Shown here in pieces: positions 1 through 64,000 of a stretch of 64,000 bases of DNA. Position 1 is the stretch's first letter, and each line of letters starts with the position of its first letter. A model generated the notes under the pieces. It was not told the DNA's origin. It ran no database searches and saw only the letters and a program-made list of their open reading frames with translations. The stretch is from Cellulosimicrobium protaetiae (GTDB taxonomy: Bacteria; Actinomycetota; Actinomycetes; Actinomycetales; Cellulomonadaceae), in NCBI RefSeq assembly GCF_009708005.2, contig NZ_CP052757.1, forward strand, positions 3,534,001 to 3,598,000. Direction: 5' to 3'. A program made the position numbers and the translations under genes.

Positions 1-1170
1 CTGGCGCGGGATCGTCAGGAGGAACGCCTGGCGCACGGCCTTGGCCTTCTCCACGTCACCACCGTAGGTCACCGGGTCGAACGGACCACCGTTCTGGAAG
101 ACCAGGTCGACGTGCTCGTACGTGCCCTCGATGCCCGAGTGGGTCTCGACACCGTCGAGCGCCTCGAGCGCGGTGCGGACGTCCGCGGACGCCTGCGGGC
201 CGATGAGGTCGACCTCACCGTTCTCGAGCGCCTGGACCTGGGCCATCGGGTCGTCGATGTAGCGGACCGTGATGGTGTCGACCGAGCCCTTGTTCGTGCC
301 CTGGAAGTCCGGGTTCGCCTTGAGCGTGAGGTACTGGTTCTCCTCGTACTCCTCGAGCGTGTACGCGCCGTTGGAGACGTAGAGCGCCGGGTCCTCGGGG
401 AGGGTCGTGAACTCGAACCCGGAGTTCCAGAACTTCGAGATCTCCGACAGCGCGGCGGAGTCGTTGTTCGCGATCGCGTCGCGGACGGCGGCCTTCGCCT
501 CCTCCGGGTCCTCGATCCCGAGCGCCTTCTGGCCCACGACGTGCGCCGGGACGAACTCGTTCGTCCAGCTGAGCTCCCAGTCACCGAACGGCTTGTCGTA
601 GACGACCGTGATGGACTTGTTGTCGTCCGAGATCTCCGGCGTCTGCGAGATGAGCGCGATGCCCGGGTCCGAACCGTCGAAGTAGACGCCCGCGTCCAGG
701 GCGTCCTGGTTCGTGACGTTGCCCTCCTCGTCGGTCTCGGCCTCGACGTTGTTGAACTTGCCCGACTGGCCGGCCCAGTCCAGCAGGATCTCCGTCGCGT
801 CGACCGGGGTGCCGTCCGACCACTTGGTGTCGTCGCCGAACGTGTACTTCACCGTCAGCGGGTCGTCCGAGAGCTTCTCGTACGTGCCGAACGACTCGTC
901 CTTGACGATGTTCAGGTCGGCGTCGTAGTAGCTGAAGCCCGAGTTGAGCATGTAGTTGATGACGGCGTTCTGGGTCGCGTTGCCGTTCGACGAGCTGAGG
1001 TTCAGCTCGTTCAGCGGGGCCTCCCACGCGACGGTGACCGCGGACTCGGTGTTGATGCCCGCGTCCTCGCCGTCGGTCTCGCCGTCACCCGACGTGCCGC
1101 TGCACGCCGAGAACAGCAGTGCTCCGGTGACCGTCACCGCGAGGGCGGCACTCGTGCGCCTGATCTTCAA
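1..1170 (-). CDS. ABC transporter substrate-binding lipoprotein, peptide type (3' end beyond window)
   Basis: Extracytoplasmic binding protein of the SBP_bac_5 (oligopeptide/dipeptide) family, which delivers peptides or similar solutes to an ABC importer. The first 390 residues are visible and the C-terminal end lies outside the window. The start is TTG at 1170, chosen because GGAGGAGGAA lies just upstream and because it gives a proper lipoprotein signal: basic KIRR, hydrophobic stretch, then a Ser-Ala-Cys lipobox near residue 25, followed by a Gly/Ser/Asp/Glu-rich tether. The mature part has family-like blocks such as KWSDGTPVDA and a later TITVRYIDDP block. Partner permeases and ATPases would be expected beyond coordinate 1. 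The family call is firm; the substrate is unknown. Confidence 0.85.
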   Translation of the reverse strand, partial: MKIRRTSAALAVTVTGALLFSACSGTSGDGETDGEDAGINTESAVTVAWEAPLNELNLSSSNGNATQNAVINYMLNSGFSYYDADLNIVKDESFGTYEKLSDDPLTVKYTFGDDTKWSDGTPVDATEILLDWAGQSGKFNNVEAETDEEGNVTNQDALDAGVYFDGSDPGIALISQTPEISDDNKSITVVYDKPFGDWELSWTNEFVPAHVVGQKALGIEDPEEAKAAVRDAIANNDSAALSEISKFWNSGFEFTTLPEDPALYVSNGAYTLEEYEENQYLTLKANPDFQGTNKGSVDTITVRYIDDPMAQVQALENGEVDLIGPQASADVRTALEALDGVETHSGIEGTYEHVDLVFQNGGPFDPVTYGGDVEKAKAVRQAFLLTIPRQ

Positions 1171-1495
1171 TGTTCCTCCTCCAAGGGATGGTGGGCGCGG
1201 TCGGACGGGCGTCGTTCGCCCCCCGGCCGCCCCGTCACCCGCGCGTCCGGTTGGTGTCGGCGCGCGTGGACGGGCATGCCCACCACGGTTTGGGGCAACG
1301 CTACCCAGCAAGTTGCGAGGGATCTCCCCCTTGCCCGGTTGCTGCGGTCGATCGTTACCGAGTTGATACTGGCCGGTACGGGTGCGTTTCCAGCCCGCGA
1401 CGGCAGGGAAACACCCGCGAAACGTCGCCGCCCGGACACGACGATGCCCGCCGCGTCTCACGATGCGGCGGGCGTGCAGGCCTGTGACCTGCGTC
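1171..1495. other. Intergenic region between ychF and the binding-protein gene
   Basis: No gene is supported in these 325 bases. The part next to ychF holds the hairpin described at 1446-1473. The rest must carry the promoter and leader of the minus-strand binding-protein gene, because the next gene upstream ends in the hairpin. I found no convincing -35/-10 pair; TAGCGT on the minus strand near 1305 is a possible -10 without a good -35. Confidence 0.5.
1446..1473 (-). terminator. Hairpin after ychF
   Basis: Perfect 9-bp stem GCCCGCCGC / GCGGCGGGC with a 10-nt loop, starting about 22 nt after the ychF stop codon. There is no T tract, which is common for GC-rich actinobacteria. Probably ends ychF transcription. 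Confidence 0.6.
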
Positions 1496-2581
1496 TCAGA
1501 CGTTGAAGCGGAACTCCACGACGTCACCGTCGGCCATGACGTAGTCCTTGCCCTCGACGCGGGCCTTGCCCGCGGCACGAGCGGCCGCGACGGAGCCGGT
1601 CTCGACGAGGTCCTCGAACGAGACGACCTCGGCCTTGATGAAGCCGCGCTCGAAGTCGGTGTGGATGACCCCGGCCGCCTGCGGGGCGGTCCACCCCTTG
1701 CGGATGGTCCATGCGCGAGCCTCCTTGGGGCCGGCGGTGAGGTAGGTCTGGAGCCCGAGGGTGTCGAAGCCGACGCGCGCGAGCTGGTCCAGCCCGGCCT
1801 CGTCCTGCCCCGACTCGGCGAGCATCTCCTTCGCCTCGTCGGGCTCGAGCTCGACGAGCTCGGACTCGAACTTCGCGTCGAGGAAGATCGCCTGGGCCGG
1901 CGCGACGAGCGCGCGCAGGCGGTCCTGCAGGTCGTCGTCCACGAGGCCGGCGTCGTCGGTGTTGAACACGTAGATGAACGGCTTGGCCGTGAGGAGCTGG
2001 AGGCTCGCGACGTCGGCGAGGTCGAGCCCGGCGGCGGCCGCGCCCTGGAAGAGCGTCGTGCCGGCCTCGAGGATCGCCTGCGCCTTCTGGGCGGCGTCGA
2101 GGAGGGCGGCGTCGCCCTTCTTGATCTTCACCTCCTTCTCGAGGCGAGGAACCGTCTTCTCGAGAGTCTGGAGGTCGGCGAGGATCAGCTCGGTGCTGAT
2201 GGTCTCGATGTCGCCCTCGGCGTCCGTCGAACCCTCGACGCGGACGACGTCCGGGTCGGCGAACGCGCGGGTCACCTGGCAGATCGCGTCGGCCTCGCGG
2301 ATGTTCGCGAGGAACTTGTTGCCGAGCCCCTCCCCCTCGCTGGCGCCCTTGACGATCCCGGCGATGTCGACGAACGACACGGTCGCGGGCAGGATGCGCT
2401 GGCTGCCGAAGATCTCGGCGAGCTTGTCGAGCCGCGGGTCGGGGAGCGAGACGACGCCGACGTTCGGGTCGATCGTCGCGAACGGGTAGTTCGCCGCGAG
2501 GACCTGGTTGCGCGTCAGGGCGTTGAACAGGGTGGACTTGCCGACGTTGGGCAGGCCGACGATGCCGATAGTGAGTGCCAC
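1496..2581 (-). CDS. ychF: Redox-regulated ATPase YchF (Obg-like)
   Basis: Translation-associated P-loop NTPase of the Obg/OLA1 family that binds ribosomes and prefers ATP to GTP. The 361 residues match the usual family length (about 360). Visible motifs: P-loop GLPNVGKST at residues 9-17, the switch II DIAG motif at 72-75, a central coiled-coil insertion, and the C-terminal TGS domain ending in the family-typical EFRFNV. The start is GTG at 2581 with TAGACT eight bases upstream, suggesting a leaderless transcript. It stands alone between the ABC exporter genes and a terminator hairpin. Confidence 0.97.
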   Translation of the reverse strand: MALTIGIVGLPNVGKSTLFNALTRNQVLAANYPFATIDPNVGVVSLPDPRLDKLAEIFGSQRILPATVSFVDIAGIVKGASEGEGLGNKFLANIREADAICQVTRAFADPDVVRVEGSTDAEGDIETISTELILADLQTLEKTVPRLEKEVKIKKGDAALLDAAQKAQAILEAGTTLFQGAAAAGLDLADVASLQLLTAKPFIYVFNTDDAGLVDDDLQDRLRALVAPAQAIFLDAKFESELVELEPDEAKEMLAESGQDEAGLDQLARVGFDTLGLQTYLTAGPKEARAWTIRKGWTAPQAAGVIHTDFERGFIKAEVVSFEDLVETGSVAAARAAGKARVEGKDYVMADGDVVEFRFNV

Positions 2582-2589
2582 GGCGGACG

Positions 2590-2595
2590 AGTCTA
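2590..2595 (-). promoter_or_regulatory. -10 box of a leaderless ychF promoter
   Basis: TAGACT on the minus strand, eight bases before the GTG start of ychF and with no Shine-Dalgarno sequence between them. The same hexamer precedes ispH. Confidence 0.45.
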
Positions 2596-2632
2596 CGGGC
2601 CGGGGCCGCGACGTGCGGCCCCGGCCCGTCGG

Positions 2633-4219
2633 TCAGGCCGCCGCCATCACCTTCTGCAGCAGCTCGGGCGCGCGTCGGTCGTACACCCGCGCGCCCCAGC
2701 GGACGCCGAGCAGCAGCACCGTCACCCCGACGGCCGCACCCACGGCGAGCGTCACCCACCCCAGCGCGGGCAGGTCGGCGAAGATCGCGACGAGCCCCGG
2801 GACGAGGAACGGGACCGAGAGGGCGAGGACGAGGAGCATCGCGACGGACTGCGCGACGAGCGTCGCCATCGCGGCACCCTGCGGCTGCTTGAACGGGCTC
2901 TCGCCCGGCTTCGGCACCGGGTACAGCAGCCGGGCGGACGTCGCGCTCGAGACGCCGGTCGCGACGAGCAGCGTGCCGGCCGTCAGGCCGAGCATCGTCG
3001 GCAGCAGCTCCCAGCGCCCCACGACCGCCACCGACACGACCGCGAACACGAGCGACACCGCACCTCCGGCCACGAGGACCGGGATCGCCCGGCCCCACCG
3101 GTCGGCCTTGCCGGCCACGCCCGTCGAGACGTGCAGCGCGAACGCCGAGCTGTCGTAGGCGATGTCCGCCGAGATGGAGAACCCGAGGATCCACGCCGTG
3201 AACGGGGCGAGGGCGAGGAAGATCTCCGACCCCGCGCCGCCACCCACGACGAGGAGCACCACGGGGATGAGCGGCACGACCGCGATCGAGCCCGAGTAGC
3301 GCGGGTCGCGCAGCCAGTACGTCGCGGTCCGCGCCACGACCGCACCGGTCGGCGTCGCCGGGAACCGGGAGAAGAAGCCGAGGCCCTTGGCCCGGCCCCC
3401 GCCACCCGCGGCGGGCGGCGTGACGAGCGCCCGCGCGAGCGCCTTGTCCCACACGACCCACGCCACCGCGAGGGTGACCAGCGCGACGACGAGCCGCGCG
3501 AGCGCGAGCCCCCACGCGTCGTCGTGCACCGCGGCGCCCAGTCCCCACGGGGCGCCGAACGGCGTCCAGGCCGCGACGTCCGCGAGCCGGGAGACCATGC
3601 CTCGCACGGCGTCGCCGTCGACCGGTCCCTCCCCGAGCTGCGAGCCGACCCAGGCGAACGCCGGGCCGACGAGGACGAGCGGCACGAACGCGGCGATCGT
3701 CACGACCTCGCGGTAGCGGCGCGACTCGAGCAGCGGGGCGAGCGCCGTCGTCGTGGCACGCGAGCCGACGACGCACAGCGCCACGGCGAGGACCGCGCCG
3801 ACGAGCGCGGCGAGCACCGCGAGGGGCGTGCGCCACCAGGCGAACGAGACGCCGAGCGCGGCGAGGGCCGTGACGATCCCCGGGATCGACACGACGCCCG
3901 CGACGGCAAGCCCGGCGAGCAGGCGGCGCGGCGGGATGCCGAACAGCACGAAGCGCTGCGGGTCGAGCGTGGCGTCGACGCCGAAGGCGAAGAGCGGGAT
4001 CACCCACCACCCGAGGACCGCGAGCGTCCCGACGAGGATCACGACCGACCCGGCGAGCGCCGGGTCCTGCGTCCCGAGGACGACCATCCCCACGACGAGC
4101 ATCCCCACGACGAACAGCCCGTAGAGCGCCCCCACGACGAACCCGATCGTCTGCCACACGCTCCGCCGGAACGTGTTGCCCATGAGGGTGAGCTTGAGCC
4201 TTACGAACTGCGCAACCAC
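2633..4219 (-). CDS. ABC exporter permease, multi-pass membrane protein
   Basis: Predicted membrane subunit of an ABC exporter, 528 residues with roughly a dozen hydrophobic segments, starting with a short basic N-terminus (QFVRLKLTLMGNTFRRS) and the first helix at about residues 22-45. The GTG start at 4219 lies inside the end of the ATPase gene, overlapping its stop by 19 bases, so the two are translationally coupled and surely form one complex. Substrate unknown. The frame stays open far upstream, but everything beyond 4219 is antisense or overlapping sequence. The permease role is inferred from topology and from the partner gene; no catalytic motif is expected. Confidence 0.82.
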   Translation of the reverse strand: MVAQFVRLKLTLMGNTFRRSVWQTIGFVVGALYGLFVVGMLVVGMVVLGTQDPALAGSVVILVGTLAVLGWWVIPLFAFGVDATLDPQRFVLFGIPPRRLLAGLAVAGVVSIPGIVTALAALGVSFAWWRTPLAVLAALVGAVLAVALCVVGSRATTTALAPLLESRRYREVVTIAAFVPLVLVGPAFAWVGSQLGEGPVDGDAVRGMVSRLADVAAWTPFGAPWGLGAAVHDDAWGLALARLVVALVTLAVAWVVWDKALARALVTPPAAGGGGRAKGLGFFSRFPATPTGAVVARTATYWLRDPRYSGSIAVVPLIPVVLLVVGGGAGSEIFLALAPFTAWILGFSISADIAYDSSAFALHVSTGVAGKADRWGRAIPVLVAGGAVSLVFAVVSVAVVGRWELLPTMLGLTAGTLLVATGVSSATSARLLYPVPKPGESPFKQPQGAAMATLVAQSVAMLLVLALSVPFLVPGLVAIFADLPALGWVTLAVGAAVGVTVLLLGVRWGARVYDRRAPELLQKVMAAA

Positions 4220-5070
4220 GCCAGGCCCTCCGTGCTCTGCCGCCCGCCGACGAGGTCGACGAACCGGTCCTCGAGGCTCTGGTCGCCGCGCACGGCGTCG
4301 ACGGTCCCCGCAGCGAGGACGTGCCCGCCCGCGACCACGGCGACGTGGTCGCACATGCGCTGCACGAGGTCCATGACGTGCGACGACACGACGACCGTCC
4401 CGCCGCTCGCCACGTAGCCCGCGAGGATGTCGCGGATGTTGGCGGCCGAGACCGGGTCCACCGCCTCGAACGGCTCGTCGAGGACGAGCGTGCGGGGCGC
4501 GTGGATGAGGGCGGTCGCCAGGGCGATCTTCTTGGTCATGCCCGCCGAGTAGTCGACGACGAACGTGGTGGCGTCCTTCGCGAGGTCGAGGGCCGCGAGC
4601 AGCTCGGTCGTGCGCTCGGCCACGGTGTCGCGGTCCATGCCGCGCAGGAGCCCGGCGTACGTGACGAGCTGGGCGCCCGTGAGCCGGTCGAAGAGGCGCA
4701 CGCCGTCGGGCAGGACCCCGAGCTGCCGCTTGCCCGCCGCCGGGTCCGCCCACAGGTCGGTGCCGTGCACGTGCGCGGAGCCGGCGTCGGGCCGCAGGAG
4801 ACCGGTGGCCATGGAGAGCGTGGTCGTCTTGCCCGCGCCGTTCGGGCCGACGAGCCCGTAGAACGAGCCCGCGGGGACGTCGAGGTCGATGCCGGCGACG
4901 GCGATCTTCTCGCCGAACCGCTTCCAGAGCCCGCGCAGGGAGAGCGCGGCGGTGGGGTCCGGGGGGGCGGGCGGGGCGGCGGGGTGCGGCGCGGCCTGCG
5001 CGCCGGGCACCGGTGCGTGCGCCGGTGCGCCGGGCTGCGCGAGCGGCGGCACGGGAGTGGGATCGACCAT
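4201..5070 (-). CDS. ABC exporter ATP-binding protein
   Basis: Cytoplasmic ATPase subunit, 289 residues, driving the permease encoded by the overlapping downstream gene. A Pro/Ala-rich N-terminal extension of about 40 residues precedes the nucleotide-binding domain. Walker A GPNGAGKTT is at 75-83, a somewhat divergent signature YSAGM at 174-178, and Walker B LVLDEP at 195-200 followed by the D-loop region. The domain resembles ABC-2 type exporter ATPases (CcmA-like). ATG at 5070 is preceded by TACGTT and six bases, consistent with a leaderless transcript. Confidence 0.92.
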   Translation of the reverse strand: MVDPTPVPPLAQPGAPAHAPVPGAQAAPHPAAPPAPPDPTAALSLRGLWKRFGEKIAVAGIDLDVPAGSFYGLVGPNGAGKTTTLSMATGLLRPDAGSAHVHGTDLWADPAAGKRQLGVLPDGVRLFDRLTGAQLVTYAGLLRGMDRDTVAERTTELLAALDLAKDATTFVVDYSAGMTKKIALATALIHAPRTLVLDEPFEAVDPVSAANIRDILAGYVASGGTVVVSSHVMDLVQRMCDHVAVVAGGHVLAAGTVDAVRGDQSLEDRFVDLVGGRQSTEGLAWLRSS

Positions 5071-5076
5071 GGCGCC

Positions 5077-5082
5077 AACGTA
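5077..5082 (-). promoter_or_regulatory. -10 box of the ABC exporter operon
   Basis: TACGTT on the minus strand ends six bases before the ATG of the ATPase gene; leaderless arrangement, no ribosome binding site between. Confidence 0.4.
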
Positions 5083-5201
5083 GCCGAGGGCACCGACCGG
5101 TGACGGTGCGTTTTGTCACGACGTGCCCCGGATCCCGGCCTGGCCGTGCCACGCCCGTGTCGCGCCGCGGTGGTGTCGGTCCCTCGTGGGAAGGTGCCGC
5201 C

Positions 5202-6713
5202 ATGGACACCTCGGGATGGTTGCTCTTCGCGGTCGGCCTCGTGCTGGGGCTCGTGGGCGGCGCCGCGCTGGTGCTCGGCGTGCGGCGCGCCTCGCCCGAC
5301 GCCGCGGCGGCCGAGGTGCGCCGCCTCACCCAGCTCCTGGGGCAGGCCCAGCAGGAGGCAGCGCGCGGCGCGGGACTCGCCGAGCGGCTGGAGGCCGAGC
5401 GCGAGGGCTTCGCGCGCCAGCTCGCCGCCGCCCAGCGCAGCGCGGACGAGCGTCTCGACCTCGCGCGCGCGGCGTCCGAGCAGCAGCTCGCCGACCTCCA
5501 GGAGGCCGCCGCACGACGCGTCGCCGAGGTGCAGGGCGACCACCGCCGGCTCGAGAGCCAGTTCGAGGCGCTCTCGCGCAAGGTCCTCGCCGCCGGGACG
5601 GAGCAGTTCCTCGTGCAGGCGGAGGAGCGGCTGCGGCGCAGCCACGAGCACGGTGCGGCCGAGCTCGCGAAGCGCGAGGACGCGGTGCGGCACCTCGTCG
5701 AGCCGCTCGCGGGCGCGCTCGAGAAGGTGCGGGCGGAGGTCGCCGCGGCGGAGCGCGCTCGGCTGGAGGCCCACGGGAGTCTCGCGGAGCAGGTCCGGGG
5801 CGTGCGCGACGCGTCCGACCTGCTGCGCGCCGAGACGTCGCAGCTCGTCACCGCGCTGCGGTCCTCGCAGGTGCGGGGCGCGTGGGGCGAGCTCCAGCTC
5901 AAGCGCGTCGTCGAGGCGGCCGGGATGCTCGCGCACGTCGACTTCGTCGAGCAGGACCAGGTCGCGACGGACGACGGCGCCCTGCGCCCGGACATGGTCG
6001 TGCGCCTCGCGGGCGGCAAGCAGGTCGTCGTCGACGCGAAGGTCGCGTTCCTCGGGTACCTCGACGCCCAGGCGGCGACCGACCCGCGCGTGCGGGCCGA
6101 CCGGCTCGCCGCGCACGCCCGGCACATGCGCAAGCACGTCGACGACCTCGGCGCCAAGCGCTACTGGGACCAGTTCGGCCCCGCGCCCGAGTTCGTCGTC
6201 ATGTTCGTGCCCGCGGAGTCGTTCCTGTCGGCCGCCGTCGAGCAGGACCCGTCGCTCCTCGAGCACGCCGTGGCGAAGAACGTCGTCATCGCGACGCCCA
6301 TGACGATGGTCGCGATGCTGCGGACGATCGCGTACGCGTGGCGCCAGGACGCCCTCGCCACGAACGCGCAGCAGGTGCTCACGCTCGGCAAGGAGCTGCA
6401 CGGCCGCCTCGCGGTCATGGGGTCGCACCTCGCGAAGCTCGGGAGGCAGCTCCAGAACGCCTCCGACGCCTACAACCGCACCGTGGGTTCGCTCGAGACG
6501 CGCGTGCTCGTCAGCGCACGCCGGTTCGCGGACCTGCACGTCGTGGACGACGCGCTCACGACCCCGCCGACGGTCAACCCGCAGCTCAGCGCGATCAGCG
6601 CACCCGAGCTCCTCGCGTCGGTCAACGAGTCCGTGGTGGCGATCGACGAGCGACCCGACGACCGGGACGTCTCCCGACCCGTGGGCACGAGCCACGGCGA
6701 GGCGAGCGCCTGA
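5202..6713 (+). CDS. rmuC: DNA recombination protein RmuC
   Basis: RmuC family, a predicted PD-(D/E)XK-fold nuclease-like protein thought to limit DNA rearrangements. 503 residues. An N-terminal membrane anchor (about residues 6-27) is followed by a long Ala/Glu/Arg-rich coiled coil (about 35-180) and the conserved RmuC core, including the block GAWGELQLKRVVEAAGM and a following VVVDAKVAFLGYL segment carrying the nuclease-like Asp/Lys. The ATG at 5202 opens just before the anchor. The gene is divergent from the ABC exporter and convergent with ispH. Confidence 0.93.
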   Translation: MDTSGWLLFAVGLVLGLVGGAALVLGVRRASPDAAAAEVRRLTQLLGQAQQEAARGAGLAERLEAEREGFARQLAAAQRSADERLDLARAASEQQLADLQEAAARRVAEVQGDHRRLESQFEALSRKVLAAGTEQFLVQAEERLRRSHEHGAAELAKREDAVRHLVEPLAGALEKVRAEVAAAERARLEAHGSLAEQVRGVRDASDLLRAETSQLVTALRSSQVRGAWGELQLKRVVEAAGMLAHVDFVEQDQVATDDGALRPDMVVRLAGGKQVVVDAKVAFLGYLDAQAATDPRVRADRLAAHARHMRKHVDDLGAKRYWDQFGPAPEFVVMFVPAESFLSAAVEQDPSLLEHAVAKNVVIATPMTMVAMLRTIAYAWRQDALATNAQQVLTLGKELHGRLAVMGSHLAKLGRQLQNASDAYNRTVGSLETRVLVSARRFADLHVVDDALTTPPTVNPQLSAISAPELLASVNESVVAIDERPDDRDVSRPVGTSHGEASA

Positions 6714-6735
6714 CCGCGAGGGCCGACGGCCGCGA

Positions 6736-6753
6736 CCCGGGCACCGGCCCGGG
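6736..6753. terminator. Bidirectional hairpin between rmuC and ispH
   Basis: CCCGGG / CCCGGG stem with loop CACCGG in the 57-base gap between the convergent stop codons of rmuC and ispH. Short but very GC-rich; usable from both sides. Confidence 0.45.
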
Positions 6754-6770
6754 ACGCCACCGCGCGGAGG

Positions 6771-7862
6771 TCAGACGGGCTGCACCGAGAGCGAGGTCCG
6801 CCCGCCGCGGGCCGGACGTCCGCCGCCGGTCCCGGACGCCTTGAGGTCCGCCCGCAGCTCGCGCGGCAGCGAGAACATGAGGTCCTCCGTCGCGGTGCGG
6901 ACCTCCTCCACCTCGCCGAAGCCGCGCTCCGCGAGGTACGCCAGGACGTCGTCGACGAGGATCTCCGGCACCGAGGCGCCCGAGGTCACCCCGACGGTCG
7001 TCGCGCCGTCGAGCCACGACGGGTCGATCTCCTTCGCGCGGTCGACGCGGTACGACGTCCCGGCCCCCGCCTGGAGCGCGACCTCGACGAGGCGCACCGA
7101 GTTCGAGGAGTTCGCCGAGCCGACGACGATGACGACGTCCGCGTCGGGAGCGAGCTTCTTCACCGCGACCTGACGGTTCTGCGTCGCGTAGCAGATGTCG
7201 TCGCTCGGCGGGTCCTGGAGCGTCGGGAACTTCTCGCGCAGCCGGCGGACCGTCTCCATGGTCTCGTCGACGGAGAGCGTGGTCTGCGAGATCCACACGA
7301 CCTTGTCGGGGTCGCGGACCACGACGTCGTCGACGTGGTCGGGCGAGTCGACGACCTGGACGTGGTCGGGCGCCTCGCCCGCCGTGCCCTCGACCTCCTC
7401 GTGCCCCGTGTGGCCGATGAGGAGGATGTCGTAGTCGTCCTTGGCGAAGCGCACGGCCTCCTTGTGCACCTTGGTGACGAGGGGGCACGTGGCGTCGATC
7501 GTGTCGAGGTTGCGCGCCGCCGCGGCGGCCTTGACCGCGGGCGAGACGCCGTGCGCCGAGAACACGACGCGCGCGCCCTCGGGCACCTCGTCGGTCTCGT
7601 CCACGAAGATCGCGCCGCGCTCGCTCAGCGTCTCGACGACGAACTTGTTGTGCACGATCTCCTTGCGCACGTACACGGGCGCGCCGTAGTGCTCGAGCGC
7701 CTTCTCGACCGCGACGACGGCTCGGTCCACGCCCGCGCAGTAGCCGCGCGGCGCCGCGAGCAGGACGCGCTTGCGGGGCGCGGCGCCCTGCGGGGCTGCC
7801 ACGGGCGGGACGGCGGGGCGGTCGGACGGGTGCGCGGACGAGCCGGCGGGGAGGTCGCTCAC
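6771..7862 (-). CDS. ispH: 4-hydroxy-3-methylbut-2-enyl diphosphate reductase
   Basis: Last enzyme of the MEP isoprenoid pathway: it reduces HMBPP to IPP and DMAPP using a [4Fe-4S] cluster. 363 residues with the three cluster cysteines at C42 (RGYCAGV), C126 (DATCPLV) and C224 (CYATQNRQ), and the conserved AHGVSP and SQTTLS blocks. The first 30 residues are a variable Pro/Ala-rich leader, longer than in E. coli LytB. GTG start at 7862 with TAGACT six bases upstream, a leaderless pattern. Confidence 0.97.
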
Positions 7863-7868
7863 GCCCCG

Positions 7869-7874
7869 AGTCTA
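7869..7874 (-). promoter_or_regulatory. -10 box of a leaderless ispH promoter
   Basis: TAGACT on the minus strand, six bases from the GTG start of ispH, same hexamer and layout as at ychF. Confidence 0.45.
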
Positions 7875-8099
7875 GGCGAGCGCCCGCGGACCGACCCCGG
7901 TGAGGCCTGTCGACCGCCGCCCCTCCCGCGCTCCGCCCGCCCTCCTCACAGCAAGGACGCCGGTGCTCCACCACACCTCCGCACCGCGGCCGCACGAGAG
8001 AGCTCGGGAGACGCCGGGCGGGGCCGGGGAGACGGATCTCACCCGAGCGGTGGCGGCCCCCGGGTCGCCGGACCTCCGGGTGCCCCGGAGGATCGAAGG

Positions 8100-9593
8100 A
8101 TGGCCGACGACCTCGACCCGACCGACCCCGACCCCTCCCCCGACGCGGCCGACCCGAGCCCGGCGGCGGAGCCCGCCCATCCCGCCGACCCGGGCGACCC
8201 GGGCGACCCGGGCGACCCGGGCAAACCTGCCGGGCGGGGTCGGCGGCGTCTGTGGTGGTGGCTCGTGCCCGGCGTCGCCGTCGTGGTGGCGGGGGCCGTC
8301 GTCCTCGCCGCGACCGTGGAGCACGACCGATGGGTCGCGTCCGTCGAGGACTACCACGTCGACGTCGCACGGACGCAGCGGGACGCCGAGGCCGCCCGCG
8401 CCGAGGCGGTGGCGGCGTACGTGCCGCGCCTCGCGACGCTCGTCGTCGCCGAGGTCGTGGGCGACGCCGTGCTGACGGGGAGCGAGGGCCAGGTGGAGGA
8501 CCCAGCCGTGCGCGACCCGCTGGCGGCAGCGCTGCCGGACGCGGCGACGCTCGTCGGGACGCCCGTCGAGTACCCGGTCGAGGTCCGCACGGTCGAGTCG
8601 CTCACGCGCCCGAACCCGTTCTACCCGCGGTCGCTTCCCGAGCGCCGGTTCGAGGTCGTCACGGGTTCCGTGCCGTCGCCCGAGGCTCTCGACGACGCGG
8701 CCGGGGCGCTCGCCGCGGCGACGCAGGACGTCGCGACGGCGTGGCAGCAGTGGGCGTACGACGGGCTCGAGGACGCCGTCACGGAAGGACGCCCGGTGCT
8801 CACCGAGTCTGCGGGGCTCGTCTCGGACGAGGCGCACCGCGCGGCGCTCGACGCGGCCCTCGCCGCCGCCACGCCGACGCTCGACGCCGGCGTGGGCGGC
8901 GCCCCGGTCGCCGACGCCGTGGCGCAGCGGGACGCCGTGCTCGTCGCCACCGAGGCGGTGTGGGCGGACCGTCTGGCACTCACGCAGCAGCAGCGGCGGG
9001 AGGTGGGGCGCGCGCAGGGCGTGGACTGCACGGTCGCCCGGTGCGTGGCCCTGACGTTCGACGACGGGCCCGGCACGGACACGGAGCGGCTCCTGCAGAT
9101 CCTCGCGGAGAAGCACGTCTCGGCGACGTTCTTCCTCGTCGGGTCGAACGTCGAGAAGCGACCGGAGGTCGTCCGAGACACGGCCGCGGCCGGACACCTG
9201 CTCGCGAACCACACGTGGGACCACCCGCAGCTCACGACGCTGGCCGACGACGAGGTGCGCTCGGAGCTCGAGCGGACCCAGGACGCGATCACGGCGGCGT
9301 CCGGCACGACGCCGACGCTCCTGCGCCCCCCGTACGGCGACGTCGACGACCGCGTCGGCTCGATCGCGACGCGCACCGGGCTGCAGGTCGTGCTCTGGAA
9401 CCTCGACACGCTCGACTGGAAGACGAAGGACGCCGCCGAGACGCGACGTCGCGCCGTCGAGGGCGCACGGTCGGGCAGCAACGTCCTCATGCACGACATC
9501 CACGCCTCGACCGTCGACGCCGTGCCCGGCATCATCGACGACCTCCGGGCGCAGGGGTACCTGCTCGTCACCGTCGACCTGCTCGCCCCGTGA
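8100..9593 (+). CDS. Membrane-anchored polysaccharide deacetylase (NodB fold)
   Basis: Predicted cell-surface carbohydrate esterase (CE4 family) that removes N- or O-acetyl groups from peptidoglycan or another polysaccharide. 497 residues: an acidic Pro/Asp-rich cytoplasmic tail with a GDP repeat (residues 31-40), one membrane helix (about 52-72), an Ala-rich extracellular stalk region (about 75-300) and the NodB domain from about 312. Catalytic and metal residues are present: DD at 321-322, H371 and H375 (HTWDH), RPPYG at 409-413 and a C-terminal MHDIH at 464-468. The start was chosen for GGAGG at 8087-8091, eight bases before the ATG. The stalk matches nothing I recognise. Confidence 0.9.
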   Translation: MADDLDPTDPDPSPDAADPSPAAEPAHPADPGDPGDPGDPGKPAGRGRRRLWWWLVPGVAVVVAGAVVLAATVEHDRWVASVEDYHVDVARTQRDAEAARAEAVAAYVPRLATLVVAEVVGDAVLTGSEGQVEDPAVRDPLAAALPDAATLVGTPVEYPVEVRTVESLTRPNPFYPRSLPERRFEVVTGSVPSPEALDDAAGALAAATQDVATAWQQWAYDGLEDAVTEGRPVLTESAGLVSDEAHRAALDAALAAATPTLDAGVGGAPVADAVAQRDAVLVATEAVWADRLALTQQQRREVGRAQGVDCTVARCVALTFDDGPGTDTERLLQILAEKHVSATFFLVGSNVEKRPEVVRDTAAAGHLLANHTWDHPQLTTLADDEVRSELERTQDAITAASGTTPTLLRPPYGDVDDRVGSIATRTGLQVVLWNLDTLDWKTKDAAETRRRAVEGARSGSNVLMHDIHASTVDAVPGIIDDLRAQGYLLVTVDLLAP

Positions 9594-9651
9594 CCCGCCC
9601 TCGGAGCGGGCAGCACGGGTGGGCGTGGGTAGGGTGCGGCAGGCTGGACCC

Positions 9652-10995
9652 GTGACCGCCCCGCTCCCCCTGCCCGACGACGCGCCGCGGCCGGGCACGC
9701 GGTCCCCCCGGCCCGGGGACCGCGGCCCGCTGCCGGCGCGCGCGCTCGAGACGAGCGCGGACCACCCGTGGCCGGTGCGGCTCCTCTCGCGCAAGATCGA
9801 GCAGTACGTGGACCGGATGGCACCCGTCTGGGTCGAGGGGCAGGTCGTGCAGCTCAACCGCCGCCCGGGAACGTCGACCGCGTTCCTCACGCTGCGCGAC
9901 ACCGACCTGGACATGTCGCTGCCCGTCTCCGCGGCCACCCGCGTGCTCGACGGGACGCCTCTCGAGGAGGGGGCGCACGTCGTCGTGCACGCCAAGCCGG
10001 TCTTCTGGACGCGGCGCGGCACGCTCCAGCTCCAGGCGCGCGAGATCCGGCCGGTGGGCGTGGGCGACCTGCTCGCGCGCATCGAGCACCTCAAGCGCGT
10101 GCTCGCCGCCGAGGGCCTGTTCGACACCGACCGCAAGCGCCCGCTGCCGTTCCTGCCGCAGGTCGTCGGTCTGGTGTGCGGGCGCGAGTCCAAGGCGGAG
10201 CACGACGTCGTGGTGAACGCGCGCGCCCGCTGGCCCCAGGTCCGCTTCGAGATCCGCGAGGTCGCCGTCCAGGGCGCGCACGCCGTCCAGCAGGTGGGTG
10301 ACGCGATCCGGGCGCTCGACGCCGACCCGGACGTCGAGGTGATCGTCGTGGCACGCGGCGGCGGAGCCGTGGAGGACCTCTTGCCGTTCTCGAACGAGGC
10401 GCTCGTCCGGGTGGCGGCGGCGTGCCGCACCCCGCTCGTGAGCGCGATCGGGCACGAGACGGACAGCCCGCTCCTCGACCTCGTGGCCGACTACCGCGCC
10501 TCGACCCCGACGGCCGCAGCGAAGCGCGTCGTCCCGGACGTCGCGGAGGAGCGGGCGCGGGTGACGCAGGGCCGCCACCGCCTGCGGGCCGCGATCGCGG
10601 GGCGGGTGGCGCGCGAGCAGGCCGGGCTCGACGGTCTCCGCTCGCGTCCGGTGCTCGCCGCGCCGGGCACGATGCTCACCGACCGGGCCGAGCGCGTGGC
10701 CGCGCTGCGGGACCGTGCGCGACGCGCTCTCGACACGCGCCTCGTGCGCGCCTCCGGCGAGGTGGGGCGGCTGGAGGCGCAGGTCCGGGCGCTCTCGCCG
10801 GCGTCGACGCTCGACCGGGGGTACGCGGTCGTGCAGCGCGCGGACGGGCACGTCGTCCGCTCCCCCGACGACGTCGCGGCGGACGACCTCCTGCTCGTGC
10901 GGCTCGCACGCGGCACGCTCGACGCGCGTGCGACCGGGTCGCACGCCGAGGGGCGCGCCGAGAACCGGCCCGACACCGCCGAGGGCGCCTCGTGA
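9652..10995 (+). CDS. xseA: Exodeoxyribonuclease VII large subunit
   Basis: Catalytic large subunit of exonuclease VII, which degrades single-stranded DNA from both ends. 447 residues from the GTG at 9652. An N-terminal OB fold (about residues 30-130, with the WVEGQVVQLNRRPG block) is followed by the XseA catalytic domain with VARGGGAVEDLLPF, the SAIGHETD block and a coiled-coil region, ending with the family ALSPASTLDRGYAVV segment. xseB follows 82 bases downstream. An upstream in-frame start exists, but the GTG after CAGGCTGGACCC fits the local leaderless pattern better. Confidence 0.96.
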   Translation: MTAPLPLPDDAPRPGTRSPRPGDRGPLPARALETSADHPWPVRLLSRKIEQYVDRMAPVWVEGQVVQLNRRPGTSTAFLTLRDTDLDMSLPVSAATRVLDGTPLEEGAHVVVHAKPVFWTRRGTLQLQAREIRPVGVGDLLARIEHLKRVLAAEGLFDTDRKRPLPFLPQVVGLVCGRESKAEHDVVVNARARWPQVRFEIREVAVQGAHAVQQVGDAIRALDADPDVEVIVVARGGGAVEDLLPFSNEALVRVAAACRTPLVSAIGHETDSPLLDLVADYRASTPTAAAKRVVPDVAEERARVTQGRHRLRAAIAGRVAREQAGLDGLRSRPVLAAPGTMLTDRAERVAALRDRARRALDTRLVRASGEVGRLEAQVRALSPASTLDRGYAVVQRADGHVVRSPDDVAADDLLLVRLARGTLDARATGSHAEGRAENRPDTAEGAS

Positions 10996-11077
10996 GGCGG
11001 CAGCCCGGTGACCGTCCGGCGTCCGCTCCGCGGACGACGTGTCCGACCATGACGCACAGATGGGGTTGAATACTGCC

Positions 11078-11362
11078 GTGACTTCCTTTGACAACGCTGT
11101 CACGCCCGACGTCGCGACGCTGTCCTACGAGCAGGCGCGCGACGAGCTCGTGCAGGTCGTCGCCCGGCTCGAGGCCGGCGGCGAGCCGCTCGAGGCGTCG
11201 CTCGCGCTCTGGGAACGCGGCGAGGCGCTGGCCGCCCGCTGCCAGGAGTGGCTCGACGGCGCCCGCGCCCGGCTCGACGCCGCCCGCGCCCAGGACGCTC
11301 CGAGCGCGCCCGGCGGAGATCCCGACGACAACCCCGACGACCCCACCGGAGACGACCGATGA
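11078..11362 (+). CDS. xseB: Exodeoxyribonuclease VII small subunit
   Basis: Small subunit of exonuclease VII, 94 residues if the GTG at 11078 is used. The core is the typical three-helix XseB segment, [20 protein letters not shown] through [18 protein letters not shown], with an acidic Pro/Asp tail. A longer version from the ATG at 11039 or 11049 is possible; no Shine-Dalgarno sequence decides between them. Its stop overlaps the start of the next gene (ATGA at 11359-11362). Confidence 0.92.
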
Positions 11363-12324
11363 GCACCAGCCCCGCCGCGCCCGCGACCGACGGCACCCCC
11401 GAGACCGAGGAGCACGTGCTCGTCGTCGGCGAAGCGTTGATCGACGTCGTGCACCGCGCCGACGGCAGCGTCGACGAGCACCCCGGCGGCAGCCTCGCGA
11501 ACGTCGCCCTCACGCTCGGGCGCCTCGGGCGCGACGCGCGCCTGGCCACCTGGCTCGGCGAGGACGCGCGCGGTGAGGTCGTCCGGGCCTGGCTCGACGA
11601 CTCCGCGGTGACCCTCACCCCGGGCAGCACCGAAGCGGGCTCCACGAGCGTCGCCACGGCCCACCTCGACGCCCACGGCGCCGCGACCTACGAGTTCGAC
11701 CTCGAGTGGCGCGTCCCCGCCGGCACCGCCGCCGGCCACGGCACGCTCGCCGTGCACACCGGCTCGATCGCCGCCGTCCTGGAGCCCGGCGCCTCCGGCG
11801 TGCGCGCGCTCGTCGCCGCCGCCCGCGCCACGGCCACCATCACCTACGACCCCAACGCGCGACCCGCCCTCATGGGCGACCCCGCCGACGCCCGCACCCG
11901 GATCGAGACGCTCGTCGCGCTCGCCGACGTCGTCAAGGTCAGCGACGAGGACCTCACCTGGCTCGCCCCCGGCACCGACCCGGCCGACGTCGCGCGCACC
12001 TGGCTCACGCTCGGCCCCGCACTCGTCGTCGTCACCTACGGCGGCGAGGGCGCCCTCGCGATCACCGCCACCGGCGAGCAGCGCGTCACCGCCCCCCGCG
12101 TGGAGGTCGTCGACACCGTCGGCGCGGGCGACTCCTTCATGGGCGCGCTCCTCGACGGGCTCTGGGACGCGGGCCTCCTCGGCGCCGACCGCCGTGACAC
12201 CCTGCGCGCGATCGACCCGGACACGCTCACCACCCTGCTCGAACGCTGCGCCGCCGTCGCCGCCGTCACCGTCTCGCGCGCCGGCGCCAACCCGCCCCGC
12301 CGCGCGGAGCTCGCGTCCGCCTGA
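11359..12324 (+). CDS. PfkB-family carbohydrate kinase
   Basis: Ribokinase-fold sugar kinase, probably fructokinase-like, 321 residues. It begins its core with [12 protein letters not shown] and the GG-containing first PfkB signature ([16 protein letters not shown]); the second signature with catalytic Asp, [14 protein letters not shown], sits at about 252-265. It overlaps xseB by four bases, so it is co-transcribed with the exonuclease although functionally unrelated. It converges on the sugar ABC transporter ATPase, which hints at, but does not prove, a shared sugar. Exact substrate unknown. Confidence 0.9.
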
Positions 12325-12344
12325 GCCGGTGTCCGGGCACGCCT

Positions 12345-12374
12345 CGGCCGCCCGGGTGTGCACCCGGGCGGCCG
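12345..12374. terminator. Bidirectional terminator hairpin between kinase and ABC ATPase genes
   Basis: Perfect 13-bp stem (12345-12357 with 12362-12374) closed by loop GTGC, in the 59-base gap between two convergent stop codons. Confidence 0.7.
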
Positions 12375-12383
12375 GCGCCTCCG

Positions 12384-13637
12384 TCAGACCTGCGCGTCCT
12401 GCTTCTGCGCGCGCTCGAGAGACCGCTTGCGGTCCTCGGCGTTCTCCTCCTCGATCCGGTCGGCCTCGGCGTCGTCGCGCGTGAGGTTCTCGCTCGTCTC
12501 CGGGTCGAAGATCATCATCTTCGTCGGGTCGAACCACAGCTCCGTCGTGTCGCCGTCACGGACCCGTGACGCGGAGTCGAGGGCGACGACGAACTGGGTG
12601 CGCAGGCCCTCGCCGTCGAGCTCGCGGTCCAGCTCCTCGAGCTGGCCCTTGACCGACTCGTGCATGTCGAACGGCACGTACGCGTAGAGCTCGGCTCCGA
12701 GCCACTCGGTGACGTCGATCTGGATCTCGAAGGTGTGCCCGCGGTCCTTCTTGGACGGGTCGACGAGCCGCGCGTCCTCGAAGTGCTCGGGCCGCAGGCC
12801 CACGATGACCAGGCCGCGGTCGCCCACGACCGACGCGACGTTCTCCGGCATGTCGAACTCCCCGAACGGGAGCGTGATCCGCCCGCCCGACACCTCGCCC
12901 GGCAGGAAGTTCATGGGCGGCGTGCCGATGAACCCCGCGACGAACAGGTTGACGGGCTGCTCGTAGAGCCCGCGCGGGCTCGCGACCTGCTGGAGCACGC
13001 CGCGGCGCAGCACGGCGACGCGGTCGCCGAGCGTCATGGCCTCGGTCTGGTCGTGGGTGACGTAGACGGTCGTCGTGCCGAGGCGACGCTGGAGGCGCGC
13101 GATCTCCGTGCGCGTCTGCCCGCGCAGCTTGGCGTCGAGGTTGGACAGCGGCTCGTCGAAGAGGAAGGCCTTCGCGTCGCGCACGATCGCGCGCCCCATC
13201 GCGACGCGCTGGCGCTGCCCGCCCGACAGGTTCGCGGGCTTGCGGTCCAGGTGCTCGCGCAGGTCGAGCATGTCGGCTGCCCGCTCGACCTTCTCGCGGA
13301 TCTCGGCCTCGCTGTGCTTGCCCTTCGCGAGGCGCAGCGGGAACGCGATGTTCTCCGCGACCGTGAGGTGCGGGTAGAGCGCGTAGTTCTGGAACACCAT
13401 CGCGAGGTCGCGCTCGCGCGGCGCCTTCTCGTTGACGCGCGTGCCGTCGATGTCGAGCTCGCCCGAGGTGATGTCCTCGAGCCCGACGATCATGCGCAGG
13501 ACCGTCGACTTCCCCGAGCCGGAGGGGCCGACGAGGATGACGAACTCGCCGTCGGCGATGTCGAGGTTCACGCGGTCCACCGCGAGGAACCCGTCGCCGT
13601 AGCGCTTGACGATGTCCTTCAGGGTGATCGACGCCAT
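12384..13637 (-). CDS. Carbohydrate ABC importer ATPase (UgpC/MsmX/SugC type)
   Basis: ATPase of a CUT1-family sugar importer, 417 residues. Walker A GPSGSGKST at 37-45, Q-loop in the QNYALYPHLT block, signature LSGGQRQRV, Walker B FLFDEP, H-loop YVTHD, then the C-terminal OB/TOBE regulatory domains (GLRPEHF). The tail is unusually long and charged (EEENAEDRKRSLERAQK). It is the last gene of the binding protein, permease, permease, ATPase set, separated from the second permease by 118 bases. The order equals lpqY-sugA-sugB-sugC of mycobacteria. Confidence 0.94.
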   Translation of the reverse strand: MASITLKDIVKRYGDGFLAVDRVNLDIADGEFVILVGPSGSGKSTVLRMIVGLEDITSGELDIDGTRVNEKAPRERDLAMVFQNYALYPHLTVAENIAFPLRLAKGKHSEAEIREKVERAADMLDLREHLDRKPANLSGGQRQRVAMGRAIVRDAKAFLFDEPLSNLDAKLRGQTRTEIARLQRRLGTTTVYVTHDQTEAMTLGDRVAVLRRGVLQQVASPRGLYEQPVNLFVAGFIGTPPMNFLPGEVSGGRITLPFGEFDMPENVASVVGDRGLVIVGLRPEHFEDARLVDPSKKDRGHTFEIQIDVTEWLGAELYAYVPFDMHESVKGQLEELDRELDGEGLRTQFVVALDSASRVRDGDTTELWFDPTKMMIFDPETSENLTRDDAEADRIEEENAEDRKRSLERAQKQDAQV

Positions 13638-13755
13638 CAGCTCTCTCCTCGGGTTCGGCGTGCGGCACGGTGCCCGACGGCGCGGGCGGGGCGCGGCGGT
13701 GCCGCGGCGGGCTGCGGGATCGGCTGCCGGGTGGTCGCCCGGCGATCGGTCGTGC

Positions 13756-14607
13756 TCATCCCTTCACCGCCCCCTGGGTCAGGCCGGAGACGATCTGACG
13801 CTGGAAGAGCACGACCAGCACCACGACCGGGATCGTCACGACGACGGCCGCCGCGGAGATCGCGCCGGTCGGCTCCTCGAAGTACGACGCGCCGGTGAAG
13901 AACGCCAGCGCGGCCGGGACCGGGCGGGCCGCGCTCGTCGACGTGAGCGAGATGCCGTAGACGAAGTCGTTCCAGGCGATGAAGAACGCGATGAGCGCCG
14001 TCGTGAAGACGCCGGGCGCCGCGAGCGGGACGATCGCCTTGCGGAACGCCTGCCACGGCGTCGCGCCGTCGACCTGGGCGGCCTGCTCGAGCTCCCACGG
14101 GATCTGCCGGAAGAACGCGGCGAGCGTCCAGATGGAGATCGGGAGCGTGAGCGAGAGGTACGGGATGATGAGGCCGATCCACGTGTCGTACAGGCCGATG
14201 TTGCGCCACAGGTTGAACAGCGGCGTGACGATCGAGACGACCGGGAAGATCGAGACGCCGAGCGCCGTCGTGAGGATGAGGCGCTTGCCCGGGAAGTTCA
14301 GGCGCGCGATCGCGTACGCGCACAGCGTCGCGAGCACGACGGCGATGACCGTCGCGATGAGCGAGATGCCGATGGAGTTGCGCAGCGCGGAGAGGAACAG
14401 CTCTTGCGCCGAGCCGCCCGTGGCGAGGATCTGCTCGTAGTTGTCGGTGCTCCACCGCGGCGGGAGGAACGTGCCGGAGTTGATGTCGCTGGGACCCTTG
14501 AAGCTCGTCATGAAGATCGACACCACGGGGAACAGCGACCCGACGAGGACGACGACCGTGATGACGGCCCACCAGATCTTGGCCCGGGTGCTGAGGACGC
14601 TGCCCAT
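13756..14607 (-). CDS. Carbohydrate ABC importer permease 2 (MalG/SugB type)
   Basis: Inner-membrane permease of the same sugar importer, 283 residues, about six helices. The EAA loop contacting the ATPase is visible as EQAAQVDGATPWQAFRKAIVPLAAPG. The ATG overlaps the stop of the upstream permease gene by one base (TGATG), so expression is coupled. Ends with QIVSGLTQGAVKG, a typical CUT1 permease end. Confidence 0.94.
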   Translation of the reverse strand: MGSVLSTRAKIWWAVITVVVLVGSLFPVVSIFMTSFKGPSDINSGTFLPPRWSTDNYEQILATGGSAQELFLSALRNSIGISLIATVIAVVLATLCAYAIARLNFPGKRLILTTALGVSIFPVVSIVTPLFNLWRNIGLYDTWIGLIIPYLSLTLPISIWTLAAFFRQIPWELEQAAQVDGATPWQAFRKAIVPLAAPGVFTTALIAFFIAWNDFVYGISLTSTSAARPVPAALAFFTGASYFEEPTGAISAAAVVVTIPVVVLVVLFQRQIVSGLTQGAVKG

Positions 14608-15674
14608 CACTTCTCCCCCCTCGCGCCGGCGAGATCCACCTTGAAGAGCTTGATCGCGACGAAGCAGATGAGCACGACGCACAGGAACAGCAGCACGGAG
14701 ATCGCCGAGCCCATGCCGATCTGGAGCTGGCCGATCGAGGTCCGGTACGCGAGCAGCGAGAGCACCTCGGTCCCGTTGGCGCCGTTCGTCATGATGAAGA
14801 CGTTGTCGAAGATGCGGAACGCGTCGAGGGCACGGAACAGGACGGCGACCATGATCGCGGCCTTCATGTTCGGGACGATGACGCGCGTGAAGCGCTGCCA
14901 GGCCGTCGCGCCGTCGACCTTCGCGGCCTCCTCGAGGTCGCCGGGCACCTGCGCGAGGCCGGCGAGGAGCAGGAGCGAGATGAACGGGGTCGTCTTCCAG
15001 ACCTCGGACGCGATGATGACGAACAGGCTCGTGCCCTGCTGGGCGAACCAGTTGAGGTCGGGGCCGATGCCGGGGACCCAGTCGAACCAGTGGTTGACAT
15101 ACCCGGACGTGATGTCGAACGCGTAGAACCACGCGAACGCCGAGACGACCGTGATGATCCCGTACGGCACGAGGATCGCCGTACGCAGGAGCCCGCGCAG
15201 GCGCTTGATCGCGCGGTGCATGACGAGCGCGAGCGCGAAGCCGAGGACGAGCTCGATGGCGACGGTGATGACGGTGATGAGCAGGGTGACCCACAGGGCC
15301 TTCCACCACACCGGGTCCGAGAGGATCACGAGGTAGTTGTTGAGCCCCACGAACGCCCGGTCGTCCGGGGCGGTGAGCTTGTAGTTGAAGAGCGAGTCGT
15401 AGACCGCCTGGAGGATCGGGTAGAGCGTCACGGCGAGCATGACGACGAACGCCGGCCCGGCGAGGTACCAGCCGAGGCGCGCCTCGGCGCGGGCGCGGTC
15501 GCTGCGCGCGGCCTTCGCGGCGGCGTCGGGCGCGCCGCGCGGGTCGGTGCCCGTCCCGGCGCGGGACTCGGCGCGGGTCGTGGCCCCGCGGCGGGTGGGC
15601 GCGTCCTCGGAGGCGGTCGGGGGCGCGGCGTGCCGGCCACGCGGCGCGGGCTCGGCGGGGGGTCCGGCGTTCAC
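14607..15674 (-). CDS. Carbohydrate ABC importer permease 1 (MalF/SugA type)
   Basis: Partner permease, 355 residues from the GTG at 15674, which overlaps the binding-protein stop (GTGA). A Pro/Arg-rich cytoplasmic N-terminus of about 65 residues precedes six helices, the first in GWYLAGPAFVVMLAVTLYPI. The EAA loop is EEAAKVDGATAWQRFTRVIVPNM. An internal methionine would shorten the N-terminus, but the coupled GTG is the better choice. Confidence 0.92.
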   Translation of the reverse strand: MNAGPPAEPAPRGRHAAPPTASEDAPTRRGATTRAESRAGTGTDPRGAPDAAAKAARSDRARAEARLGWYLAGPAFVVMLAVTLYPILQAVYDSLFNYKLTAPDDRAFVGLNNYLVILSDPVWWKALWVTLLITVITVAIELVLGFALALVMHRAIKRLRGLLRTAILVPYGIITVVSAFAWFYAFDITSGYVNHWFDWVPGIGPDLNWFAQQGTSLFVIIASEVWKTTPFISLLLLAGLAQVPGDLEEAAKVDGATAWQRFTRVIVPNMKAAIMVAVLFRALDAFRIFDNVFIMTNGANGTEVLSLLAYRTSIGQLQIGMGSAISVLLFLCVVLICFVAIKLFKVDLAGARGEK

Positions 15675-16963
15675 AGGAGTCGCTCCCCTCGCAGGACGGC
15701 GGTGATGAAGTCGGTGGACTGCTGCGGCGTCGTGTCGGGGTCGACGTCGGCGGGCGGGTACCAGGTCTGCTGGAGGCCGGTGGAGACCTCGTTGTAGAAC
15801 GGGGTCTGCGGCCGCGGGGCCGCCTGGTCGAGCGAGTCGCGGATGACGTCGTACATCGGGAACGCCTCCTGGACGTCCGGGTCCTCGTACGCCTGGGTGC
15901 TCGCCGCCGGGTTCCCGTTGGTCACGAAGTACTCGGCCTGGTTCTCGGGGCTGACGATGCACTGCGCCGCCTCGTACGCGAGGTCGGTGTGCTTGCCGAA
16001 CGCGCCGATGCCGAGCGAGATGCCGCCGTAGGGCGGGCGCGCGTCCTCGCCCTCGGTCGTCTGCGGGTAGAGCGCCCAGCCGATGTCGTCGAGCAAGGAC
16101 TGGTCGAGCGACCCCGCGTCGACGGCGCCCTGGGTGGAGGACCAGACGAACGGCCAGTTGACCATGAACGAGCCGCGGTCGCCCTGGAACTTGGTGAGGG
16201 ACGCGGGCTCGTCCTCGCTCGGGAGTCCCGGGCCGCCGACGCCGGACGTCCCGATCTCGCCGATGATGGTCGCGGCCGCCTTGCCCGCGTCGGTGTCGAG
16301 GCCGAGCTCCACCTCGTCCGCCGGCGCCTCCGGGTTCTCGAGGATGTGCCCGCCCGCGCCCTCGACGAGCGCGTTGATCCACACCGTGAGCGACTCGGCC
16401 TTGGCGCCCTGGACGGCGAGGAGCTTGTCCTGGTCCTGCGCGGCCTGCATGATCTGGTCCCACGTGACCGGCTGTGTCATGTCGAGCCCTGCGGCCTCGG
16501 CGACCGACTTGCGGTACCAGAGGAGCTGCGTGTTGGCCCAGAACGGGATGGCGACCAGCTCGTCCTTCCACGTCGACGCGTCGATCGCACCCTGCACGAC
16601 GTCCTGCGTCGTCGCGTCGGCGACGTCGTCGGGCACCGGGGCGAGGAAGTCGGCCTCCGCGAACTCGGCGATGAACACCGGGTCGAGGCTCATGATGTCG
16701 ATCGAGGAGTCCTTCGCCGCGAGGCGGCGGGCGAGCTGTTCGCGCTGCGACGCGGCGTCGCGCGGCAGGAGCTCGGTCTGGATCCGGTACGCGCCGTCCG
16801 CAGCCTCCGTGCACGACGCGGCGATGTCGGCCTGGCCCCCGTTGTCCGGGTTGATGTACCACGTGAGCTCCGGCGTCCCGTCGTCGCCGGGCCCGCACGC
16901 GGCGAGCGGCGCCACGAGCCCCACGGCGACCAGGACGGCGAGCGCTCGGGTGCGTCGGCGCAC
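15671..16963 (-). CDS. Sugar-binding lipoprotein, LpqY-like (trehalose type)
   Basis: Extracytoplasmic binding lipoprotein for the sugar importer encoded downstream, 430 residues. Start taken at GTG 16963: GAGGGGAGCC precedes it and it yields a normal signal with lipobox LAAC (C23); an upstream ATG at 17014 would add 17 residues ahead of the signal. The mature part shares with mycobacterial LpqY, as I remember that sequence, the blocks QLARRLAAKD, DIMSLD, AEFAEADFL and NTQLLWYR. LpqY-SugABC imports trehalose. That specificity is inferred here; maltose-like sugars remain possible. Confidence 0.88.
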   Translation of the reverse strand: MRRRTRALAVLVAVGLVAPLAACGPGDDGTPELTWYINPDNGGQADIAASCTEAADGAYRIQTELLPRDAASQREQLARRLAAKDSSIDIMSLDPVFIAEFAEADFLAPVPDDVADATTQDVVQGAIDASTWKDELVAIPFWANTQLLWYRKSVAEAAGLDMTQPVTWDQIMQAAQDQDKLLAVQGAKAESLTVWINALVEGAGGHILENPEAPADEVELGLDTDAGKAAATIIGEIGTSGVGGPGLPSEDEPASLTKFQGDRGSFMVNWPFVWSSTQGAVDAGSLDQSLLDDIGWALYPQTTEGEDARPPYGGISLGIGAFGKHTDLAYEAAQCIVSPENQAEYFVTNGNPAASTQAYEDPDVQEAFPMYDVIRDSLDQAAPRPQTPFYNEVSTGLQQTWYPPADVDPDTTPQQSTDFITAVLRGERLL

Positions 16964-17079
16964 GTCGGCTCCCCTCGGTCGCGGCTCCCCGTCTCCGGGC
17001 GTGTCACCCTCCATGGCTACACCCCTCGGGCCCGGCCCGCCATGCGAACGGGCACGTCGCCGCCCTCTCGCGGTGCGCG

Positions 17080-17769
17080 ATGATGGAGGACATGACCTCT
17101 TCCGCTCCCGCCTCTCCCTCCCGTACGCTCACCCCCGCCGAGGCGTGGGCGACGCTGCGCGAGGGCAACGACCGCTTCGTCGCCGACGCCCTCCTGCATC
17201 CGTCGCAGGGTGCCGACCGTCGCCGGGAGACGTCCGCCGCGCAGCACCCGCACACGGTCCTGTTCGGCTGCTCCGACTCGCGCGTCGCGGCCGAGATCAT
17301 CTTCGACCAGGGTCTGGGCGACATGTTCGTCGTCCGGACCGCGGGGCACGTCGTGGACACCACGGTGATCGGCTCGATCGAGTACGGGGTGGACGTCCTG
17401 TCGGCCCCGCTCGTCGTCGTCCTCGGGCACGACTCGTGCGGCGCCGTGGGCGCCGCGGTGGAGACGCTGACGACCGGTGCCCAGGCGGACGGGTTCGTCC
17501 GGGCGGTCGTCGACCGGGTCATCCCGTCGATCGCGAAGATCACGGGGGCGGGGAACGGCTCGCTGGAGAACCTCGATCCCGCGGTGCTGCGTCGCGAGCA
17601 CGTCCGCAACACCGTCGACATGCTGCGCTCGTACTCCGTCGGGCTGGCCACGGCCGTCGCCGAGGGGCGCTGCGCCATCGTCGGTGTCGAGTACGACTTC
17701 GCCGAGGGGCGGGCGCACCTGGTCGAGGTCGTGGGCGACGTCGGCGAGGCGCCCGTCGCCGACGCCTGA
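17080..17769 (+). CDS. Beta-class carbonic anhydrase
   Basis: Zinc enzyme interconverting CO2 and bicarbonate, 229 residues if the first ATG (17080) is used. Zinc ligands C64, H117 and C120 and the Asp-Arg dyad D66/R68 (GCSDSR) are present. ATGs at 17083 and 17092 are equally possible starts; GGAGGA sits only one base before the last of these, too close to act as its ribosome binding site. It diverges from the sugar transporter and precedes fumC by about 100 bases. Confidence 0.93.
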   Translation: MMEDMTSSAPASPSRTLTPAEAWATLREGNDRFVADALLHPSQGADRRRETSAAQHPHTVLFGCSDSRVAAEIIFDQGLGDMFVVRTAGHVVDTTVIGSIEYGVDVLSAPLVVVLGHDSCGAVGAAVETLTTGAQADGFVRAVVDRVIPSIAKITGAGNGSLENLDPAVLRREHVRNTVDMLRSYSVGLATAVAEGRCAIVGVEYDFAEGRAHLVEVVGDVGEAPVADA

Positions 17770-17810
17770 GGCGCGAGCGACGCACCCGGGCGGGACACCT
17801 TCTGCGCCCC

Positions 17811-17828
17811 GCGTGACCTGGGTCACGC
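17811..17828. promoter_or_regulatory. Crp/GlxR-like palindrome upstream of fumC
   Basis: Perfect 18-bp palindrome GCGTGACCTGGGTCACGC, 41 bases before the fumC start. It fits the cAMP-receptor pattern TGTGA-N6-TCACA with one change per half (CGTGA-CCTGGG-TCACG). Comparable sites precede phoH and the PHB depolymerase. Confidence 0.5.
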
Positions 17829-17868
17829 GGGTTGCGGGAGGCCGTGCGCGGTGCGGCAGGATGGCCCC

Positions 17869-19314
17869 ATGACTGCATCTCCCGAGGCTTCCGGCGCCGC
17901 CGCCGGCGAGGCCGCACCGACGACCGAGTACCGCATCGAGCACGACACCATGGGCGAGGTGCGCGTCCCCGCGCAGGCGCTCTACCGCGCGCAGACGCAG
18001 CGCGCGGTCGAGAACTTCCCGATCTCCGGCACCCCGCTCGAGCGCGGCCACATCGAGGCCCTCGCGCGCGTGAAGAAGGCCGCGGCCCGGGCGAACGCCG
18101 AGCTCGGCGTGCTCGACGAGGACGTCGCCACCGCGATCGTCGCCGCGGCCGACGAGGTCGCGTCGGGCGCGCACGACGCGCACTTCCCGGTGGACGTCTA
18201 CCAGACGGGGTCCGGGACGTCGTCGAACATGAACACGAACGAGGTCCTCGCGACGCTCGCCACGCGCTCGCTCGGGCGCGACGTGCACCCGAACGACCAC
18301 GTCAACGCCTCGCAGTCGTCCAACGACGTCTTCCCCACGTCGGTGCACGTCGCCGCGACCGCGGGCGTCGTCCGCGACCTCGTGCCCGCGCTCGGCCACC
18401 TCGCCGAGGCGCTCGAGGCGAAGTCGGCGGAGTTCGCCACGGTCGTGAAGTCGGGCCGCACCCACCTCATGGACGCCACCCCGGTGACGCTCGGCCAGGA
18501 GTTCGGTGGCTACGCCGCCGCGATCCGCTACGGCATCGAGCGGCTGGAGTCGGCGCTCCCCCGCGCCGCGGAGGTCCCGCTCGGCGGCACCGCCGTCGGC
18601 ACCGGCATCAACACGCCGGCCGGGTTCCCGCAGCGCGTCATCGCGCTGCTCGTCGAGGACACGGGCCTGCCGCTCACCGAGGCCCGCGACCACTTCGAGG
18701 CCCAGTCCTCGCGCGACGGCCTCGTCGAGCTCTCCGGCGCGCTGCGCACCATCGCCGTGTCGCTCACCAAGATCTGCAACGACCTGCGCTGGATGGGCTC
18801 GGGCCCCAACACGGGCCTCGGCGAGATCTTCATCCCCGACCTGCAGCCGGGCAGCTCGATCATGCCGGGCAAGGTCAACCCCGTCGTCCCGGAGGCCGTG
18901 CTCATGGTCGCCGCGCGCGTGATCGGCAACGACGCGACCGTGGCGTGGGCCGGCGCGTCGGGCTCGTTCGAGCTCAACGTCCAGATCCCCGTCATCGCGC
19001 AGGGCGTCCTGGAGTCGATCCGCCTGCTCGCGAACGCGTCGCGCGTGCTCGCCGACAAGACGGTCACGGGCATCACCGCGAACGTCGAGCGGGCGCTCGC
19101 CCTCGCCGAGTCGTCGCCGTCGATCGTCACGCCGCTCAACCGCGTGATCGGCTACGAGGCCGCGGCGAAGGTCGCGAAGCACTCCGTCAAGGAGGGCCTC
19201 ACCGTCCGCCAGGCCGTGGTCGACCTCGGCTTCGTCGAGCGCGGCGAGGTCACCGAGGCGCAGCTCGACGACGCGCTCGACGTGCTGTCGATGACGCGCC
19301 CGCCGCAGGCCTGA
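17869..19314 (+). CDS. fumC: Class II fumarate hydratase
   Basis: TCA-cycle enzyme that hydrates fumarate to malate, 481 residues from the ATG at 17869. Family landmarks: [38 protein letters not shown], and the fumarase/aspartase signature [10 protein letters not shown] at about 328-337. An upstream in-frame ATG (17851) is less likely: CAGGAT lies just before 17869 in the leaderless layout. The gene ends in a repeat block and hairpin shared with the convergent phoH. Confidence 0.96.
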
Positions 19315-19368
19315 CGTCGCGCCCGGCTCGGATCTGCCCTCCGACCTCGAGCCGACGAGAGAGAACCC

Positions 19369-19431
19369 CCGCTACCGCGAGGTAGAACCGTGGTACCGCG
19401 AAGTAGGACCCCGGTACCCCGAGATGGAACC
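19369..19431. repeat. 21-bp GAGGTAGAACCGTGG-type tandem repeat, three units (block 1)
   Basis: Three consecutive 21-bp units, beginning CTACCGCGAGGTAGAACC, GTACCGCGAAGTAGGACC and GTACCCCGAGATGGAACC. They lie between fumC and the terminator hairpin at 19442-19478. Same family as the blocks at 25629, 25987 and 50312; not coding. Confidence 0.75.
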
Positions 19432-19441
19432 GTGGTCGCCT

Positions 19442-19478
19442 GAGGGAGGGACCTGGTCATCGACCAGGTCCCTCCCTC
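19442..19478. terminator. 17-bp perfect hairpin between fumC and phoH
   Basis: Arms 19442-19458 and 19462-19478 are exact reverse complements with loop ATC. The hairpin is six bases from the phoH stop and downstream of fumC, so it can end both convergent transcripts. Confidence 0.8.
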
Positions 19479-19484
19479 GTCGGG

Positions 19485-20861
19485 TCAGACCTCGATCGAC
19501 TCCAGCATCTCCGTGACGAGCGCGGCGACGGGCGAGCGCTCGGAGCGTGTGAGCGTCACGTGCGCGAAGAGCGGGTGGCCCTTGAGCGCCTCGATGACGG
19601 CAGCGACGCCGTCGTGCCGCCCGACGCGCAGGTTGTCGCGCTGCGCGACGTCGTGCGTGAGGACGACGCGCGACGACTGACCGATGCGCGAGAGGACCGT
19701 GAGCAGCACGTTGCGCTCGAGCGACTGGGCCTCGTCGACGATGACGAACGCGTCGTGCAGCGACCGCCCGCGGATGTGGGTGAGCGGCAGCACCTCGAGC
19801 ATCTCGCGGTCGATCACCTCGTCGAGCACCTGCGGCGAGACGAGGGCGCCGAGCGTGTCGTAGACGGCCTGCGCCCACGGGTTCATCTTCTCGGCCTCGG
19901 ACCCGGGGAGGTATCCGAGCTCCTGCCCGCCGACCGCGTAGAGCGGGCGGAACACCATGACCTTGCGGTGCTGCCGGCGCTCCATGACCGCCTCGAGCCC
20001 CGCGCACAGCGCGAGCGCCGACTTGCCCGTCCCCGCCCGGCCGCCGAGCGACACGATGCCGACGGACTCGTCGAGCAGCAGGTCGATCGCGATGCGCTGC
20101 TCGGCCGAGCGCCCGTGGAGCCCGAACAGCTCCCGGTCGCCGCGCACGAGCTGGACGTGCTTGTCCGCCGTGACGCGGCCGAGGGCCGAGCCGCGCGGCG
20201 AGTGCACGACGAGCCCTGTGTGGCAGTGCAGCGGCCCGGCGGCCTCGACGACCTCCGGGTCGAGGCTCGTGAGCTCGACCGACTCGTGCTCCCACAGCGA
20301 CGCGGCCTCGGCGTCCGTGAACGAGATTTCGCCCATGCCCGTCCAACCCGAGTCCACGGCGAGCTCGTGCCGGTACTCCTCCGCACGCAGCCCGACGGCC
20401 GACGCCTTGACCCGCATCGGCAGGTCCTTGGACACGACGGTCACGTCGTGCCCCTCGGCCGCGAGGTTCGCGGCGACGGACAGGATGCGCGTGTCGTTGT
20501 CGCCGAGCCGGAAGCCGGCCGGCAGCACGTCCGGGTCGGTGTGGTTGAGCTCGACGCGCAGGGTCCCGCCGGCGTCGCCGACCGGGATCGGGGCGTCGAG
20601 GCGGCCGTGCTTGATGCGCAGGTCGTCGAGCATGCGCAGCGCGCTGCGGGCGAAGTACCCGAGCTCCGCGTGATGGCGCTTCGCCTCCAGCTCGGTGATG
20701 ACGACGACCGGGAGGACGACGTCGTGCTCGGCGAACCGCCCGATCGCGCGGGGATCGCTCAGCAGGACCGAGGTGTCGACGACGAACGTGCGGCGCGCGT
20801 CGTCGTGCGCGTCGTCCTGCGGGGTGGGTGAGGTACCGGGGGTGGGTGAGGAATGGACCAC
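19485..20861 (-). CDS. PIN-PhoH fusion (PhoH2-type RNase/helicase-like ATPase)
   Basis: 458 residues joining an N-terminal PIN ribonuclease domain ([12 protein letters not shown], catalytic Asp about D29; second acidic cluster near TELEAKRHH) to a C-terminal PhoH ATPase domain with Walker A GRAGTGKS at about 274-281 and Walker B IVDEAQ at about 374-379. Mycobacterial PhoH2 of this layout unwinds and cleaves RNA, and by homology this should too. GTG 20861 was preferred over ATG 20882 because GGAGGGG lies seven bases before it. No separate antitoxin-like ORF (as in phoAT) is visible upstream. Confidence 0.92.
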
Positions 20862-21046
20862 GAGGGCTCCCCTCCGGCGCACGCGCGCCGTTCTCTCTCT
20901 GGGCGAGGCAGGCGACCGGCCGTCGGGCCGTGGGTGCCACGGCTCAGCAGCGCCGGTGCCGGCCCTCCTGAGCGGAGCGTGAACCCCATCGGCTGGCCTC
21001 CCGGAGGACGGCGGTGGTGCCGTCCGTCTCCTCGAAACTACGCCCG

Positions 21047-21062
21047 TGTGATTCGGATCACC
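21047..21062. promoter_or_regulatory. Crp/GlxR-like site upstream of phoH
   Basis: TGTGA-TTCGGA-TCACC matches the TGTGA-N6-TCACA pattern at nine of ten positions. It lies in the 267-base gap between the MFS gene and phoH, about 185 bases before the phoH start. TAGTTT on the minus strand near 21040 could be the phoH -10. Confidence 0.45.
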
Positions 21063-21128
21063 AGCCCGGCACGCGCGCGCCGCCGAGGTTTAACCCGCCG
21101 TTCACGCGACGGCGCAGAGCACCTCCTC

Positions 21129-22775
21129 TCAGTGCTCGACGTGCTTCGGGGCCATGGCGATCGCGCACACGAAGCCGAGGACGAGCACGACGGCGGTCAC
21201 GGCGAGCGTCTGCCCGACGGCGGTCGCGAACCCCTGGTGGAACGCGGTGGTGGCGGCGTCGGTCACCTGGCGCGCGACGTCGTCGGGCACCCCGGGCGGG
21301 AGCGGGAAGGACCCGCCCTGCGCACCCTGGAGCGACCCCGCGTTCGCGAACCCGTCGACGAACTGCTGACGGAACTGCTCGGGCAGCGACGCCGCGGCGT
21401 CCTGCGCCGCCGCGGGGAGCGTGACGGACAGGCGCGCGGTGAGCGTCGCGACGATCGCCGCGGAGCCGATCACGCCGCCCACCTGGCGCGTGGTGTTGAA
21501 CGCGCCGGCCCCGGCGCCCGCGGTGCGGTGGTCGAGGCCGGAGGTCGCGAGGTTGGCGAGCGGCGAGAAGACGCACCCGGTGCCGATGCCGAACAGCGTC
21601 ATGGGCAGCACGATCGTCGCGACCGACACCCCCGGCCCCACGACGGCGGCGAGCCAGCCGATCGCGACGGCGAGCACCCCGAACCCGGTCGCGACGACCC
21701 ACTTGGCCGGAACGCGGTCGGACAGGCGCCCGGCGAGCGGCGCCACGATCCCCGAGACGAGGGACCCGGGCAGGTTGACGAGGGCGGCGTGCAGCGGCGA
21801 CAGGCCGAGGATCGACTGCAGGAAGATCGTGAGCGGGAAGAAGATGCCGATCATCGCGAACGAGACGGACATCCCGGCGACGTTGGCGAGCGAGAAGTTC
21901 CGGGAGCGGAAGAGCTTCAGGGGCAGGAGTGCGCCGTCGCCGAGGTGACGCTGCCACAGGACGAAGCCCACGAGCACGAGCAGCCCGGCCCCGATGACGC
22001 CCCAGACCGTGATCGGCCCGGTGATGGTGCCCCAGTGGTACGTCTCGCCCTCCTGGAGCCCGAAGACGACGGCGAAGAGCCCGACGACCGAGAGCACCAC
22101 GCCGAGGACGTCGAACGAGCGCTTGTTCGTGGCGAGGCGCGGCAGCCGGACGAGCGCGAGCCACAGCGCGACGACGCCGACGGGCACGTTGACGAAGAAG
22201 ATCCACTCCCAGCCCCACGTCTCGACGAACACGCCGCCGAGCAGCGGCCCGGCGATCGTCGCGACGCCCGCCGTCGCGCCCCACAGGCCCATGGCGGCAC
22301 CGCGCTGGCGCGGCGGGAAGACGCGCGTGATCATCGCCATGGTCTGGGGCGTCATGAGCGCCGCGCCGACGCCCTGGACCACGCGGGCCGCGATGAGCAT
22401 CTCGATGGAGCCCGAGAGCCCGCACCACGCGGACGCGAGCGTGAAGACCGCGAGGCCGACGACGAACACGGGCTTGGGCCCGTAGCGGTCGCCGAGGCGC
22501 CCCGCGAGCAGGAGCAGCACCGCGTAGGAGAGCAGGTAGGCGCTGTTCACCCAGCCGACCGCGACGAGCGACGCGTCGAGCTCGGTCTGGAGCGTGGGGA
22601 CGGCGATGTTCACGATCGTGGTGTCGACCATGATCATGAAGAAGCCGAGGATCAGCGGGGGCAGGATGCTCCAGGCGCTGCGGCCGTGGAGGTCGACGAG
22701 GGGCACGACGCGCGAGCCGGCGTCGGCGGGGGCCGGGGCCGTGCTCGGGCCGGTGCCCGGGGCGGGAGTGGTCAC
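21129..22775 (-). CDS. MFS drug efflux transporter, DHA2 (EmrB/QacA) family
   Basis: Proton-driven multidrug exporter, 548 residues and about 14 membrane helices, the usual DHA2 number. Visible motifs: the first-helix D1-like FFMIMVDTTIVNIAVPTL, the loop 2-3 motif GRLGDRYGPKP, RVVQGVGAALMTP, and motif C AGPLLGG in helix 5. The GTG start overlaps the PadR stop codon (GTGA), so both genes form a coupled operon, in which the PadR protein probably controls the pump. Confidence 0.93.
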   Translation of the reverse strand: MTTPAPGTGPSTAPAPADAGSRVVPLVDLHGRSAWSILPPLILGFFMIMVDTTIVNIAVPTLQTELDASLVAVGWVNSAYLLSYAVLLLLAGRLGDRYGPKPVFVVGLAVFTLASAWCGLSGSIEMLIAARVVQGVGAALMTPQTMAMITRVFPPRQRGAAMGLWGATAGVATIAGPLLGGVFVETWGWEWIFFVNVPVGVVALWLALVRLPRLATNKRSFDVLGVVLSVVGLFAVVFGLQEGETYHWGTITGPITVWGVIGAGLLVLVGFVLWQRHLGDGALLPLKLFRSRNFSLANVAGMSVSFAMIGIFFPLTIFLQSILGLSPLHAALVNLPGSLVSGIVAPLAGRLSDRVPAKWVVATGFGVLAVAIGWLAAVVGPGVSVATIVLPMTLFGIGTGCVFSPLANLATSGLDHRTAGAGAGAFNTTRQVGGVIGSAAIVATLTARLSVTLPAAAQDAAASLPEQFRQQFVDGFANAGSLQGAQGGSFPLPPGVPDDVARQVTDAATTAFHQGFATAVGQTLAVTAVVLVLGFVCAIAMAPKHVEH

Positions 22776-23413
22776 GAGGTCTCCTGAGGTGAGGTCGTGC
22801 GGGGGAAGCGGAAGGCGGGGGCGAACTCCTCGGTCCAGCTCAGCGCACCCGACTCGACGTCGGCGATCGTCGCGTCGAGCCAGGCGATCTCGGCAGCGGT
22901 CCGGTGGAGCTCGAAGTCCGCGTCGAGCAGCACGCGCCGCGGCAGGCCGCGCGCGACGACCGCCTCCAGGCGCTCGCGCGCGCCGTCCGTCGCAGCGGCG
23001 AGCGCGGCCCGGCGTTCGCGCAGGAGCGCGAGGGCGTCGTCGCGCGGGAGGTCGTGCACGAGCGCGAGCCCGACCGGGAAGGCCGGGTACTCGGGCGGGG
23101 TCTCGCGCACGAGGTCGCGCGTGCGGTCGTGGTGCGCGGCGACGCCGGCATCCGTGATGGCGTAGACCGTGCGCTCGGGCCGGTTGCCGTCCCGGTCGAC
23201 GCCCGTGCGCTCGACGAGGCCGTCGCGCTCGAGCCGGTCGACGGCGTGGTAGACGGCGCCCGGGTTGAGGCGGACGAGCCGGTCATCACGCCGCTTGCGC
23301 AGGCGCACGAGCATCTCGTACGGGTGCATGGGCTGGTCGAGCAGCACGGCGAGCACGAGGGTCGCCGTGGGGCTGAGGCGCGGTGCGGGCACGGTCGTCT
23401 CCGGGACGGTCAC
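22772..23413 (-). CDS. PadR-family transcriptional regulator
   Basis: About 213 residues: a PadR winged helix at the N-terminus (LVLAVLLDQPMHPYEMLVRLRKR through NPGAVYHAVDRLERDGLVER) and an effector/dimerisation domain of the AphA-like vir_act_alpha type. GTG 23413 is the assumed start; GTG 23395 is an alternative and neither has a clear ribosome binding site. It is the first gene of a PadR-MFS operon, and an AT-rich operator-like sequence lies about 55 bases upstream, so autorepression relieved by an efflux substrate is the likely logic. Confidence 0.88.
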   Translation of the reverse strand: MTVPETTVPAPRLSPTATLVLAVLLDQPMHPYEMLVRLRKRRDDRLVRLNPGAVYHAVDRLERDGLVERTGVDRDGNRPERTVYAITDAGVAAHHDRTRDLVRETPPEYPAFPVGLALVHDLPRDDALALLRERRAALAAATDGARERLEAVVARGLPRRVLLDADFELHRTAAEIAWLDATIADVESGALSWTEEFAPAFRFPRTTSPQETS

Positions 23414-23467
23414 AGAGGGGTGCTGCGGACGGTCCGGGGCCGGTGGTCCGGGCGAGGAGGTCCGCAA

Positions 23468-23490
23468 GGAATATTCCGGTTGGAATATAC
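23468..23490. promoter_or_regulatory. Operator-like AT-rich element before padR
   Basis: Palindrome GGAATATTCC (23468-23477) followed by GGAATATAC (23482-23490), a repeat of its half at 14-base spacing. Such an AT-rich island is exceptional in this sequence. The minus-strand TATATT inside it could be the -10 of the padR-MFS operon, so a bound regulator would block transcription. Confidence 0.5.
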
Positions 23491-23589
23491 GCCACGGCCC
23501 GGATGCTGTCGACCCCGCGCCTGTCGCGTGAACCCCTGTGCGTCGCGACGGCGCGACGACCGGGTGGGGCGGCGCGGTCGTCGTCGGCG

Positions 23590-23595
23590 TACGGT
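23590..23595 (+). promoter_or_regulatory. -10 box of the amidase operon
   Basis: TACGGT eight bases before the ATG of the amidase gene with no Shine-Dalgarno between; leaderless layout. The same hexamer precedes the TetR gene at 46489. Confidence 0.4.
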
Positions 23596-23603
23596 CGACA
23601 GTC

Positions 23604-25073
23604 ATGGGTTCCGATCTGCTCGACCTCGACGCGACCGCCCTCGCCCACGCGCTGCGCACGGGCGACACGTCCCCCACCGATGTGCTCGACGCGACGCTCG
23701 ACGCAGCGGCCGACGTCGGCGCGCAGGTCGGGGCGTTCACGGTCCTCGCCCCCGACCTCGCCCGCACGCAGGCGCTCGCTGCCGAGTCGGCGCTCGTCGC
23801 GGCGCGCCGCGCGGGGGGCTCGGCGGCCGGGACGCCGTCCGGCCGACACGACGAGCTCCCGCCGTTCCTCGGCGTCCCCTGCCCGGTCAAGGACCTCTCG
23901 ATGGTCGAGGGCGTGCCCGTCCGCGCCGGGTCCGCCGCGATCGAGCCGTTCCCCGCGCCGTACGACGACGGCGTCGTGACGCTCCTGCGCGCCGCCGGCA
24001 CGGTGATGATCGGCAAGACGTCGACGCCCGAGCTCGGCCTGCCCTGCTACACCGAGCCCGACGTCGGGCCGACCGCCCGCACGCCGTGGGACCTCGCGCG
24101 CTCCGCGGGCGGGTCGAGCGGCGGGGCGGCGGCCGCGGTCGCGGCGCGCGTGGTCCCCGTCGCGCACGGGAGCGACGGCGGCGGCTCGCTGCGGATCCCG
24201 GCGAGCGCGTGCGGGCTCGTCGGGCTCAAGCCGTCGCGGGGGCTCGTGAGTCCCGGCCCGTACGGGGTCGACGGCGCGGGGCTCGCGACGCACGGCGTCC
24301 TCACCCGGTCGGTGCGCGACGCCGCGGCGTTCCTCGACGTCCTCGCACGCCCGTGGCCGGGCGACACGTTCACGGCGCGCCTCGCGGCCGCGCCGTCGGG
24401 GCGGCGGCTCCGCGTCGGGCTGCTGCTCGACCCCGTGATCGCCGCCGACGCACCCGTGCACCCGGCGTGCGCGGACGCCGCCCGCGCGACCGCGACGCTG
24501 CTCGCCGGGCTCGGGCACGACGTCGTCGAGATCCCCCCGCCGTTCGGCGCGGAACGCTGGGACGCGTTCGCCGCACTGTGGTCGGTCGGCGCGCTCCAAG
24601 CCCCTGTGCCTACGGACCGCGAGCACCTCCTCGTCCCGCTCACGCGGTGGCTCCGCGAGCGCGGGCGCGGCGTGAGCGGTCTCGCGTACGCGACGGCGCT
24701 CGCCGGCGTGCAGCAGCTCACGCGCGAGGTCGCCGCCGCCTGGGCGGACGTCGACGTCGTGCTCTCCCCCACGCTCGCGCAACCGCCCGCGCTCGTCGGG
24801 TCCCAGCGGATCGACGACGACCCCGCCGCCGACTTCGCCGCGCAGACCGCGTTCACGCCCTGGACCAGCGTGTGGAACCTCACCGGGCGTCCGGCGATCT
24901 CGTTGCCGCTCGGGGAGGCGCGGGTCGCCGATCCCGGCCACGCGCAGCGGACGGTCCCGGTGGGCGTCATGCTCGGGGCCGACCACGGCGACGACGCGCT
25001 GCTCCTCGACCTCGCCGCCCGCCTCGAGGAGGCCGCACCGTGGTCCGGCCGGCGACCGGGGACCGTGTCGTGA
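23604..25073 (+). CDS. Amidase (amidase signature family)
   Basis: Hydrolase of the amidase-signature family (Ser-cisSer-Lys triad), 489 residues. Catalytic K96 (PCPVKDLSM), the cis-Ser in GGSSGG (171-172) and the nucleophile S195 (GGGSLRIPA) are all present. It resembles GatA in its core but stands without gatB or gatC and is co-transcribed with a DUF1697 gene, so a catabolic amidase is more likely than a tRNA amidotransferase subunit. Substrate unknown. Confidence 0.9.
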   Translation: MGSDLLDLDATALAHALRTGDTSPTDVLDATLDAAADVGAQVGAFTVLAPDLARTQALAAESALVAARRAGGSAAGTPSGRHDELPPFLGVPCPVKDLSMVEGVPVRAGSAAIEPFPAPYDDGVVTLLRAAGTVMIGKTSTPELGLPCYTEPDVGPTARTPWDLARSAGGSSGGAAAAVAARVVPVAHGSDGGGSLRIPASACGLVGLKPSRGLVSPGPYGVDGAGLATHGVLTRSVRDAAAFLDVLARPWPGDTFTARLAAAPSGRRLRVGLLLDPVIAADAPVHPACADAARATATLLAGLGHDVVEIPPPFGAERWDAFAALWSVGALQAPVPTDREHLLVPLTRWLRERGRGVSGLAYATALAGVQQLTREVAAAWADVDVVLSPTLAQPPALVGSQRIDDDPAADFAAQTAFTPWTSVWNLTGRPAISLPLGEARVADPGHAQRTVPVGVMLGADHGDDALLLDLAARLEEAAPWSGRRPGTVS

Positions 25074-25624
25074 CCGCCTACGTCGCGCTGCTGTTCGCCG
25101 TGAACGTGGGTGGCCGCAAGGTCCCGTCGACCGCGCTGCGCGAGCTCGCGGGAGAGCTCGGGTTCGCGCACGCCCGCACGGTCGTCAACAGCGGCAACCT
25201 CGTCGTCGCGCCCGGGACCTCGGGCGCGACGTCGCCCGACGACGTCGCACGACTCCTGCACGACGCCGTCGCCGACCGCTTCGGCGTGGACGCCGCGATC
25301 GCCGTGCTCACCACCGAGCGCCTCCGCAAGATCGTCCGTGGCAACCCCCTGCCCGACGACGCGGCGGACCGCCCCGCCGCGCTCCTCGTCCTCGTGGGCG
25401 AGGCCCCGGTCGACCCGGACGGCGCCGCCACGATCGAGGGCCGGGACGGGAAGGAGCGCGCGGCCGTCGCGAACGGCGCCCTCTACGTCGCCTACCCGGA
25501 CGGCATCGGCCGCTCGAAGCTCACCACGGCGGTCCTCGCGAAGGCGGCCGGCACGCCCGTGACCGGCCGCAACTGGAACACGATCACCCGCCTCCTGACC
25601 CTCGCCGAGGACACCCCCGCCTGA
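25070..25624 (+). CDS. DUF1697 family protein
   Basis: 184-residue protein of the DUF1697 family, unknown function. Family marks: the N-terminal YVALLFAVNVGGRKVPSTAL, the TVVNSGNLVV strand and the C-terminal TGRNWNTITRLLTLAE. The GTG start overlaps the amidase stop (GTGA at 25070-25073), so it is translationally coupled. Immediately after its stop begins the repeat block 2. Confidence 0.88.
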   Translation: MTAYVALLFAVNVGGRKVPSTALRELAGELGFAHARTVVNSGNLVVAPGTSGATSPDDVARLLHDAVADRFGVDAAIAVLTTERLRKIVRGNPLPDDAADRPAALLVLVGEAPVDPDGAATIEGRDGKERAAVANGALYVAYPDGIGRSKLTTAVLAKAAGTPVTGRNWNTITRLLTLAEDTPA

Positions 25625-25628
25625 GCCA

Positions 25629-25796
25629 CCCCCGAGGAGAACCCGCGGCCTGCCGAAGCAGAACGGTGGTCCGCCGAAGCAGAACCGTGGTCGCGCGAGG
25701 TAGAACCGTGGTCCGCCGAAGTAGAACCGAGGTGGGTCGAGGAAGAAGCGTGGTCTGCCGAGGTAGAACCGTGCTCACCGAACCAGAACCGCGTCA
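25629..25796. repeat. 21-bp repeats, eight units, forward orientation (block 2)
   Basis: Units begin at 25629, 25650, 25671, 25692, 25713, 25734, 25755 and 25776. The common core is GAGGTAGAACCGTGG with single changes; units at 25692 and 25755 match it best and the first and last are most degraded. There are no spacers, so this is not a CRISPR array. Confidence 0.85.
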
Positions 25797-25854
25797 GGCC
25801 TCAGGCCCGCGGCGCCGCCGCCCGGACGAGTGAAGACCAGGGCGAGACGACGCC

Positions 25855-25953
25855 GGTCGGGGTGGGTGGTGGTGCCGCGTCGTGGCGGGCCTGGCGGGAG
25901 CCGCGAGGAACGAGCGGCGGATGGTAGACGCGGCACCACCACCCACCCCGACC
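25855..25953. repeat. Perfect 27-bp inverted repeat with 45-base loop
   Basis: Arm 25855-25881 (starts GGTCGGGGTGGG) is exactly complementary to 25927-25953 (ends CCACCCCGACC). It lies between the oppositely oriented repeat blocks 2 and 3 and between convergent genes, so it may end transcription from both sides, or be a cruciform or MITE-like element. Confidence 0.85.
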
Positions 25954-25986
25954 ACCCCACGCAACCACGCGCCGTCGGGCACAAGC

Positions 25987-26070
25987 ACCACGGTTCTACC
26001 TCGCGCAACCAGAGTTCTACCCCGCGCGACCACGGTTCTACCTCGCGCTACCAGGGTTCTACCCCGGCGG
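25987..26070. repeat. 21-bp repeats, four units, reverse orientation (block 3)
   Basis: Units at 25987, 26008, 26029 and 26050, reading ACCACGGTTCTACCTCG and variants, the reverse complement of block 2. The last unit overlaps the end of the YqeB-like gene and supplies its TAG stop codon (26059-26061). Confidence 0.85.
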
Positions 26071-26811
26071 GGTGGTGGCGGGGCGCCAGTGCTGGACCTT
26101 GTCGACGTCGCGCACGACGACGTCGAGCCGGGCCAGCTCGCGACGCAGGGCGGCGACGTCGGCGGTCTTGCCGGCGTCGAGCATCGCCGCTCGGGCGCGG
26201 AGCACGGCGTCGGCGCTGGGCGGGAGGGCTGGGTCGCCGGCGACCCAGCGCCGGAACTCCCCGGCGGACGGGTCCGCGTCGCACCAGGGCCAGCCGTGCG
26301 CGCGGAACGCGGACTCGAGCCGTTCGGTCGCGAGCTCGGTCCGCAGGTGGGCGAGCTCGACGACCGGCGCGTCGTCGGCGTCGTCGGCGTCGTCGCGACG
26401 GCCGAGCACGACGAGGTCCTTGCGGTCCACGAGCACGGCGGCGACCCGGTCCCGGTCGAGCTCGGTGCGCTCGTCCCGCAGCACCAGGGTCGCCGAGCCG
26501 CGGTCGACGGTCACGACGGCGATGTCGCGCAGCGCGTGGGAGGCGAACGCCGCGCCGACGAGCGCGCCGACGACTCCGCAGATCACGACGCCGAGGAGGC
26601 CGCGCTCCCCCAGCAGGTCGTCGACGAGGCGCGCGGGCCCCTGGAACGGCGCCCACGGGAGGGTCGTCATCCAGCCGGCCAGCCGCAGCAGCCCGTACGC
26701 GACGAGCGCGCCCAGCACCGGCGCACCTCCCCACAGGACGGCGCGGTCGAGCGGTGTCGGACCGACGTCGGTGGACGGCAGGGGGTCGGGCGAGGGCGCG
26801 GTGTCGGGCAC
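26059..26811 (-). CDS. YqeB-like membrane protein with PH-like domain
   Basis: 250-residue protein of unknown function. Two membrane helices (around residues 23-45 and 70-95) are followed by a beta-rich segment (VTVDRGSATLVLRDERTELDRDRVAAVLVDRKDLVVLG) resembling the PH-like fold of actinobacterial YqeB proteins, and then a helical C-terminal part with WPWCDADPSAGEFRRWV and LRARAAMLD, like the small helical domain at the end of cysteinyl-tRNA synthetases. The assignment rests on recollection of those families. GTG 26811 is the most plausible start. The stop codon comes from a 21-bp repeat unit. Confidence 0.6.
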   Translation of the reverse strand: MPDTAPSPDPLPSTDVGPTPLDRAVLWGGAPVLGALVAYGLLRLAGWMTTLPWAPFQGPARLVDDLLGERGLLGVVICGVVGALVGAAFASHALRDIAVVTVDRGSATLVLRDERTELDRDRVAAVLVDRKDLVVLGRRDDADDADDAPVVELAHLRTELATERLESAFRAHGWPWCDADPSAGEFRRWVAGDPALPPSADAVLRARAAMLDAGKTADVAALRRELARLDVVVRDVDKVQHWRPATTPPG

Positions 26812-26992
26812 CCGGGGATCGTGCCGTGCGGTGGCGGCTCGGCGCGTCGCCCGCGAGGATGACCGCGGGACGGACACGTCGGTCGCGAGAGGTACCGGCC
26901 CGGTAAGATCGGCCTCGGTGTGCCGGGAAGTCTGGTCGGCCACGGACCCCGGAACCTGGGCCGTGCCATGCGACCGCGACCCCTGGAGAACG

Positions 26993-28279
26993 ATGTCCCA
27001 CGCCCCCACCTCCCCGCCGACCACCCTGGACCGTGTCCGCCGCTGGGCCAGCCGCGAGACGACCGGGGGCGCCCTGCTCATCGGCGCGGCGCTGCTCGCG
27101 CTGCTCTGGGCGAACTCGCCCTGGCGCGACTCCTACCTCACGCTGTCGAGCACGGTGGTCGGCCCGTCGTCGCCCCTGCACCTCGACCTCTCGCTGTCGA
27201 CCTGGGCGGCCGACGGCCTGCTCGCGATCTTCTTCTTCGTCGTGGGGGTCGAGCTCAAGCAGGAGTTCGTCGCGGGGAGCCTGCGCAACCCGAAGCAGGC
27301 GGGCGTCCCGATGCTCGCGGCGGTGGGCGGGATGGCCGTGCCCGCGGTGATCTTCGTGGTCGTCCTGCTGACCATGGGCGACGCGAGCGCGCTGCACGGG
27401 TGGGCGATCCCCACCGCGACGGACATCGCGTTCGCGCTGGGTGTGCTCGCCGTCTTCGGCCGCGGGCTCCCGGTCGCGATCCGCACGTTCCTGCTCACCC
27501 TCGCGGTCGTCGACGACCTGCTCGCGATCGTCGTCATCGCGATCTTCTACACCGAGGAGCTGAAGTGGGGCTACCTCGGCCTCGCGCTGCTCGCGGTCGG
27601 GCTGTACGCGGTGCTGGTGCGGACGCGGCGGACCCGCTGGTGGCTCCTGCTGCCCGTCGCGGTCGTCGCGTGGGCGTTCATGCACGAGTCGGGCGTCCAC
27701 GCGACGATCGCCGGAGTCCTGCTCGGCTTCACGGTCCCGGCTCTCGTCGTGCACGGGGAGAGCGAGTCCCGGACGCACCGCTTCGAGCGGACGCTGCGGC
27801 CCGTCTCCCAGGGGATCGCGCTCCCGGTATTCGCGTTCTTCGCGGCAGGCGTCTCGATCGTGGGCGGGGAGACGCCCGTCGCCGAGGTGCTCACCCAGCC
27901 GGTCGTCCTCGCCATCGTCCTCGGGCTCGTCCTGGGCAAGATCGTCGGCGTCCTCGGCGTCACCGCGCTGGTCACGCGCTTCACGCCGCTGCGCCTCGCG
28001 GCGGGCATCGGCGTGCGCGACCTCCTGCCCGTCGGCTTCCTCGCGGGCATCGGCTTCACCGTGTCGCTCCTCATCGCGGAGCTGTCGTTCCCCGACGCCG
28101 AGCACACCGACGGGGCGAAGATCGCGATCCTCGCGGCGTCCACGATCGCCGCGGTGCTGGCGGCGGTCGCGCTCCGCTGGGACGCGCGGCGCGCCCGGTC
28201 GAACGACATGAACCGCGACGACCTGCCGGACGACGTGACCGAGTTCATCGGCGACGAGAAGGACCGCCTCGACCACTGA
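26993..28279 (+). CDS. nhaA: Na+/H+ antiporter NhaA
   Basis: Inner-membrane antiporter exchanging Na+ for H+ in pH and salt homeostasis, 428 residues with about 12 helices. The ion-binding pair D174/D175 (VVDDLLAIVV) and the TDIAFALGVLAVFG block (143-156) are conserved, as is FFFVVGVELKQEF. The ATG at 26993 has GGAGA about five bases upstream. TAAGAT at 26904-26909 could be its -10. It converges with the PHB depolymerase gene. Confidence 0.96.
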   Translation: MSHAPTSPPTTLDRVRRWASRETTGGALLIGAALLALLWANSPWRDSYLTLSSTVVGPSSPLHLDLSLSTWAADGLLAIFFFVVGVELKQEFVAGSLRNPKQAGVPMLAAVGGMAVPAVIFVVVLLTMGDASALHGWAIPTATDIAFALGVLAVFGRGLPVAIRTFLLTLAVVDDLLAIVVIAIFYTEELKWGYLGLALLAVGLYAVLVRTRRTRWWLLLPVAVVAWAFMHESGVHATIAGVLLGFTVPALVVHGESESRTHRFERTLRPVSQGIALPVFAFFAAGVSIVGGETPVAEVLTQPVVLAIVLGLVLGKIVGVLGVTALVTRFTPLRLAAGIGVRDLLPVGFLAGIGFTVSLLIAELSFPDAEHTDGAKIAILAASTIAAVLAAVALRWDARRARSNDMNRDDLPDDVTEFIGDEKDRLDH

Positions 28280-28291
28280 CGGCCCGCCCGC

Positions 28292-28347
28292 CGAACCCGG
28301 GGTCGTGGGCGAGGTTGCGGCCCAGCCCGCCCGTGTCCCCGGGTTCG
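28292..28347. terminator. Bidirectional hairpin between nhaA and the depolymerase gene
   Basis: Arms CGAACCCGGGG (28292-28302) and CCCCGGGTTCG (28337-28347) are perfect complements; inside them GGGC/GCCC can extend the fold. Located in the 88-base gap between convergent stops. Confidence 0.6.
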
Positions 28348-28367
28348 ACGCGCGGATCCCGGCGCCC

Positions 28368-29861
28368 TCAGCAGGTCGTCGTGACCTCGTAGCGGCCCGG
28401 CGCGGCCCCGCGGAGGGTCGTGACCGTCGCGTCGCCCTGGCCGAGGTACGCGAGCGAGCCCACCGCGTAGTACGGGTTGTACGGGTTCACGCCGTAGGAG
28501 ATCGCCCGGCCGGCGGCCCGGTGCTGGGCGTTGGTCGCCGTCCCGCACCATGGCCCGGACGGCGCCTGGACCGTCACGGTGACCTGCGTCGTCGTCGCGT
28601 TGCCCGCGGCGTCCACCGCGCGCGCCGCGAGCACGTGCGTCCCGGGCGGGAGCGCCGCCGTGTCCCAGTCGTACGCGTACGGGGCAGAGCGCAGCGTCGC
28701 GAGGGCCGCGCCGTCCACGCTCAGCTCGACGCGGTCCACCGCGCGCTCGTCCGACGCCGTGACCCGCACCGGGACGATCCCGGACACGACCCCGCCCTCG
28801 GCAGGCGACGTGAGCTCGACCGTCGGGGCGACGACGTCGGGGTCCGGCCCGGTGCCGGGGTCACGGTCGACGCGGCGGTTGTTCTCGAACAGGAAGTCGG
28901 TGAGGTAGGCCGGGTAGTCGACGCTGCTCGTCGACACGTATGCCCCGCCCGGGCCGCCGCCCGCGGGCCACGCGTGGGCGAGCCCGGTGTTCCGCACCAG
29001 CGAGACGCGCGGGCCGTCGGCGTCGGACCACAGCGAGCCGGAGCCCGCCGTGTTCGTCCCCGGGAGCCCGGCGAGCGAGAACGACGACGTGGCCCCGGCG
29101 CCGTAGAGGTCGGCCATGACCTGGGCGTTGAGCGTCCCGTAGCCGGTCGCGACGGTCGTGTCGGCGCTGCCGAAGACGACGGACGTCACCTGCGAGCCGA
29201 AGTCCGCCGCGTGCGTCCCCGCGAACGTCCGGCACGTGGAGCGCGCCTGCGCGAGCGTCGTCGCGACGCTCCCGATCTGGCCCGACGTCGTCCCGACGGT
29301 CGGACCGGCCGCGATCCCGACGCCGGCGAACACGTCGGGCGCGAGGCAGCCCATGACCATCGCCTGGCCGCCGCCGGAGGACAGCCCGCTGACGTAGACC
29401 TGGTCCGGGTCGATGCCGAGCGAGGTGTCGGCGAGCAGGGCCGAGACGAGGTCGAGCAGGTTGTCGTCGTGGCGCGCGGGGTTCGTGCGGCTGTGGTTCG
29501 TGTCGTAGTAGTCCCAGCAGCCCAGCAGGACGCCGCCGTTCGGCGCGGCAGGGATCGCCACGACCATGCCGTGGTCGTCGGCGGTGGCCGCCCAGTTGCC
29601 CGCGTTCTTGAGCACCTGGGAGGTCTGGACGCAGCCGTGCAACGAGATCATGAGCGCCCGACCGCCGGGGAGCGCGGGCTCGCTCGTCGGCCGGTACACC
29701 TCGACCGTCATGCCGCCGGCCGAGCGCTGCGACCAGGAGCCGGCGGCGGAGGCCGGTGCGATCACGAGCGGCGCGAGCACGACGGCGAGCGCCGTGCCGA
29801 GCGCGAGCGCCGCCGCGGACCGGCGGGAGCGGCTGCGCCGCCTGAGGGAGTGCCTGACCAT
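28368..29861 (-). CDS. phaZ: Secreted poly(3-hydroxybutyrate) depolymerase, catalytic domain type 1 with C-terminal polymer-binding-like domain
   Basis: Extracellular serine esterase cleaving PHB to 3-hydroxybutyrate and oligomers, 497 residues. A signal peptide with basic RRRSRSRRS start ends near residue 40. Catalytic domain: oxyanion His H75 (SLHGC) N-terminal to the lipase box GLSSG with nucleophile S161, Asp D234 (GSADTTV) and His H296 (GLAHAWP); this order is that of type 1 domains. An Ig-like linker follows (about 345-432), then a 60-residue C-terminal part (NAQHRAAGRA, AVGS, TLRGAAPGRYEV) resembling the substrate-binding domain of PHB depolymerases. The ATG 29861 has GGAGG five bases upstream. 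It diverges from the 3-hydroxybutyrate operon. Another polyester or feruloyl ester is less likely. Confidence 0.88.
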   Translation of the reverse strand: MVRHSLRRRSRSRRSAAALALGTALAVVLAPLVIAPASAAGSWSQRSAGGMTVEVYRPTSEPALPGGRALMISLHGCVQTSQVLKNAGNWAATADDHGMVVAIPAAPNGGVLLGCWDYYDTNHSRTNPARHDDNLLDLVSALLADTSLGIDPDQVYVSGLSSGGGQAMVMGCLAPDVFAGVGIAAGPTVGTTSGQIGSVATTLAQARSTCRTFAGTHAADFGSQVTSVVFGSADTTVATGYGTLNAQVMADLYGAGATSSFSLAGLPGTNTAGSGSLWSDADGPRVSLVRNTGLAHAWPAGGGPGGAYVSTSSVDYPAYLTDFLFENNRRVDRDPGTGPDPDVVAPTVELTSPAEGGVVSGIVPVRVTASDERAVDRVELSVDGAALATLRSAPYAYDWDTAALPPGTHVLAARAVDAAGNATTTQVTVTVQAPSGPWCGTATNAQHRAAGRAISYGVNPYNPYYAVGSLAYLGQGDATVTTLRGAAPGRYEVTTTC

Positions 29862-29955
29862 CTGAACCTCCACGTCGAGGTCGGGTCGCCGTCGGCGCTG
29901 GACGCGCCGCGACGCGCACCGTTGCGCGCCGGACCCGGGCGAAGCGGACGTTACG

Positions 29956-29971
29956 TGTGACCTGAATCACC
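29956..29971. promoter_or_regulatory. Crp/GlxR-like site in the depolymerase promoter
   Basis: TGTGA-CCTGAA-TCACC, nine of ten positions of the TGTGA-N6-TCACA pattern, exactly between the -35 and -10 of the depolymerase promoter. This position suggests repression of the depolymerase when cAMP or an equivalent signal is bound. Confidence 0.5.
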
Positions 29972-29976
29972 TGTCA
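29961..29976. promoter_or_regulatory. Candidate shared operator, copy A
   Basis: CCTGAATCACCTGTCA; recurs with two changes at 30060-30075. Copy A lies over the depolymerase promoter, copy B at the presumed start of the operon transcript. Confidence 0.4.
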
Positions 29977-30021
29977 ACACTCCCGCATCCGGCCCTGTGG
30001 CCGGATCGTGACCGGCGCGGG

Positions 30022-30051
30022 TTGACATCGCGTCGATCGCGGATCCATGAT
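30022..30051 (+). promoter_or_regulatory. Promoter of the 3-hydroxybutyrate operon
   Basis: TTGACA (30022-30027), 18-base spacer, CATGAT (30046-30051). Transcription would begin near 30058, about 66 bases before the binding-protein start. Confidence 0.6.
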
Positions 30052-30059
30052 TCCCGCAA

Positions 30060-30075
30060 CCTGAATCGCCTCTCA
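30060..30075. promoter_or_regulatory. Candidate shared operator, copy B
   Basis: CCTGAATCGCCTCTCA, 14 of 16 bases equal to copy A, starting at about the transcription start of the operon, a position typical for a repressor. Confidence 0.4.
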
Positions 30076-30123
30076 TGTTTTTGAGCGGCGCTCCCCCAGG
30101 ACCACCCAACGAAGGGCGAAGTC

Positions 30124-31338
30124 ATGCGGACGAAGAAGTCCCAGCGGCCGGCACTCGCCGTCGCCGCGCTCGCGGCCGCGAGCCTCGTGCTCGCCGCGTG
30201 CGCGCCGACCGACGCGACCGGCGGCGACACGACCGGAGGCGAGAGCAGCGCGAGCGCCGAGCCGGTCGACGTCGGCATCATCTACTCCAAGACCGGGCCG
30301 CTCGCGGCCTACGGCGAGGCCTACTACGAGGGCTTCCAGGCCGGTCTCGACCACGCGACCGACGGCACGGGCGAGGTCGACGGCCGCCCGGTCAACGTGA
30401 CCTTCCACGACGACGGCGGCGACCCCGACAAGGCGGTCGGCCAGGCCAAGGACCTCATCGGCAAGGGCTACCAGATCCTCGGGGGCACGGTCGTGTCCGG
30501 CGTGGCGCTCAAGCTCGCCGAGCAGGCCGAGCAGAACAAGGTGCTCTACATCTCCGGCCCGGCCGCGGTCGACGCGCTCACGGGCATCAACGACTACACC
30601 TTCCGCTCGGGGCGCCAGTCGCTCCAGGACGTCGCGACGGCGGGGACGTTCGTCGACCCCGACGGCGCGAAGGTCGTCGTGTTCGCGCAGGACAACGCTT
30701 TCGGCCAGGGCAACCTCGCCGCGGTCGAGGCGGTCCTCGGCGCGCAGGGCGCCGAGGTGACGAGCGTGCTCGTGCCCGAGGACGCGACGGAGTTCACGCC
30801 GTTCGCGCACCAGATCGTCGACGCCGCGCCCGACCTCGTGTTCGTGGCGTGGGCCGGGGCGACGTCGGGCGCGATGTGGCAGGGCCTCGACCAGCAGGGC
30901 GTGCTCGACTCGACGACGGTCGTCACCGGCCTCGGCGACGTCGCGACCTACGGCGCGTACGGCGGCGCCGCGAGCAAGGTCGACTTCCTCAACCACTACT
31001 TCCCGGGCGCGGCGGGCACCGACGTCGAGGCCGCGATGCTCGCGTCGGTCGAGGAGGCCGGCAAGCAGGCGGACCTCTTCACGCCCGACGGCTTCGTCGC
31101 GGCGCAGATGATCGTCCACGCGATCACCGAGGGCGGCGACGACGTCGAGGGCATGGTCGACGCCCTCGAGGGCTGGAGCTTCGAGGGCCCCAAGGGCACG
31201 ACGACGGTCCGCGCGTCCGACCACGCCCTGGTCCAGCCGATGTACCAGGTCAAGCTCGTGGCCGACGGCGACGCCTGGGTCCCCGAGCTCGTCACCGAGG
31301 TGCCGGGCGAGGACGTCGCGCCGGCCGAGGCGGGCTGA
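30124..31338 (+). CDS. Substrate-binding lipoprotein, LivK/Peripla_BP_6 type (predicted 3-hydroxybutyrate/oligomer receptor)
   Basis: First gene of the thirteen-gene operon: 404-residue lipoprotein with signal and lipobox LAAC (C26), an acidic/Ser tether, then a type I periplasmic-binding fold starting DVGIIYSKTGPLAAYGEAYYEGFQAG, as in branched-chain amino acid and amide binding proteins (HAAT family). The operon contains no amino acid gene and is devoted to 3-hydroxybutyrate breakdown, so I infer that it binds 3-hydroxybutyrate, its short oligomers or a related short-chain acid. Start ATG 30124 with GAAGG upstream. Family firm, ligand inferred. Confidence 0.88.
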   Translation: MRTKKSQRPALAVAALAAASLVLAACAPTDATGGDTTGGESSASAEPVDVGIIYSKTGPLAAYGEAYYEGFQAGLDHATDGTGEVDGRPVNVTFHDDGGDPDKAVGQAKDLIGKGYQILGGTVVSGVALKLAEQAEQNKVLYISGPAAVDALTGINDYTFRSGRQSLQDVATAGTFVDPDGAKVVVFAQDNAFGQGNLAAVEAVLGAQGAEVTSVLVPEDATEFTPFAHQIVDAAPDLVFVAWAGATSGAMWQGLDQQGVLDSTTVVTGLGDVATYGAYGGAASKVDFLNHYFPGAAGTDVEAAMLASVEEAGKQADLFTPDGFVAAQMIVHAITEGGDDVEGMVDALEGWSFEGPKGTTTVRASDHALVQPMYQVKLVADGDAWVPELVTEVPGEDVAPAEAG

Positions 31339-31339
31339 C

Positions 31340-32116
31340 GTGGGCGAGCCGCACACCCTCCCCGCGCTCGAGGTCCGCGAGCTCGGCCTCCAGATCGGCG
31401 GGGCGCGCATCCTCCAGGGCGTGAGCCTCGCCGTCGGGCGGGGCGAGATGCTCGGGGTGATCGGGCCGAACGGTGCGGGCAAGACGACGCTCTTCAACCT
31501 GGTCTCGGGGATCCACCGCCCGACGAGCGGGTCGGTGCTCCTCGAGGGCGCGGACGTGACGACCGCCTCGGTGGCCGCGCGCGCCCGCGCCGGGCTGGGC
31601 CGCACGTTCCAGACGTCGAGCCTGTTCCCGCGCCTGAGCGTCCGGGAGAACGTGCGGCTCGCCGCGCAGGGGCGCCTCGGCGGCGCCCTGTCCGTGCTGC
31701 GGTTCCCGCGTCGCGGCGACGCCGCGACGCGGGAGGCCGACCGGCACCTGGAGACCGTGGGGCTCACGCGCCGCGCCGACGTCGCGGCCGGGGACCTGTC
31801 GCACGGCGACAAGCGCAAGCTCGAGATCGCGGTGCTCCTCGCCACGGAGCCGCGCGTCGTGCTGCTCGACGAGCCCATGGCGGGCGTGTCGTCGGCCGAC
31901 GTGCCCGGCCTCGTCGAGGTCATCCGCGACCTGCACGCGACCGGCTGCACGGTACTCATGGTCGAGCACCACATGGACGTCGTGCTGGGGCTCGTGGACC
32001 GCGTCGCCGTCATGCACCACGGCGAGCTGCTCGCGTGCGACACCCCCGACGCCGTCATGGCGGACCCGACGGTGCAGAGCGCCTACCTGGGCGTCACGGC
32101 AGGGGAGGCAGCATGA
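31340..32116 (+). CDS. ABC importer ATPase, LivG type
   Basis: ATPase subunit 1, 258 residues. Walker A GPNGAGKTT at 42-50, signature in DLSHGDKRKLEIA (S-H-G-D in place of the usual SGGQ, as in LivG proteins), Walker B VVLLDEPMAGVS, H-loop MVEHHMD. GTG start one base after the binding-protein stop. Works with the LivF-type ATPase and the two permeases downstream. Confidence 0.93.
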   Translation: MGEPHTLPALEVRELGLQIGGARILQGVSLAVGRGEMLGVIGPNGAGKTTLFNLVSGIHRPTSGSVLLEGADVTTASVAARARAGLGRTFQTSSLFPRLSVRENVRLAAQGRLGGALSVLRFPRRGDAATREADRHLETVGLTRRADVAAGDLSHGDKRKLEIAVLLATEPRVVLLDEPMAGVSSADVPGLVEVIRDLHATGCTVLMVEHHMDVVLGLVDRVAVMHHGELLACDTPDAVMADPTVQSAYLGVTAGEAA

Positions 32117-32892
32117 TCGCCGGCAGGAACCGGACCGACCGGACCGGAGCGACGGCCGACGTGCCCGTGCTCGAGGTGCGCGGGCTGTCCGCGCGCATCG
32201 CGGGACAGCAGGTCGTCGAGGACGTGACGTTCTCGGTCCCGGCGACGGGCGTCACGGCGGTGCTGGGGCGTAACGGCGTCGGCAAGACGTCGACCCTCAA
32301 GGCCGTGCTCGGCCTGATCGAGCGCCGCGGCGAGGTGCGGCTCGCGGGCGAGCGCGTCGACGGCGAGCGCACGGACAGGATCGTGCGCCGTGGCGTCGGG
32401 TACGTGCCCGAGGACCGGGAGGTGTTCGCCGGGCTCACGGTCGCGGAGAACCTGCGGCTCGCGGAGCGCGACGCGCACCCGCGCCGCGAGCTCGTCGCGG
32501 AGCTGTTCCCGGACCTCGTGCAGCGCGCGGCGCAGCGCGCCGGCACGCTCTCGGGCGGCCAGCAGCAGATGGTGTCGCTCGCGCGCGCCCTGCTCAACAC
32601 CAACCGCCTGCTCCTCGTCGACGAGCCCACCAAGGGCCTCGCGCCCCGGATCGTCGGCGAGGTGTCGGACGCGCTCGCCGAGGCGGCCCGCACGGTGCCG
32701 ATCCTGCTCGTCGAGCAGAACCTCGAGGTCATCGAGCGGCTCGCCGAGCGTGTCGTCGTGATCGACGCGGGCCGCGTCGTGCACACCGGCCCCGCGCGCG
32801 AGCTCCTCGACGATCCCGACCGCGTCCAGCAGCTCCTCGGCGTGCACGCCGAGGTCGACCACCACGGAACCGAAGGGGCGGTGGCCCGGTGA
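32113..32892 (+). CDS. ABC importer ATPase, LivF type
   Basis: ATPase subunit 2, 259 residues. Walker A GRNGVGKTS at 52-60, signature LSGGQQQMVSLARALL, Walker B LLLVDEPTKGLAP, H-loop ILLVEQN (Gln in place of His, usual in LivF). Its start overlaps the livG-type stop (ATGA). It has a roughly 17-residue N-terminal extension compared with E. coli LivF. Confidence 0.93.
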   Translation: MIAGRNRTDRTGATADVPVLEVRGLSARIAGQQVVEDVTFSVPATGVTAVLGRNGVGKTSTLKAVLGLIERRGEVRLAGERVDGERTDRIVRRGVGYVPEDREVFAGLTVAENLRLAERDAHPRRELVAELFPDLVQRAAQRAGTLSGGQQQMVSLARALLNTNRLLLVDEPTKGLAPRIVGEVSDALAEAARTVPILLVEQNLEVIERLAERVVVIDAGRVVHTGPARELLDDPDRVQQLLGVHAEVDHHGTEGAVAR

Positions 32893-33764
32893 GCACGATC
32901 GTCCTTCTCCTCGTCACGGGGCTCGGCCTCGGGGCGCTGTACTTCCTCGTCGCGTCGGGCCTGTCGCTCATCTACGGGCTCATGGGCGTGCTGAACTTCG
33001 CGCACGGGTCGTTCCTCACGCTCGGCGCGTTCGGCGGCTGGTTCGTCGCGCGCTCGCTCGGCGCGGACTCGTGGGGTGTGTTCGCGCTCTCGCTGGTCGC
33101 CGGTGCGGTCGTCGGGGCGGGGGCCGCGGCGCTCACCGAGCTGCTGCTCATCCGCCCGCTCTACGAGCGGCACATCGAGCAGGTGCTCGTCACGGTCGGG
33201 CTCTCGCTCGCGTCCGTGGCGCTGTTCGAGGGCATGTGGGGCTCAGACCCCGAGTTCATCTCCGGGCCCGCGTGGCTCAAGGGCACGACCGACCTCGCGG
33301 GCGCGCCGGTGCCCAACGACCGGTTCGTCGCGATCGCCGCGGCGGCGCTCGTGCTCGGCGCGATCGTGCTGTTCCTCCGGCGCACCCGCTACGGGCTCAT
33401 CATCCGCGCGGGCGTCGAGAACCGGTCCATGGTCACGGCGCTCGGGATCGACGTGCGCAAGGCGTTCACGCTCGTGTTCGCCCTCGGCGGCGCGGCTGCG
33501 GGACTCGGCGGCGTCCTCGCCTCGCAGTACTTCGGCTACGTCTCGCCGCACCTCGGCGGGTCGCTGCTCATCTTCGCGTTCATCGTCACCGTGATCGGCG
33601 GCCTCGGGTCGCTCACCGGTGCCGCGGTCGCCTCCGTCCTCGTCGCGGTCCTGCAGCAGTTCGCGAACTACTACCTCGGCTACGGCGACCTCATCGTCGT
33701 GCTGCTGCTCGCGCTCGTGCTCCTCGTCCGTCCCACCGGCCTCCTCGGGAGGGCAGCCGCATGA
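32889..33764 (+). CDS. ABC importer permease, LivH type
   Basis: Membrane subunit of 291 residues, about eight helices. Typical LivH opening GLGLGALYFLVASGLSLIYGLMGVLNFAHGSFLTLGAF and the conserved FALGGAAAGLGGVLAS segment. GTG start overlaps the upstream stop (GTGA); stop overlaps the next start (ATGA). Confidence 0.93.
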   Translation: MSTIVLLLVTGLGLGALYFLVASGLSLIYGLMGVLNFAHGSFLTLGAFGGWFVARSLGADSWGVFALSLVAGAVVGAGAAALTELLLIRPLYERHIEQVLVTVGLSLASVALFEGMWGSDPEFISGPAWLKGTTDLAGAPVPNDRFVAIAAAALVLGAIVLFLRRTRYGLIIRAGVENRSMVTALGIDVRKAFTLVFALGGAAAGLGGVLASQYFGYVSPHLGGSLLIFAFIVTVIGGLGSLTGAAVASVLVAVLQQFANYYLGYGDLIVVLLLALVLLVRPTGLLGRAAA

Positions 33765-34918
33765 CCACCCAGACCGCTCCCCCGGCCGCGGCGGCCCCCG
33801 CCGACGACGCACCGCGCGCCCACCGGAACGCCCGTCGGGCGCCGTCGGGCACGCTCGTCCGCACGCTCGCGGGCGTCGCGCTCGTCGCGCTCCTTGCGTG
33901 CCTCCCGCTGCTGGCGATCCACGTCCCGGGCGTCCTGCCCGGCCCCACCTACACGCCCGGCGCGCTCCAGATGATGGCGCTGTGCTGGCTCATCGGCGCG
34001 CTCGCCCTGAGCTACCACCTGCTGTTCGGCGTCGCGGGCCTGCTGAGCTTCGGCCACGCGCTCTACTTTGCCGCCGGCGTCTACGGGCTCGCGATCGTGC
34101 TCGACACGACCGAGATCCCGCTCCTGCCCGCCGCGGCGCTCGTGCTCGTCGGGGGCATCGTCCTCGCGCACGTCGTCGGCGCGATCTCGCTGCGCGTCAC
34201 CGGCATCTCCTTCGCGATGGTCACGCTCGCGTTCGCCCAGGCGGGCAACGTGCTGGTGCGCCGCAACCCCGGCGGGGCGACCGGCGGAGAGGAGGGCCTG
34301 GCGCTCGCGACCGGGAACGTCCCCGACGCGTTCGTCGGGGTGCTCAACACACGCAACCTCTACTGGCTCGCGCTCGCCGTGCTCGTCGGCGTCTACCTCG
34401 TCGTGCTGTGGGTCGAGCGCTCGCGCGCCGGGCACGTCGCGGCGGCGACGCGCGAGAACGAGATGCGCGTGCGCGTCATCGGCGGGCGCCCCTACCTCGT
34501 CAAGCTCCTCGTGTTCGTGCTCGCGGCGACGCTCGCGACAGTCGTCGGCATGGCGTACCTGCTGCTCCAGTCCGGTGCGGTGCCGCGCGCGACGTCGGCC
34601 GACTTCACGCTCACGCTGCTCGTCATGGTCGTGCTCGGCGGCGTCGGGTCCCGGTGGGGCGCGATCGTCGGCGGCGTGCTCTACACGATCCTCGACCAGC
34701 GGCTCGGGACGCTCGCGAGCTCCGCGGCCGTCGCGGACCTCCCGGCCGTGCTGCGCGTGCCGCTCAGCGAACCGCTGTTCCTGCTCGGGACCCTCTTCAT
34801 CCTCGTCGTGATGTTCCTGCCCGGCGGGATCGCCGGCGCCGCGTCGCGCCTCGCCGCGCGCCGCCGCCCGCGGGAGGATCGGGAGGGAGCCCGCGAGCGC
34901 CTCGAGGAGGTGGCATGA
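33761..34918 (+). CDS. ABC importer permease, LivM type
   Basis: Second membrane subunit, 385 residues, about ten helices. LivM marks: LSYHLLFGVAGLLSFGHALYFAAGVY, ATRENEMRVRVIGGRPYLVKLLVFVLAA and MVVLGGVGSRWGAIVGG. A charged C-terminal tail (RRRPREDREGARERLEE) is unusual. Overlaps both neighbours by four bases. Confidence 0.93.
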   Translation: MTTQTAPPAAAAPADDAPRAHRNARRAPSGTLVRTLAGVALVALLACLPLLAIHVPGVLPGPTYTPGALQMMALCWLIGALALSYHLLFGVAGLLSFGHALYFAAGVYGLAIVLDTTEIPLLPAAALVLVGGIVLAHVVGAISLRVTGISFAMVTLAFAQAGNVLVRRNPGGATGGEEGLALATGNVPDAFVGVLNTRNLYWLALAVLVGVYLVVLWVERSRAGHVAAATRENEMRVRVIGGRPYLVKLLVFVLAATLATVVGMAYLLLQSGAVPRATSADFTLTLLVMVVLGGVGSRWGAIVGGVLYTILDQRLGTLASSAAVADLPAVLRVPLSEPLFLLGTLFILVVMFLPGGIAGAASRLAARRRPREDREGARERLEEVA

Positions 34919-36531
34919 CGATGACGCAGCACCGGCCCGGCGCGCAGGACGGCCTGCACACCCTCGGGCGCTGGACGCGCGACCGCGCCCTCGCGACGCC
35001 GGACCGCGTCGCGGTCGACGACCGGGGCGTGACCCTGCGCTACCGCGACCTGCACGAGCGCGCGAGCACCCTGGCGGCCGCGTTCCGCGAGGCGGGCTAC
35101 GGCGTCGGGGACCGCGTGGCCACGGTGACGGGCAACAGCGCCGACCAGGTCGTGCTGTTCTTCGCGTGCGCGCAGGCGGGGCTCGTCCTCGCGCCGCTCT
35201 CGTGGCGCCTGTCGCCCGGCGAGCTCGCGGCCCAGCTCGAGCAGGCCGACCCCGCGCTCGTGCTCGTCGAGCAGGAGTTCTCCGCGCTGGCCGACGTCGC
35301 CCTGGACCGGCTCGTCCTGCCGCCTCGGCGCACCGAGCTCGGCCGCAGCGGCGTCGAGGCGCGGGTCCCCGCGCCGTCGCGCCGCCCGCGGCTGACCGAC
35401 GGCGCACGGGGTACAGGTGGCGCAGACCGTGCCGCGGTGGCGCCCGCGCCCGAGCGCCGGGACGTGCGCGACGACGACCCGCTCCTGCTCGTCTTCACGT
35501 CCGGGACGCAGGGCACGCCCAAGGGCGCGCTGCTCACGCACGCGAACTGCTTCTGGACCAACCTCTCGCTCTCGCGCACGGTCGAGCTCACGAGCCACGA
35601 CGTCGTGCTGAGCGTGCTGCCGCAGTTCCACGCGGGCGGCTGGAACATCCAGCCCCTGCTCGCGTGGTGGACCGGCGCGACGGTCGTCCTGGAGCGCACG
35701 TTCGAGCCCGAGCGCGTGCTCCAGCTCGTCGCCGAGCGCCGCGTCACCACCATGATGGGCGTCCCGACGAACTACCTGCTGCTCGCCGAGCACCCCGGCT
35801 TCGCGGACGCCGACCTGTCGTCGCTGCGGCACGCCGTCGTGGGTGGCGCGCCCATGCCGGAGCCGCTGCTGCGCACGTGGCACCGGCGCGGCGTCGCGCT
35901 CTCGCAGGGGTACGGGCTCACCGAGGCCGGGCCCAACGTGCTGTGCCTGCCCGACGACCAGGCGCGCGAACGCATCGGGTCCGCCGGGACGCCGTACCCG
36001 CACGTCGAGGTCGCGGTGGCCGACCCGGTGACCGGCCGGCACCTCGACGGACCGGCGTCCGGCGAGCTGCTGGTCCGCGGTCCCGGGGTGTTCGCCGGCT
36101 ACTTCCGCGACGACGCCGCGACGGCCGCCGTCCTGCACGACGGCTGGTTGCGCACCGGGGACCTCGTCGAGCGCGACGCCGACGGGTACTACCGCGTGGT
36201 GGACCGGATCAAGGACGTCTTCATCGTCGGCGGCGAGAACGTCACGCCGTCCGAGGTGGAGGCCGTGCTCCGGCGGCACCCCGGCGTCGCGGACGTCGCG
36301 GTCGTGGGCGTCCCCGACGGCCGGTGGGGCGAGGTCGGCGCGGCGTTCGTCGTCCCGCGCCAGGGCGTCCCCACCGACGCCGAGGACCTGGAGGCGTTCT
36401 GCCGCCGCGAGCTCGCGCACTTCAAGGTCCCGCGCCGCTTCGACCTCGTCCCGTCCCTGCCCCGCACGTCGTTGCACAAGGTGTCGCGCCGCTCGCTCGC
36501 CGAGCGCGTGACCGTCCCGGAGGACTCATGA
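34915..36531 (+). CDS. AMP-dependent acyl-CoA synthetase (short/medium-chain type)
   Basis: ANL-superfamily ligase activating a carboxylic acid to its CoA ester via an acyl-AMP, 538 residues. P-loop-like motif FTSGTQGTPKGALLTH at about 193-208, the QGYGLTEAGP block, the GWLRTGDL motif, and the C-terminal lid with RIKDVFIVGGENVTPSEVE and a catalytic Lys near SLHKVSRR. GAGGAGG lies five bases before the ATG. In this operon it could activate 3-hydroxybutyrate, acetoacetate or another short acid released from a polyester; the substrate is inferred only from context. Confidence 0.9.
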   Translation: MTMTQHRPGAQDGLHTLGRWTRDRALATPDRVAVDDRGVTLRYRDLHERASTLAAAFREAGYGVGDRVATVTGNSADQVVLFFACAQAGLVLAPLSWRLSPGELAAQLEQADPALVLVEQEFSALADVALDRLVLPPRRTELGRSGVEARVPAPSRRPRLTDGARGTGGADRAAVAPAPERRDVRDDDPLLLVFTSGTQGTPKGALLTHANCFWTNLSLSRTVELTSHDVVLSVLPQFHAGGWNIQPLLAWWTGATVVLERTFEPERVLQLVAERRVTTMMGVPTNYLLLAEHPGFADADLSSLRHAVVGGAPMPEPLLRTWHRRGVALSQGYGLTEAGPNVLCLPDDQARERIGSAGTPYPHVEVAVADPVTGRHLDGPASGELLVRGPGVFAGYFRDDAATAAVLHDGWLRTGDLVERDADGYYRVVDRIKDVFIVGGENVTPSEVEAVLRRHPGVADVAVVGVPDGRWGEVGAAFVVPRQGVPTDAEDLEAFCRRELAHFKVPRRFDLVPSLPRTSLHKVSRRSLAERVTVPEDS

Positions 36532-37226
36532 GCACCCAGCCCCGCACCGCCCGCGGCAACCGCACGCGGGCGAAGATCCTCGCCGCGGCCGAGCAGGTGT
36601 TCGCCGAGGTCGGGTACCACGACGCGTCGATCGTGAAGATCACCGAGTCCGCGGGCGTCGGGCAGGGCACGTTCTACCTGTACTTCGAGTCGAAGATCGA
36701 CGTGTTCGACGAGCTCGTCGACGACCTCAACCGCCGCGTGCGGCACGCGATGATCGAGGCGAGCTCGCAGGCGACGACGCGTCTGGCCGCCGAGCGTGCG
36801 GGCTTCGAAGCGTTCTTCCGCTTCACCGCCGAGCACCCGGCGCTCTACCGCATCGTGCGGCAGGCCGAGTTCGTCTCGCCCGGGGCGCTGCGCCGCCACT
36901 ACGCGCGCATCGTCGAGGGCTACATGACCGGGCTCGACAAGGCGCGCGCGAACGGCGAGGTCGGCCACGACGTCGACCCGGAGGTCGCCGCCTGGGCGCT
37001 CATGGGCATCGGCGAGATCGTCGGGATGCGCTGGGTGCTGTGGGGCGGGCGCTGGGACGAGGGCGCGGAGCCGCCGTCGTACGACACCGCGGCCGCCGAG
37101 GTCCCGCCGCACGTGTTCGAGCAGACCATGCAGTTCATCGAGCGCGCGCTCGCCGCGCCGCGGGCCGCCCCACCGGCCGGGACCGGACCCGCCACCACGA
37201 CCGACACCGAAGGAGACGCGCGATGA
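36528..37226 (+). CDS. TetR-family regulator inside the 3-hydroxybutyrate operon
   Basis: 232 residues. N-terminal TetR helix-turn-helix (residues about 12-58: TRAKILAAAEQVFAEVGY through GVGQGTFYLYFESK) and a ligand-binding domain with the FFRFTAEHPALYRIVRQAEFV segment seen in regulators of acyl-CoA metabolism. Encoded mid-operon with ATGA overlaps on both sides, so it would be made together with the pathway and probably autoregulates it, responding to a pathway acid or CoA ester. The paired motif at 29961 and 30060 is a candidate target. Confidence 0.9.
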   Translation: MSTQPRTARGNRTRAKILAAAEQVFAEVGYHDASIVKITESAGVGQGTFYLYFESKIDVFDELVDDLNRRVRHAMIEASSQATTRLAAERAGFEAFFRFTAEHPALYRIVRQAEFVSPGALRRHYARIVEGYMTGLDKARANGEVGHDVDPEVAAWALMGIGEIVGMRWVLWGGRWDEGAEPPSYDTAAAEVPPHVFEQTMQFIERALAAPRAAPPAGTGPATTTDTEGDAR

Positions 37227-38017
37227 CCGCCGCCGCCACCGTCCCCGCAGGCATCCCCGCCGGGTCCGGCGCCCCGACGCTCGCCGGGCGCCGCGCGCTC
37301 GTCACGGGCGGCGCGAGCGGCATCGGCGCCGCGTGCGCGCGCGAGCTCGCCGCGCGCGGCGCGCACGTGACCGTCGCCGACGTCGACCCCGACGGCGCGC
37401 GCCGCCTCGCGGACGAGCTCGGCGGCGAGGCGTGGGTCGTCGACCTCGCCGACACGCGCGCGCTCGACGACCTCACGCTCGACGTCGACGTCCTCGTCAA
37501 CAACGCGGGCGTGCAGCGCGTGAGCCCCATCGAGGACTTCCGGCCCGACGACTTCCGCCTGCTCCACGCGATCATGCTCGAGGCGCCGTTCCTGCTGGTC
37601 CGCGCCGCGCTGCCGGGGATGTACGCGCGCGGGTTCGGGCGCGTCGTCAACGTCTCGTCCGTGCACGGCCTCGTCGCGTCGCCGTTCAAGTCGGCGTACG
37701 TGTCCGCGAAGCACGGGCTCGAGGGGTTGTCCAAGGTGACGGCGCTCGAGGGCGGCCCGCACGGCGTGACGAGCGTGTGCGTCAACCCCGGGTACGTGCG
37801 CACGCCGCTCGTCGAGAGGCAGATCGCGGACCAGGCGCGCGTGCACGGCATCCCCGAGTCCGAGGTGCTCGCGACGGTGCTCCTCGCCGAGTCCGCGGTG
37901 AAGCGGCTCGTCGAGCCGGAGGAGGTCGCGTCGCTCGTCGGCTGGCTCACCGGCCCCGACGCGTCGATGGTCTCGGGGGCCTCGTGGACGATCGACGGCG
38001 GCTGGAGCGCCCGGTGA
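37223..38017 (+). CDS. bdhA: D-3-hydroxybutyrate dehydrogenase (SDR family)
   Basis: NAD-dependent short-chain dehydrogenase oxidising (R)-3-hydroxybutyrate to acetoacetate, 264 residues. Cofactor motif TGGASGIG at 28-35, NNAG at 93-96, catalytic S145/S146, Y159 and K163 (YVSAK). The residues that bind the substrate in the Pseudomonas fragi enzyme (Gln94, His144, Lys152, Gln196, from memory) are matched at Q98, H148, K156 and Q200 with a constant offset of four. This makes the call specific rather than a generic SDR. Overlaps the TetR gene by four bases. Confidence 0.93.
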   Translation: MTAAATVPAGIPAGSGAPTLAGRRALVTGGASGIGAACARELAARGAHVTVADVDPDGARRLADELGGEAWVVDLADTRALDDLTLDVDVLVNNAGVQRVSPIEDFRPDDFRLLHAIMLEAPFLLVRAALPGMYARGFGRVVNVSSVHGLVASPFKSAYVSAKHGLEGLSKVTALEGGPHGVTSVCVNPGYVRTPLVERQIADQARVHGIPESEVLATVLLAESAVKRLVEPEEVASLVGWLTGPDASMVSGASWTIDGGWSAR

Positions 38018-39114
38018 CCGCGGGTGCGACCGCGGGCACGGCTGCCCGCCCGACGACGGACCCCGCGCGCGCGTCGCACGACGTCACCGCGGCGACCCAC
38101 ACCTACGCGACGCTCGACGTGCCCGTCGCGGGCGGCCGTCTCCGCGTCGGCGTGTGGGACCCGGTCGACCCGCTCGCACCCGGGCCGGGCGCCCGGCCCG
38201 ACGGCGGCACGCACCCCGCGCACGACGCGGTCCCGACCGTCCTCGCCGTGCACGGCATCACGGCGTCGCACCGCGCGTGGCCGGCGGTCGCCGCGGCCCT
38301 CCCGGGCGTGCGCGTCGTCGCGCCCGACCTGCGGGGGCGCGGGCGCAGCAACGCCCTGCCCGGCCCGTACGGCATGGGTGCGCACGCGGACGACCTCGCG
38401 ACGGTCCTCGACGCGCTGGGGATCGACCGCGTCGTGGCGCTCGGCCACTCCATGGGGGCGTTCGTGTCCGTCGTGCTCGCGCACCGCCACCCCGGCCGCG
38501 TCTCCCGGCTCGTGCTCGTCGACGGCGGTATCCCGCTCCCGCCGCCGACCGGGCTCGCGCCCGACGCGACGCACGACGAGGTCCTGCGCGCCCTGCTCGG
38601 CCCGGCCGTCGAGCGCCTCGAGCGCACGTTCGCCGACCACGAGGAGTACCGCGGCTTCTGGCGCGCGCACCCCGCGTTCGCGAGCGCGTGGGACGAGCCG
38701 TGGGGCGACGTCGTCGCGGGGTACGTCGACTACGACCTCGTCGGCGAGGCGCCCGCGCTGCGCCCGGCGTCGTCGGGCGCGGCGGTCTCCGCCGACTCGC
38801 TCGAGCTCTACGAGGGCGGGCCGCTCGCGGACGCGCTCGCGGGCGACCACCCGCTCGACGTGCCCCTCGTGCTGCTGCGCGCGCCGCGCGGCCTGCTCGA
38901 CGAGCCCGAGGCCCTCTACTCGCCCGAGCACCTCGCCGCGTGGCGCGCGCGGCTGCCGGGGCTGCGCACCCGCGACGTAGCGGGTATCAATCACTACACG
39001 ATCATCATGAGCCCGCCCGGCGTCGAGGCCGTCGCGGGCGAGACCCTGCGGGCCCTGGCCGCCGTCACGAGCGGCGGACCCGGACCGGCGAGTGACGAGG
39101 AGGTCACGGCATGA
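38014..39114 (+). CDS. Alpha/beta hydrolase, candidate intracellular 3-hydroxybutyrate oligomer esterase
   Basis: 366 residues, cytoplasmic (no signal). After a low-complexity N-terminus of about 35 residues comes an alpha/beta-hydrolase fold: oxyanion HG at 80-81, nucleophile S146 in GHSMG, and a catalytic His probably in GINHYTIIM near residue 327. GTG start overlaps bdhA (GTGA). Placed between 3-hydroxybutyrate dehydrogenase and CoA transferase, it most likely cleaves imported oligomers or another short ester. Function inferred from context. Confidence 0.82.
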   Translation: MTAGATAGTAARPTTDPARASHDVTAATHTYATLDVPVAGGRLRVGVWDPVDPLAPGPGARPDGGTHPAHDAVPTVLAVHGITASHRAWPAVAAALPGVRVVAPDLRGRGRSNALPGPYGMGAHADDLATVLDALGIDRVVALGHSMGAFVSVVLAHRHPGRVSRLVLVDGGIPLPPPTGLAPDATHDEVLRALLGPAVERLERTFADHEEYRGFWRAHPAFASAWDEPWGDVVAGYVDYDLVGEAPALRPASSGAAVSADSLELYEGGPLADALAGDHPLDVPLVLLRAPRGLLDEPEALYSPEHLAAWRARLPGLRTRDVAGINHYTIIMSPPGVEAVAGETLRALAAVTSGGPGPASDEEVTA

Positions 39115-39995
39115 GCCCCACGATCGCGTCCCCACGAGGGACCGGGCTGGACAAGGTGGTCGCGTCCGCGGCCGAGGCCGTCGCGGACGTGCCCGACGGC
39201 GCGTCGCTCGCCGTCGGCGGGTTCGGCCTGTGCGGCAACCCCATCGCGCTCATCGAGGCGCTGCTCGCCCAGGGCACGCGCGACCTGTGGGTCGTGAGCA
39301 ACAACTGCGGGGTCGACGACTGGGGCCTGGGCGTCCTGCTCGGCGCGGGGCGCATCCGGAAGATGACGAGCTCGTACGTCGGCGAGAACAAGGAGTTCGA
39401 GCGGCAGTTCCTCTCGGGCGAGCTCGAGCTGGAGCTCACCCCGCAGGGCACGCTCGCGGAGAAGCTGCGCGCCGGGGGCGCGGGCATCGCCGGGTTCTGG
39501 ACGCGCACGGGCGTCGGCACGCAGGTCGCCGAGGGCGGCCTGCCCCAGCGGTACGACGGCGCGGGCGGCGTCGCGCAGGCGAGCGCGCCCAAGGAGGTGC
39601 GCACGTTCGGCGTCGGGCCGCGCGGTCGCGACGGCGCGTTCGCCGACGACGCCGAGTTCGTCCTCGAGGACGCGATCACCACGGACTTCGCGCTCGTGCA
39701 CGCGCTGCGCGGCGACCGGCACGGCAACCTCGTGTTCCACCGGTCGGCCCGCAACTTCTCCCCGCTCGCCGCGATGGCGGGCCGCGTGTGCGTCGCGCAG
39801 GTCGAGGAGCTCGTCGAGCCCGGCGAGATCGACCCCGACGCCGTGCACCTGCCCGGCGTGTTCGTGCACCGCGTCGTCGAGGTCGGCCCCGACGCGCCCA
39901 AGCGCATCGAGCGTCGCACCGTGCGCCCGGTCGCCACGACCGACCAGCCCGCGCCCGCGCCGTCGGGCACCGCGACCAGCGTGAAGGAGGGCTGA
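39111..39995 (+). CDS. scoA: 3-oxoacid CoA-transferase subunit A
   Basis: Alpha subunit of succinyl-CoA:3-ketoacid (acetoacetate) CoA-transferase, 294 residues, about 50 longer than most bacterial A subunits because of a C-terminal extension. Family blocks: LAVGGFGLCGNPIALIEAL, VVSNNCGVDDWGLG, ELELTPQGTLAEKLRAGGAGIAGF and the DFALVHALRGDRHGNLVF segment. Transfers CoA to acetoacetate made by BdhA. The ATG overlaps the hydrolase stop; subunit B follows after three bases. Confidence 0.94.
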   Translation: MSPTIASPRGTGLDKVVASAAEAVADVPDGASLAVGGFGLCGNPIALIEALLAQGTRDLWVVSNNCGVDDWGLGVLLGAGRIRKMTSSYVGENKEFERQFLSGELELELTPQGTLAEKLRAGGAGIAGFWTRTGVGTQVAEGGLPQRYDGAGGVAQASAPKEVRTFGVGPRGRDGAFADDAEFVLEDAITTDFALVHALRGDRHGNLVFHRSARNFSPLAAMAGRVCVAQVEELVEPGEIDPDAVHLPGVFVHRVVEVGPDAPKRIERRTVRPVATTDQPAPAPSGTATSVKEG

Positions 39996-39998
39996 GGC

Positions 39999-40703
39999 AT
40001 GGCGCTCACCCGTGACGAGATGGCCGCGCGCGCCGCGCGCGAGCTCCAGGACGGCTGGTACGTCAACCTCGGCATCGGCCTGCCGACGCTCGTGCCCAAC
40101 TACGTGCCCCAGGACAAGCACCTCGTGCTCCAGTCGGAGAACGGGATCCTCGGCGTCGGGCCGTACCCGACCGAGGACGCCGTGGACCCCGACCTCATCA
40201 ACGCCGGCAAGGAGACCGTCACCGTCCTGCCGGGCGCCGCGTTCTTCGACTCCGCGCTGAGCTTCGGCATGATCCGCGGCGGCAAGATCGACGCCGCGAT
40301 CCTCGGCGGCATGCAGGTCTCCGCGACGGGCGACCTCGCCAACTGGATGATCCCCGGCAAGATGGTCAAGGGCCCCGGCGGCGCGATGGACCTCGTGCAC
40401 GGGGCCGCGCGCGTCATCGTCCTCATGGAGCACGTCGCGCGCGACGGCTCGCCCAAGATCTTGCGCTCGTGCTCGCTGCCCCTCACCGGGCGGGGCGTCG
40501 TGCACCGGATCATCACCGATCTCGCCGTGATCGACGTGACGCCCGACGGCCTCGTGCTGCGCGAGACCGCACCCGGCGTGAGCGTCGACGACGTGCGCGC
40601 CGCGACCGAGCCAGACCTCGCCGTCGCGCTCGACGACGCCCCGCTCGACGTCGCCGATGCCGGCCCGGGGCCGTCCACCCAGGCCGCCGGGACGCCGTCG
40701 TGA
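39999..40703 (+). CDS. scoB: 3-oxoacid CoA-transferase subunit B
   Basis: Beta subunit, 234 residues, with the catalytic glutamate E47 in [10 protein letters not shown] that forms the CoA thioester. [14 protein letters not shown] and the [32 protein letters not shown] block are typical. The Ala/Pro-rich tail after about residue 215 is not conserved. Stop overlaps the next gene (GTGA). Confidence 0.95.
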
Positions 40704-41866
40704 CGCGCGACGTGCTGCGGCGTGACGTGCTGCGCCACGACGTCCCCACCCCGCGCGGGCGCGAGCACGTGCGCGAGGTCGTGGCCGACGGCGACGCGCG
40801 GGCCACGGTCCTGCTCGTGCACGGCAACTGCTCGTCGTCGGCGTTCTTCGACCCCCTGCTGCGCGCGCTGCCCGCCGACGTGCGCGGCGTCGCCGTCGAC
40901 CTGCGCGGGTACGGGGACGCCGAGGTCCGTCCCGTCGACGCGACGCGCGGCGTGCGGGACTACGCGGACGACGTCGCGGCCGTCGTCGACGCGCTCGATC
41001 TCGCGCGCCCGCTCGTCGCCGTCGCGCACTCCGCGGGGGCGGGGGTCGTGCTCCAGCTCGCGACCGACCGGCCCGACCTGTTCGACGCGGTCCTCCTCGA
41101 GGCGCCCATGTCGCCCTACGGGTTCGGCGGCACGCGCGACGTCGACGGGACGCCGCTCTCCCCCGACTTCGCGGGATCGGGCGCTGGGACGGCGAACCCC
41201 GCGTTCGTCGCGGCGCTCGCCGCCGGCGACCGCAGCGAGGACGCCGGGTCGCCCCGCGACGTGCTGCGCCGCTTCTACGTCGCCGACCCGGCCTCGCTCG
41301 GCGAGCCGCTCGGCGCGCTCGAGGAGCTGCTGCTCGACTCCGTGCTCTCCACGCGCACCGGCGACGGCAACTACCCGGGCGACCACACGCCGTCGGGCAC
41401 GTGGCCCGGCGTGGCACCCGGGACGGGCGGCATGAACAACGCGATCAGCGCGAGGTACTGCGACCTGTCCGGCTTCGCGGCCTCCGGCGCGACGGCACCG
41501 GTGCTGTGGGTGCGCGGCGACGCCGACGCGATCGTCTCGGACGCCTCGCTGTTCGACCTCGCACAGCTCGGCGCGCTCGGTGCGGTACCCGGCTGGCCGG
41601 GCGCCGAGACGCACCCGCCGCAGCCGATGGTCGCTCAGACCCGGGCCGTCCTCGACGCCTACGCGGCCGCGGGCGGGCGGTACCGTGAAGAGGTGCGGCC
41701 CGGCGTCGGGCACAGCCCCCACCTCGAGGAGCCGGACGTGTTCCTCGGGCTCCTGCTCGGGCTCGTGGACGACGCCGTCGCCGGCACGACCACCGTACGA
41801 GCGGGCACCACACCCCCGGCGCCCGCGCAGACACCGCCGTCCGCACCCCTGGAGGTCCAGCCGTGA
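40700..41866 (+). CDS. Alpha/beta hydrolase, second candidate oligomer hydrolase
   Basis: 388-residue cytoplasmic alpha/beta hydrolase. Oxyanion motif [10 protein letters not shown] (38-47), [24 protein letters not shown] block, nucleophile S111 in AHSAG (Ala in place of the usual first Gly), lid region [18 protein letters not shown] and ANPAFVAAL, and a late [12 protein letters not shown] with the likely catalytic His. The lid region recalls intracellular 3-hydroxybutyrate oligomer hydrolases, but this is from memory and needs a search. Overlaps scoB and the thiolase gene. Confidence 0.82.
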
Positions 41867-43101
41867 GCACCACCGCTCCTATCCCCCACGACTCCCGCGA
41901 TGCCTCTCCCGCCGCCCGCCCCGACGACGTCGTGATCGTCGCCGCCGCCCGCACTCCCCAGGGGCGGCTCAAGGGCTCGCTCGCCGCGCTGACTGCGGTC
42001 GAGCTCGGCGCCGTCGCCGCGCGCGCCGCGATCGAGCGCTCGGGGCTCGGCGCGGACGCCGTCGACGCCGTGGTGTTCGGCCAGGTGCTCCAGGCCGGGG
42101 CGGGGCAGAACCCCGCGCGCCAGACGGCCGCAGGCGCCGGCATCGGCTGGGACGTGCCCGCCGTGACGGTGAACAAGGTGTGCCTGTCCGGCCTGACCGC
42201 CGTCATCGACGGGACGCGGATGATCCGCTCCGGCGAGGCCGAGGTCGTGCTCGTCGGCGGCCAGGAGTCCATGACCAACGCGCCGCACCTGCTGCCCGGC
42301 TCGCGCGCCGGGTTCGCGTTCGGCGACGCGACGCTCGTCGACGCCGTCGCGCGCGACGGGCTCACCGACGCGTTCGACCGCGCCTCCATGGGCGTCTCGA
42401 CCGAGCGCACCAACACCGGCGACGTGTTCGTGTCGCGCGAGGAGCAGGACGCCGTCGCGGCGGCCTCGCACCAGCGCGCCGCGGCCGCGGCGAAGGACGG
42501 CCTGTTCGACGCCGAGCTCGCGCCCGTGAGCGTCCCGCAGCGCCGAGGCGAGCCGGTCGAGGTGCGCGACGACGAGGGCGTGCGCCCCGACACGAGCGTC
42601 GAGGGCCTCGCGCGCCTGCGACCCGCGTTCGACCCCGAGGGCACCATCACCGCGGGCAACGCGTCGCAGATCTCCGACGGCGCCGCCGCGCTCGTGCTGA
42701 CGACCCGCGCCCGGGCCGAGTCCGCGGGCGCGCCCGTGCTCGCGACCGTGCGGGCGTGGGGCCAGGTCGCCGGCCCGGACACGTCGCTGCACTCCCAGCC
42801 CGCGCGCGCGATCCGCCAGGCCCTCGACCGGGCCGGGTGGACGGTCGAGGACCTCGACCTCGTCGAGATCAACGAGGCGTTCGCGACCGTCGTCGCGGTG
42901 TCCACGCGCGTGCTCGGCGTCTCGCCGGACGTCGTCAACGTGCACGGTGGCGGCATCTCGCTCGGCCACCCCATCGGTGCGTCCGGTGCCCGCCTCGCGG
43001 TCCACGCGGCGCACGAGCTCGCACGCCGCGGCGGCGGGCGCGTCGCCGTCGGGCTGTGCGGCGGCGGGGGCCAGGGCGAGGCGCTGCTCCTGGAGGCCTG
43101 A
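41863..43101 (+). CDS. Acetyl-CoA acetyltransferase (thiolase)
   Basis: Degradative thiolase splitting acetoacetyl-CoA to two acetyl-CoA, 412 residues, last gene of the operon. Nucleophile C107 (NKVCLSG), H369 (SLGHPIGASG) and C399 (LCGGGGQG) complete the catalytic set; NEAFA precedes them. GTG start overlaps the hydrolase stop. With BdhA and ScoAB it completes 3-hydroxybutyrate to acetyl-CoA. A biosynthetic role (PhaA) is possible in principle, but no phaB or phaC is nearby. Confidence 0.95.
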   Translation: MSTTAPIPHDSRDASPAARPDDVVIVAAARTPQGRLKGSLAALTAVELGAVAARAAIERSGLGADAVDAVVFGQVLQAGAGQNPARQTAAGAGIGWDVPAVTVNKVCLSGLTAVIDGTRMIRSGEAEVVLVGGQESMTNAPHLLPGSRAGFAFGDATLVDAVARDGLTDAFDRASMGVSTERTNTGDVFVSREEQDAVAAASHQRAAAAAKDGLFDAELAPVSVPQRRGEPVEVRDDEGVRPDTSVEGLARLRPAFDPEGTITAGNASQISDGAAALVLTTRARAESAGAPVLATVRAWGQVAGPDTSLHSQPARAIRQALDRAGWTVEDLDLVEINEAFATVVAVSTRVLGVSPDVVNVHGGGISLGHPIGASGARLAVHAAHELARRGGGRVAVGLCGGGGQGEALLLEA

Positions 43102-43166
43102 CGGTCGGCGACGGGGGCGCGGGGGTTCGAGGGGACGGTTCGAGGCGCCTCGCCTACGCTCGCGAT

Positions 43167-44927
43167 GTGCAGCCCACCGTGACGGAGACCCGCGCCCCTG
43201 AGCCCGTCGACGAGGAGCGGCCCCGGCACGGCGTGTGGGGGCGGTGGTTGCGGCGGTTCTCGGCGACCGGTCTGGTGCTCGCGCTGCTGTGGTTCTGCCT
43301 GTCGTTCACCCCGTCGCTCATCCCGCGCGCCTGGTACTACCAGGCCGTGATCTCGGGCGTGAGCGCGGTCGGCGGGTACGGCGTCGGGGCGTTCGTCGAG
43401 TGGTTCGCGGTCAAGGTCGGGCTGCGCATCCGGTGGACGGCGCGCGCGAGCCGGGTCGCGTGGTGGGTGCTGGCCGGGGCGACCGTCGTGCTCGTGCCCC
43501 TCTCGCTCGTCCTCGGCGCGCGCCGCCAGATCGAGCTGCGGCACCTGTTCGGCATGTCCGAGGACGTGCCCGGACGCGAGGTCGTCACGCTCCTCGTCGC
43601 GCTCGCCGTCGCGCTGCTCGTGCTCCAGGTGGGCCGGGGTCTGCGGCGCCTCGCGCGCTGGCTCAGCCTCGTCGTCGACAACGTCGTGCCCGCTCCCGTC
43701 GCGCGGTTCGTCAGCGGCGTCGTGGTTGCCGTGGTCGTCGTCCTGGTGTTCAACGGCGTCGTCTGGTCGGGTGCGCTCAACGCGCTGAACTCGATCTACG
43801 CGACCGCGAACGCCGACGTCGACCCGCGCTTGTCGCCCCCCGTCCAGCCCGAGCGGTCCGGGTCGGACGCGTCCCCCGAGACGTGGGGCTCGCTCGGCGC
43901 GGAGGGTCGCAAGTTCGTCGTGTCCGGCCCGACCGTCGACGAGCTGAGCGCGTTCGCCGAGGCGGGCGACGTCGTCGACCCCGCGGACGTGCGCGAGCCG
44001 ATCCATGCCTACGCCGGCCTCGATCCCGACGGCGACCTCGACGCCACGGCGGCACGCGTCGTCGACGAGCTCGACCGCACCGACGCGTGGGACCGGTCCG
44101 TCCTCGTCGTCGCGACCACGACCGGGACGGGCTGGGTGGACCCCGGCATGGTCGAGGCGCTCGAGCTCATGCACGGTGGCGACACCGCGATCGCGAGCAT
44201 GCAGTACTCGTACCTGCCGAGCTGGATCAGCTTCGTGGGCGACCGCTCGACCCCGCCCGCGGCCGGGAAGGCGCTGTTCGAGGCCGTGTACGACCGTTGG
44301 TCGGAGCTTCCCGAGGACGGCCGCCCGCGCCTGCTCGCGTTCGGCATCTCGCTCGGGTCGTTCGGCATGCAGGGCGCGTTCAGCGGCGTCCAGGACGTCG
44401 AGGCCCGCTCCGACGGCGCGATGTTCACCGGGACGCCCGGGTTCACGCCGATGTGGCGCGAGCTCACCGACGCGCGCGATCCCGGGTCGCTCGAGTACGC
44501 ACCCGTGCTCGACGACGGCCGGCAGGTCCGCTGGGGCGACCCCGTCGAGACCGGGGTCGCGGACCTCTGGGGCCCAGGCCCCGGGTGGGACGAGCCGCGC
44601 GTCGTCTACCTCCAGCACGCGTCCGACGGCGTCACCTGGTGGGGACCGGAGACGCTGTGGTCGGAGCCCGACTGGCTCCGCGAGCCGCGCGGCCCGGACG
44701 TGCTGGGCGACGTGCGGTGGTACCCGTTCGTCACGTTCTGGCAGCTCACGGGTGACCTGTTCGTCGCGGCCGCCTCGGACATCCCACCCGGCCACGGCCA
44801 CGTCTACCACCTCGAGTACGCCGACGGCTTCGCCGCCCTGCACGCCCCCGACGGCTGGACCGACGCCGACACCGCGCGCCTCAAGGACGCGATGGACGCG
44901 CCGACGCAGGGCGGCTCGATCGGCTGA
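43167..44927 (+). CDS. Membrane-anchored alpha/beta hydrolase, PF10081 family
   Basis: 586 residues. Four to five N-terminal membrane helices (residues about 30-205: LVLALLWFCLSFTPSLIPRAWYYQ is the family hallmark) followed by a large C-terminal alpha/beta-hydrolase domain with nucleophile S395 in GISLG. Function unknown; the family is common in actinobacteria. The GTG 43167 is preceded by TACGCT (43154-43159), a leaderless layout, so it is probably not part of the preceding operon although only 65 bases separate them. Its last 47 bases overlap the convergent MFS gene. Confidence 0.85.
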   Translation: MQPTVTETRAPEPVDEERPRHGVWGRWLRRFSATGLVLALLWFCLSFTPSLIPRAWYYQAVISGVSAVGGYGVGAFVEWFAVKVGLRIRWTARASRVAWWVLAGATVVLVPLSLVLGARRQIELRHLFGMSEDVPGREVVTLLVALAVALLVLQVGRGLRRLARWLSLVVDNVVPAPVARFVSGVVVAVVVVLVFNGVVWSGALNALNSIYATANADVDPRLSPPVQPERSGSDASPETWGSLGAEGRKFVVSGPTVDELSAFAEAGDVVDPADVREPIHAYAGLDPDGDLDATAARVVDELDRTDAWDRSVLVVATTTGTGWVDPGMVEALELMHGGDTAIASMQYSYLPSWISFVGDRSTPPAAGKALFEAVYDRWSELPEDGRPRLLAFGISLGSFGMQGAFSGVQDVEARSDGAMFTGTPGFTPMWRELTDARDPGSLEYAPVLDDGRQVRWGDPVETGVADLWGPGPGWDEPRVVYLQHASDGVTWWGPETLWSEPDWLREPRGPDVLGDVRWYPFVTFWQLTGDLFVAAASDIPPGHGHVYHLEYADGFAALHAPDGWTDADTARLKDAMDAPTQGGSIG

Positions 44928-46401
44928 GGACGGTAAGCGCCATGGCCACCAGGACGCCGGCCGCGCTCACGGCCGCGGCGACCCAGAACGACGCGGCGAA
45001 CGGTCCGGCGGGGTCGCCCTCCGTCGTCGCGCCCGCGAGCAGCGCCGCGACGACCGGCGCAGCCGCCGCCGAGCCGACCGTCCGGATCACGCTGTTGAGC
45101 CCGGTCGCGGCGCCGATCTCCTCGGGCGGCGACCACGTCACGACCAGCTGCGCGCAGATCGCGTAGCCGATCCCGTTGCCGAGGCCCAGCACCGAGAAGG
45201 CGACGACGACCGCCCACGGCACCGTCGGCCACAGCGCGAGCCCGACCGACCCCGCGAGCATGACCCCGACCGCGACGCCTGACGTGGCGGCCGCACCCAC
45301 GCGCGCCACGAGGAGCGGGGTGGACCGGCCGCCGAGGAAGACCAGGACGGCGCTCGGCAGCATCGCGAGCCCCGACGCGGTCACGTCCAGCCCGTGCCCG
45401 TATCCGGTGGCCGCGGGCGCCTGCATGAGCACCGGGAGCGCGACGTAGCACACGTACGGCACGAACCCGACGGCCGCGGTGAGGACGCTCACGAGCGCGA
45501 GCGGCCCGTGGCGGAACGTGCGCACGTCCACGAGCGGCGCCTCGGTGCGCCGCTCGACGAGCACGAGCGCGACGAGAAGGACGACCCCGACCGCACCGAC
45601 GCCGAGCGTGCGGGGCGACGACCATCCCCACGCGCCGCCCTGCGACACCGCGAGCAGGACCCCGACGAGCCCGCCGGCGAGCAGCACGATGCCCGGCCAG
45701 TCGGTGCGCCGTCGCTGGGACCGCGCGCTCGCCGCCGGGACCCACAGGAGCACCAGCACGGCCGCGACCGCGATCAGGACGGCCGCGAGCACGAACATCC
45801 ACCGCCACGACAGCGCCTCGACGATCACACCGCCGAGCACGAGCGCCGCGCCCGCGCCGAGGCCGATCATCCCCGAGATCCAGCCGAAGGCCGCCGGGAC
45901 GCGGGGCGGAGGCAACAGGTTCCGCGCGAGCGCGAGCGCCAGCGGGAACGTCGCCGTGCTCACGCCCTGCACCACCCGGGCACCGAGGAGCACCCCGAGG
46001 CTCGGCGCGGCGGAGGCGACGATCGTCGCGGCGGCGAAGACGGCGAGCGTCGTGAGGAGCACGCGCCGGTGGCCGAACCGGTCGCCGAGGTTGCCGACCA
46101 CCGGGGCGAGCACGGCGCCGGCGAGGAGGAAGGCGGTGAGGATCCACCCCGTCCCTTGCGGACCGGCGTCGAGCTCGCGCCCGAGCGTGGGGAGCGCGGG
46201 CACCACGAGCGTCTGCATGAGCGAGAACGCGAGCACGACGACGCTGAGCGCGGCGGTCACGAGGGCCGGCTGCGGGGCCGTGCCCTCCGCGACGCCCGCG
46301 CTCGCGGGAGGGGCGTCGGCGGGTACCGGCGAGCGCGCCGCGTCGTGGGTCGGCGTGTCGAGGGTCGGCGTGTCGGAGGTCGTGGTGCGGCGGGTGGGCA
46401 C
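44881..46401 (-). CDS. MFS transporter, DHA2-like drug exporter
   Basis: 506-residue major facilitator with about 14 helices. First-helix SLMQTLVVPALPTLGRELD, the loop motif GNLGDRFGHRRVLL, and RVVQGVSTATFPLALALARNLLP are seen. The first 45 residues are a Thr/Pro-rich cytoplasmic tail. GTG start at 46401. Diverges from a TetR gene with a 19-bp palindrome between them, the classical arrangement of an efflux pump and its repressor. Its 3' end overlaps the PF10081 gene on the other strand by 47 bases. Confidence 0.9.
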   Translation of the reverse strand: MPTRRTTTSDTPTLDTPTHDAARSPVPADAPPASAGVAEGTAPQPALVTAALSVVVLAFSLMQTLVVPALPTLGRELDAGPQGTGWILTAFLLAGAVLAPVVGNLGDRFGHRRVLLTTLAVFAAATIVASAAPSLGVLLGARVVQGVSTATFPLALALARNLLPPPRVPAAFGWISGMIGLGAGAALVLGGVIVEALSWRWMFVLAAVLIAVAAVLVLLWVPAASARSQRRRTDWPGIVLLAGGLVGVLLAVSQGGAWGWSSPRTLGVGAVGVVLLVALVLVERRTEAPLVDVRTFRHGPLALVSVLTAAVGFVPYVCYVALPVLMQAPAATGYGHGLDVTASGLAMLPSAVLVFLGGRSTPLLVARVGAAATSGVAVGVMLAGSVGLALWPTVPWAVVVAFSVLGLGNGIGYAICAQLVVTWSPPEEIGAATGLNSVIRTVGSAAAAPVVAALLAGATTEGDPAGPFAASFWVAAAVSAAGVLVAMALTVLSRSSRPASARPSRP

Positions 46402-46431
46402 GGGGCTCGCTCTCGGACGGGATCAGTTATC

Positions 46432-46450
46432 GGAACGGAGATTCCGTTCC
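46432..46450. promoter_or_regulatory. 19-bp palindromic operator between MFS and tetR genes
   Basis: GGAACGGA-GAT-TCCGTTCC, perfect 8-bp arms with a 3-base centre, 30 bases before the MFS start and 38 before the tetR start. Size and position fit a TetR dimer site controlling both genes. Confidence 0.65.
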
Positions 46451-46476
46451 GGCTCGCGATCGTACCCCCTCCGGGC

Positions 46477-46482
46477 TACGGT
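46477..46482 (+). promoter_or_regulatory. -10 box of the tetR gene
   Basis: TACGGT six bases before the ATG, leaderless layout. Confidence 0.4.
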
Positions 46483-46488
46483 GACGCC

Positions 46489-47163
46489 ATGCCCGACGTC
46501 GTACCCGCCCCGCCCCCGCTCCCCGGCCGCCAACGCGAGGCCCGCGCCAACGACACGGCGATCCTCGCCGCCGCGCGCGAGGTCTTCGCGCTGCAAGGCC
46601 ACGGGGCGCCGATCTCGGAGGTCGCGCAGCGCGCGGGCGTGGGCGTGGGCTCGGTCTACCGGCGCTACCCCACCAAGGAGGCGCTCGTCGAGGCGCTCCA
46701 CGTCGCGGCGGTCCAGGAGGTCGCGGACCTCGCCTCGACGGTGGCGGACGCACGGCAGGCGGCATCCGGTTCGGACGACGCGCGCGACGACGGCGCCGTC
46801 GCGACCTTCCTGGCACGGCACATCACGGATGCCACCGGCCCGCTGCTCCGCCCCCCGGGCGCCCAGAGCCCCATCCCGCCCGAGCTCGCGGCGGCGTCGG
46901 ACCGGCTCCGCGCAGGTCTGGACCGCCTCATCGCCCTCGACCGCGCGGAGCGCCGCGTCCCCGACGGCTTCACCCCCGCCGACGTCATGCAGCTCGTGGT
47001 CCACCTGCGGCCGCCGCTCCCGCTCCCCCGCGCGGAGTCGGACGCGCTGCACCTGCGCTACCTCGGGCTCGTGGTGCGCGGTCTGCGCGAGCAGGCCGCG
47101 GCCGACGCCCGGCTCGAGGACGGGCCGGGCTGGGACGAGTGGGTCGGCGCCTGGCACGACTGA
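46489..47163 (+). CDS. TetR-family regulator of the divergent MFS pump
   Basis: 224 residues; N-terminal helix-turn-helix (residues about 20-65: DTAILAAAREVFALQGH, GVGVGSVYRRYPTKEALVEAL) and a helical C-terminal domain of the TetR_C type. ATG 46489. Its role as repressor of the adjacent exporter is inferred from the divergent arrangement and palindrome. Confidence 0.9.
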   Translation: MPDVVPAPPPLPGRQREARANDTAILAAAREVFALQGHGAPISEVAQRAGVGVGSVYRRYPTKEALVEALHVAAVQEVADLASTVADARQAASGSDDARDDGAVATFLARHITDATGPLLRPPGAQSPIPPELAAASDRLRAGLDRLIALDRAERRVPDGFTPADVMQLVVHLRPPLPLPRAESDALHLRYLGLVVRGLREQAAADARLEDGPGWDEWVGAWHD

Positions 47164-47198
47164 CCGCGGCCCTCCGGGGACGCTGCGGCGCTCGTGCG

Positions 47199-48710
47199 CT
47201 ACCCGGCCGGGGCGTGCCGGTCCAGGAACGCGTACACCTCGGTGGTGTCGACACCGGGGAACGCGCCGGTCGGCATCGCGGCGAGCATCGACGCGTGCGG
47301 TCGGGCGCTCGGCCACGACTGCCCGGCCCAGCGGTCGGAGAGCGCGTCCGGCGGGCGGCGGCAGCACGCGCCGTCGGGGCAGCGGGAGACCAGACGCTCG
47401 GTCGTGTCGCGGCCCAGGAACCACTTCACGTGCGCGAACGGCACACCGACGCTCACCGAGAACTCACCGTCCGCGGACGCCTGCACGCGCGAGGTGCACC
47501 AGTAGGTGCCGCTCGGGGTGTCCGTGTACTGGCTGAACGGGCTGAGCCGGTCCTCGACCGCGAACACCGTGCGCGCGGTCCAGCTCCGGCACACGTACTG
47601 CCCCTCGACGGCGCCCAGCGGATCGGCCGGGAAGCGCACACCGTCGTTCTCGTACGCCTTGTGGATGACACCCGACTCGTGGACCTTCATGAAGTGCACC
47701 GGGATGCCGAGGTGCTTCGTCGCGAGGTTCGTGAACCGGTGCGCCGCCGTCTCGTACGACACGGCGAACGCGTCGCGCAGGTCCTCGATCGAGATCTCGC
47801 GTGCGTCCTTCGCGGCCCGCAGCGCCTTGACCGCGTGGCGCTCGGGCAGCAGGAGCGCCGCCGCGAGGTAGTTGGCCTCGACCCGCTGGCGCAGGAACTC
47901 GCGGTAGTCGCGCGGCTCCGCGTGACCGAGCACGTGCGGCGCGAGCGCCTGGAGCAGCGCTGACGTCGCGTTGGACCGCCCACGCATCCCGTTGCTCGGC
48001 AGGTAGACGCGGCGGTGGCGCAGGTCGAGCACCGAGCGGGTCGAGTGCGGCAGGTCGCCCACGTAGTGCAACGTGAAGCCGAGGTGCGCCGCGATGTCCG
48101 CCGCGACCCGCTGCGGGAGCGGCCCGCCCGCGTGACCGACGCCGTCGAGCAGCTGCGCTGCCGCGTCCTCGAGCTCGGGGAAGTAGTTGTCCTGCGCGCG
48201 CATGGTCGCGCGCAGCTCCGCGTTGGCGCGACGCGCCTCCTCGGGGGTCGCGGCGCGCTCGGTGTGCAGGCGCTGGAGCTCGCGCTCGAGCGCGACGATG
48301 GTCTCGAGCGCGTCGGTGGGCAGCGACTTGCCGACGCGCACCGGGCGCAGGCCGAGCGCGTCGAAGAGCGGGCCGCGCTGCGCGCGCTCCAGCTCGATCT
48401 CGAGCGCGTCCCGGCGCGACGGCGCCTCGGGCGAGAGCAGGTCGTCGAGGCTCGCGCCGAGCGCCCGCGCGACAGCCTGGAGCAGGGCGAACTTCGGCTC
48501 GCGCTTGCCGTTCTCCAGGAGCGACACCTGGGACGGCGCACGCCCGATCGCCGCGCCGAGCTCGTCGAGCGTGAGGCCCCGCGCGGTGCGCAGGTGCCGG
48601 ATCCTGCGGCCGATCGTCAGGGCGTCGGGCTCGCTCTCGAGCGGAATATCCGCATGTTCCGCGATTCCGGCCGGTCGCGTCGTCGGGATAGCCATGACTG
48701 AGAGTGACAC
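47199..48710 (-). CDS. ramB: RamB-type short-chain fatty acyl regulator
   Basis: 503-residue XRE-family regulator: helix-turn-helix (about residues 33-88: RIRHLRTARGLTLDELGAAIG, SQVSLLENGKREP), an IrrE/ImmA-like middle (RQRVEANYLAAALLLPERHAV) and the C-terminal ScfR domain with a cysteine cluster CPDGACC. In Corynebacterium glutamicum RamB controls acetate genes including aceA and aceB; here it diverges from aceA, which supports the call. Start is GTG 48710: AAGGAG sits six bases upstream. ATG 48695 is an alternative without a ribosome binding site. Confidence 0.93.
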   Translation of the reverse strand: MSLSVMAIPTTRPAGIAEHADIPLESEPDALTIGRRIRHLRTARGLTLDELGAAIGRAPSQVSLLENGKREPKFALLQAVARALGASLDDLLSPEAPSRRDALEIELERAQRGPLFDALGLRPVRVGKSLPTDALETIVALERELQRLHTERAATPEEARRANAELRATMRAQDNYFPELEDAAAQLLDGVGHAGGPLPQRVAADIAAHLGFTLHYVGDLPHSTRSVLDLRHRRVYLPSNGMRGRSNATSALLQALAPHVLGHAEPRDYREFLRQRVEANYLAAALLLPERHAVKALRAAKDAREISIEDLRDAFAVSYETAAHRFTNLATKHLGIPVHFMKVHESGVIHKAYENDGVRFPADPLGAVEGQYVCRSWTARTVFAVEDRLSPFSQYTDTPSGTYWCTSRVQASADGEFSVSVGVPFAHVKWFLGRDTTERLVSRCPDGACCRRPPDALSDRWAGQSWPSARPHASMLAAMPTGAFPGVDTTEVYAFLDRHAPAG

Positions 48711-48733
48711 GCGCCACTCCTTCCGCACAAGAG

Positions 48734-48749
48734 AAGAACCGCGATTCTT
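48734..48749. promoter_or_regulatory. Candidate RamB operator between ramB and aceA
   Basis: AAGAACCGCGATTCTT, a 16-bp palindrome with one mismatched pair, in the 165-base divergent region. Its AT-rich ends stand out. The C. glutamicum RamB motif (AAAACTTTGCAAA, from memory) is different, so this is a positional candidate. Confidence 0.4.
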
Positions 48750-48875
48750 TCGCGCGATCTGGCTTGAGACGGGGTTGTCAGCGGGAGGAAGGTCGAGGCA
48801 CGGACCTCGCCGAGGTCCACCGACCGGCCCGTCCGGTCCGCGCAGCGCGGACCGGCGCACCACCAGGAGGCACCC

Positions 48876-50303
48876 GTGAACAGGCCCACCATCGTCAGCC
48901 GCCGCTCCCCGTCCGAGTACGCGGGCGGCGCCCGTCCGCTCGGCGCCGTCGCGACGACGGCGGACGTCGCGGGCCGCACCCCGGATCGCGCCGGGAGCGA
49001 CGGCTCCCGCCCCGGCGACCAGACCCAGACCGCGGCGGAGATCGCCGAGCAGTGGGCGACCGACCCGCGCTGGGCCGGACTGCAGCGCGACTACACCGCG
49101 GAGGACGTCGTCGCGCTGCGCGGCTCGGTGCGCGAGGAGCACACGCTCGCGCGTCGGGGGGCCGAGAAGCTCTGGGAGCAGATCCACACCGAGGAGTGGG
49201 TCGCCGCGCTCGGCGCGTTCACCGGCAACCAGGCCGTGCAGCAGGTGCGCGCGGGCCTCAAGGCGATCTACCTGTCCGGGTGGCAGGTCGCGGCCGACGC
49301 GAACCTGTCCGGCCAGACCTACCCCGACCAGTCGCTCTACCCCGCCAACTCCGTGCCCGCCGTCGTGCGCCGCATCAACAACGCGCTCCTGCGCGCCGAC
49401 CAGATCGAGACGGCGGAGCGGTCCGGCTCGGCGGACGAGCCGGGCCGTGACTGGCTCGCCCCGATCGTCGCCGACGCCGAGGCCGGGTTCGGCGGCCCGC
49501 TCAACGCGTACGAGCTCATGCACTCGATGATCGCCGCGGGCGCGGCGGGCGTGCACTGGGAGGACCAGCTCGCGTCGGAGAAGAAGTGCGGCCACCTCGG
49601 CGGCAAGGTCCTCGTGCCGACGAGCCAGCACATCCGCACGCTCAACGCCGCGCGCCTCGCCGCCGACGTCGCGGGCGTGCCGTCCGTGGTCATCGCCCGC
49701 ACCGACTCGCTCGCCGCGGACCTCCTCACGTCCGACGTCGACGAGCGCGACCAGCCGTTCCTCACGGGTGAGCGCACGTCCGAGGGCTTCTACCGGGTGC
49801 GCCCGGGGCTCGACGCGGTGATCGCGCGCGGCCTCGCGTACGCGCCGTACTCCGACCTCATCTGGGTCGAGACGGGCGAGCCCGACCTCGAGCTCGCGCG
49901 CACGTTCGCCGAGACGATCCACGCGCAGTACCCGGACAAGAAGCTCGCGTACAACTGCTCGCCGTCGTTCAACTGGAAGAAGCACCTCGACGACGCCCAG
50001 ATCGCGAGCTTCCAGAAGGAGCTCGCCGCGATGGGCTACGCGTTCCAGTTCATCACGCTGGCCGGCTTCCACGCCGTCTCGCACTCCATGTTCGAGCTCG
50101 CGCGCGGCTACAACGAGCGCGCGATGACCGCCTACGTCGAGCTGCAGGAGGCCGAGTTCGCCTCCGAGGCCGACGGCTACACCGCCACCCGCCACCAGCG
50201 GGAGGTCGGCACCGGCTACTTCGACCGGGTCGCCACGGCTCTCAACCCCGACGCCGCCACCCTCGCGCTCGCCGGGTCCACCGAGACCGCCCAGTTCCAC
50301 TAA
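48876..50303 (+). CDS. aceA: Isocitrate lyase
   Basis: First glyoxylate-shunt enzyme: isocitrate to glyoxylate and succinate. 475 residues from GTG 48876, with GGAGG about six bases upstream. The catalytic loop [28 protein letters not shown] (metal site), ARTDSLAA and [12 protein letters not shown] are typical. The N-terminal 50 residues are longer and more variable than in most family members. Needed when acetyl-CoA is the carbon source, for example from the 3-hydroxybutyrate operon 6 kb away. Confidence 0.97.
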
Positions 50304-50311
50304 GCCCTCCC

Positions 50312-50392
50312 CTCCCGCGAGATAGAACCCGCGCGCCCGAGATAGAGCTCGCAGCGCTCTACCTCGAAGCTCGGGGTTCTATCTCGCGGGAG
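50312..50392. repeat. Repeat block 4: nested hairpin of GAGATAGAACC units between aceA and aceB
   Basis: Outer arms 50312-50330 and 50374-50392 are perfect 19-bp complements; inside, CGAGATAGAGC and GCTCTACCTCG pair with one mismatch. The sequence GCGAGATAGAACC belongs to the 21-bp repeat family. It starts eight bases after the aceA stop and ends 20 bases before the aceB start, so it can end aceA transcription or attenuate read-through. Confidence 0.8.
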
Positions 50393-50412
50393 CACGACCT
50401 TCGGAGCACGCC

Positions 50413-52134
50413 ATGACCACGCTGACCACGACCACCTCTCCCCCTCCGACTTCCCCCTCTGCGCCAAGCAGCCCGCGTGTCACCGGCACGCTGCGCGTCA
50501 CCGGGACGCTGGGCGAGCGCTACCGCGAGATCCTCACGCCCGAGGCGCTCGACTTCCTCACGCTGCTGCACGACCGGTTCGTCGCCCGCCGCCACGAGCT
50601 GCTCATGGACCGGCAGCAGCGCCGGCAGGACGTCGCGGACGGCATCGACCCCGACTTCCGCGCCGCGACGCGGCCCGTGCGCGACGACCCGTCCTGGCGC
50701 GTCGCCGGTTCGACCGGCGCGCCCGGCCTCGAGGACCGCCGCGTCGAGATCACGGGCCCGACCGACCCGAAGATGACGATCAACGCCCTGAACTCCGGGG
50801 CCAAGGTGTGGCTCGCGGACGCCGAGGACGCGTCGAGCCCCACGTGGCGCAACGTGGTCGAGGGCCAGCTCGCCCTGCACGACGCGATCCGCGGGACGCT
50901 GACCCACACCGTCGACGTCCCCGACGGCGAGCCCAAGGAGTACCGCCTGCGGTCGACGACGCTCACCGACCTCCCGACGATCGTGTTCCGCCCGCGCGGG
51001 TGGCACCTCATCGAGAAGCACATGCGGTACGTCGACCGGGCCGGCGTGAGCGTGTCGGCGTCGGCGTCGCTCGTCGACTTCGGGCTCTACCTGTTCCACA
51101 ACGCGCACGAGCTCGTCGCGCGTGGTCGCGGGCCGTACTTCTACCTGCCCAAGCTCGAGGGCTACCGCGAGGCGCGGCTGTGGAACGACGTGTTCGTGCT
51201 CGCCCAGGAGTACCTGGGGCTGCCGCAGGGCACGATCCGCGCGACCGTGCTCATCGAGACCCTGCCCGCGGCGTTCGAGATGGAGGAGATCCTCCACGAG
51301 CTGCGCGACCACTGCGCCGGGCTCAACGCCGGGCGGTGGGACTACCTGTTCTCCGTCATCAAGGCGTTCCGCACGCGCGGCGACTCCTACGTGCTGCCCG
51401 ACCGCGCGCAGGTCACCATGACCGCCCCGTTCATGCGGGCGTACACCGAGCTGCTCGTCGCGACGTGCCACAAGCGCGGCGCGCACGCGATCGGCGGCAT
51501 GAGCGCGTTCATCCCCGACCGACGCCGGCCCGACGTCACCGAGCGCGCGTTCGAGCAGGTCCGCTCGGACAAGCGCCGCGAGGCGACGGACGGGTTCGAC
51601 GGGACGTGGGTCGCGCACCCCGACCTCATCGAGGTGGCCCGCGGCGAGTTCGACGCGGTGCTGGGGGACGCGCCGAACCAGGTGTCGCGGCTGCGGGACG
51701 ACGTCGAGGTGGGCCAGCACGAGCTGCTCGACATCGGCTCGGCCCGCCGCGCCGGGGCGACCGTGACCGCCGCGGGCCTGCGGTCCAACGTGTCCGTCGG
51801 CGTGCGGTACCTCGAGTCGTGGCTGCGCGGCGTCGGCGCGGCCGCGATCGACCACCTCATGGAGGACGCCGCGACCGCCGAGATCTCGCGCTCGCAGGTC
51901 TGGCAGTGGATCGCGTCGGGCACACGCACCGAGAACGGCGTGCCCATCACGCGCGACCGCGTCGAGGCGCTCCTCGCCGAGATCGTCGACGACCTGCCGC
52001 GCACCCCGGGCAACCGCATCGACGACGCCGCGAACGTGTTCCGCGCCGTCGCGCTCGCCGAGGACTTCCCGACGTTCCTCACCATCGGGGCGTACTCGCA
52101 GTTCCTCGTGGGCTCGGAGGTCGACCAGCCGTAA
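50413..52134 (+). CDS. aceB: Malate synthase A
   Basis: Second glyoxylate-shunt enzyme: glyoxylate plus acetyl-CoA to malate. 573 residues, usual for the AceB (isoform A) type. Landmarks: LADAEDASSPTWRNVVEGQLAL, TIVFRPRGWHLIEKH, the ATVLIETLPAAFEMEEILHELRDH core with metal ligands, and GGMSAFIPDRR. The first 25 residues are a Thr/Ser/Pro-rich leader. ATG 50413 has weak upstream complementarity (TTCGGAGCACGCC). Same strand as aceA with a hairpin between them. Confidence 0.96.
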   Translation: MTTLTTTTSPPPTSPSAPSSPRVTGTLRVTGTLGERYREILTPEALDFLTLLHDRFVARRHELLMDRQQRRQDVADGIDPDFRAATRPVRDDPSWRVAGSTGAPGLEDRRVEITGPTDPKMTINALNSGAKVWLADAEDASSPTWRNVVEGQLALHDAIRGTLTHTVDVPDGEPKEYRLRSTTLTDLPTIVFRPRGWHLIEKHMRYVDRAGVSVSASASLVDFGLYLFHNAHELVARGRGPYFYLPKLEGYREARLWNDVFVLAQEYLGLPQGTIRATVLIETLPAAFEMEEILHELRDHCAGLNAGRWDYLFSVIKAFRTRGDSYVLPDRAQVTMTAPFMRAYTELLVATCHKRGAHAIGGMSAFIPDRRRPDVTERAFEQVRSDKRREATDGFDGTWVAHPDLIEVARGEFDAVLGDAPNQVSRLRDDVEVGQHELLDIGSARRAGATVTAAGLRSNVSVGVRYLESWLRGVGAAAIDHLMEDAATAEISRSQVWQWIASGTRTENGVPITRDRVEALLAEIVDDLPRTPGNRIDDAANVFRAVALAEDFPTFLTIGAYSQFLVGSEVDQP

Positions 52135-52145
52135 CGGCACCTCGC

Positions 52146-52200
52146 CGAGCACGACCTGGGGGTCGTCATCCAGCGGATGACGACCCCCAGGTCGTGCTCG
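52146..52200 (+). terminator. 26-bp perfect hairpin after aceB
   Basis: Arms 52146-52171 and 52175-52200 are exact complements with a 3-base loop AGC, 11 bases after the aceB stop. No T tract, but exceptionally stable; probably the aceB terminator. Confidence 0.8.
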
Positions 52201-52335
52201 CGGGCTGGTGGTGTCGTGCTCGACGGCGCACCCCCGCCGGGGTGGTGGCGCGCGGCGGTCGCGGTGTGGGAGCATCCGGCCACGCACGGCGACACCGGTC
52301 GTCCGGGCGCTCGCCCGCACGACCCCGGAGCACCC

Positions 52336-53124
52336 ATGAGCAACCCCTTCGCGCCCCCGCAGGCCGCCGCCACGCAGAACCCTCCCGGGCCCGCCTCGGC
52401 GCCGGTCGGCCACGGCCCCGTCCCGCCGGCGCCGACGCGCCCCGTCGCGGGGCTCCCCGGCCCGCCCCCGCCCGCTGCGCGCCGCGGTCTGTCACGCACC
52501 GCCGTCGGGCTGATCGTCGGCGCGGCCTGCCTCGCCGTGGGTGGCGGCGTCGGGTTCGCCGTCGGCGTCGCGAGCGACGCGGGCGGACAGATCGCCGCCT
52601 GGTACACCGCACCGGTCGACGAGGGGTGGACCGACGACTGGTCCGACGAGGGCTGGACCGACGACGGCGGGTACGAGGGCGACTGGGAGGGGGCCGGCAC
52701 CCGGGGCGACCCGTGGTACTTCGACGGCATCAGCATCAGCGGTGAGGAGTGGGACGTCCTGCTCGACCAGCCCTACGAGGCGACCGCGGAGATCCTCGCG
52801 CACGACGACGTCAACGTCGCGCCATCGGCGGGCACCGAGTACTGGATCGTGCCGGTCACGGCGACGTACTACGGCCCGAGCTCGGAGGTCAACGCGTGGG
52901 GCGCGATCGACGTCGGCTTCGTCGGCGACGACGGCCTCCACGCGGACGGGCAGTGCGGGGCCGTGCCGGACGCGCTCGTCGGGACGGGCATCGTCGGGAC
53001 CGACGACACCGTGACGGGCAACGTCTGCCTCGCCGTCCCCGCGGGCGCGCCCGGGCTGTGGACCCTCTCGATCGAGGGCTACGAGCCTTGGTACCTCACG
53101 GCGGACGACCCCCTCGCGGGCTGA
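52336..53124 (+). CDS. Membrane-anchored hypothetical protein, DUF4352-like ectodomain
   Basis: 262 residues, no recognised function. A Pro/Ala-rich cytoplasmic N-terminus (1-52), one membrane helix (about 55-80), an unusual Trp/Asp/Glu/Gly linker (GWTDDWSDEGWTDDGGYEGDW, near 97-118), then a beta-rich domain (TEYWIVPVTATYYGPSSE, with two cysteines in DGQCGAV and GNVCLAV that may pair) recalling DUF4352-type Ig-like lipoprotein domains. ATG 52336 has GGAG six bases upstream. Single gene. Confidence 0.75.
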   Translation: MSNPFAPPQAAATQNPPGPASAPVGHGPVPPAPTRPVAGLPGPPPPAARRGLSRTAVGLIVGAACLAVGGGVGFAVGVASDAGGQIAAWYTAPVDEGWTDDWSDEGWTDDGGYEGDWEGAGTRGDPWYFDGISISGEEWDVLLDQPYEATAEILAHDDVNVAPSAGTEYWIVPVTATYYGPSSEVNAWGAIDVGFVGDDGLHADGQCGAVPDALVGTGIVGTDDTVTGNVCLAVPAGAPGLWTLSIEGYEPWYLTADDPLAG

Positions 53125-53226
53125 CCCGGACGCCGTCCGTCCGCCCCCGGACCACCACGACGTTGCTGTGGTCGCCCGGCGCGCACCGTGCCAGAGTCTC
53201 CCCATGGCGCACCCGTGGGAGACGCG

Positions 53227-55002
53227 ATGAGGCCCCGGCCGGTACGCGCCGCACGGGCCTGGTGGGACGGCGTCCGGCCCGCGCGAGGGACGTTCTGGCG
53301 CTCCGCGGGCGCGGGGGTGCCGGGCGCCGTCGGCGGGGTGCCGGACGGGATGGCGACCGCGACGCTCGTCGGCGTCAACCCGATCCACGGCCTCTACGCG
53401 ACCGCCGTCGGCCGCATCGCGGGCGGCCTGACCGTCGACTCGCGCCTCATGATCGTCACGACGACGAGCGCGGCGGCGCTCGCCGCCGGGTCGGCCCTGG
53501 AAGGAGTCGCCGGCGAGGACCGGCTGTCCGCGCTCATCCTCCTCACGACCCTCGCCGGGGCGCTGATGGTCGTCGCCGGGCTCGTCGGCCTCGGGCGGCT
53601 CACCGGGTTCGTGTCCCACTCCGTGATGACCGGGTTCCTCACCGGCGTCTCGGTGAACATCCTCCTCGGCCAGCTCGACGACCTCACGGGCGCGGACCCG
53701 ACCGCGCCCCTGGCCGTCGCGCAGGCGTACCAGGTGCTGACGTCGCCGGGCACGTGGGACGTGCCGACGCTCGTCGTCGGGCTGGGTTCCGTCGCGCTCC
53801 TCCTGGCCCTGGCCCGCACCCGCCTCGCCCCCTACGCCGCCGTCGTCGCCCTCGTGCTCTCCGCCGCCGGGGTGTGGGCCGCGGGTGCGACCTCGGTGCA
53901 GCTCGTCGGCGACGCCGGGGCGATCCCCGCCGGGCTGCCGGTGCCCGCCGTCCCGGACCTGCGCCTCCTCTCCGTCGACCTCGTCGTGGGCGCGCTCGCG
54001 GTGGCCGCCATCGTGCTCGTGCAGGGTGCGGGGGTCGCCGAGTCCGTCCCGAACCCTGGTGGGCGCCGCGCGGACCCGGACCGCAACTTCGTCGGTCAGG
54101 GCGTCGCGAACCTCGCCGTCGGGTTCTTCCGCGGCATCCCCGTCGGCGGGTCGGTCGGCCAGACGGCGATCAGCACCGCCGCCGGGGCGCGCGACCGCTG
54201 GGCGGGGATCATGTCCGGCGTCTGGGTGCTCGTGGTGCTCGTCGCGCTGTCCGGGCCCGTCGGGGCGGTCCCGTCCGCGACCCTCGCGGCGCTGCTCGCC
54301 GTCGCGTCGGTCGGATCGATCCGGCTCTCGGCCATGGCGACGGCGTGGCGCACGGGCAGCCAGTCCCAGGTCGCGATGGCGACGACCTTCCTCGCGACCC
54401 TCCTCCTGCCCGTCGCCGCCGCGGTCGGCATCGGTGCCGCGCTGTCGATCCTGCTGCAGGCCAACCGCGAGTCCCAGGACCTCCGGATCGTGCGTCTCGT
54501 CCCCCTCGAGGGCGGGCACTACCGGGAGGAACCAGCACCGCGGCGGCTCGACGACGCGAGCGTGACGGTGCTGGACGTCTACGGGAGCCTCTACTACGCG
54601 GGCGCCCGCTCGCTCGAGGCGGCACTGCCAGAGCCCGAGCACGCGCACGACGCCGTCGTCGTGCTGCGCCTGCGCGGCCGCGCGAGCCTCGGGGCGACCG
54701 CGTTCACCGTGCTCGCGCACTACGCCGACCGTCTCGGCGAGCGCGGCGGCAAGCTCTACGTGAGCGGCGTGGACCCCGCGCTCGCCGAGAAGTTCGACCA
54801 GGTCATCGACGTGCGCGTGCACGAGCGGATCGCGGTGTACCCGGCCCGGCCCGTCGTCGGCGAGTCCACGGCCGAGGCTGCACGGCACGCGGAGGCATGG
54901 CTCGTGCACGGCGTCGAGACCGAGCAGATCCCCGTGGTGCGACCGGCTGGTCCCGTGCGGCGCCTGTGGTCACGACTGCGGTCGACGTTCCACCGCGGGT
55001 GA
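53227..55002 (+). CDS. SulP/SLC26-family anion transporter with STAS domain
   Basis: 591 residues: membrane domain of about 12-14 helices (GVPDGMATATLVGVNPIHGLYATAVGRIAGGL, the SulP signature region, and MTGFLTGVSVNILLGQLDDLTG) and a C-terminal STAS domain (about 450-560: VTVLDVYGSLYYAGARSLEAAL, VLRLRGRASLGATAF). Transports sulfate, bicarbonate or another anion; no neighbour tells which. ATG 53227 is preceded by GGGAGA. The carbonic anhydrase is far away, so no BicA-type link can be drawn. Confidence 0.9.
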   Translation: MRPRPVRAARAWWDGVRPARGTFWRSAGAGVPGAVGGVPDGMATATLVGVNPIHGLYATAVGRIAGGLTVDSRLMIVTTTSAAALAAGSALEGVAGEDRLSALILLTTLAGALMVVAGLVGLGRLTGFVSHSVMTGFLTGVSVNILLGQLDDLTGADPTAPLAVAQAYQVLTSPGTWDVPTLVVGLGSVALLLALARTRLAPYAAVVALVLSAAGVWAAGATSVQLVGDAGAIPAGLPVPAVPDLRLLSVDLVVGALAVAAIVLVQGAGVAESVPNPGGRRADPDRNFVGQGVANLAVGFFRGIPVGGSVGQTAISTAAGARDRWAGIMSGVWVLVVLVALSGPVGAVPSATLAALLAVASVGSIRLSAMATAWRTGSQSQVAMATTFLATLLLPVAAAVGIGAALSILLQANRESQDLRIVRLVPLEGGHYREEPAPRRLDDASVTVLDVYGSLYYAGARSLEAALPEPEHAHDAVVVLRLRGRASLGATAFTVLAHYADRLGERGGKLYVSGVDPALAEKFDQVIDVRVHERIAVYPARPVVGESTAEAARHAEAWLVHGVETEQIPVVRPAGPVRRLWSRLRSTFHRG

Positions 55003-55027
55003 CGGTCTCCGCCCGGAGCGACGACCG

Positions 55028-55468
55028 TCAGCCTGCCGCGGCCCGCCGGGAGTCGAAGCCGTCGCGATGGTTGCGGATGGTGCCCGTGTTCTCCAACGCC
55101 CACTCAACGAGCGCGAGCACGGGCGGCAGGAGGGTCGCGCCGAGGTCGGTGAGGGCATAGTCGACACGCGGCGGCACGACGGGGTGGACCGTGCGGCTCA
55201 CGAGACCGTCGCGCTCGAGCTGGCGCAGGTTGAGCGTGAGCATCCGCTGCGAGATCCCGTCGACCCCGTGGAGAAGCTCGGTGAAGCGCTGCGGACCGCC
55301 CGAGAGCGTGCCCAGGATGAGCACGCTCCACTTGTCGCCCACCCGGTCCAGCACCGAGCGCACCTCGCTCGTGGCCTCGGCCGCGGCGCACCCCCGGTCG
55401 ACGGGGATGCCGTGCCGTGCCGCGAGCTCGCGCACCCCGGGAACGTCGGTGCTCGGCGTGGTCGTCAT
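55028..55468 (-). CDS. HxlR-family regulator
   Basis: 146-residue winged-helix regulator. Core: [49 protein letters not shown] with the wing [16 protein letters not shown] single N-terminal cysteine C27 (DRGCAAAE) sits just before the DNA-binding domain, where redox- or quinone-sensing HxlR proteins carry theirs. GGAG lies five bases before the ATG. It diverges from a DoxX gene, and two palindromes in the gap are likely operators. Confidence 0.92.
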
Positions 55469-55480
55469 GGGTCTCCGTCT

Positions 55481-55530
55481 GCTCGGTGCGTACCGTTCGG
55501 TGCGCTGCTCGGTGCGCTGCTCGGTGTGCC
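55481..55530. repeat. Tandem GCTCGGTGCGCT repeats upstream of the hxlR gene
   Basis: Four copies, about 12 bp each (units near 55481, 55495, 55507 and 55519), directly before the hxlR ribosome binding site on the minus strand, so they lie in its leader. Confidence 0.6.
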
Positions 55531-55534
55531 TCTC

Positions 55535-55548
55535 GCACACCGGTGTGC
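55535..55548. promoter_or_regulatory. Palindrome GCACACCGGTGTGC (HxlR operator candidate 1)
   Basis: Perfect 14-bp palindrome in the hxlR-doxX gap. Its half GGTGTGCC/GGCACACC shares GGCACA with the second palindrome 32 bases away. Confidence 0.5.
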
Positions 55549-55579
55549 CTTTTGTAGGCGGGCCCATGGTTACCCATCA

Positions 55580-55593
55580 TGTGCCCAGGCACA
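55580..55593. promoter_or_regulatory. Palindrome TGTGCCCAGGCACA (HxlR operator candidate 2)
   Basis: TGTGCC-CA-GGCACA, perfect 6-bp arms, 55 bases before the doxX start. Confidence 0.5.
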
Positions 55594-55647
55594 AAGAGTG
55601 ACCGGCCGCCCTGAGCCGTCGCCGCCTCCTCGTCGAAGGACTCACGC

Positions 55648-56013
55648 ATGGACGTCGCCCTCTGGATCGCCTCCGGTCTGCTCGCCGCCGCCTTCCTCGG
55701 CGCGGGGCTCATGAAGGCCCTGCGCCCGATCCCCGTGCTCCAGGAGCAGATGCGGTGGGTCACGCCGGAGCGCACCGCTGGTGTCCGCGCGATCGGCTGG
55801 CTCGAGGTGGCGGGCGCCGTCGGCGTGATCCTCCCGTGGGTGCTCGGCGTCGCACCCGTGCTCACGCCCGTCGCCGCGGTCGGGCTCGCGCTCACGCAGG
55901 TCGGCGCGATCCCGCTGCACGTGCGCCTCGGCGAGGCCAAGTCCGTCCCCGCGAACGTCGTCCTGCTCGCGCTGGCCGTCTTCGTCGCCGTGGGCCGGTT
56001 CGCGGCGCTCTGA
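55648..56013 (+). CDS. DoxX-family membrane protein
   Basis: 121-residue protein with four membrane helices, DoxX-like: starts MDVALWIASGLLAAAFLGAGLMKALRP and keeps the RAIGWLEVAGAVGVILP segment. DoxX proteins are linked to thiol and quinone redox stress; the divergent HxlR regulator fits that. ATG 55648 has GAAGGA about eight bases upstream. Confidence 0.9.
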   Translation: MDVALWIASGLLAAAFLGAGLMKALRPIPVLQEQMRWVTPERTAGVRAIGWLEVAGAVGVILPWVLGVAPVLTPVAAVGLALTQVGAIPLHVRLGEAKSVPANVVLLALAVFVAVGRFAAL

Positions 56014-56100
56014 GCGCTGTATCGGCGAGGCCCCGCGACGACCCGCGACACCGCGGGGGCACGCCGCTCCGAGCCGGGACGCTCAGCGCGGAGCGCTCAG
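56010..56100. terminator. Long-range hairpin between doxX and the APH-fold gene
   Basis: CTGAGCGCT (56010-56018) and AGCGCTCAG (56092-56100) are perfect 9-bp complements and contain the stop codons of the two convergent genes. Weak as a terminator because the loop is 73 bases. Confidence 0.3.
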
Positions 56101-56957
56101 TCCAGCGCGCGCACGAAGTCGACGCGCTGCGACGCGAACCACGCCTCGTTCTCCCGGATCCGGTCACCAACCCCGTCGTCCCACATGCGCTGCCAGCCGC
56201 CGCCGCGCGCCTGCGCCGCGTGCCGCATGGCGTACCAGCTCCGCGCGAACCGCTGCGCGAGCACGTCCAGCAGCGCGAGCCGCTCCGCGCGGTCCAGCCC
56301 GTACGCCTCGGTGAGGATCCGCGTCCGGCGGGGTGCGTCGAGCCCGCGCAGCACCGCTGGCCGCGCCTCCGGCGGTGCGACCGGTGCCCAGTACAAGAGC
56401 GACGTCGCCACGTCGAGCAGCCGCGTCGTCGGCGCCGCCATGTCGAAGTCGATCACGCCGACGAGCCGGTACGGACCCTGCGGGTCGTCACCGGCCGGGA
56501 CGAACAACGCGTTCTCGACCGTGAGGTCGTTGTGCCCGACGACGTCCGGCACGTCGAACACGTCCGGCACCTCCGCGAACTGCACCCGCTCGGGCCACGA
56601 GACGCCCTCGGGCAGCACGACGTCGCATGACACCGCGTGCAGGTCCCGCAGCCACTCGCCGAGCTGGACGAGCAGGTCCTCGTCCGTCGCCCACGCGTGC
56701 GGCGGTCGCCCGCCCATCTCGCCCGGCAGGAACGTCACGACCTCCCGGCCGTCGTCGTCGACGCCGAGGAACCGCGGCGCGCGCTCGAAGCCCGCGGCCT
56801 CCAGGTGCAGCAGGTACGCCTCGACGGCGGGGCTGTGCGGGCCGCGAGGGCGGCGGACGGTGCCGCCGCGCCGGACGACGCCGTCCGACACGTCACCACC
56901 GAGCAGGGGGACCTCGACGTCGTCCGCGTCGTCGCGGTACGTGAGCAGATCGGTCAT
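56097..56957 (-). CDS. Aminoglycoside phosphotransferase-fold kinase
   Basis: 286 residues from ATG 56957 (or 289 from GTG 56966; neither has a clear ribosome binding site). Kinase-like APH fold: Brenner motif GHNDLTVEN with H142, D144 and N149, and the metal-binding DFD at 170-172. A glycine-rich loop is weak, as often in this family. Substrate unknown: antibiotics, choline or sugar alcohols are all possible, and no resistance is implied. Confidence 0.85.
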   Translation of the reverse strand: MTDLLTYRDDADDVEVPLLGGDVSDGVVRRGGTVRRPRGPHSPAVEAYLLHLEAAGFERAPRFLGVDDDGREVVTFLPGEMGGRPPHAWATDEDLLVQLGEWLRDLHAVSCDVVLPEGVSWPERVQFAEVPDVFDVPDVVGHNDLTVENALFVPAGDDPQGPYRLVGVIDFDMAAPTTRLLDVATSLLYWAPVAPPEARPAVLRGLDAPRRTRILTEAYGLDRAERLALLDVLAQRFARSWYAMRHAAQARGGGWQRMWDDGVGDRIRENEAWFASQRVDFVRALD

Positions 56958-57029
56958 ACCCGACACCCTCGCACGGGCACCGGCTCCCTGACCAGGGCCG
57001 CAACCAAGCCGGAGACACAGGACGACAGC

Positions 57030-57596
57030 TCAGCGAACGAGCCGCCAGGCACGACTCGCATCATCGACCACCCCGCGGTCCCGTAGCTCGCGGAGACGTC
57101 CCCGGACCGCTTCAGCCTCATCGCCCGGGAACCGTGCCAGCAGAGCTTCCTCCGGTACCCAGGTCGTGTAGAGGTCGGTGTAGTCACAGCAGCGCTGCAG
57201 GGCACGGACGACCTCGAGCTGGTCGTCGTCGAGAAGACCGAACCGCTTCCAGAGCGCCAACCCTCCGCCCGCGACGGTTCCGAGCCCACCTGTCGTCCCG
57301 GCACTGAGCAGGTCGACGAGGAAGCCGACCACGACGGGCACGAGGCCGTCCCGGATCCCGTCCACGTGGACGTACATGCGTGTCCGCATGAACATCATGC
57401 CCATCTGACCTGCGGGGATCTCTGGCGACTCGGTGACGTGACCCACCCTCCCCCCGACCTCCTTGAGGACCGAGATCAGGTCACGGGCAACCACCGCCTC
57501 GTCGACCCTGCCCGGGGCGACGACCACTCCTGCGGCACCGAGCCAGTGGCTCGGATCGAAGTCATCGACGAAGAATCCCTCAGCGGGCGTCGTCAT
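57030..57596 (-). CDS. Unknown protein coupled to hsdR
   Basis: 188 residues, no family recognised. N-terminal soluble part, a central hydrophobic segment (about residues 83-110: DGLVPVVVGFLVDLLSAG, Gly-rich after it), and a C-terminal region that looks like a small winged helix (LDDDQLEVVRALQRC, EEALLARFPGDEAEAVRGRLRELRDRGVV). It starts nine bases after the hsdR stop, and its ribosome binding site GGAGGAG abuts that stop, so it is translated with HsdR. A role with the restriction subunit is inferred from position only. Confidence 0.8.
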   Translation of the reverse strand: MTTPAEGFFVDDFDPSHWLGAAGVVVAPGRVDEAVVARDLISVLKEVGGRVGHVTESPEIPAGQMGMMFMRTRMYVHVDGIRDGLVPVVVGFLVDLLSAGTTGGLGTVAGGGLALWKRFGLLDDDQLEVVRALQRCCDYTDLYTTWVPEEALLARFPGDEAEAVRGRLRELRDRGVVDDASRAWRLVR

Positions 57597-57605
57597 GTCT
57601 CCTCC

Positions 57606-60600
57606 TCACGCCGCATAGCGCGGCGCCATCGACTCCATCTGCTGCATGACGAGCACGATCGCCCCGGACTGCCGGTCCGGCGGGTACTTGTGCTTGATGA
57701 GCAGCCGCTTGATCGACGACCGGAGCTTGGCCTTCACGTCGTCGCGGACGGTCCAGTCGGTCTTGACGTCGCGGCGCATCACGGCGACGAGGTCCCGGGC
57801 GATCTGCGCGAGGACGTCCTCGCCCTGCAGGTCGACCGCCGACTCGTTCGTCGACACGGCGTCGTAGAAGGCGAGCTCGTCGCGGTTCAGCGGGGGCTCG
57901 AACCGCTGCCCGCGCGTCTCCTCCGCGGCCACCTCTCGTGCCATCTCCACGAGCGCCGCGATGACCTCGGCCGACGTGAGGTTGGAGTTCACGTACTTCG
58001 ACATGATCGACTGCAGGCGGTCGGAGAACATCTGCTGCCGCACGAGGTTGCCGCGCGTGAGCCGGCGCGCCTCCTCCGTGACGAGCCTGCGCAGCGCCTC
58101 GATGGTCAGCTGGGGGTTCGGTGCCGCCTGCGCGGCCGCGAGGAAGTCGTCGTCGATGCGGTCGAGCCGCGGGCGCTCGAGCCCGGCAGCGGCGTACACG
58201 TCGACGACCTCCCCGGACACCACTGCCGTCGCCATGAGCTGGTTGAGGAGCCGCTGGACGTCGTCGGGCACGGGCTCGCCGCGAGCCTGGCGCTCCTCGG
58301 CGTCCAGCTTGCCCATCCAGACGCGGACCTGCTCGTAGAACCGCGCGTCGTCCGCAAGGTCCGTGACGGCGTCGGACCGACCGGCGATGGCCCAGGCCCG
58401 GGCGAGCGCCGCGGCCCGACGGCGGAACTCGGCACCGCGCGACTCCTCGCCGTCTGCCGTGACGACGTTGCCGGGCGTGCGGGGATCGCGCAGCCACGCG
58501 ACGGTCGCGAGAACCGTGTCGAGGTAACCACGACGCGACCCCGCCGCGCGGGCGCCCGTCAGCCGTCCCCGCCACCCCGACGGGTCGACGAGCTCGCGCA
58601 GCCGTGCGACGAGGTCGGTCACCACCTCCGCCGCGTCGTCGACGGTGCGCCCGACCGGGCGCGCACCCTGGTCGCGGACCGTGTACTCCGCGAGCGCCGC
58701 GCGCAGGTTCTCCGCGATCGGCGCGGACGCGACGAGCAGCCCGGCGTTCTTGCCGCGGAACGTGCGGTTGACGCGGGCGAGCGTCTGCATGAGCAGCGCG
58801 CCGCGCATGGGCCGGTCGAGGTAGAGCGTGTGCAGCGGGGGCGAGTCGTACCCGGTGAGCATCATGTCCTTGACGATGACCAGCTCGAGCTCGTCGTCGG
58901 GGTCCTTCAGGCGCTTCTTGACGACGGCGTTCTCGGAGTCGCGGCGCACGTGGTCCGCGATCGGCGGTTGGTCCGCCGCGGTGCCGGAGTAGACGACCTT
59001 GATCCTCCCCTGGTGCAGGTCGTCGGAGTGCCAGTCGGGGCGGAGCGCGACGATCTCGTCGTACAGCCGTGCGCAGATGTCACGTGTCGCCGCGACGACC
59101 AGCGCCTTCCCCGGCGCACCACCTGCGCCGGGTGCGTCGCTCGCCGCGGGTGCGGGAGCGCCGTCGGGCACCGCGGCGCCGCGCACGAGCTCCTCCATCG
59201 CTCCACGACGTCGCTCCCAGTGCTGCACGACGTCGGCCGCGAGCTCGCGCAGCCGGGCCGGGGCCCCGTACACGGCGTTGACGACGGCGACCGACTTCTC
59301 GATGCGGTCGCGCTCGACGTCGTCGAGACCGACGGTCGCCTCGTCCGCGGCGGCGTCGATCGTCTCCGCGTCGAGACCGTCCGCGAACGCGACCTTGACG
59401 AGCCGCGGTTCGAAGTAGACGGGCACCGTCGCGCCGTCCTCGACCGCGCGCGTGAGGTCGTACACGTCGATGACGTCGCCGAAGACCTTCTCGGTGTTGC
59501 GGTCGGCGGTCGAGATCGGCGTGCCGGTGAACGCGATGAGCGTCGCGTTCGGCAGCGCGTTCTTCAGGTGCCACGCGTACCCGTCGAGGTCGTCGTAGTG
59601 GGACCGGTGCGCCTCGTCGACGACGAGCACGACGTTGCGGCGGTCGGACAGCACGGGATGCTTGGCGCCCGCGTGCTTCTCCTCCGCGGTCAGGCCGAAC
59701 TTCTGCAGCGTCGTGAAGTAGATGCCCCCGGTCCTGCGCGACGCGAGCTCGTCGCGCAGCTCGGCCCTCCGCTTGATCTGCCGGGGGCTCTCGGTGAGCA
59801 GCTGCGAGCGCGCGAACGTCTCGTAGAGCTGACCGTCGAGCTCGGTGCGGTCGGTGACGACGACGATGGTCGGGTTCGACAGCTTCGGGTGCCGTGCCAC
59901 GTGGGCCGCGTAGAGCTCCATCTCCATGGACTTCCCGGAGCCCTGCGTGTGCCAGACGACGCCCGCGCGACCGTCGGTCTCGACGGCCCGGATCGTCGCC
60001 TCGAGCGCTCGGCTCACCGCGAAGTACTGGTGCGGCTTGGCGACGCGCTTGGTGAGCCCGTCGTCGCCCTCGTCGAACGCGACGAACCCGCGCAGCAGCT
60101 GCACGAACCGCTGCGGGTTGAACAGCCCGTCGAGCATCGTCTCGAGCGGCGACGAGAGGGTCACCTCACCCTCCGCGACGTCGTCCGTGATGCCGTCGAC
60201 GGCGTGCCCGTCCCGGTCCGCCGCCTCGTCCGCGTCGGTGACCGCGGGGACGGGCGCACCGGTCGGACCGACGACCCGGCCGTCGTCGTCCACGTTCCAC
60301 GGCGAGTAGTGGTTGAGCGGCGTGAAGGGCGTCCCGTACTTCGCGACGATCCCGTCGCTGATCACCGTGAGCACGCACGCGCGGAACGCCATGGGCAGCT
60401 CGCGCACGTACGTCGTGAGCTGCGCGTGCGCGGCGGCCACGTCCGCGCGCGCGGTGCCCGCGTCCTTGAGCTCCATGACCACGACCGGCAGCCCGTTGAG
60501 GTACAGCACGACGTCGAAGCGGCGCTCGACGTCGCCGTCGACCACGCGGACCTGGTTGACCACCAGCCACTCGTTCTCGTCCTCGCGCGAGGAGACGAGG

Positions 60601-60980
60601 CGGATCGTCGGGGTCTGCTGACGCCCGTCCTCGACGTACGTGACGCCGCGGTACCCGTCGACGAGGACGTCGTGGACCCGCTTGTTCTCGGTGATGGCGT
60701 CCTGCGACGTCGGGCGGAGGATCTCGACGAGCGCCTGCTCGAGGTAGTCGCGCGGGACGTCCGGGTTGAGGCGTCGCAGCGCGGCGCGCACGCGCGAGGG
60801 GATCACGACCTCGTCCCAGGACTCGCGCTGCGGCAGCGGCTCACCACCCGTCGCGTACCCGGGGTGCCCGACGGCGGACGCCGCGCCGGGCGCGATCGCC
60901 GGCCCGTCGAGGTGCTGCCAGCCGATCCCGGCGAGGTGGTCGAGCGCGAGGTGCTCCCACTCGGCTTCGTTGCTGCGCAC
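57606..60980 (-). CDS. hsdR: Type I restriction enzyme R subunit, no M or S subunit nearby
   Basis: Motor and nuclease subunit of a type I restriction system, 1124 residues. N-terminal PD-(D/E)XK nuclease with D156, E170 and K172 (RFDVVLYLNGLPVVVMELKD), then a superfamily 2 helicase: Walker A QGSGKS at 346-351, DEAH at 455-458, motif III FTGTP, and a C-terminal helical region that would bind HsdM. GTG 60980 with GGAGGAAC upstream. hsdM and hsdS, normally adjacent, are absent on both sides: the flanks hold a divergent small gene and the coupled unknown gene. Confidence 0.94.
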   Translation of the reverse strand: MRSNEAEWEHLALDHLAGIGWQHLDGPAIAPGAASAVGHPGYATGGEPLPQRESWDEVVIPSRVRAALRRLNPDVPRDYLEQALVEILRPTSQDAITENKRVHDVLVDGYRGVTYVEDGRQQTPTIRLVSSREDENEWLVVNQVRVVDGDVERRFDVVLYLNGLPVVVMELKDAGTARADVAAAHAQLTTYVRELPMAFRACVLTVISDGIVAKYGTPFTPLNHYSPWNVDDDGRVVGPTGAPVPAVTDADEAADRDGHAVDGITDDVAEGEVTLSSPLETMLDGLFNPQRFVQLLRGFVAFDEGDDGLTKRVAKPHQYFAVSRALEATIRAVETDGRAGVVWHTQGSGKSMEMELYAAHVARHPKLSNPTIVVVTDRTELDGQLYETFARSQLLTESPRQIKRRAELRDELASRRTGGIYFTTLQKFGLTAEEKHAGAKHPVLSDRRNVVLVVDEAHRSHYDDLDGYAWHLKNALPNATLIAFTGTPISTADRNTEKVFGDVIDVYDLTRAVEDGATVPVYFEPRLVKVAFADGLDAETIDAAADEATVGLDDVERDRIEKSVAVVNAVYGAPARLRELAADVVQHWERRRGAMEELVRGAAVPDGAPAPAASDAPGAGGAPGKALVVAATRDICARLYDEIVALRPDWHSDDLHQGRIKVVYSGTAADQPPIADHVRRDSENAVVKKRLKDPDDELELVIVKDMMLTGYDSPPLHTLYLDRPMRGALLMQTLARVNRTFRGKNAGLLVASAPIAENLRAALAEYTVRDQGARPVGRTVDDAAEVVTDLVARLRELVDPSGWRGRLTGARAAGSRRGYLDTVLATVAWLRDPRTPGNVVTADGEESRGAEFRRRAAALARAWAIAGRSDAVTDLADDARFYEQVRVWMGKLDAEERQARGEPVPDDVQRLLNQLMATAVVSGEVVDVYAAAGLERPRLDRIDDDFLAAAQAAPNPQLTIEALRRLVTEEARRLTRGNLVRQQMFSDRLQSIMSKYVNSNLTSAEVIAALVEMAREVAAEETRGQRFEPPLNRDELAFYDAVSTNESAVDLQGEDVLAQIARDLVAVMRRDVKTDWTVRDDVKAKLRSSIKRLLIKHKYPPDRQSGAIVLVMQQMESMAPRYAA

Positions 60981-61282
60981 TGTTCCTCCGTGGCGTCGGT
61001 GCCGGCCGGGTGTTGGTCGCGCCTCGGCGGGTCACTGGTCGGCTGGTCACTGGGTCGGCTGGTCGTGAGACTACTGGCGGCCGGTGCCCGACCGCGCTCC
61101 CGAGCATGCCGTGACCGGCGCGCACGTCGTGCAGCGTGGCGCGATACGGGGTGGTATCGGCGTGCCGCGCGTTGCCCGGACGGCGGACGCTGCGAGCTGT
61201 GGAGGAGGAATTCGCTCGCTGCGCGCCGACGACTCCTGTGGACACCCGGATCGCTCGGGCCGTGCCCTTCCATCCTGGGCGG
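60981..61282. other. Divergent intergenic region upstream of hsdR
   Basis: 302 bases without a supported gene. Contains imperfect direct repeats of GGTCACTGGTCGGCT at 61030-61060, shortly upstream of hsdR, and a small inverted repeat CGATAC-N6-GTATCG at 61142-61159 that could be an operator. No clear promoter hexamers found for hsdR. Confidence 0.45.
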
Positions 61283-61714
61283 ATGACGACCCCACCCGAC
61301 ACCGTCCACCCCGGCGACCGGCTCCCCGACGACGAGTCCCTGCTCGCCTGGGCACGGTTCCTCCACCAGCAGGTCGACGCTCGAAGGGTCTCCCTGTGGA
61401 TCACGTTCCTTGGCGCCGACGACCGCACCCTGCCGGTCGTCGTCCCGATCGACGACGTCCCGACCTCGCCGGACGACGAGATCGTGACGAACCTCGTCGG
61501 CGTGCTGCGCGACGTGCTCGACGACCAGGCGCCCGGCGGCAGCGCGGTCCTCATGCTCGAGCGTCCCGGGACGGACGCGGTGACGGCCGGAGACGGCCGG
61601 TGGTTCTCCGCGCTGCACGCCTGCGCGGCCCGGTCCGGCGTCCGGCTCCGCGGTGTCTTTCTCGCGACCGGCCGTCGGGTGCGACCGTTGACACCGGACG
61701 ACGTCGGCGACTGA
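61283..61714 (+). CDS. Hypothetical actinobacterial protein
   Basis: 143 residues, soluble, no recognised domain. Contains SLWITFLGADDRTLPVVVPIDDVP and, near the end, GVRLRGVFLATGRRVRPLTPDD, an alpha/beta pattern. ATG 61283 with no Shine-Dalgarno sequence; CATCCT just upstream may serve as -10. Single gene, diverging from hsdR and converging on yidC with only four bases between the stop codons. Confidence 0.65.
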   Translation: MTTPPDTVHPGDRLPDDESLLAWARFLHQQVDARRVSLWITFLGADDRTLPVVVPIDDVPTSPDDEIVTNLVGVLRDVLDDQAPGGSAVLMLERPGTDAVTAGDGRWFSALHACAARSGVRLRGVFLATGRRVRPLTPDDVGD

Positions 61715-61718
61715 ACGC

Positions 61719-62516
61719 CTACCCGGCGACCTCGAACGGGTACCTGCGCCGCAGCACGACGCGCTGCACGAGGGTCCACGTCACCGTGACGAGCAGGTAC
61801 AGCCCGGCCGCGAGCGGCACGAAGCACGCGATCACGGCAGTGAGGAACTGCAGCGCACCGAGTGCGCTCTGCATCCCCGGCCCGGCGAGCGGGTTGGGCA
61901 TGTCGCCTCCGGGCGCGACGGCCGTCGCGGCGGTCGCGCGCGGGACGGCCAGTCGACCGCCGGGAAGTGACGCCCGACGAGTGAGCTCTCCCACGAGCGC
62001 GATGGCGAGCACGACCATCCCCACGACGGCGACGGTCGGCAGTGACATGCTCCCGCCACCGAGCGCGCCGACGAGGCTCGACCCGAGCGGCGCCCCGAAG
62101 AGGTCGTGCCCGAGCAGCTCGTTGTCGTGCCCGGCGATCTGCGCGTGGAGGAACAGCGCGTACACGACCCCGACGACGGGCGCCTGGGCGAGCATCGGCA
62201 GGCAGCCGGCCAGCGGCGTCGTGCCCTCCTCGGCGTAGAGGTCCCGCATCGCGCGCTGCAGCTTCTCGGGGTCCTTCCGGTGGCGCCGCTGGAGCTCGGC
62301 GAGGCGCGGGGCGAGACGGGCACGGTTGCGCTCAGCCTTGGCCTGGGAGACGCCCACGGGGACGAGCACTGCCCGCACGGCGAGGGTCAGCAGGACGACG
62401 GCGACCGCGGCGGCCGCGGTCCCGGCGAGGGGTTCGAGCAGGTAGGAGAGGCCCATGAGGGCGCGGTAGGCAGTGTCGAGCACCGCCGCGACGGGCGGGA
62501 GGTCGAGCAGGTTCAT
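61719..62516 (-). CDS. YidC/Oxa1-family membrane insertase (stand-alone paralogue)
   Basis: 265 residues with five to six membrane segments. The conserved core of the Oxa1 superfamily is present: cytoplasmic loop RLAPRLAELQRRHRKDPEKLQRAMRDLYAEEGTTPLAGCLPMLAQAPVV and the following helices; the hydrophilic-groove Arg is in LAVRAVLVPVGVSQAKAE. Shorter than the main actinobacterial YidC and not beside rpmH/rnpA/jag, so probably the second insertase. Preceded on the same strand by a DUF6412 gene 130 bases away, its usual partner. Confidence 0.9.
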   Translation of the reverse strand: MNLLDLPPVAAVLDTAYRALMGLSYLLEPLAGTAAAAVAVVLLTLAVRAVLVPVGVSQAKAERNRARLAPRLAELQRRHRKDPEKLQRAMRDLYAEEGTTPLAGCLPMLAQAPVVGVVYALFLHAQIAGHDNELLGHDLFGAPLGSSLVGALGGGSMSLPTVAVVGMVVLAIALVGELTRRASLPGGRLAVPRATAATAVAPGGDMPNPLAGPGMQSALGALQFLTAVIACFVPLAAGLYLLVTVTWTLVQRVVLRRRYPFEVAG

Positions 62517-62602
62517 GGTGGTGGTGTCCTCGGTCGAACGTGTGGTGGACGCGTTCGCCGATCACCCCGCGCTCAGCGGGCAGCAGCACGCCGCGGGGGT
62601 GC

Positions 62603-62626
62603 GCGGGTGCGGGTGCGGGTGCGGGT
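62603..62626. repeat. GCGGGT hexamer repeat, four copies
   Basis: (GCGGGT)x4 between the DUF6412 gene and the yidC-type gene. Prone to slippage; no coding role seen. Confidence 0.7.
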
Positions 62627-62632
62627 GTTGAG

Positions 62633-62656
62633 CCTCGGCCGGGTGATCAGCCGAGG
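62633..62656 (-). terminator. Hairpin at the end of the DUF6412 gene
   Basis: CCTCGGC / GCCGAGG, 7-bp stem enclosing the stop codon of the DUF6412 gene. Possibly an attenuator before the yidC-type gene. Confidence 0.3.
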
Positions 62657-62931
62657 AGGAGACCGGGAGCCCTGGGCCGGGCGCTTCCCGGCGCGTCGGG
62701 GTCGCTCTGGGTCACGGCCGGGCCGGTGTCGACCGCGTCCCGCAGCCGATCCACCGGGCGCGCGGCCGTGCCGACCACGAGCGGCGTCCCCCACCGCGCG
62801 GTCGCCACGGCGACCGCCGCGACGAGCGTCGCGGCACCGAGGAGCAGGAGCGTGGCAGTGAGGGTCTGCGTCCCGAGCAGGAGCACGAGCGACGAGGCGA
62901 CATCGCGCGCGACCAGCAGCACGTCGGTCAT
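62647..62931 (-). CDS. DUF6412 small membrane protein
   Basis: 94 residues: two hydrophobic segments (about 14-47) and the family-typical C-terminal motif QSDPDAPGSARPRAPG. Function unknown; the family is found beside YidC-like insertases in actinobacteria. GGAGGTGAGAG directly precedes the ATG. TATGCT on the minus strand at 62972-62977 may be its -10. Confidence 0.8.
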   Translation of the reverse strand: MTDVLLVARDVASSLVLLLGTQTLTATLLLLGAATLVAAVAVATARWGTPLVVGTAARPVDRLRDAVDTGPAVTQSDPDAPGSARPRAPGLLLG

Positions 62932-63091
62932 CTCTCACCTCCGGTCGGGCTCGCGCGGGCGGGACCTGATCAGCATAGGCCGCACCGCCCGCCGTCCACC
63001 GCTCGGCGAGCGCGAAGGCACCTGCTCACCGTCCACGGCACGGTCGACGCTTTCCCTGGACACCCGGCCCCTTCCGCGCCCATTGCATCGC

Positions 63092-63169
63092 ATCTGATTC
63101 ATTCGAGGCGTAGCCTGATGCTGAATCAGAAATGATTCGATCCTGGCCACCGAACGGGATGAATCAGAT
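63092..63169. promoter_or_regulatory. hipBA operator region, three related inverted sites
   Basis: ATCTGATTCAT (63092-63102) is the exact reverse complement of ATGAATCAGAT (63159-63169), the latter ending at the hipB ATG. Between them GAATCA-GAAA-TGATTC (63123-63138) is a perfect palindrome with the same half-site. HipB-type proteins bind such repeated palindromes and repress their own operon. Confidence 0.7.
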
Positions 63170-63442
63170 ATGAGCACATCAATGCCGTGGCTCCGTGCGC
63201 GGACCGCGGACGCTCTGGGCTCGGCCGTGCGCCGCGCCCGGCAGGTTGCCGGGCTGTCGCAGGACGAGCTCGCTCGTCGCGCATCGACGTCGAGACCTAC
63301 CGTCTCGCGCCTCGAACGCGGCTCAGCCGTCGCGACCTCGACCCTTCTCGACGTGGCAACGGCCTGTGGCTACGAGCTCGTCCTCGTCCCTCGGGGTGCG
63401 AGGCTCACCGTCACCACGGGCACGAGCGACGGTGAGTCGTGA
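63170..63442 (+). CDS. hipB: HipB-like XRE antitoxin/repressor
   Basis: 90 residues, essentially one XRE helix-turn-helix (about 17-62: GSAVRRARQVAGLSQDELARRASTSRPTVSRLERG) with a short C-terminal strand (YELVLVPRGARLTV). Antitoxin and DNA-binding repressor of the HipBA type, expected to bind HipA. Its stop overlaps the hipA start (GTGA). ATG 63170 has no strong ribosome binding site. Confidence 0.9.
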   Translation: MSTSMPWLRARTADALGSAVRRARQVAGLSQDELARRASTSRPTVSRLERGSAVATSTLLDVATACGYELVLVPRGARLTVTTGTSDGES

Positions 63443-64000
63443 ACGCCACGCCCGACGTCCTCGCAGTCCACCTCCGCGGTGACCTGATCGGCGAGGTAAG
63501 ACGCCTGCGGAACGGGCGACTACGCCTGCAGTACTCGGACGAAGCACTCGAACGCTGGGGCGAGGGCAGCCGCCCGCTCTCGCTGTCGCTCCCGCTGACC
63601 CCGCGTCGGCTCGACGGGCCCGAGGTGCACCGGTTCCTGGACAACCTGCTCCCCGAGGGACCGGTGCGGGTTGCGCTCGAGCGGGAGCACGACGTCGCCC
63701 CCTCGGACACGTTCGGCCTCCTCGCCCGGGTCGGGGCCGAGTGCGCCGGAGCCGTGCAGCTCACCCCAGAGGGAACCACGCTCGCCGACGGGTACCTCCG
63801 ACCCCTGGACGACGCCGAGTTCGTACGGCTCGTGTCCGAGCTACCGACGCTCGATCCACCGGACGACCTCACCGTGACCGCGTCGCTCGGTGGTGTGCAG
63901 GCGAAAGTACTGCTGCACCGCACCGAGACGGGCTGGGCCTGGCCCGCGAACGGCGCGCGCTCCACGCACATCGTCAAACCCGACCCCCTCGGCGGGACCG
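63439..64000 (+). CDS. hipA: HipA-type serine/threonine kinase toxin (5' part only)
   Basis: First 187 residues; the gene runs off the window. N-terminal HipA subdomain (VHLRGDLIGEVRRLRNGRLRLQYSDEALERWGEG, PLSLSLPLT, HRFLDNLLPEG) and the beginning of the kinase core (TASLGGVQAKVLLH, then STHIVKPDPLGG). E. coli HipA phosphorylates glutamyl-tRNA synthetase and halts growth; by homology this is a kinase toxin. The catalytic Asp residues lie beyond the window, so intactness cannot be judged. Confidence 0.92.
   Translation, partial: MNATPDVLAVHLRGDLIGEVRRLRNGRLRLQYSDEALERWGEGSRPLSLSLPLTPRRLDGPEVHRFLDNLLPEGPVRVALEREHDVAPSDTFGLLARVGAECAGAVQLTPEGTTLADGYLRPLDDAEFVRLVSELPTLDPPDDLTVTASLGGVQAKVLLHRTETGWAWPANGARSTHIVKPDPLGGT

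Follow-up and report, generated by a model that had tools for sequence, protein, structure and literature searches.

The divergent phaZ-livK locus of Cellulosimicrobium protaetiae, located within the 64,000-nucleotide stretch of DNA analysed here (the window, to which all positions refer), is best read as a PHB-scavenging regulon that very probably leads from external polymer to acetyl-CoA. An earlier note had proposed one dedicated system of this kind, and the proposal is supported by the conservation of the locus, an operator-like site shared by its two promoters, the recurrence of a depolymerase next to related modules and the absence of a PHA synthase. We infer that the system is complete, a conclusion that turns on the importer ligand, the role of the ligase, the hydrolase substrates and induction.

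The gene arrangement described in that note was confirmed. A predicted secreted depolymerase gene on the minus strand lies opposite a plus-strand operon (30124-43101) of thirteen genes, all 14 genes of the locus (phaZ included) are open where they had been placed, and the near-universal overlaps of four bases are found at 10 of the 12 operon junctions, while 1 base separates livK from livG and 3 bases separate scoA from scoB. The start of phaZ was placed by eye at the ATG at 29861 and not at the GTG at 29873. The locus also contains two operator-like palindromes, which the note did not mention. Its features are as follows.

28368..29861, minus strand: phaZ, predicted secreted type 1 short-chain-length PHA (PHB) depolymerase (NF050058, TIGR01840, Big_7, Esterase_PHB)
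29960..29976, no strand: candidate operator O1, ACCTGAATCACCTGTCA, overlapping TTGACA (TGTCAA on the plus strand)
30022..30051, plus strand: operon promoter, sigma-70-type, TTGACA-N18-CATGAT (promoter scan)
30058..30079, no strand: candidate operator O2, AACCTGAATCGCCTCTCATGTT, directly 3' of the -10
30124..31338, plus strand: livK, lipoprotein-like binding protein of a Liv/HAAT-type ABC importer (Peripla_BP_6, 1.3e-55)
31340..32116, plus strand: livG, ATPase (ABC_tran)
32113..32892, plus strand: livF, ATPase (ABC_tran)
32889..33764, plus strand: livH, permease (BPD_transp_2)
33761..34918, plus strand: livM, permease (BPD_transp_2)
34915..36531, plus strand: putative acyl-CoA ligase (AMP-binding)
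36528..37226, plus strand: tetR, TetR-family regulator (TetR_N)
37223..38017, plus strand: bdhA, 3-hydroxybutyrate dehydrogenase (NF009093; PDB matches)
38014..39114, plus strand: hyd1, alpha/beta hydrolase (Abhydrolase_1)
39111..39995, plus strand: scoA, 3-oxoacid CoA-transferase subunit A (TIGR02429)
39999..40703, plus strand: scoB, 3-oxoacid CoA-transferase subunit B (TIGR02428)
40700..41866, plus strand: hyd2, alpha/beta hydrolase akin to intracellular PHB depolymerase (NCBIfam, fold match)
41863..43101, plus strand: thl, acetyl-CoA C-acetyltransferase (thiolase; TIGR01930)

An Abhydrolase_9 gene is called at 43275, after the end of thl, and was left out of the operon because, of 13 loci checked, it adjoins the operon in just 2, which belong to the same genus as the window; no terminator-like site was detected in the interval, and read-through from thl is possible. 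On the other side, an NhaA-type gene flanks phaZ in the window, and in two of the loci compared (L060, L065) nothing is called between the NhaA-type gene and livK. A search of the window for RNA families found none at gathering scores.

PhaZ comprises an N-terminus that appears signal-peptide-like by eye, an Esterase_PHB catalytic domain, a Big_7 Ig-like linker and a conserved C-terminal polymer-binding-like domain with a terminal Cys, which on visual comparison resembles the corresponding domain of other depolymerases. It matches TIGR01840 with 167.6 bits (cut-off 107.85) and narrowly passes NF050058 with 162.5 bits (cut-off 150). The residues H75, S161, D234 and H296 are at the positions the note had claimed and align with their counterparts in a PHB-depolymerase-family structure, the best solved match of PhaZ (PDB identifier 8daj); the order oxyanion His, catalytic Ser, Asp and His is that required of type 1 scl-PHA depolymerases.

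The route from 3-hydroxybutyrate (3HB) to acetyl-CoA via BdhA, SCOT and thiolase is established, and the operon encodes predicted counterparts of all three. BdhA, by far the best of the genome, has 3HB dehydrogenases as its best PDB matches and scores 262.9 bits against NF009093 (cut-off 258); it misses TIGR01963 by 7 bits (300.2, cut-off 307.05), a model that its orthologue in the locus L126 passes at 314.8. ScoA, the only match in the genome, has SCOT as its best PDB matches and reaches 234.2 bits with TIGR02429 (cut-off 128.5), and ScoB reaches 329.8 bits with TIGR02428 (cut-off 243.55), though both models also cover PcaIJ and do not separate Sco from Pca. The thiolase scores 405 bits against TIGR01930 (cut-off 240.55) and 439 bits against the acetyl-CoA model PRK08235, under its cut-off of 526.

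The importer parts, namely a Peripla_BP_6 binding protein, two ATPases and two BPD_transp_2 permeases, constitute the Liv/HAAT architecture. The nearest solved binding proteins to LivK (PDB identifiers 3n0x and 3nnd) have no ligand known to us, and a literature search on these codes returned no relevant paper; livK relatives were sought in viral contigs and none were found. We propose that LivK binds 3HB or 3HB oligomers. Import of oligomers is suggested by Hyd1, whose gene is found next to the importer genes in 98 of 100 loci. Searches with Hyd1, including a fold search, returned generic alpha/beta hydrolases only; its residues Ser146 and His327 are invariant in 20 aligned sequences, and it is proposed as an intracellular 3HB-oligomer hydrolase. 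Hyd2, in which S111, D276 and H338 are invariant in 15 aligned sequences, is proposed as a second such enzyme. Its best NCBIfam match is i_nPHAscl (NF050089; 80.8 bits, far under the cut-off of 300).

Three other readings of these proteins could be weighed against the scavenging one. Feruloyl and acetylxylan esterases occur among the weaker matches of PhaZ and its margin above the NF050058 cut-off is small, as might be expected of an enzyme acting on some other polyester or on plant-wall esters; however, this reading is opposed by the best solved match, by the conserved polymer-binding-like C-terminus and by an operator common to phaZ and the 3HB route, and we consider this alternative unlikely. 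The Liv-type domain families would likewise suit a branched-chain amino acid importer that merely neighbours ketone-body genes. Yet LivK scores only 48.2 bits against the curated Liv binding-protein model PRK15404 (cut-off 477), the single operon is kept over many genera, the 13 operon genes include no acyl-CoA dehydrogenase or carboxylase, and the near-constant presence of Hyd1 is also at odds with amino acid import, so that this reading appears quite improbable. Finally, a beta-ketoadipate branch for aromatic compounds, with ScoAB as PcaIJ, the thiolase as PcaF and a hydrolase as PcaD, could draw on the blindness of the CoA-transferase models to the Sco/Pca difference and on PcaD models among the weak hydrolase matches. 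It was rejected as very improbable since the PcaF and PcaD models were both missed: the thiolase reaches 282 bits to PcaF (cut-off 597) as against 439 to the acetyl-CoA acetyltransferase model, and the operon hydrolases reach 63 and 40 bits against a PcaD cut-off of 256. ScoA is moreover nearest to SCOT structures and, to our knowledge, a 3HB dehydrogenase has no role in the beta-ketoadipate route.

The palindrome AACCTGA-N8-TCAGGTT is present at both divergent promoters. The operon promoter matches at 10 of 12 positions (shuffles: mean 0.0, sd 0.2); we take the TTGACA overlapping O1 as the -35 of a phaZ promoter with a weak -10, while the promoter scan reported no phaZ-side promoter. With up to two mismatches, the 17-base core occurs at 2 sites in the 4.78 Mb genome, both in the phaZ-livK gap, and a reversed-pattern control gave 0. 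Across loci, after removal of repeat loci, the tetR gene and the site co-occur: the site is found in 88 of 89 tetR-bearing loci (the exception being L188) as against 2 of 2260 shuffles preserving base composition only, and none was found in the 15 tetR-less loci scanned (L122-L134, L172 and L180, with L133 cut at livM). Exactly two palindromes occur in all 17 other loci with an adjacent phaZ and exactly one in 70 of the 72 tetR loci without it, a second copy being confined to loci where phaZ is adjacent. As the pattern was built from the same loci in which sites were counted, counts within this set serve as description only. More independent tests are the genome-wide search and two sites, each with one mismatch, in the draft assemblies G005 (upstream of phaZ, with 17 positions compared) and G549 (upstream of a hyd2 homologue), where the gene in question is seen on another contig than the operon; the reversed control found 0 sites in both. 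Among the 14 genomes searched, the control at up to two mismatches gave as many as 4 matches in a single genome (G546), and lone two-mismatch sites in these genomes are therefore distrusted. The ligase and tetR genes are inseparable, with both present in 85 loci, neither in 15 and no mixed case among 100; the best NCBIfam match of the ligase is PRK06187, under its cut-off. TetR is proposed as the repressor of both divergent promoters.

The operon is conserved in Actinomycetia over many genera. Within the family, livK has a match (E<=1e-40) in 27 of 150 genomes and phaZ in 18, all of them among the 27 (Fisher p 6e-17, uncorrected for kinship). The note had asked whether the operon is scattered in relatives without a tie to the depolymerase; instead, phaZ lies divergent beside livK in 17 of the 18 genomes, the other being G005. 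Nine family carriers of the operon have no phaZ; in eight of them no NF050058 match reaches E<=1e-15, and the match in the ninth (G058) falls under the cut-off, so that the operon is independent of a type 1 depolymerase. A search for PHA synthase (PF07167) covered 21 of the 27 operon-bearing genomes, that of the window included, and found it in none of the 21, while it matched 1 of 14 control genomes; PHB would therefore be external, and storage and mobilization of endogenous PHB was rejected. At the class level, a depolymerase scores above the NF050058 cut-off in 118 of 394 genomes (177 at E<=1e-25) and this livK occurs in 30, most depolymerase genomes being without it. Of 114 distinct loci, 100 were long enough to enter the co-occurrence counts, which depend on identity limits of our choosing; since loci reach at most 10 kb past livK, the counts for scoAB, hyd2 and thl are lower bounds. 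A bdhA orthologue was found elsewhere in all 15 genomes searched from the 24 loci with none counted beside livK. A gene of about 660 residues beside bdhA (L126/L130) was considered as an acetoacetyl-CoA synthetase and rejected on its GAF and PucR-type HTH domains.

A phaZ-like gene is nearby in only 24 of 100 loci, and the core job of the operon is therefore probably to take up 3HB or its oligomers, regardless of which organism released them. There is perhaps an even chance that the operon serves primarily to take up and oxidize 3HB (or 3HB esters) from many sources, with the depolymerase and its operator captured as an optional addition, a view compatible with the scavenging regulon. Several loci (L060, L061, L065, L068, L073, L075), in which the next recognized gene upstream of livK is the NhaA-type gene found beside phaZ in the window and one site is left, also favor it. 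Against it, other lineages, where importer, Hyd1 and BdhA occur together, carry a non-orthologous depolymerase close to the same module, and the tie to polymer thus recurs. This different depolymerase is near livKGFHM-hyd1 in L123-L129 and L132 (309-327 bits to NF050058 in the three tested); L116 has an orthologous one, and a depolymerase is near the importer module in 9 of the 22 class-level loci L111-L132.

In the scavenging regulon, the predicted secreted depolymerase would cut external PHB into 3HB and short oligomers, the Liv-type importer would take in one or both, Hyd1 and Hyd2 would split oligomers in the cytoplasm, and BdhA, ScoAB and the thiolase would turn 3HB into acetyl-CoA. The operon-encoded TetR would repress both promoters via the two palindromes; its inducer may be a pathway product, perhaps a CoA thioester from the adjoining ligase. 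More tentatively, the importer with Hyd1 and a ligase-TetR sensing pair, the ligase making the sensed CoA thioester, might form a widespread actinobacterial system for 3HB oligomers to which depolymerases were recruited by gaining the operator, most carriers, including small-genome lineages, living on the products of others.

It seems poorly established how cells take up what extracellular PHB hydrolysis releases, and one proteomic study, in the part available to us, left the transporters unconfirmed (PMC7187450). The present locus supplies candidates for an importer and two oligomer hydrolases, along with a regulator and its likely binding site. Importer, Hyd1 and operator together make a searchable signature of PHB-product use across Actinomycetia, and its many carriers without a depolymerase nearby bear on natural bioplastic breakdown.

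Extracellular PHB depolymerases of the Streptomyces exfoliatus type share with PhaZ a secreted type 1 catalytic domain and a C-terminal substrate-binding domain; they are not known to have a linked importer and oxidation operon. Open-licence literature, judged by titles and the starts of abstracts, contained no paper on such a cluster. In Alcanivorax sp. 24, the e-dPHAscl type 1 gene ALC24_4107, strongly induced according to its authors, likewise has a regulator directly downstream and short-chain fatty acid genes beyond; however, in the part of the paper available to us, the proposed transporters (a 'periplasmic binding protein' and an 'alpha-keto acid periplasmic SBP') have distant locus numbers, no linked ABC importer operon is described, and the authors call for biochemical confirmation of the transporters (PMC7187450). 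The intracellular PhaZ of B. thuringiensis (PDB identifier 8ynv) is the best PDB fold match of Hyd2, yet with 18% identity, and the genome that encodes Hyd2 lacks a PHA synthase. HAAT/Liv importers have the same five-part architecture, but this one is encoded within a 3HB operon that also specifies a hydrolase and has no genes for amino-acid catabolism. The three enzyme steps are those of the ketone-body route, whereas here their genes share one string with those for the importer, the hydrolases and the regulator, and PHA synthase is absent from the genome. The enzymes themselves belong to known types; what is apparently new is the importer together with the shared switch.

The genome holding the window comprises 4.78 Mb in two contigs, and its closest named relatives at the locus are Cellulosimicrobium (livK identity 94-98%). 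All 14 genes listed in the earlier note, i.e., the depolymerase gene phaZ and the divergent operon livK, livG, livF, livH, livM, ligase, tetR, bdhA, hyd1, scoA, scoB, hyd2 and thl, are open reading frames with the position and order described there, four-base overlaps are present at 10 of the 12 operon junctions, and the catalytic residues of PhaZ are as reported. The family assignments also agree, with soft spots at PhaZ, which clears its family model by a narrow margin, at BdhA, which is over the cut-off in one of two models, and at the ligase, Hyd1 and Hyd2, none of which received a specific assignment from the family search. By inspecting livK upstream regions, we found a palindrome (AACCTGA-N8-TCAGGTT), of which the window holds two copies:

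26993-28279, NhaA-type Na+/H+ antiporter gene (PF06965), adjoining phaZ
28368-29861, minus strand, phaZ
29960-29976, operator core on the phaZ side, overlapping the TTGACA read as the -35 element of a phaZ promoter assigned by eye
30058-30079, operator on the livK side, downstream of the -10 element in the livK promoter TTGACA-N18-CATGAT
30124-43101, plus strand, the operon

A promoter scan found the livK promoter alone and not the phaZ-side one. Across the whole of its own genome, the 17-base core with at most two mismatches matched just the two window sites, and a reversed-pattern control gave zero matches.

The site is present in 88 of 89 tetR-bearing loci, the lone exception being L188, versus 2 of 2260 shuffles. 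Exactly two sites occur in all 17 other loci with an adjacent phaZ, and the 72 tetR loci without adjacent phaZ have one site in 70 cases and none, at that stringency, in two. Among the 24 loci without detected tetR, the site occurs in eight (L079, L157, L158, L174, L181, L189, L194 and L199), all of them in stretches that are short or truncated and may not reach tetR. It is absent from the other 16 (L081, L122-L132, L133, L134, L172 and L180), of which L081 is a stub and L133 ends within livM. L172 and L180 are Agromyces loci lacking ligase, tetR and operator; all three are retained in five further Agromyces loci that were checked. From this co-occurrence of tetR and site we infer that TetR binds the palindrome. 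The site also appears in trans. In G005, whose phaZ is on another contig, the best of three genome matches precedes phaZ, another precedes livK, and the third looks like chance; in G549, one of the two matches precedes livK and the other a hyd2 homologue (50%) that lies on another contig. Of all the evidence for a single regulon of depolymerase, importer and Hyd2, the distribution of the site, including these trans cases, is the strongest. Separately, G551 (L234/L245) has two identical operator-like sites with two mismatches, separated by 47 bases; no operon gene was found in the 3 kb covered.

Of the family's 150 genomes, 27 gave a livK match (E<=1e-40) and 18 carry phaZ, all 18 belonging to the 27. 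The two genes diverge in all of these 18 but G005, which leaves 17 with the window counted. Excluding two contig stubs (L079, L081) from the 26 family neighbourhoods fetched, livKGFHM, ligase, tetR, bdhA, scoA, scoB and thl are present in 24 of 24. Hyd1 is visible in 23, and the exception, L069, has it in a longer locus on the same contig (L143); hyd2 is absent from 10, and the hyd1/bdhA order is reversed in 8. At the class level, livK matched (E<=1e-60) in 30 of 394 genomes. Among the fetched loci, 44 extend at least 12.5 kb downstream, and 34 of them carry tetR; hyd1 and ligase are present in all 34, and bdhA, hyd1, scoA, scoB and thl together in 29. Co-occurrence was counted in 100 distinct loci with sufficient flank: livGFHM is present in all 100, hyd1 in 98 and bdhA in 76, a phaZ-like gene occurs in 24, and ligase and tetR occur in the same 85 (15 have neither, 0 are mixed). 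The ligase, given this co-travel with tetR, might, as a guess, make the inducer. The 24 loci without counted bdhA include L134 only through the identity limit chosen for the count, and in each of the 15 genomes searched from these loci a single bdhA orthologue (60-75% identity) lies elsewhere. In three genomes (G551, G554 and G550), the bdhA lying apart from the operon adjoins a second Liv-type ABC set (L271 4634-10356; L276 2215-9934; L263 1498-3728), 26% (livK, seen in L271) to 45% similar to that of the window operon. In L133 (2722-8698) and L134 (10475-16967), hyd1 and a 3-hydroxybutyrate (3HB) dehydrogenase above the NF009093 cut-off diverge from livKGFHM genes that are 41-56% similar to those of the window; these are small genomes (1.9 and 1.4 Mb) of family f33, in which six genomes had a class-level livK match and two were examined. 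The loci in records titled Sphaerisporangium (L140), Sphaerimonospora (L153) and Acidobacteria MAG (L194) are Cellulosimicrobium-, Promicromonospora- and Micrococcales-like, respectively, and these labels look doubtful.

The earlier note had read the locus as one dedicated system from extracellular polymer to acetyl-CoA; adjacent phaZ is missing from most operon carriers. The family has nine phaZ-less operon genomes, G146, at just 75% completeness, being one of them; eight gave no match to the depolymerase model NF050058 at E<=1e-15, and the ninth, G058, a match below cut-off. Among five order-level carriers searched alongside, three gave below-cut-off matches and two gave none. The operon can therefore exist by itself and may then serve to scavenge released products. 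In the phaZ-less relatives L060, L061, L065, L068, L073 and L075, the first recognised gene upstream of livK is the NhaA-type one, and thus phaZ seems to be gained or lost between constant neighbours.

Elsewhere, in L123-L129, the module consists of livKGFHM-hyd1 and is accompanied by a bdhA orthologue (60-65%) as well as by a depolymerase just ~30% identical to the window PhaZ, with a GAF/PucR-type regulator in between in L126 (such a regulator is also found in L130). Tested directly, the depolymerases of L126, L123 and L132 score 316, 327 and 309 bits with NF050058; those of L124, L125 and L127-L129 are matches of the class-wide depolymerase search. In L116, an orthologous depolymerase lies 3' of hyd1 on the same strand. 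Overall, a depolymerase falls within the ~20 kb fetched for 9 of the 22 class-level loci L111-L132. Since 118 of 394 class genomes have an over-cut-off depolymerase match somewhere, most class depolymerases are untied to the operon.

Hyd1 accompanies the importer more consistently than do the oxidation enzymes that were counted, which suggests that an ester bond has to be cut in the imported compound. 3HB oligomers are known products of such depolymerases, and this pattern suggests them as the importer's cargo, whose ester bond Hyd1 would cut. LivK, a Liv-type binding protein, fails the amino-acid binding-protein model. Ser146 and His327 of Hyd1 are invariant in 20 aligned sequences, and its fold search gave generic matches. 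S111/D276/H338 of Hyd2 are invariant in 15; the PDB chain that matches its fold best belongs to an intracellular PHB depolymerase, in agreement with its best sequence model, which is below cut-off.

PHA synthase was found in none of the 21 operon-bearing genomes searched, out of 27, and the substrate is therefore not the cell's own storage by this route. The sole ScoA match in the genome is that of the operon, whose BdhA is also the top 3HB dehydrogenase match, at 300 bits against 187 for the second best. Together with the recurring depolymerase association, the importer, regulator and operator make the question of uptake directly testable; the enzymes and the oxidation route are those of the textbook.
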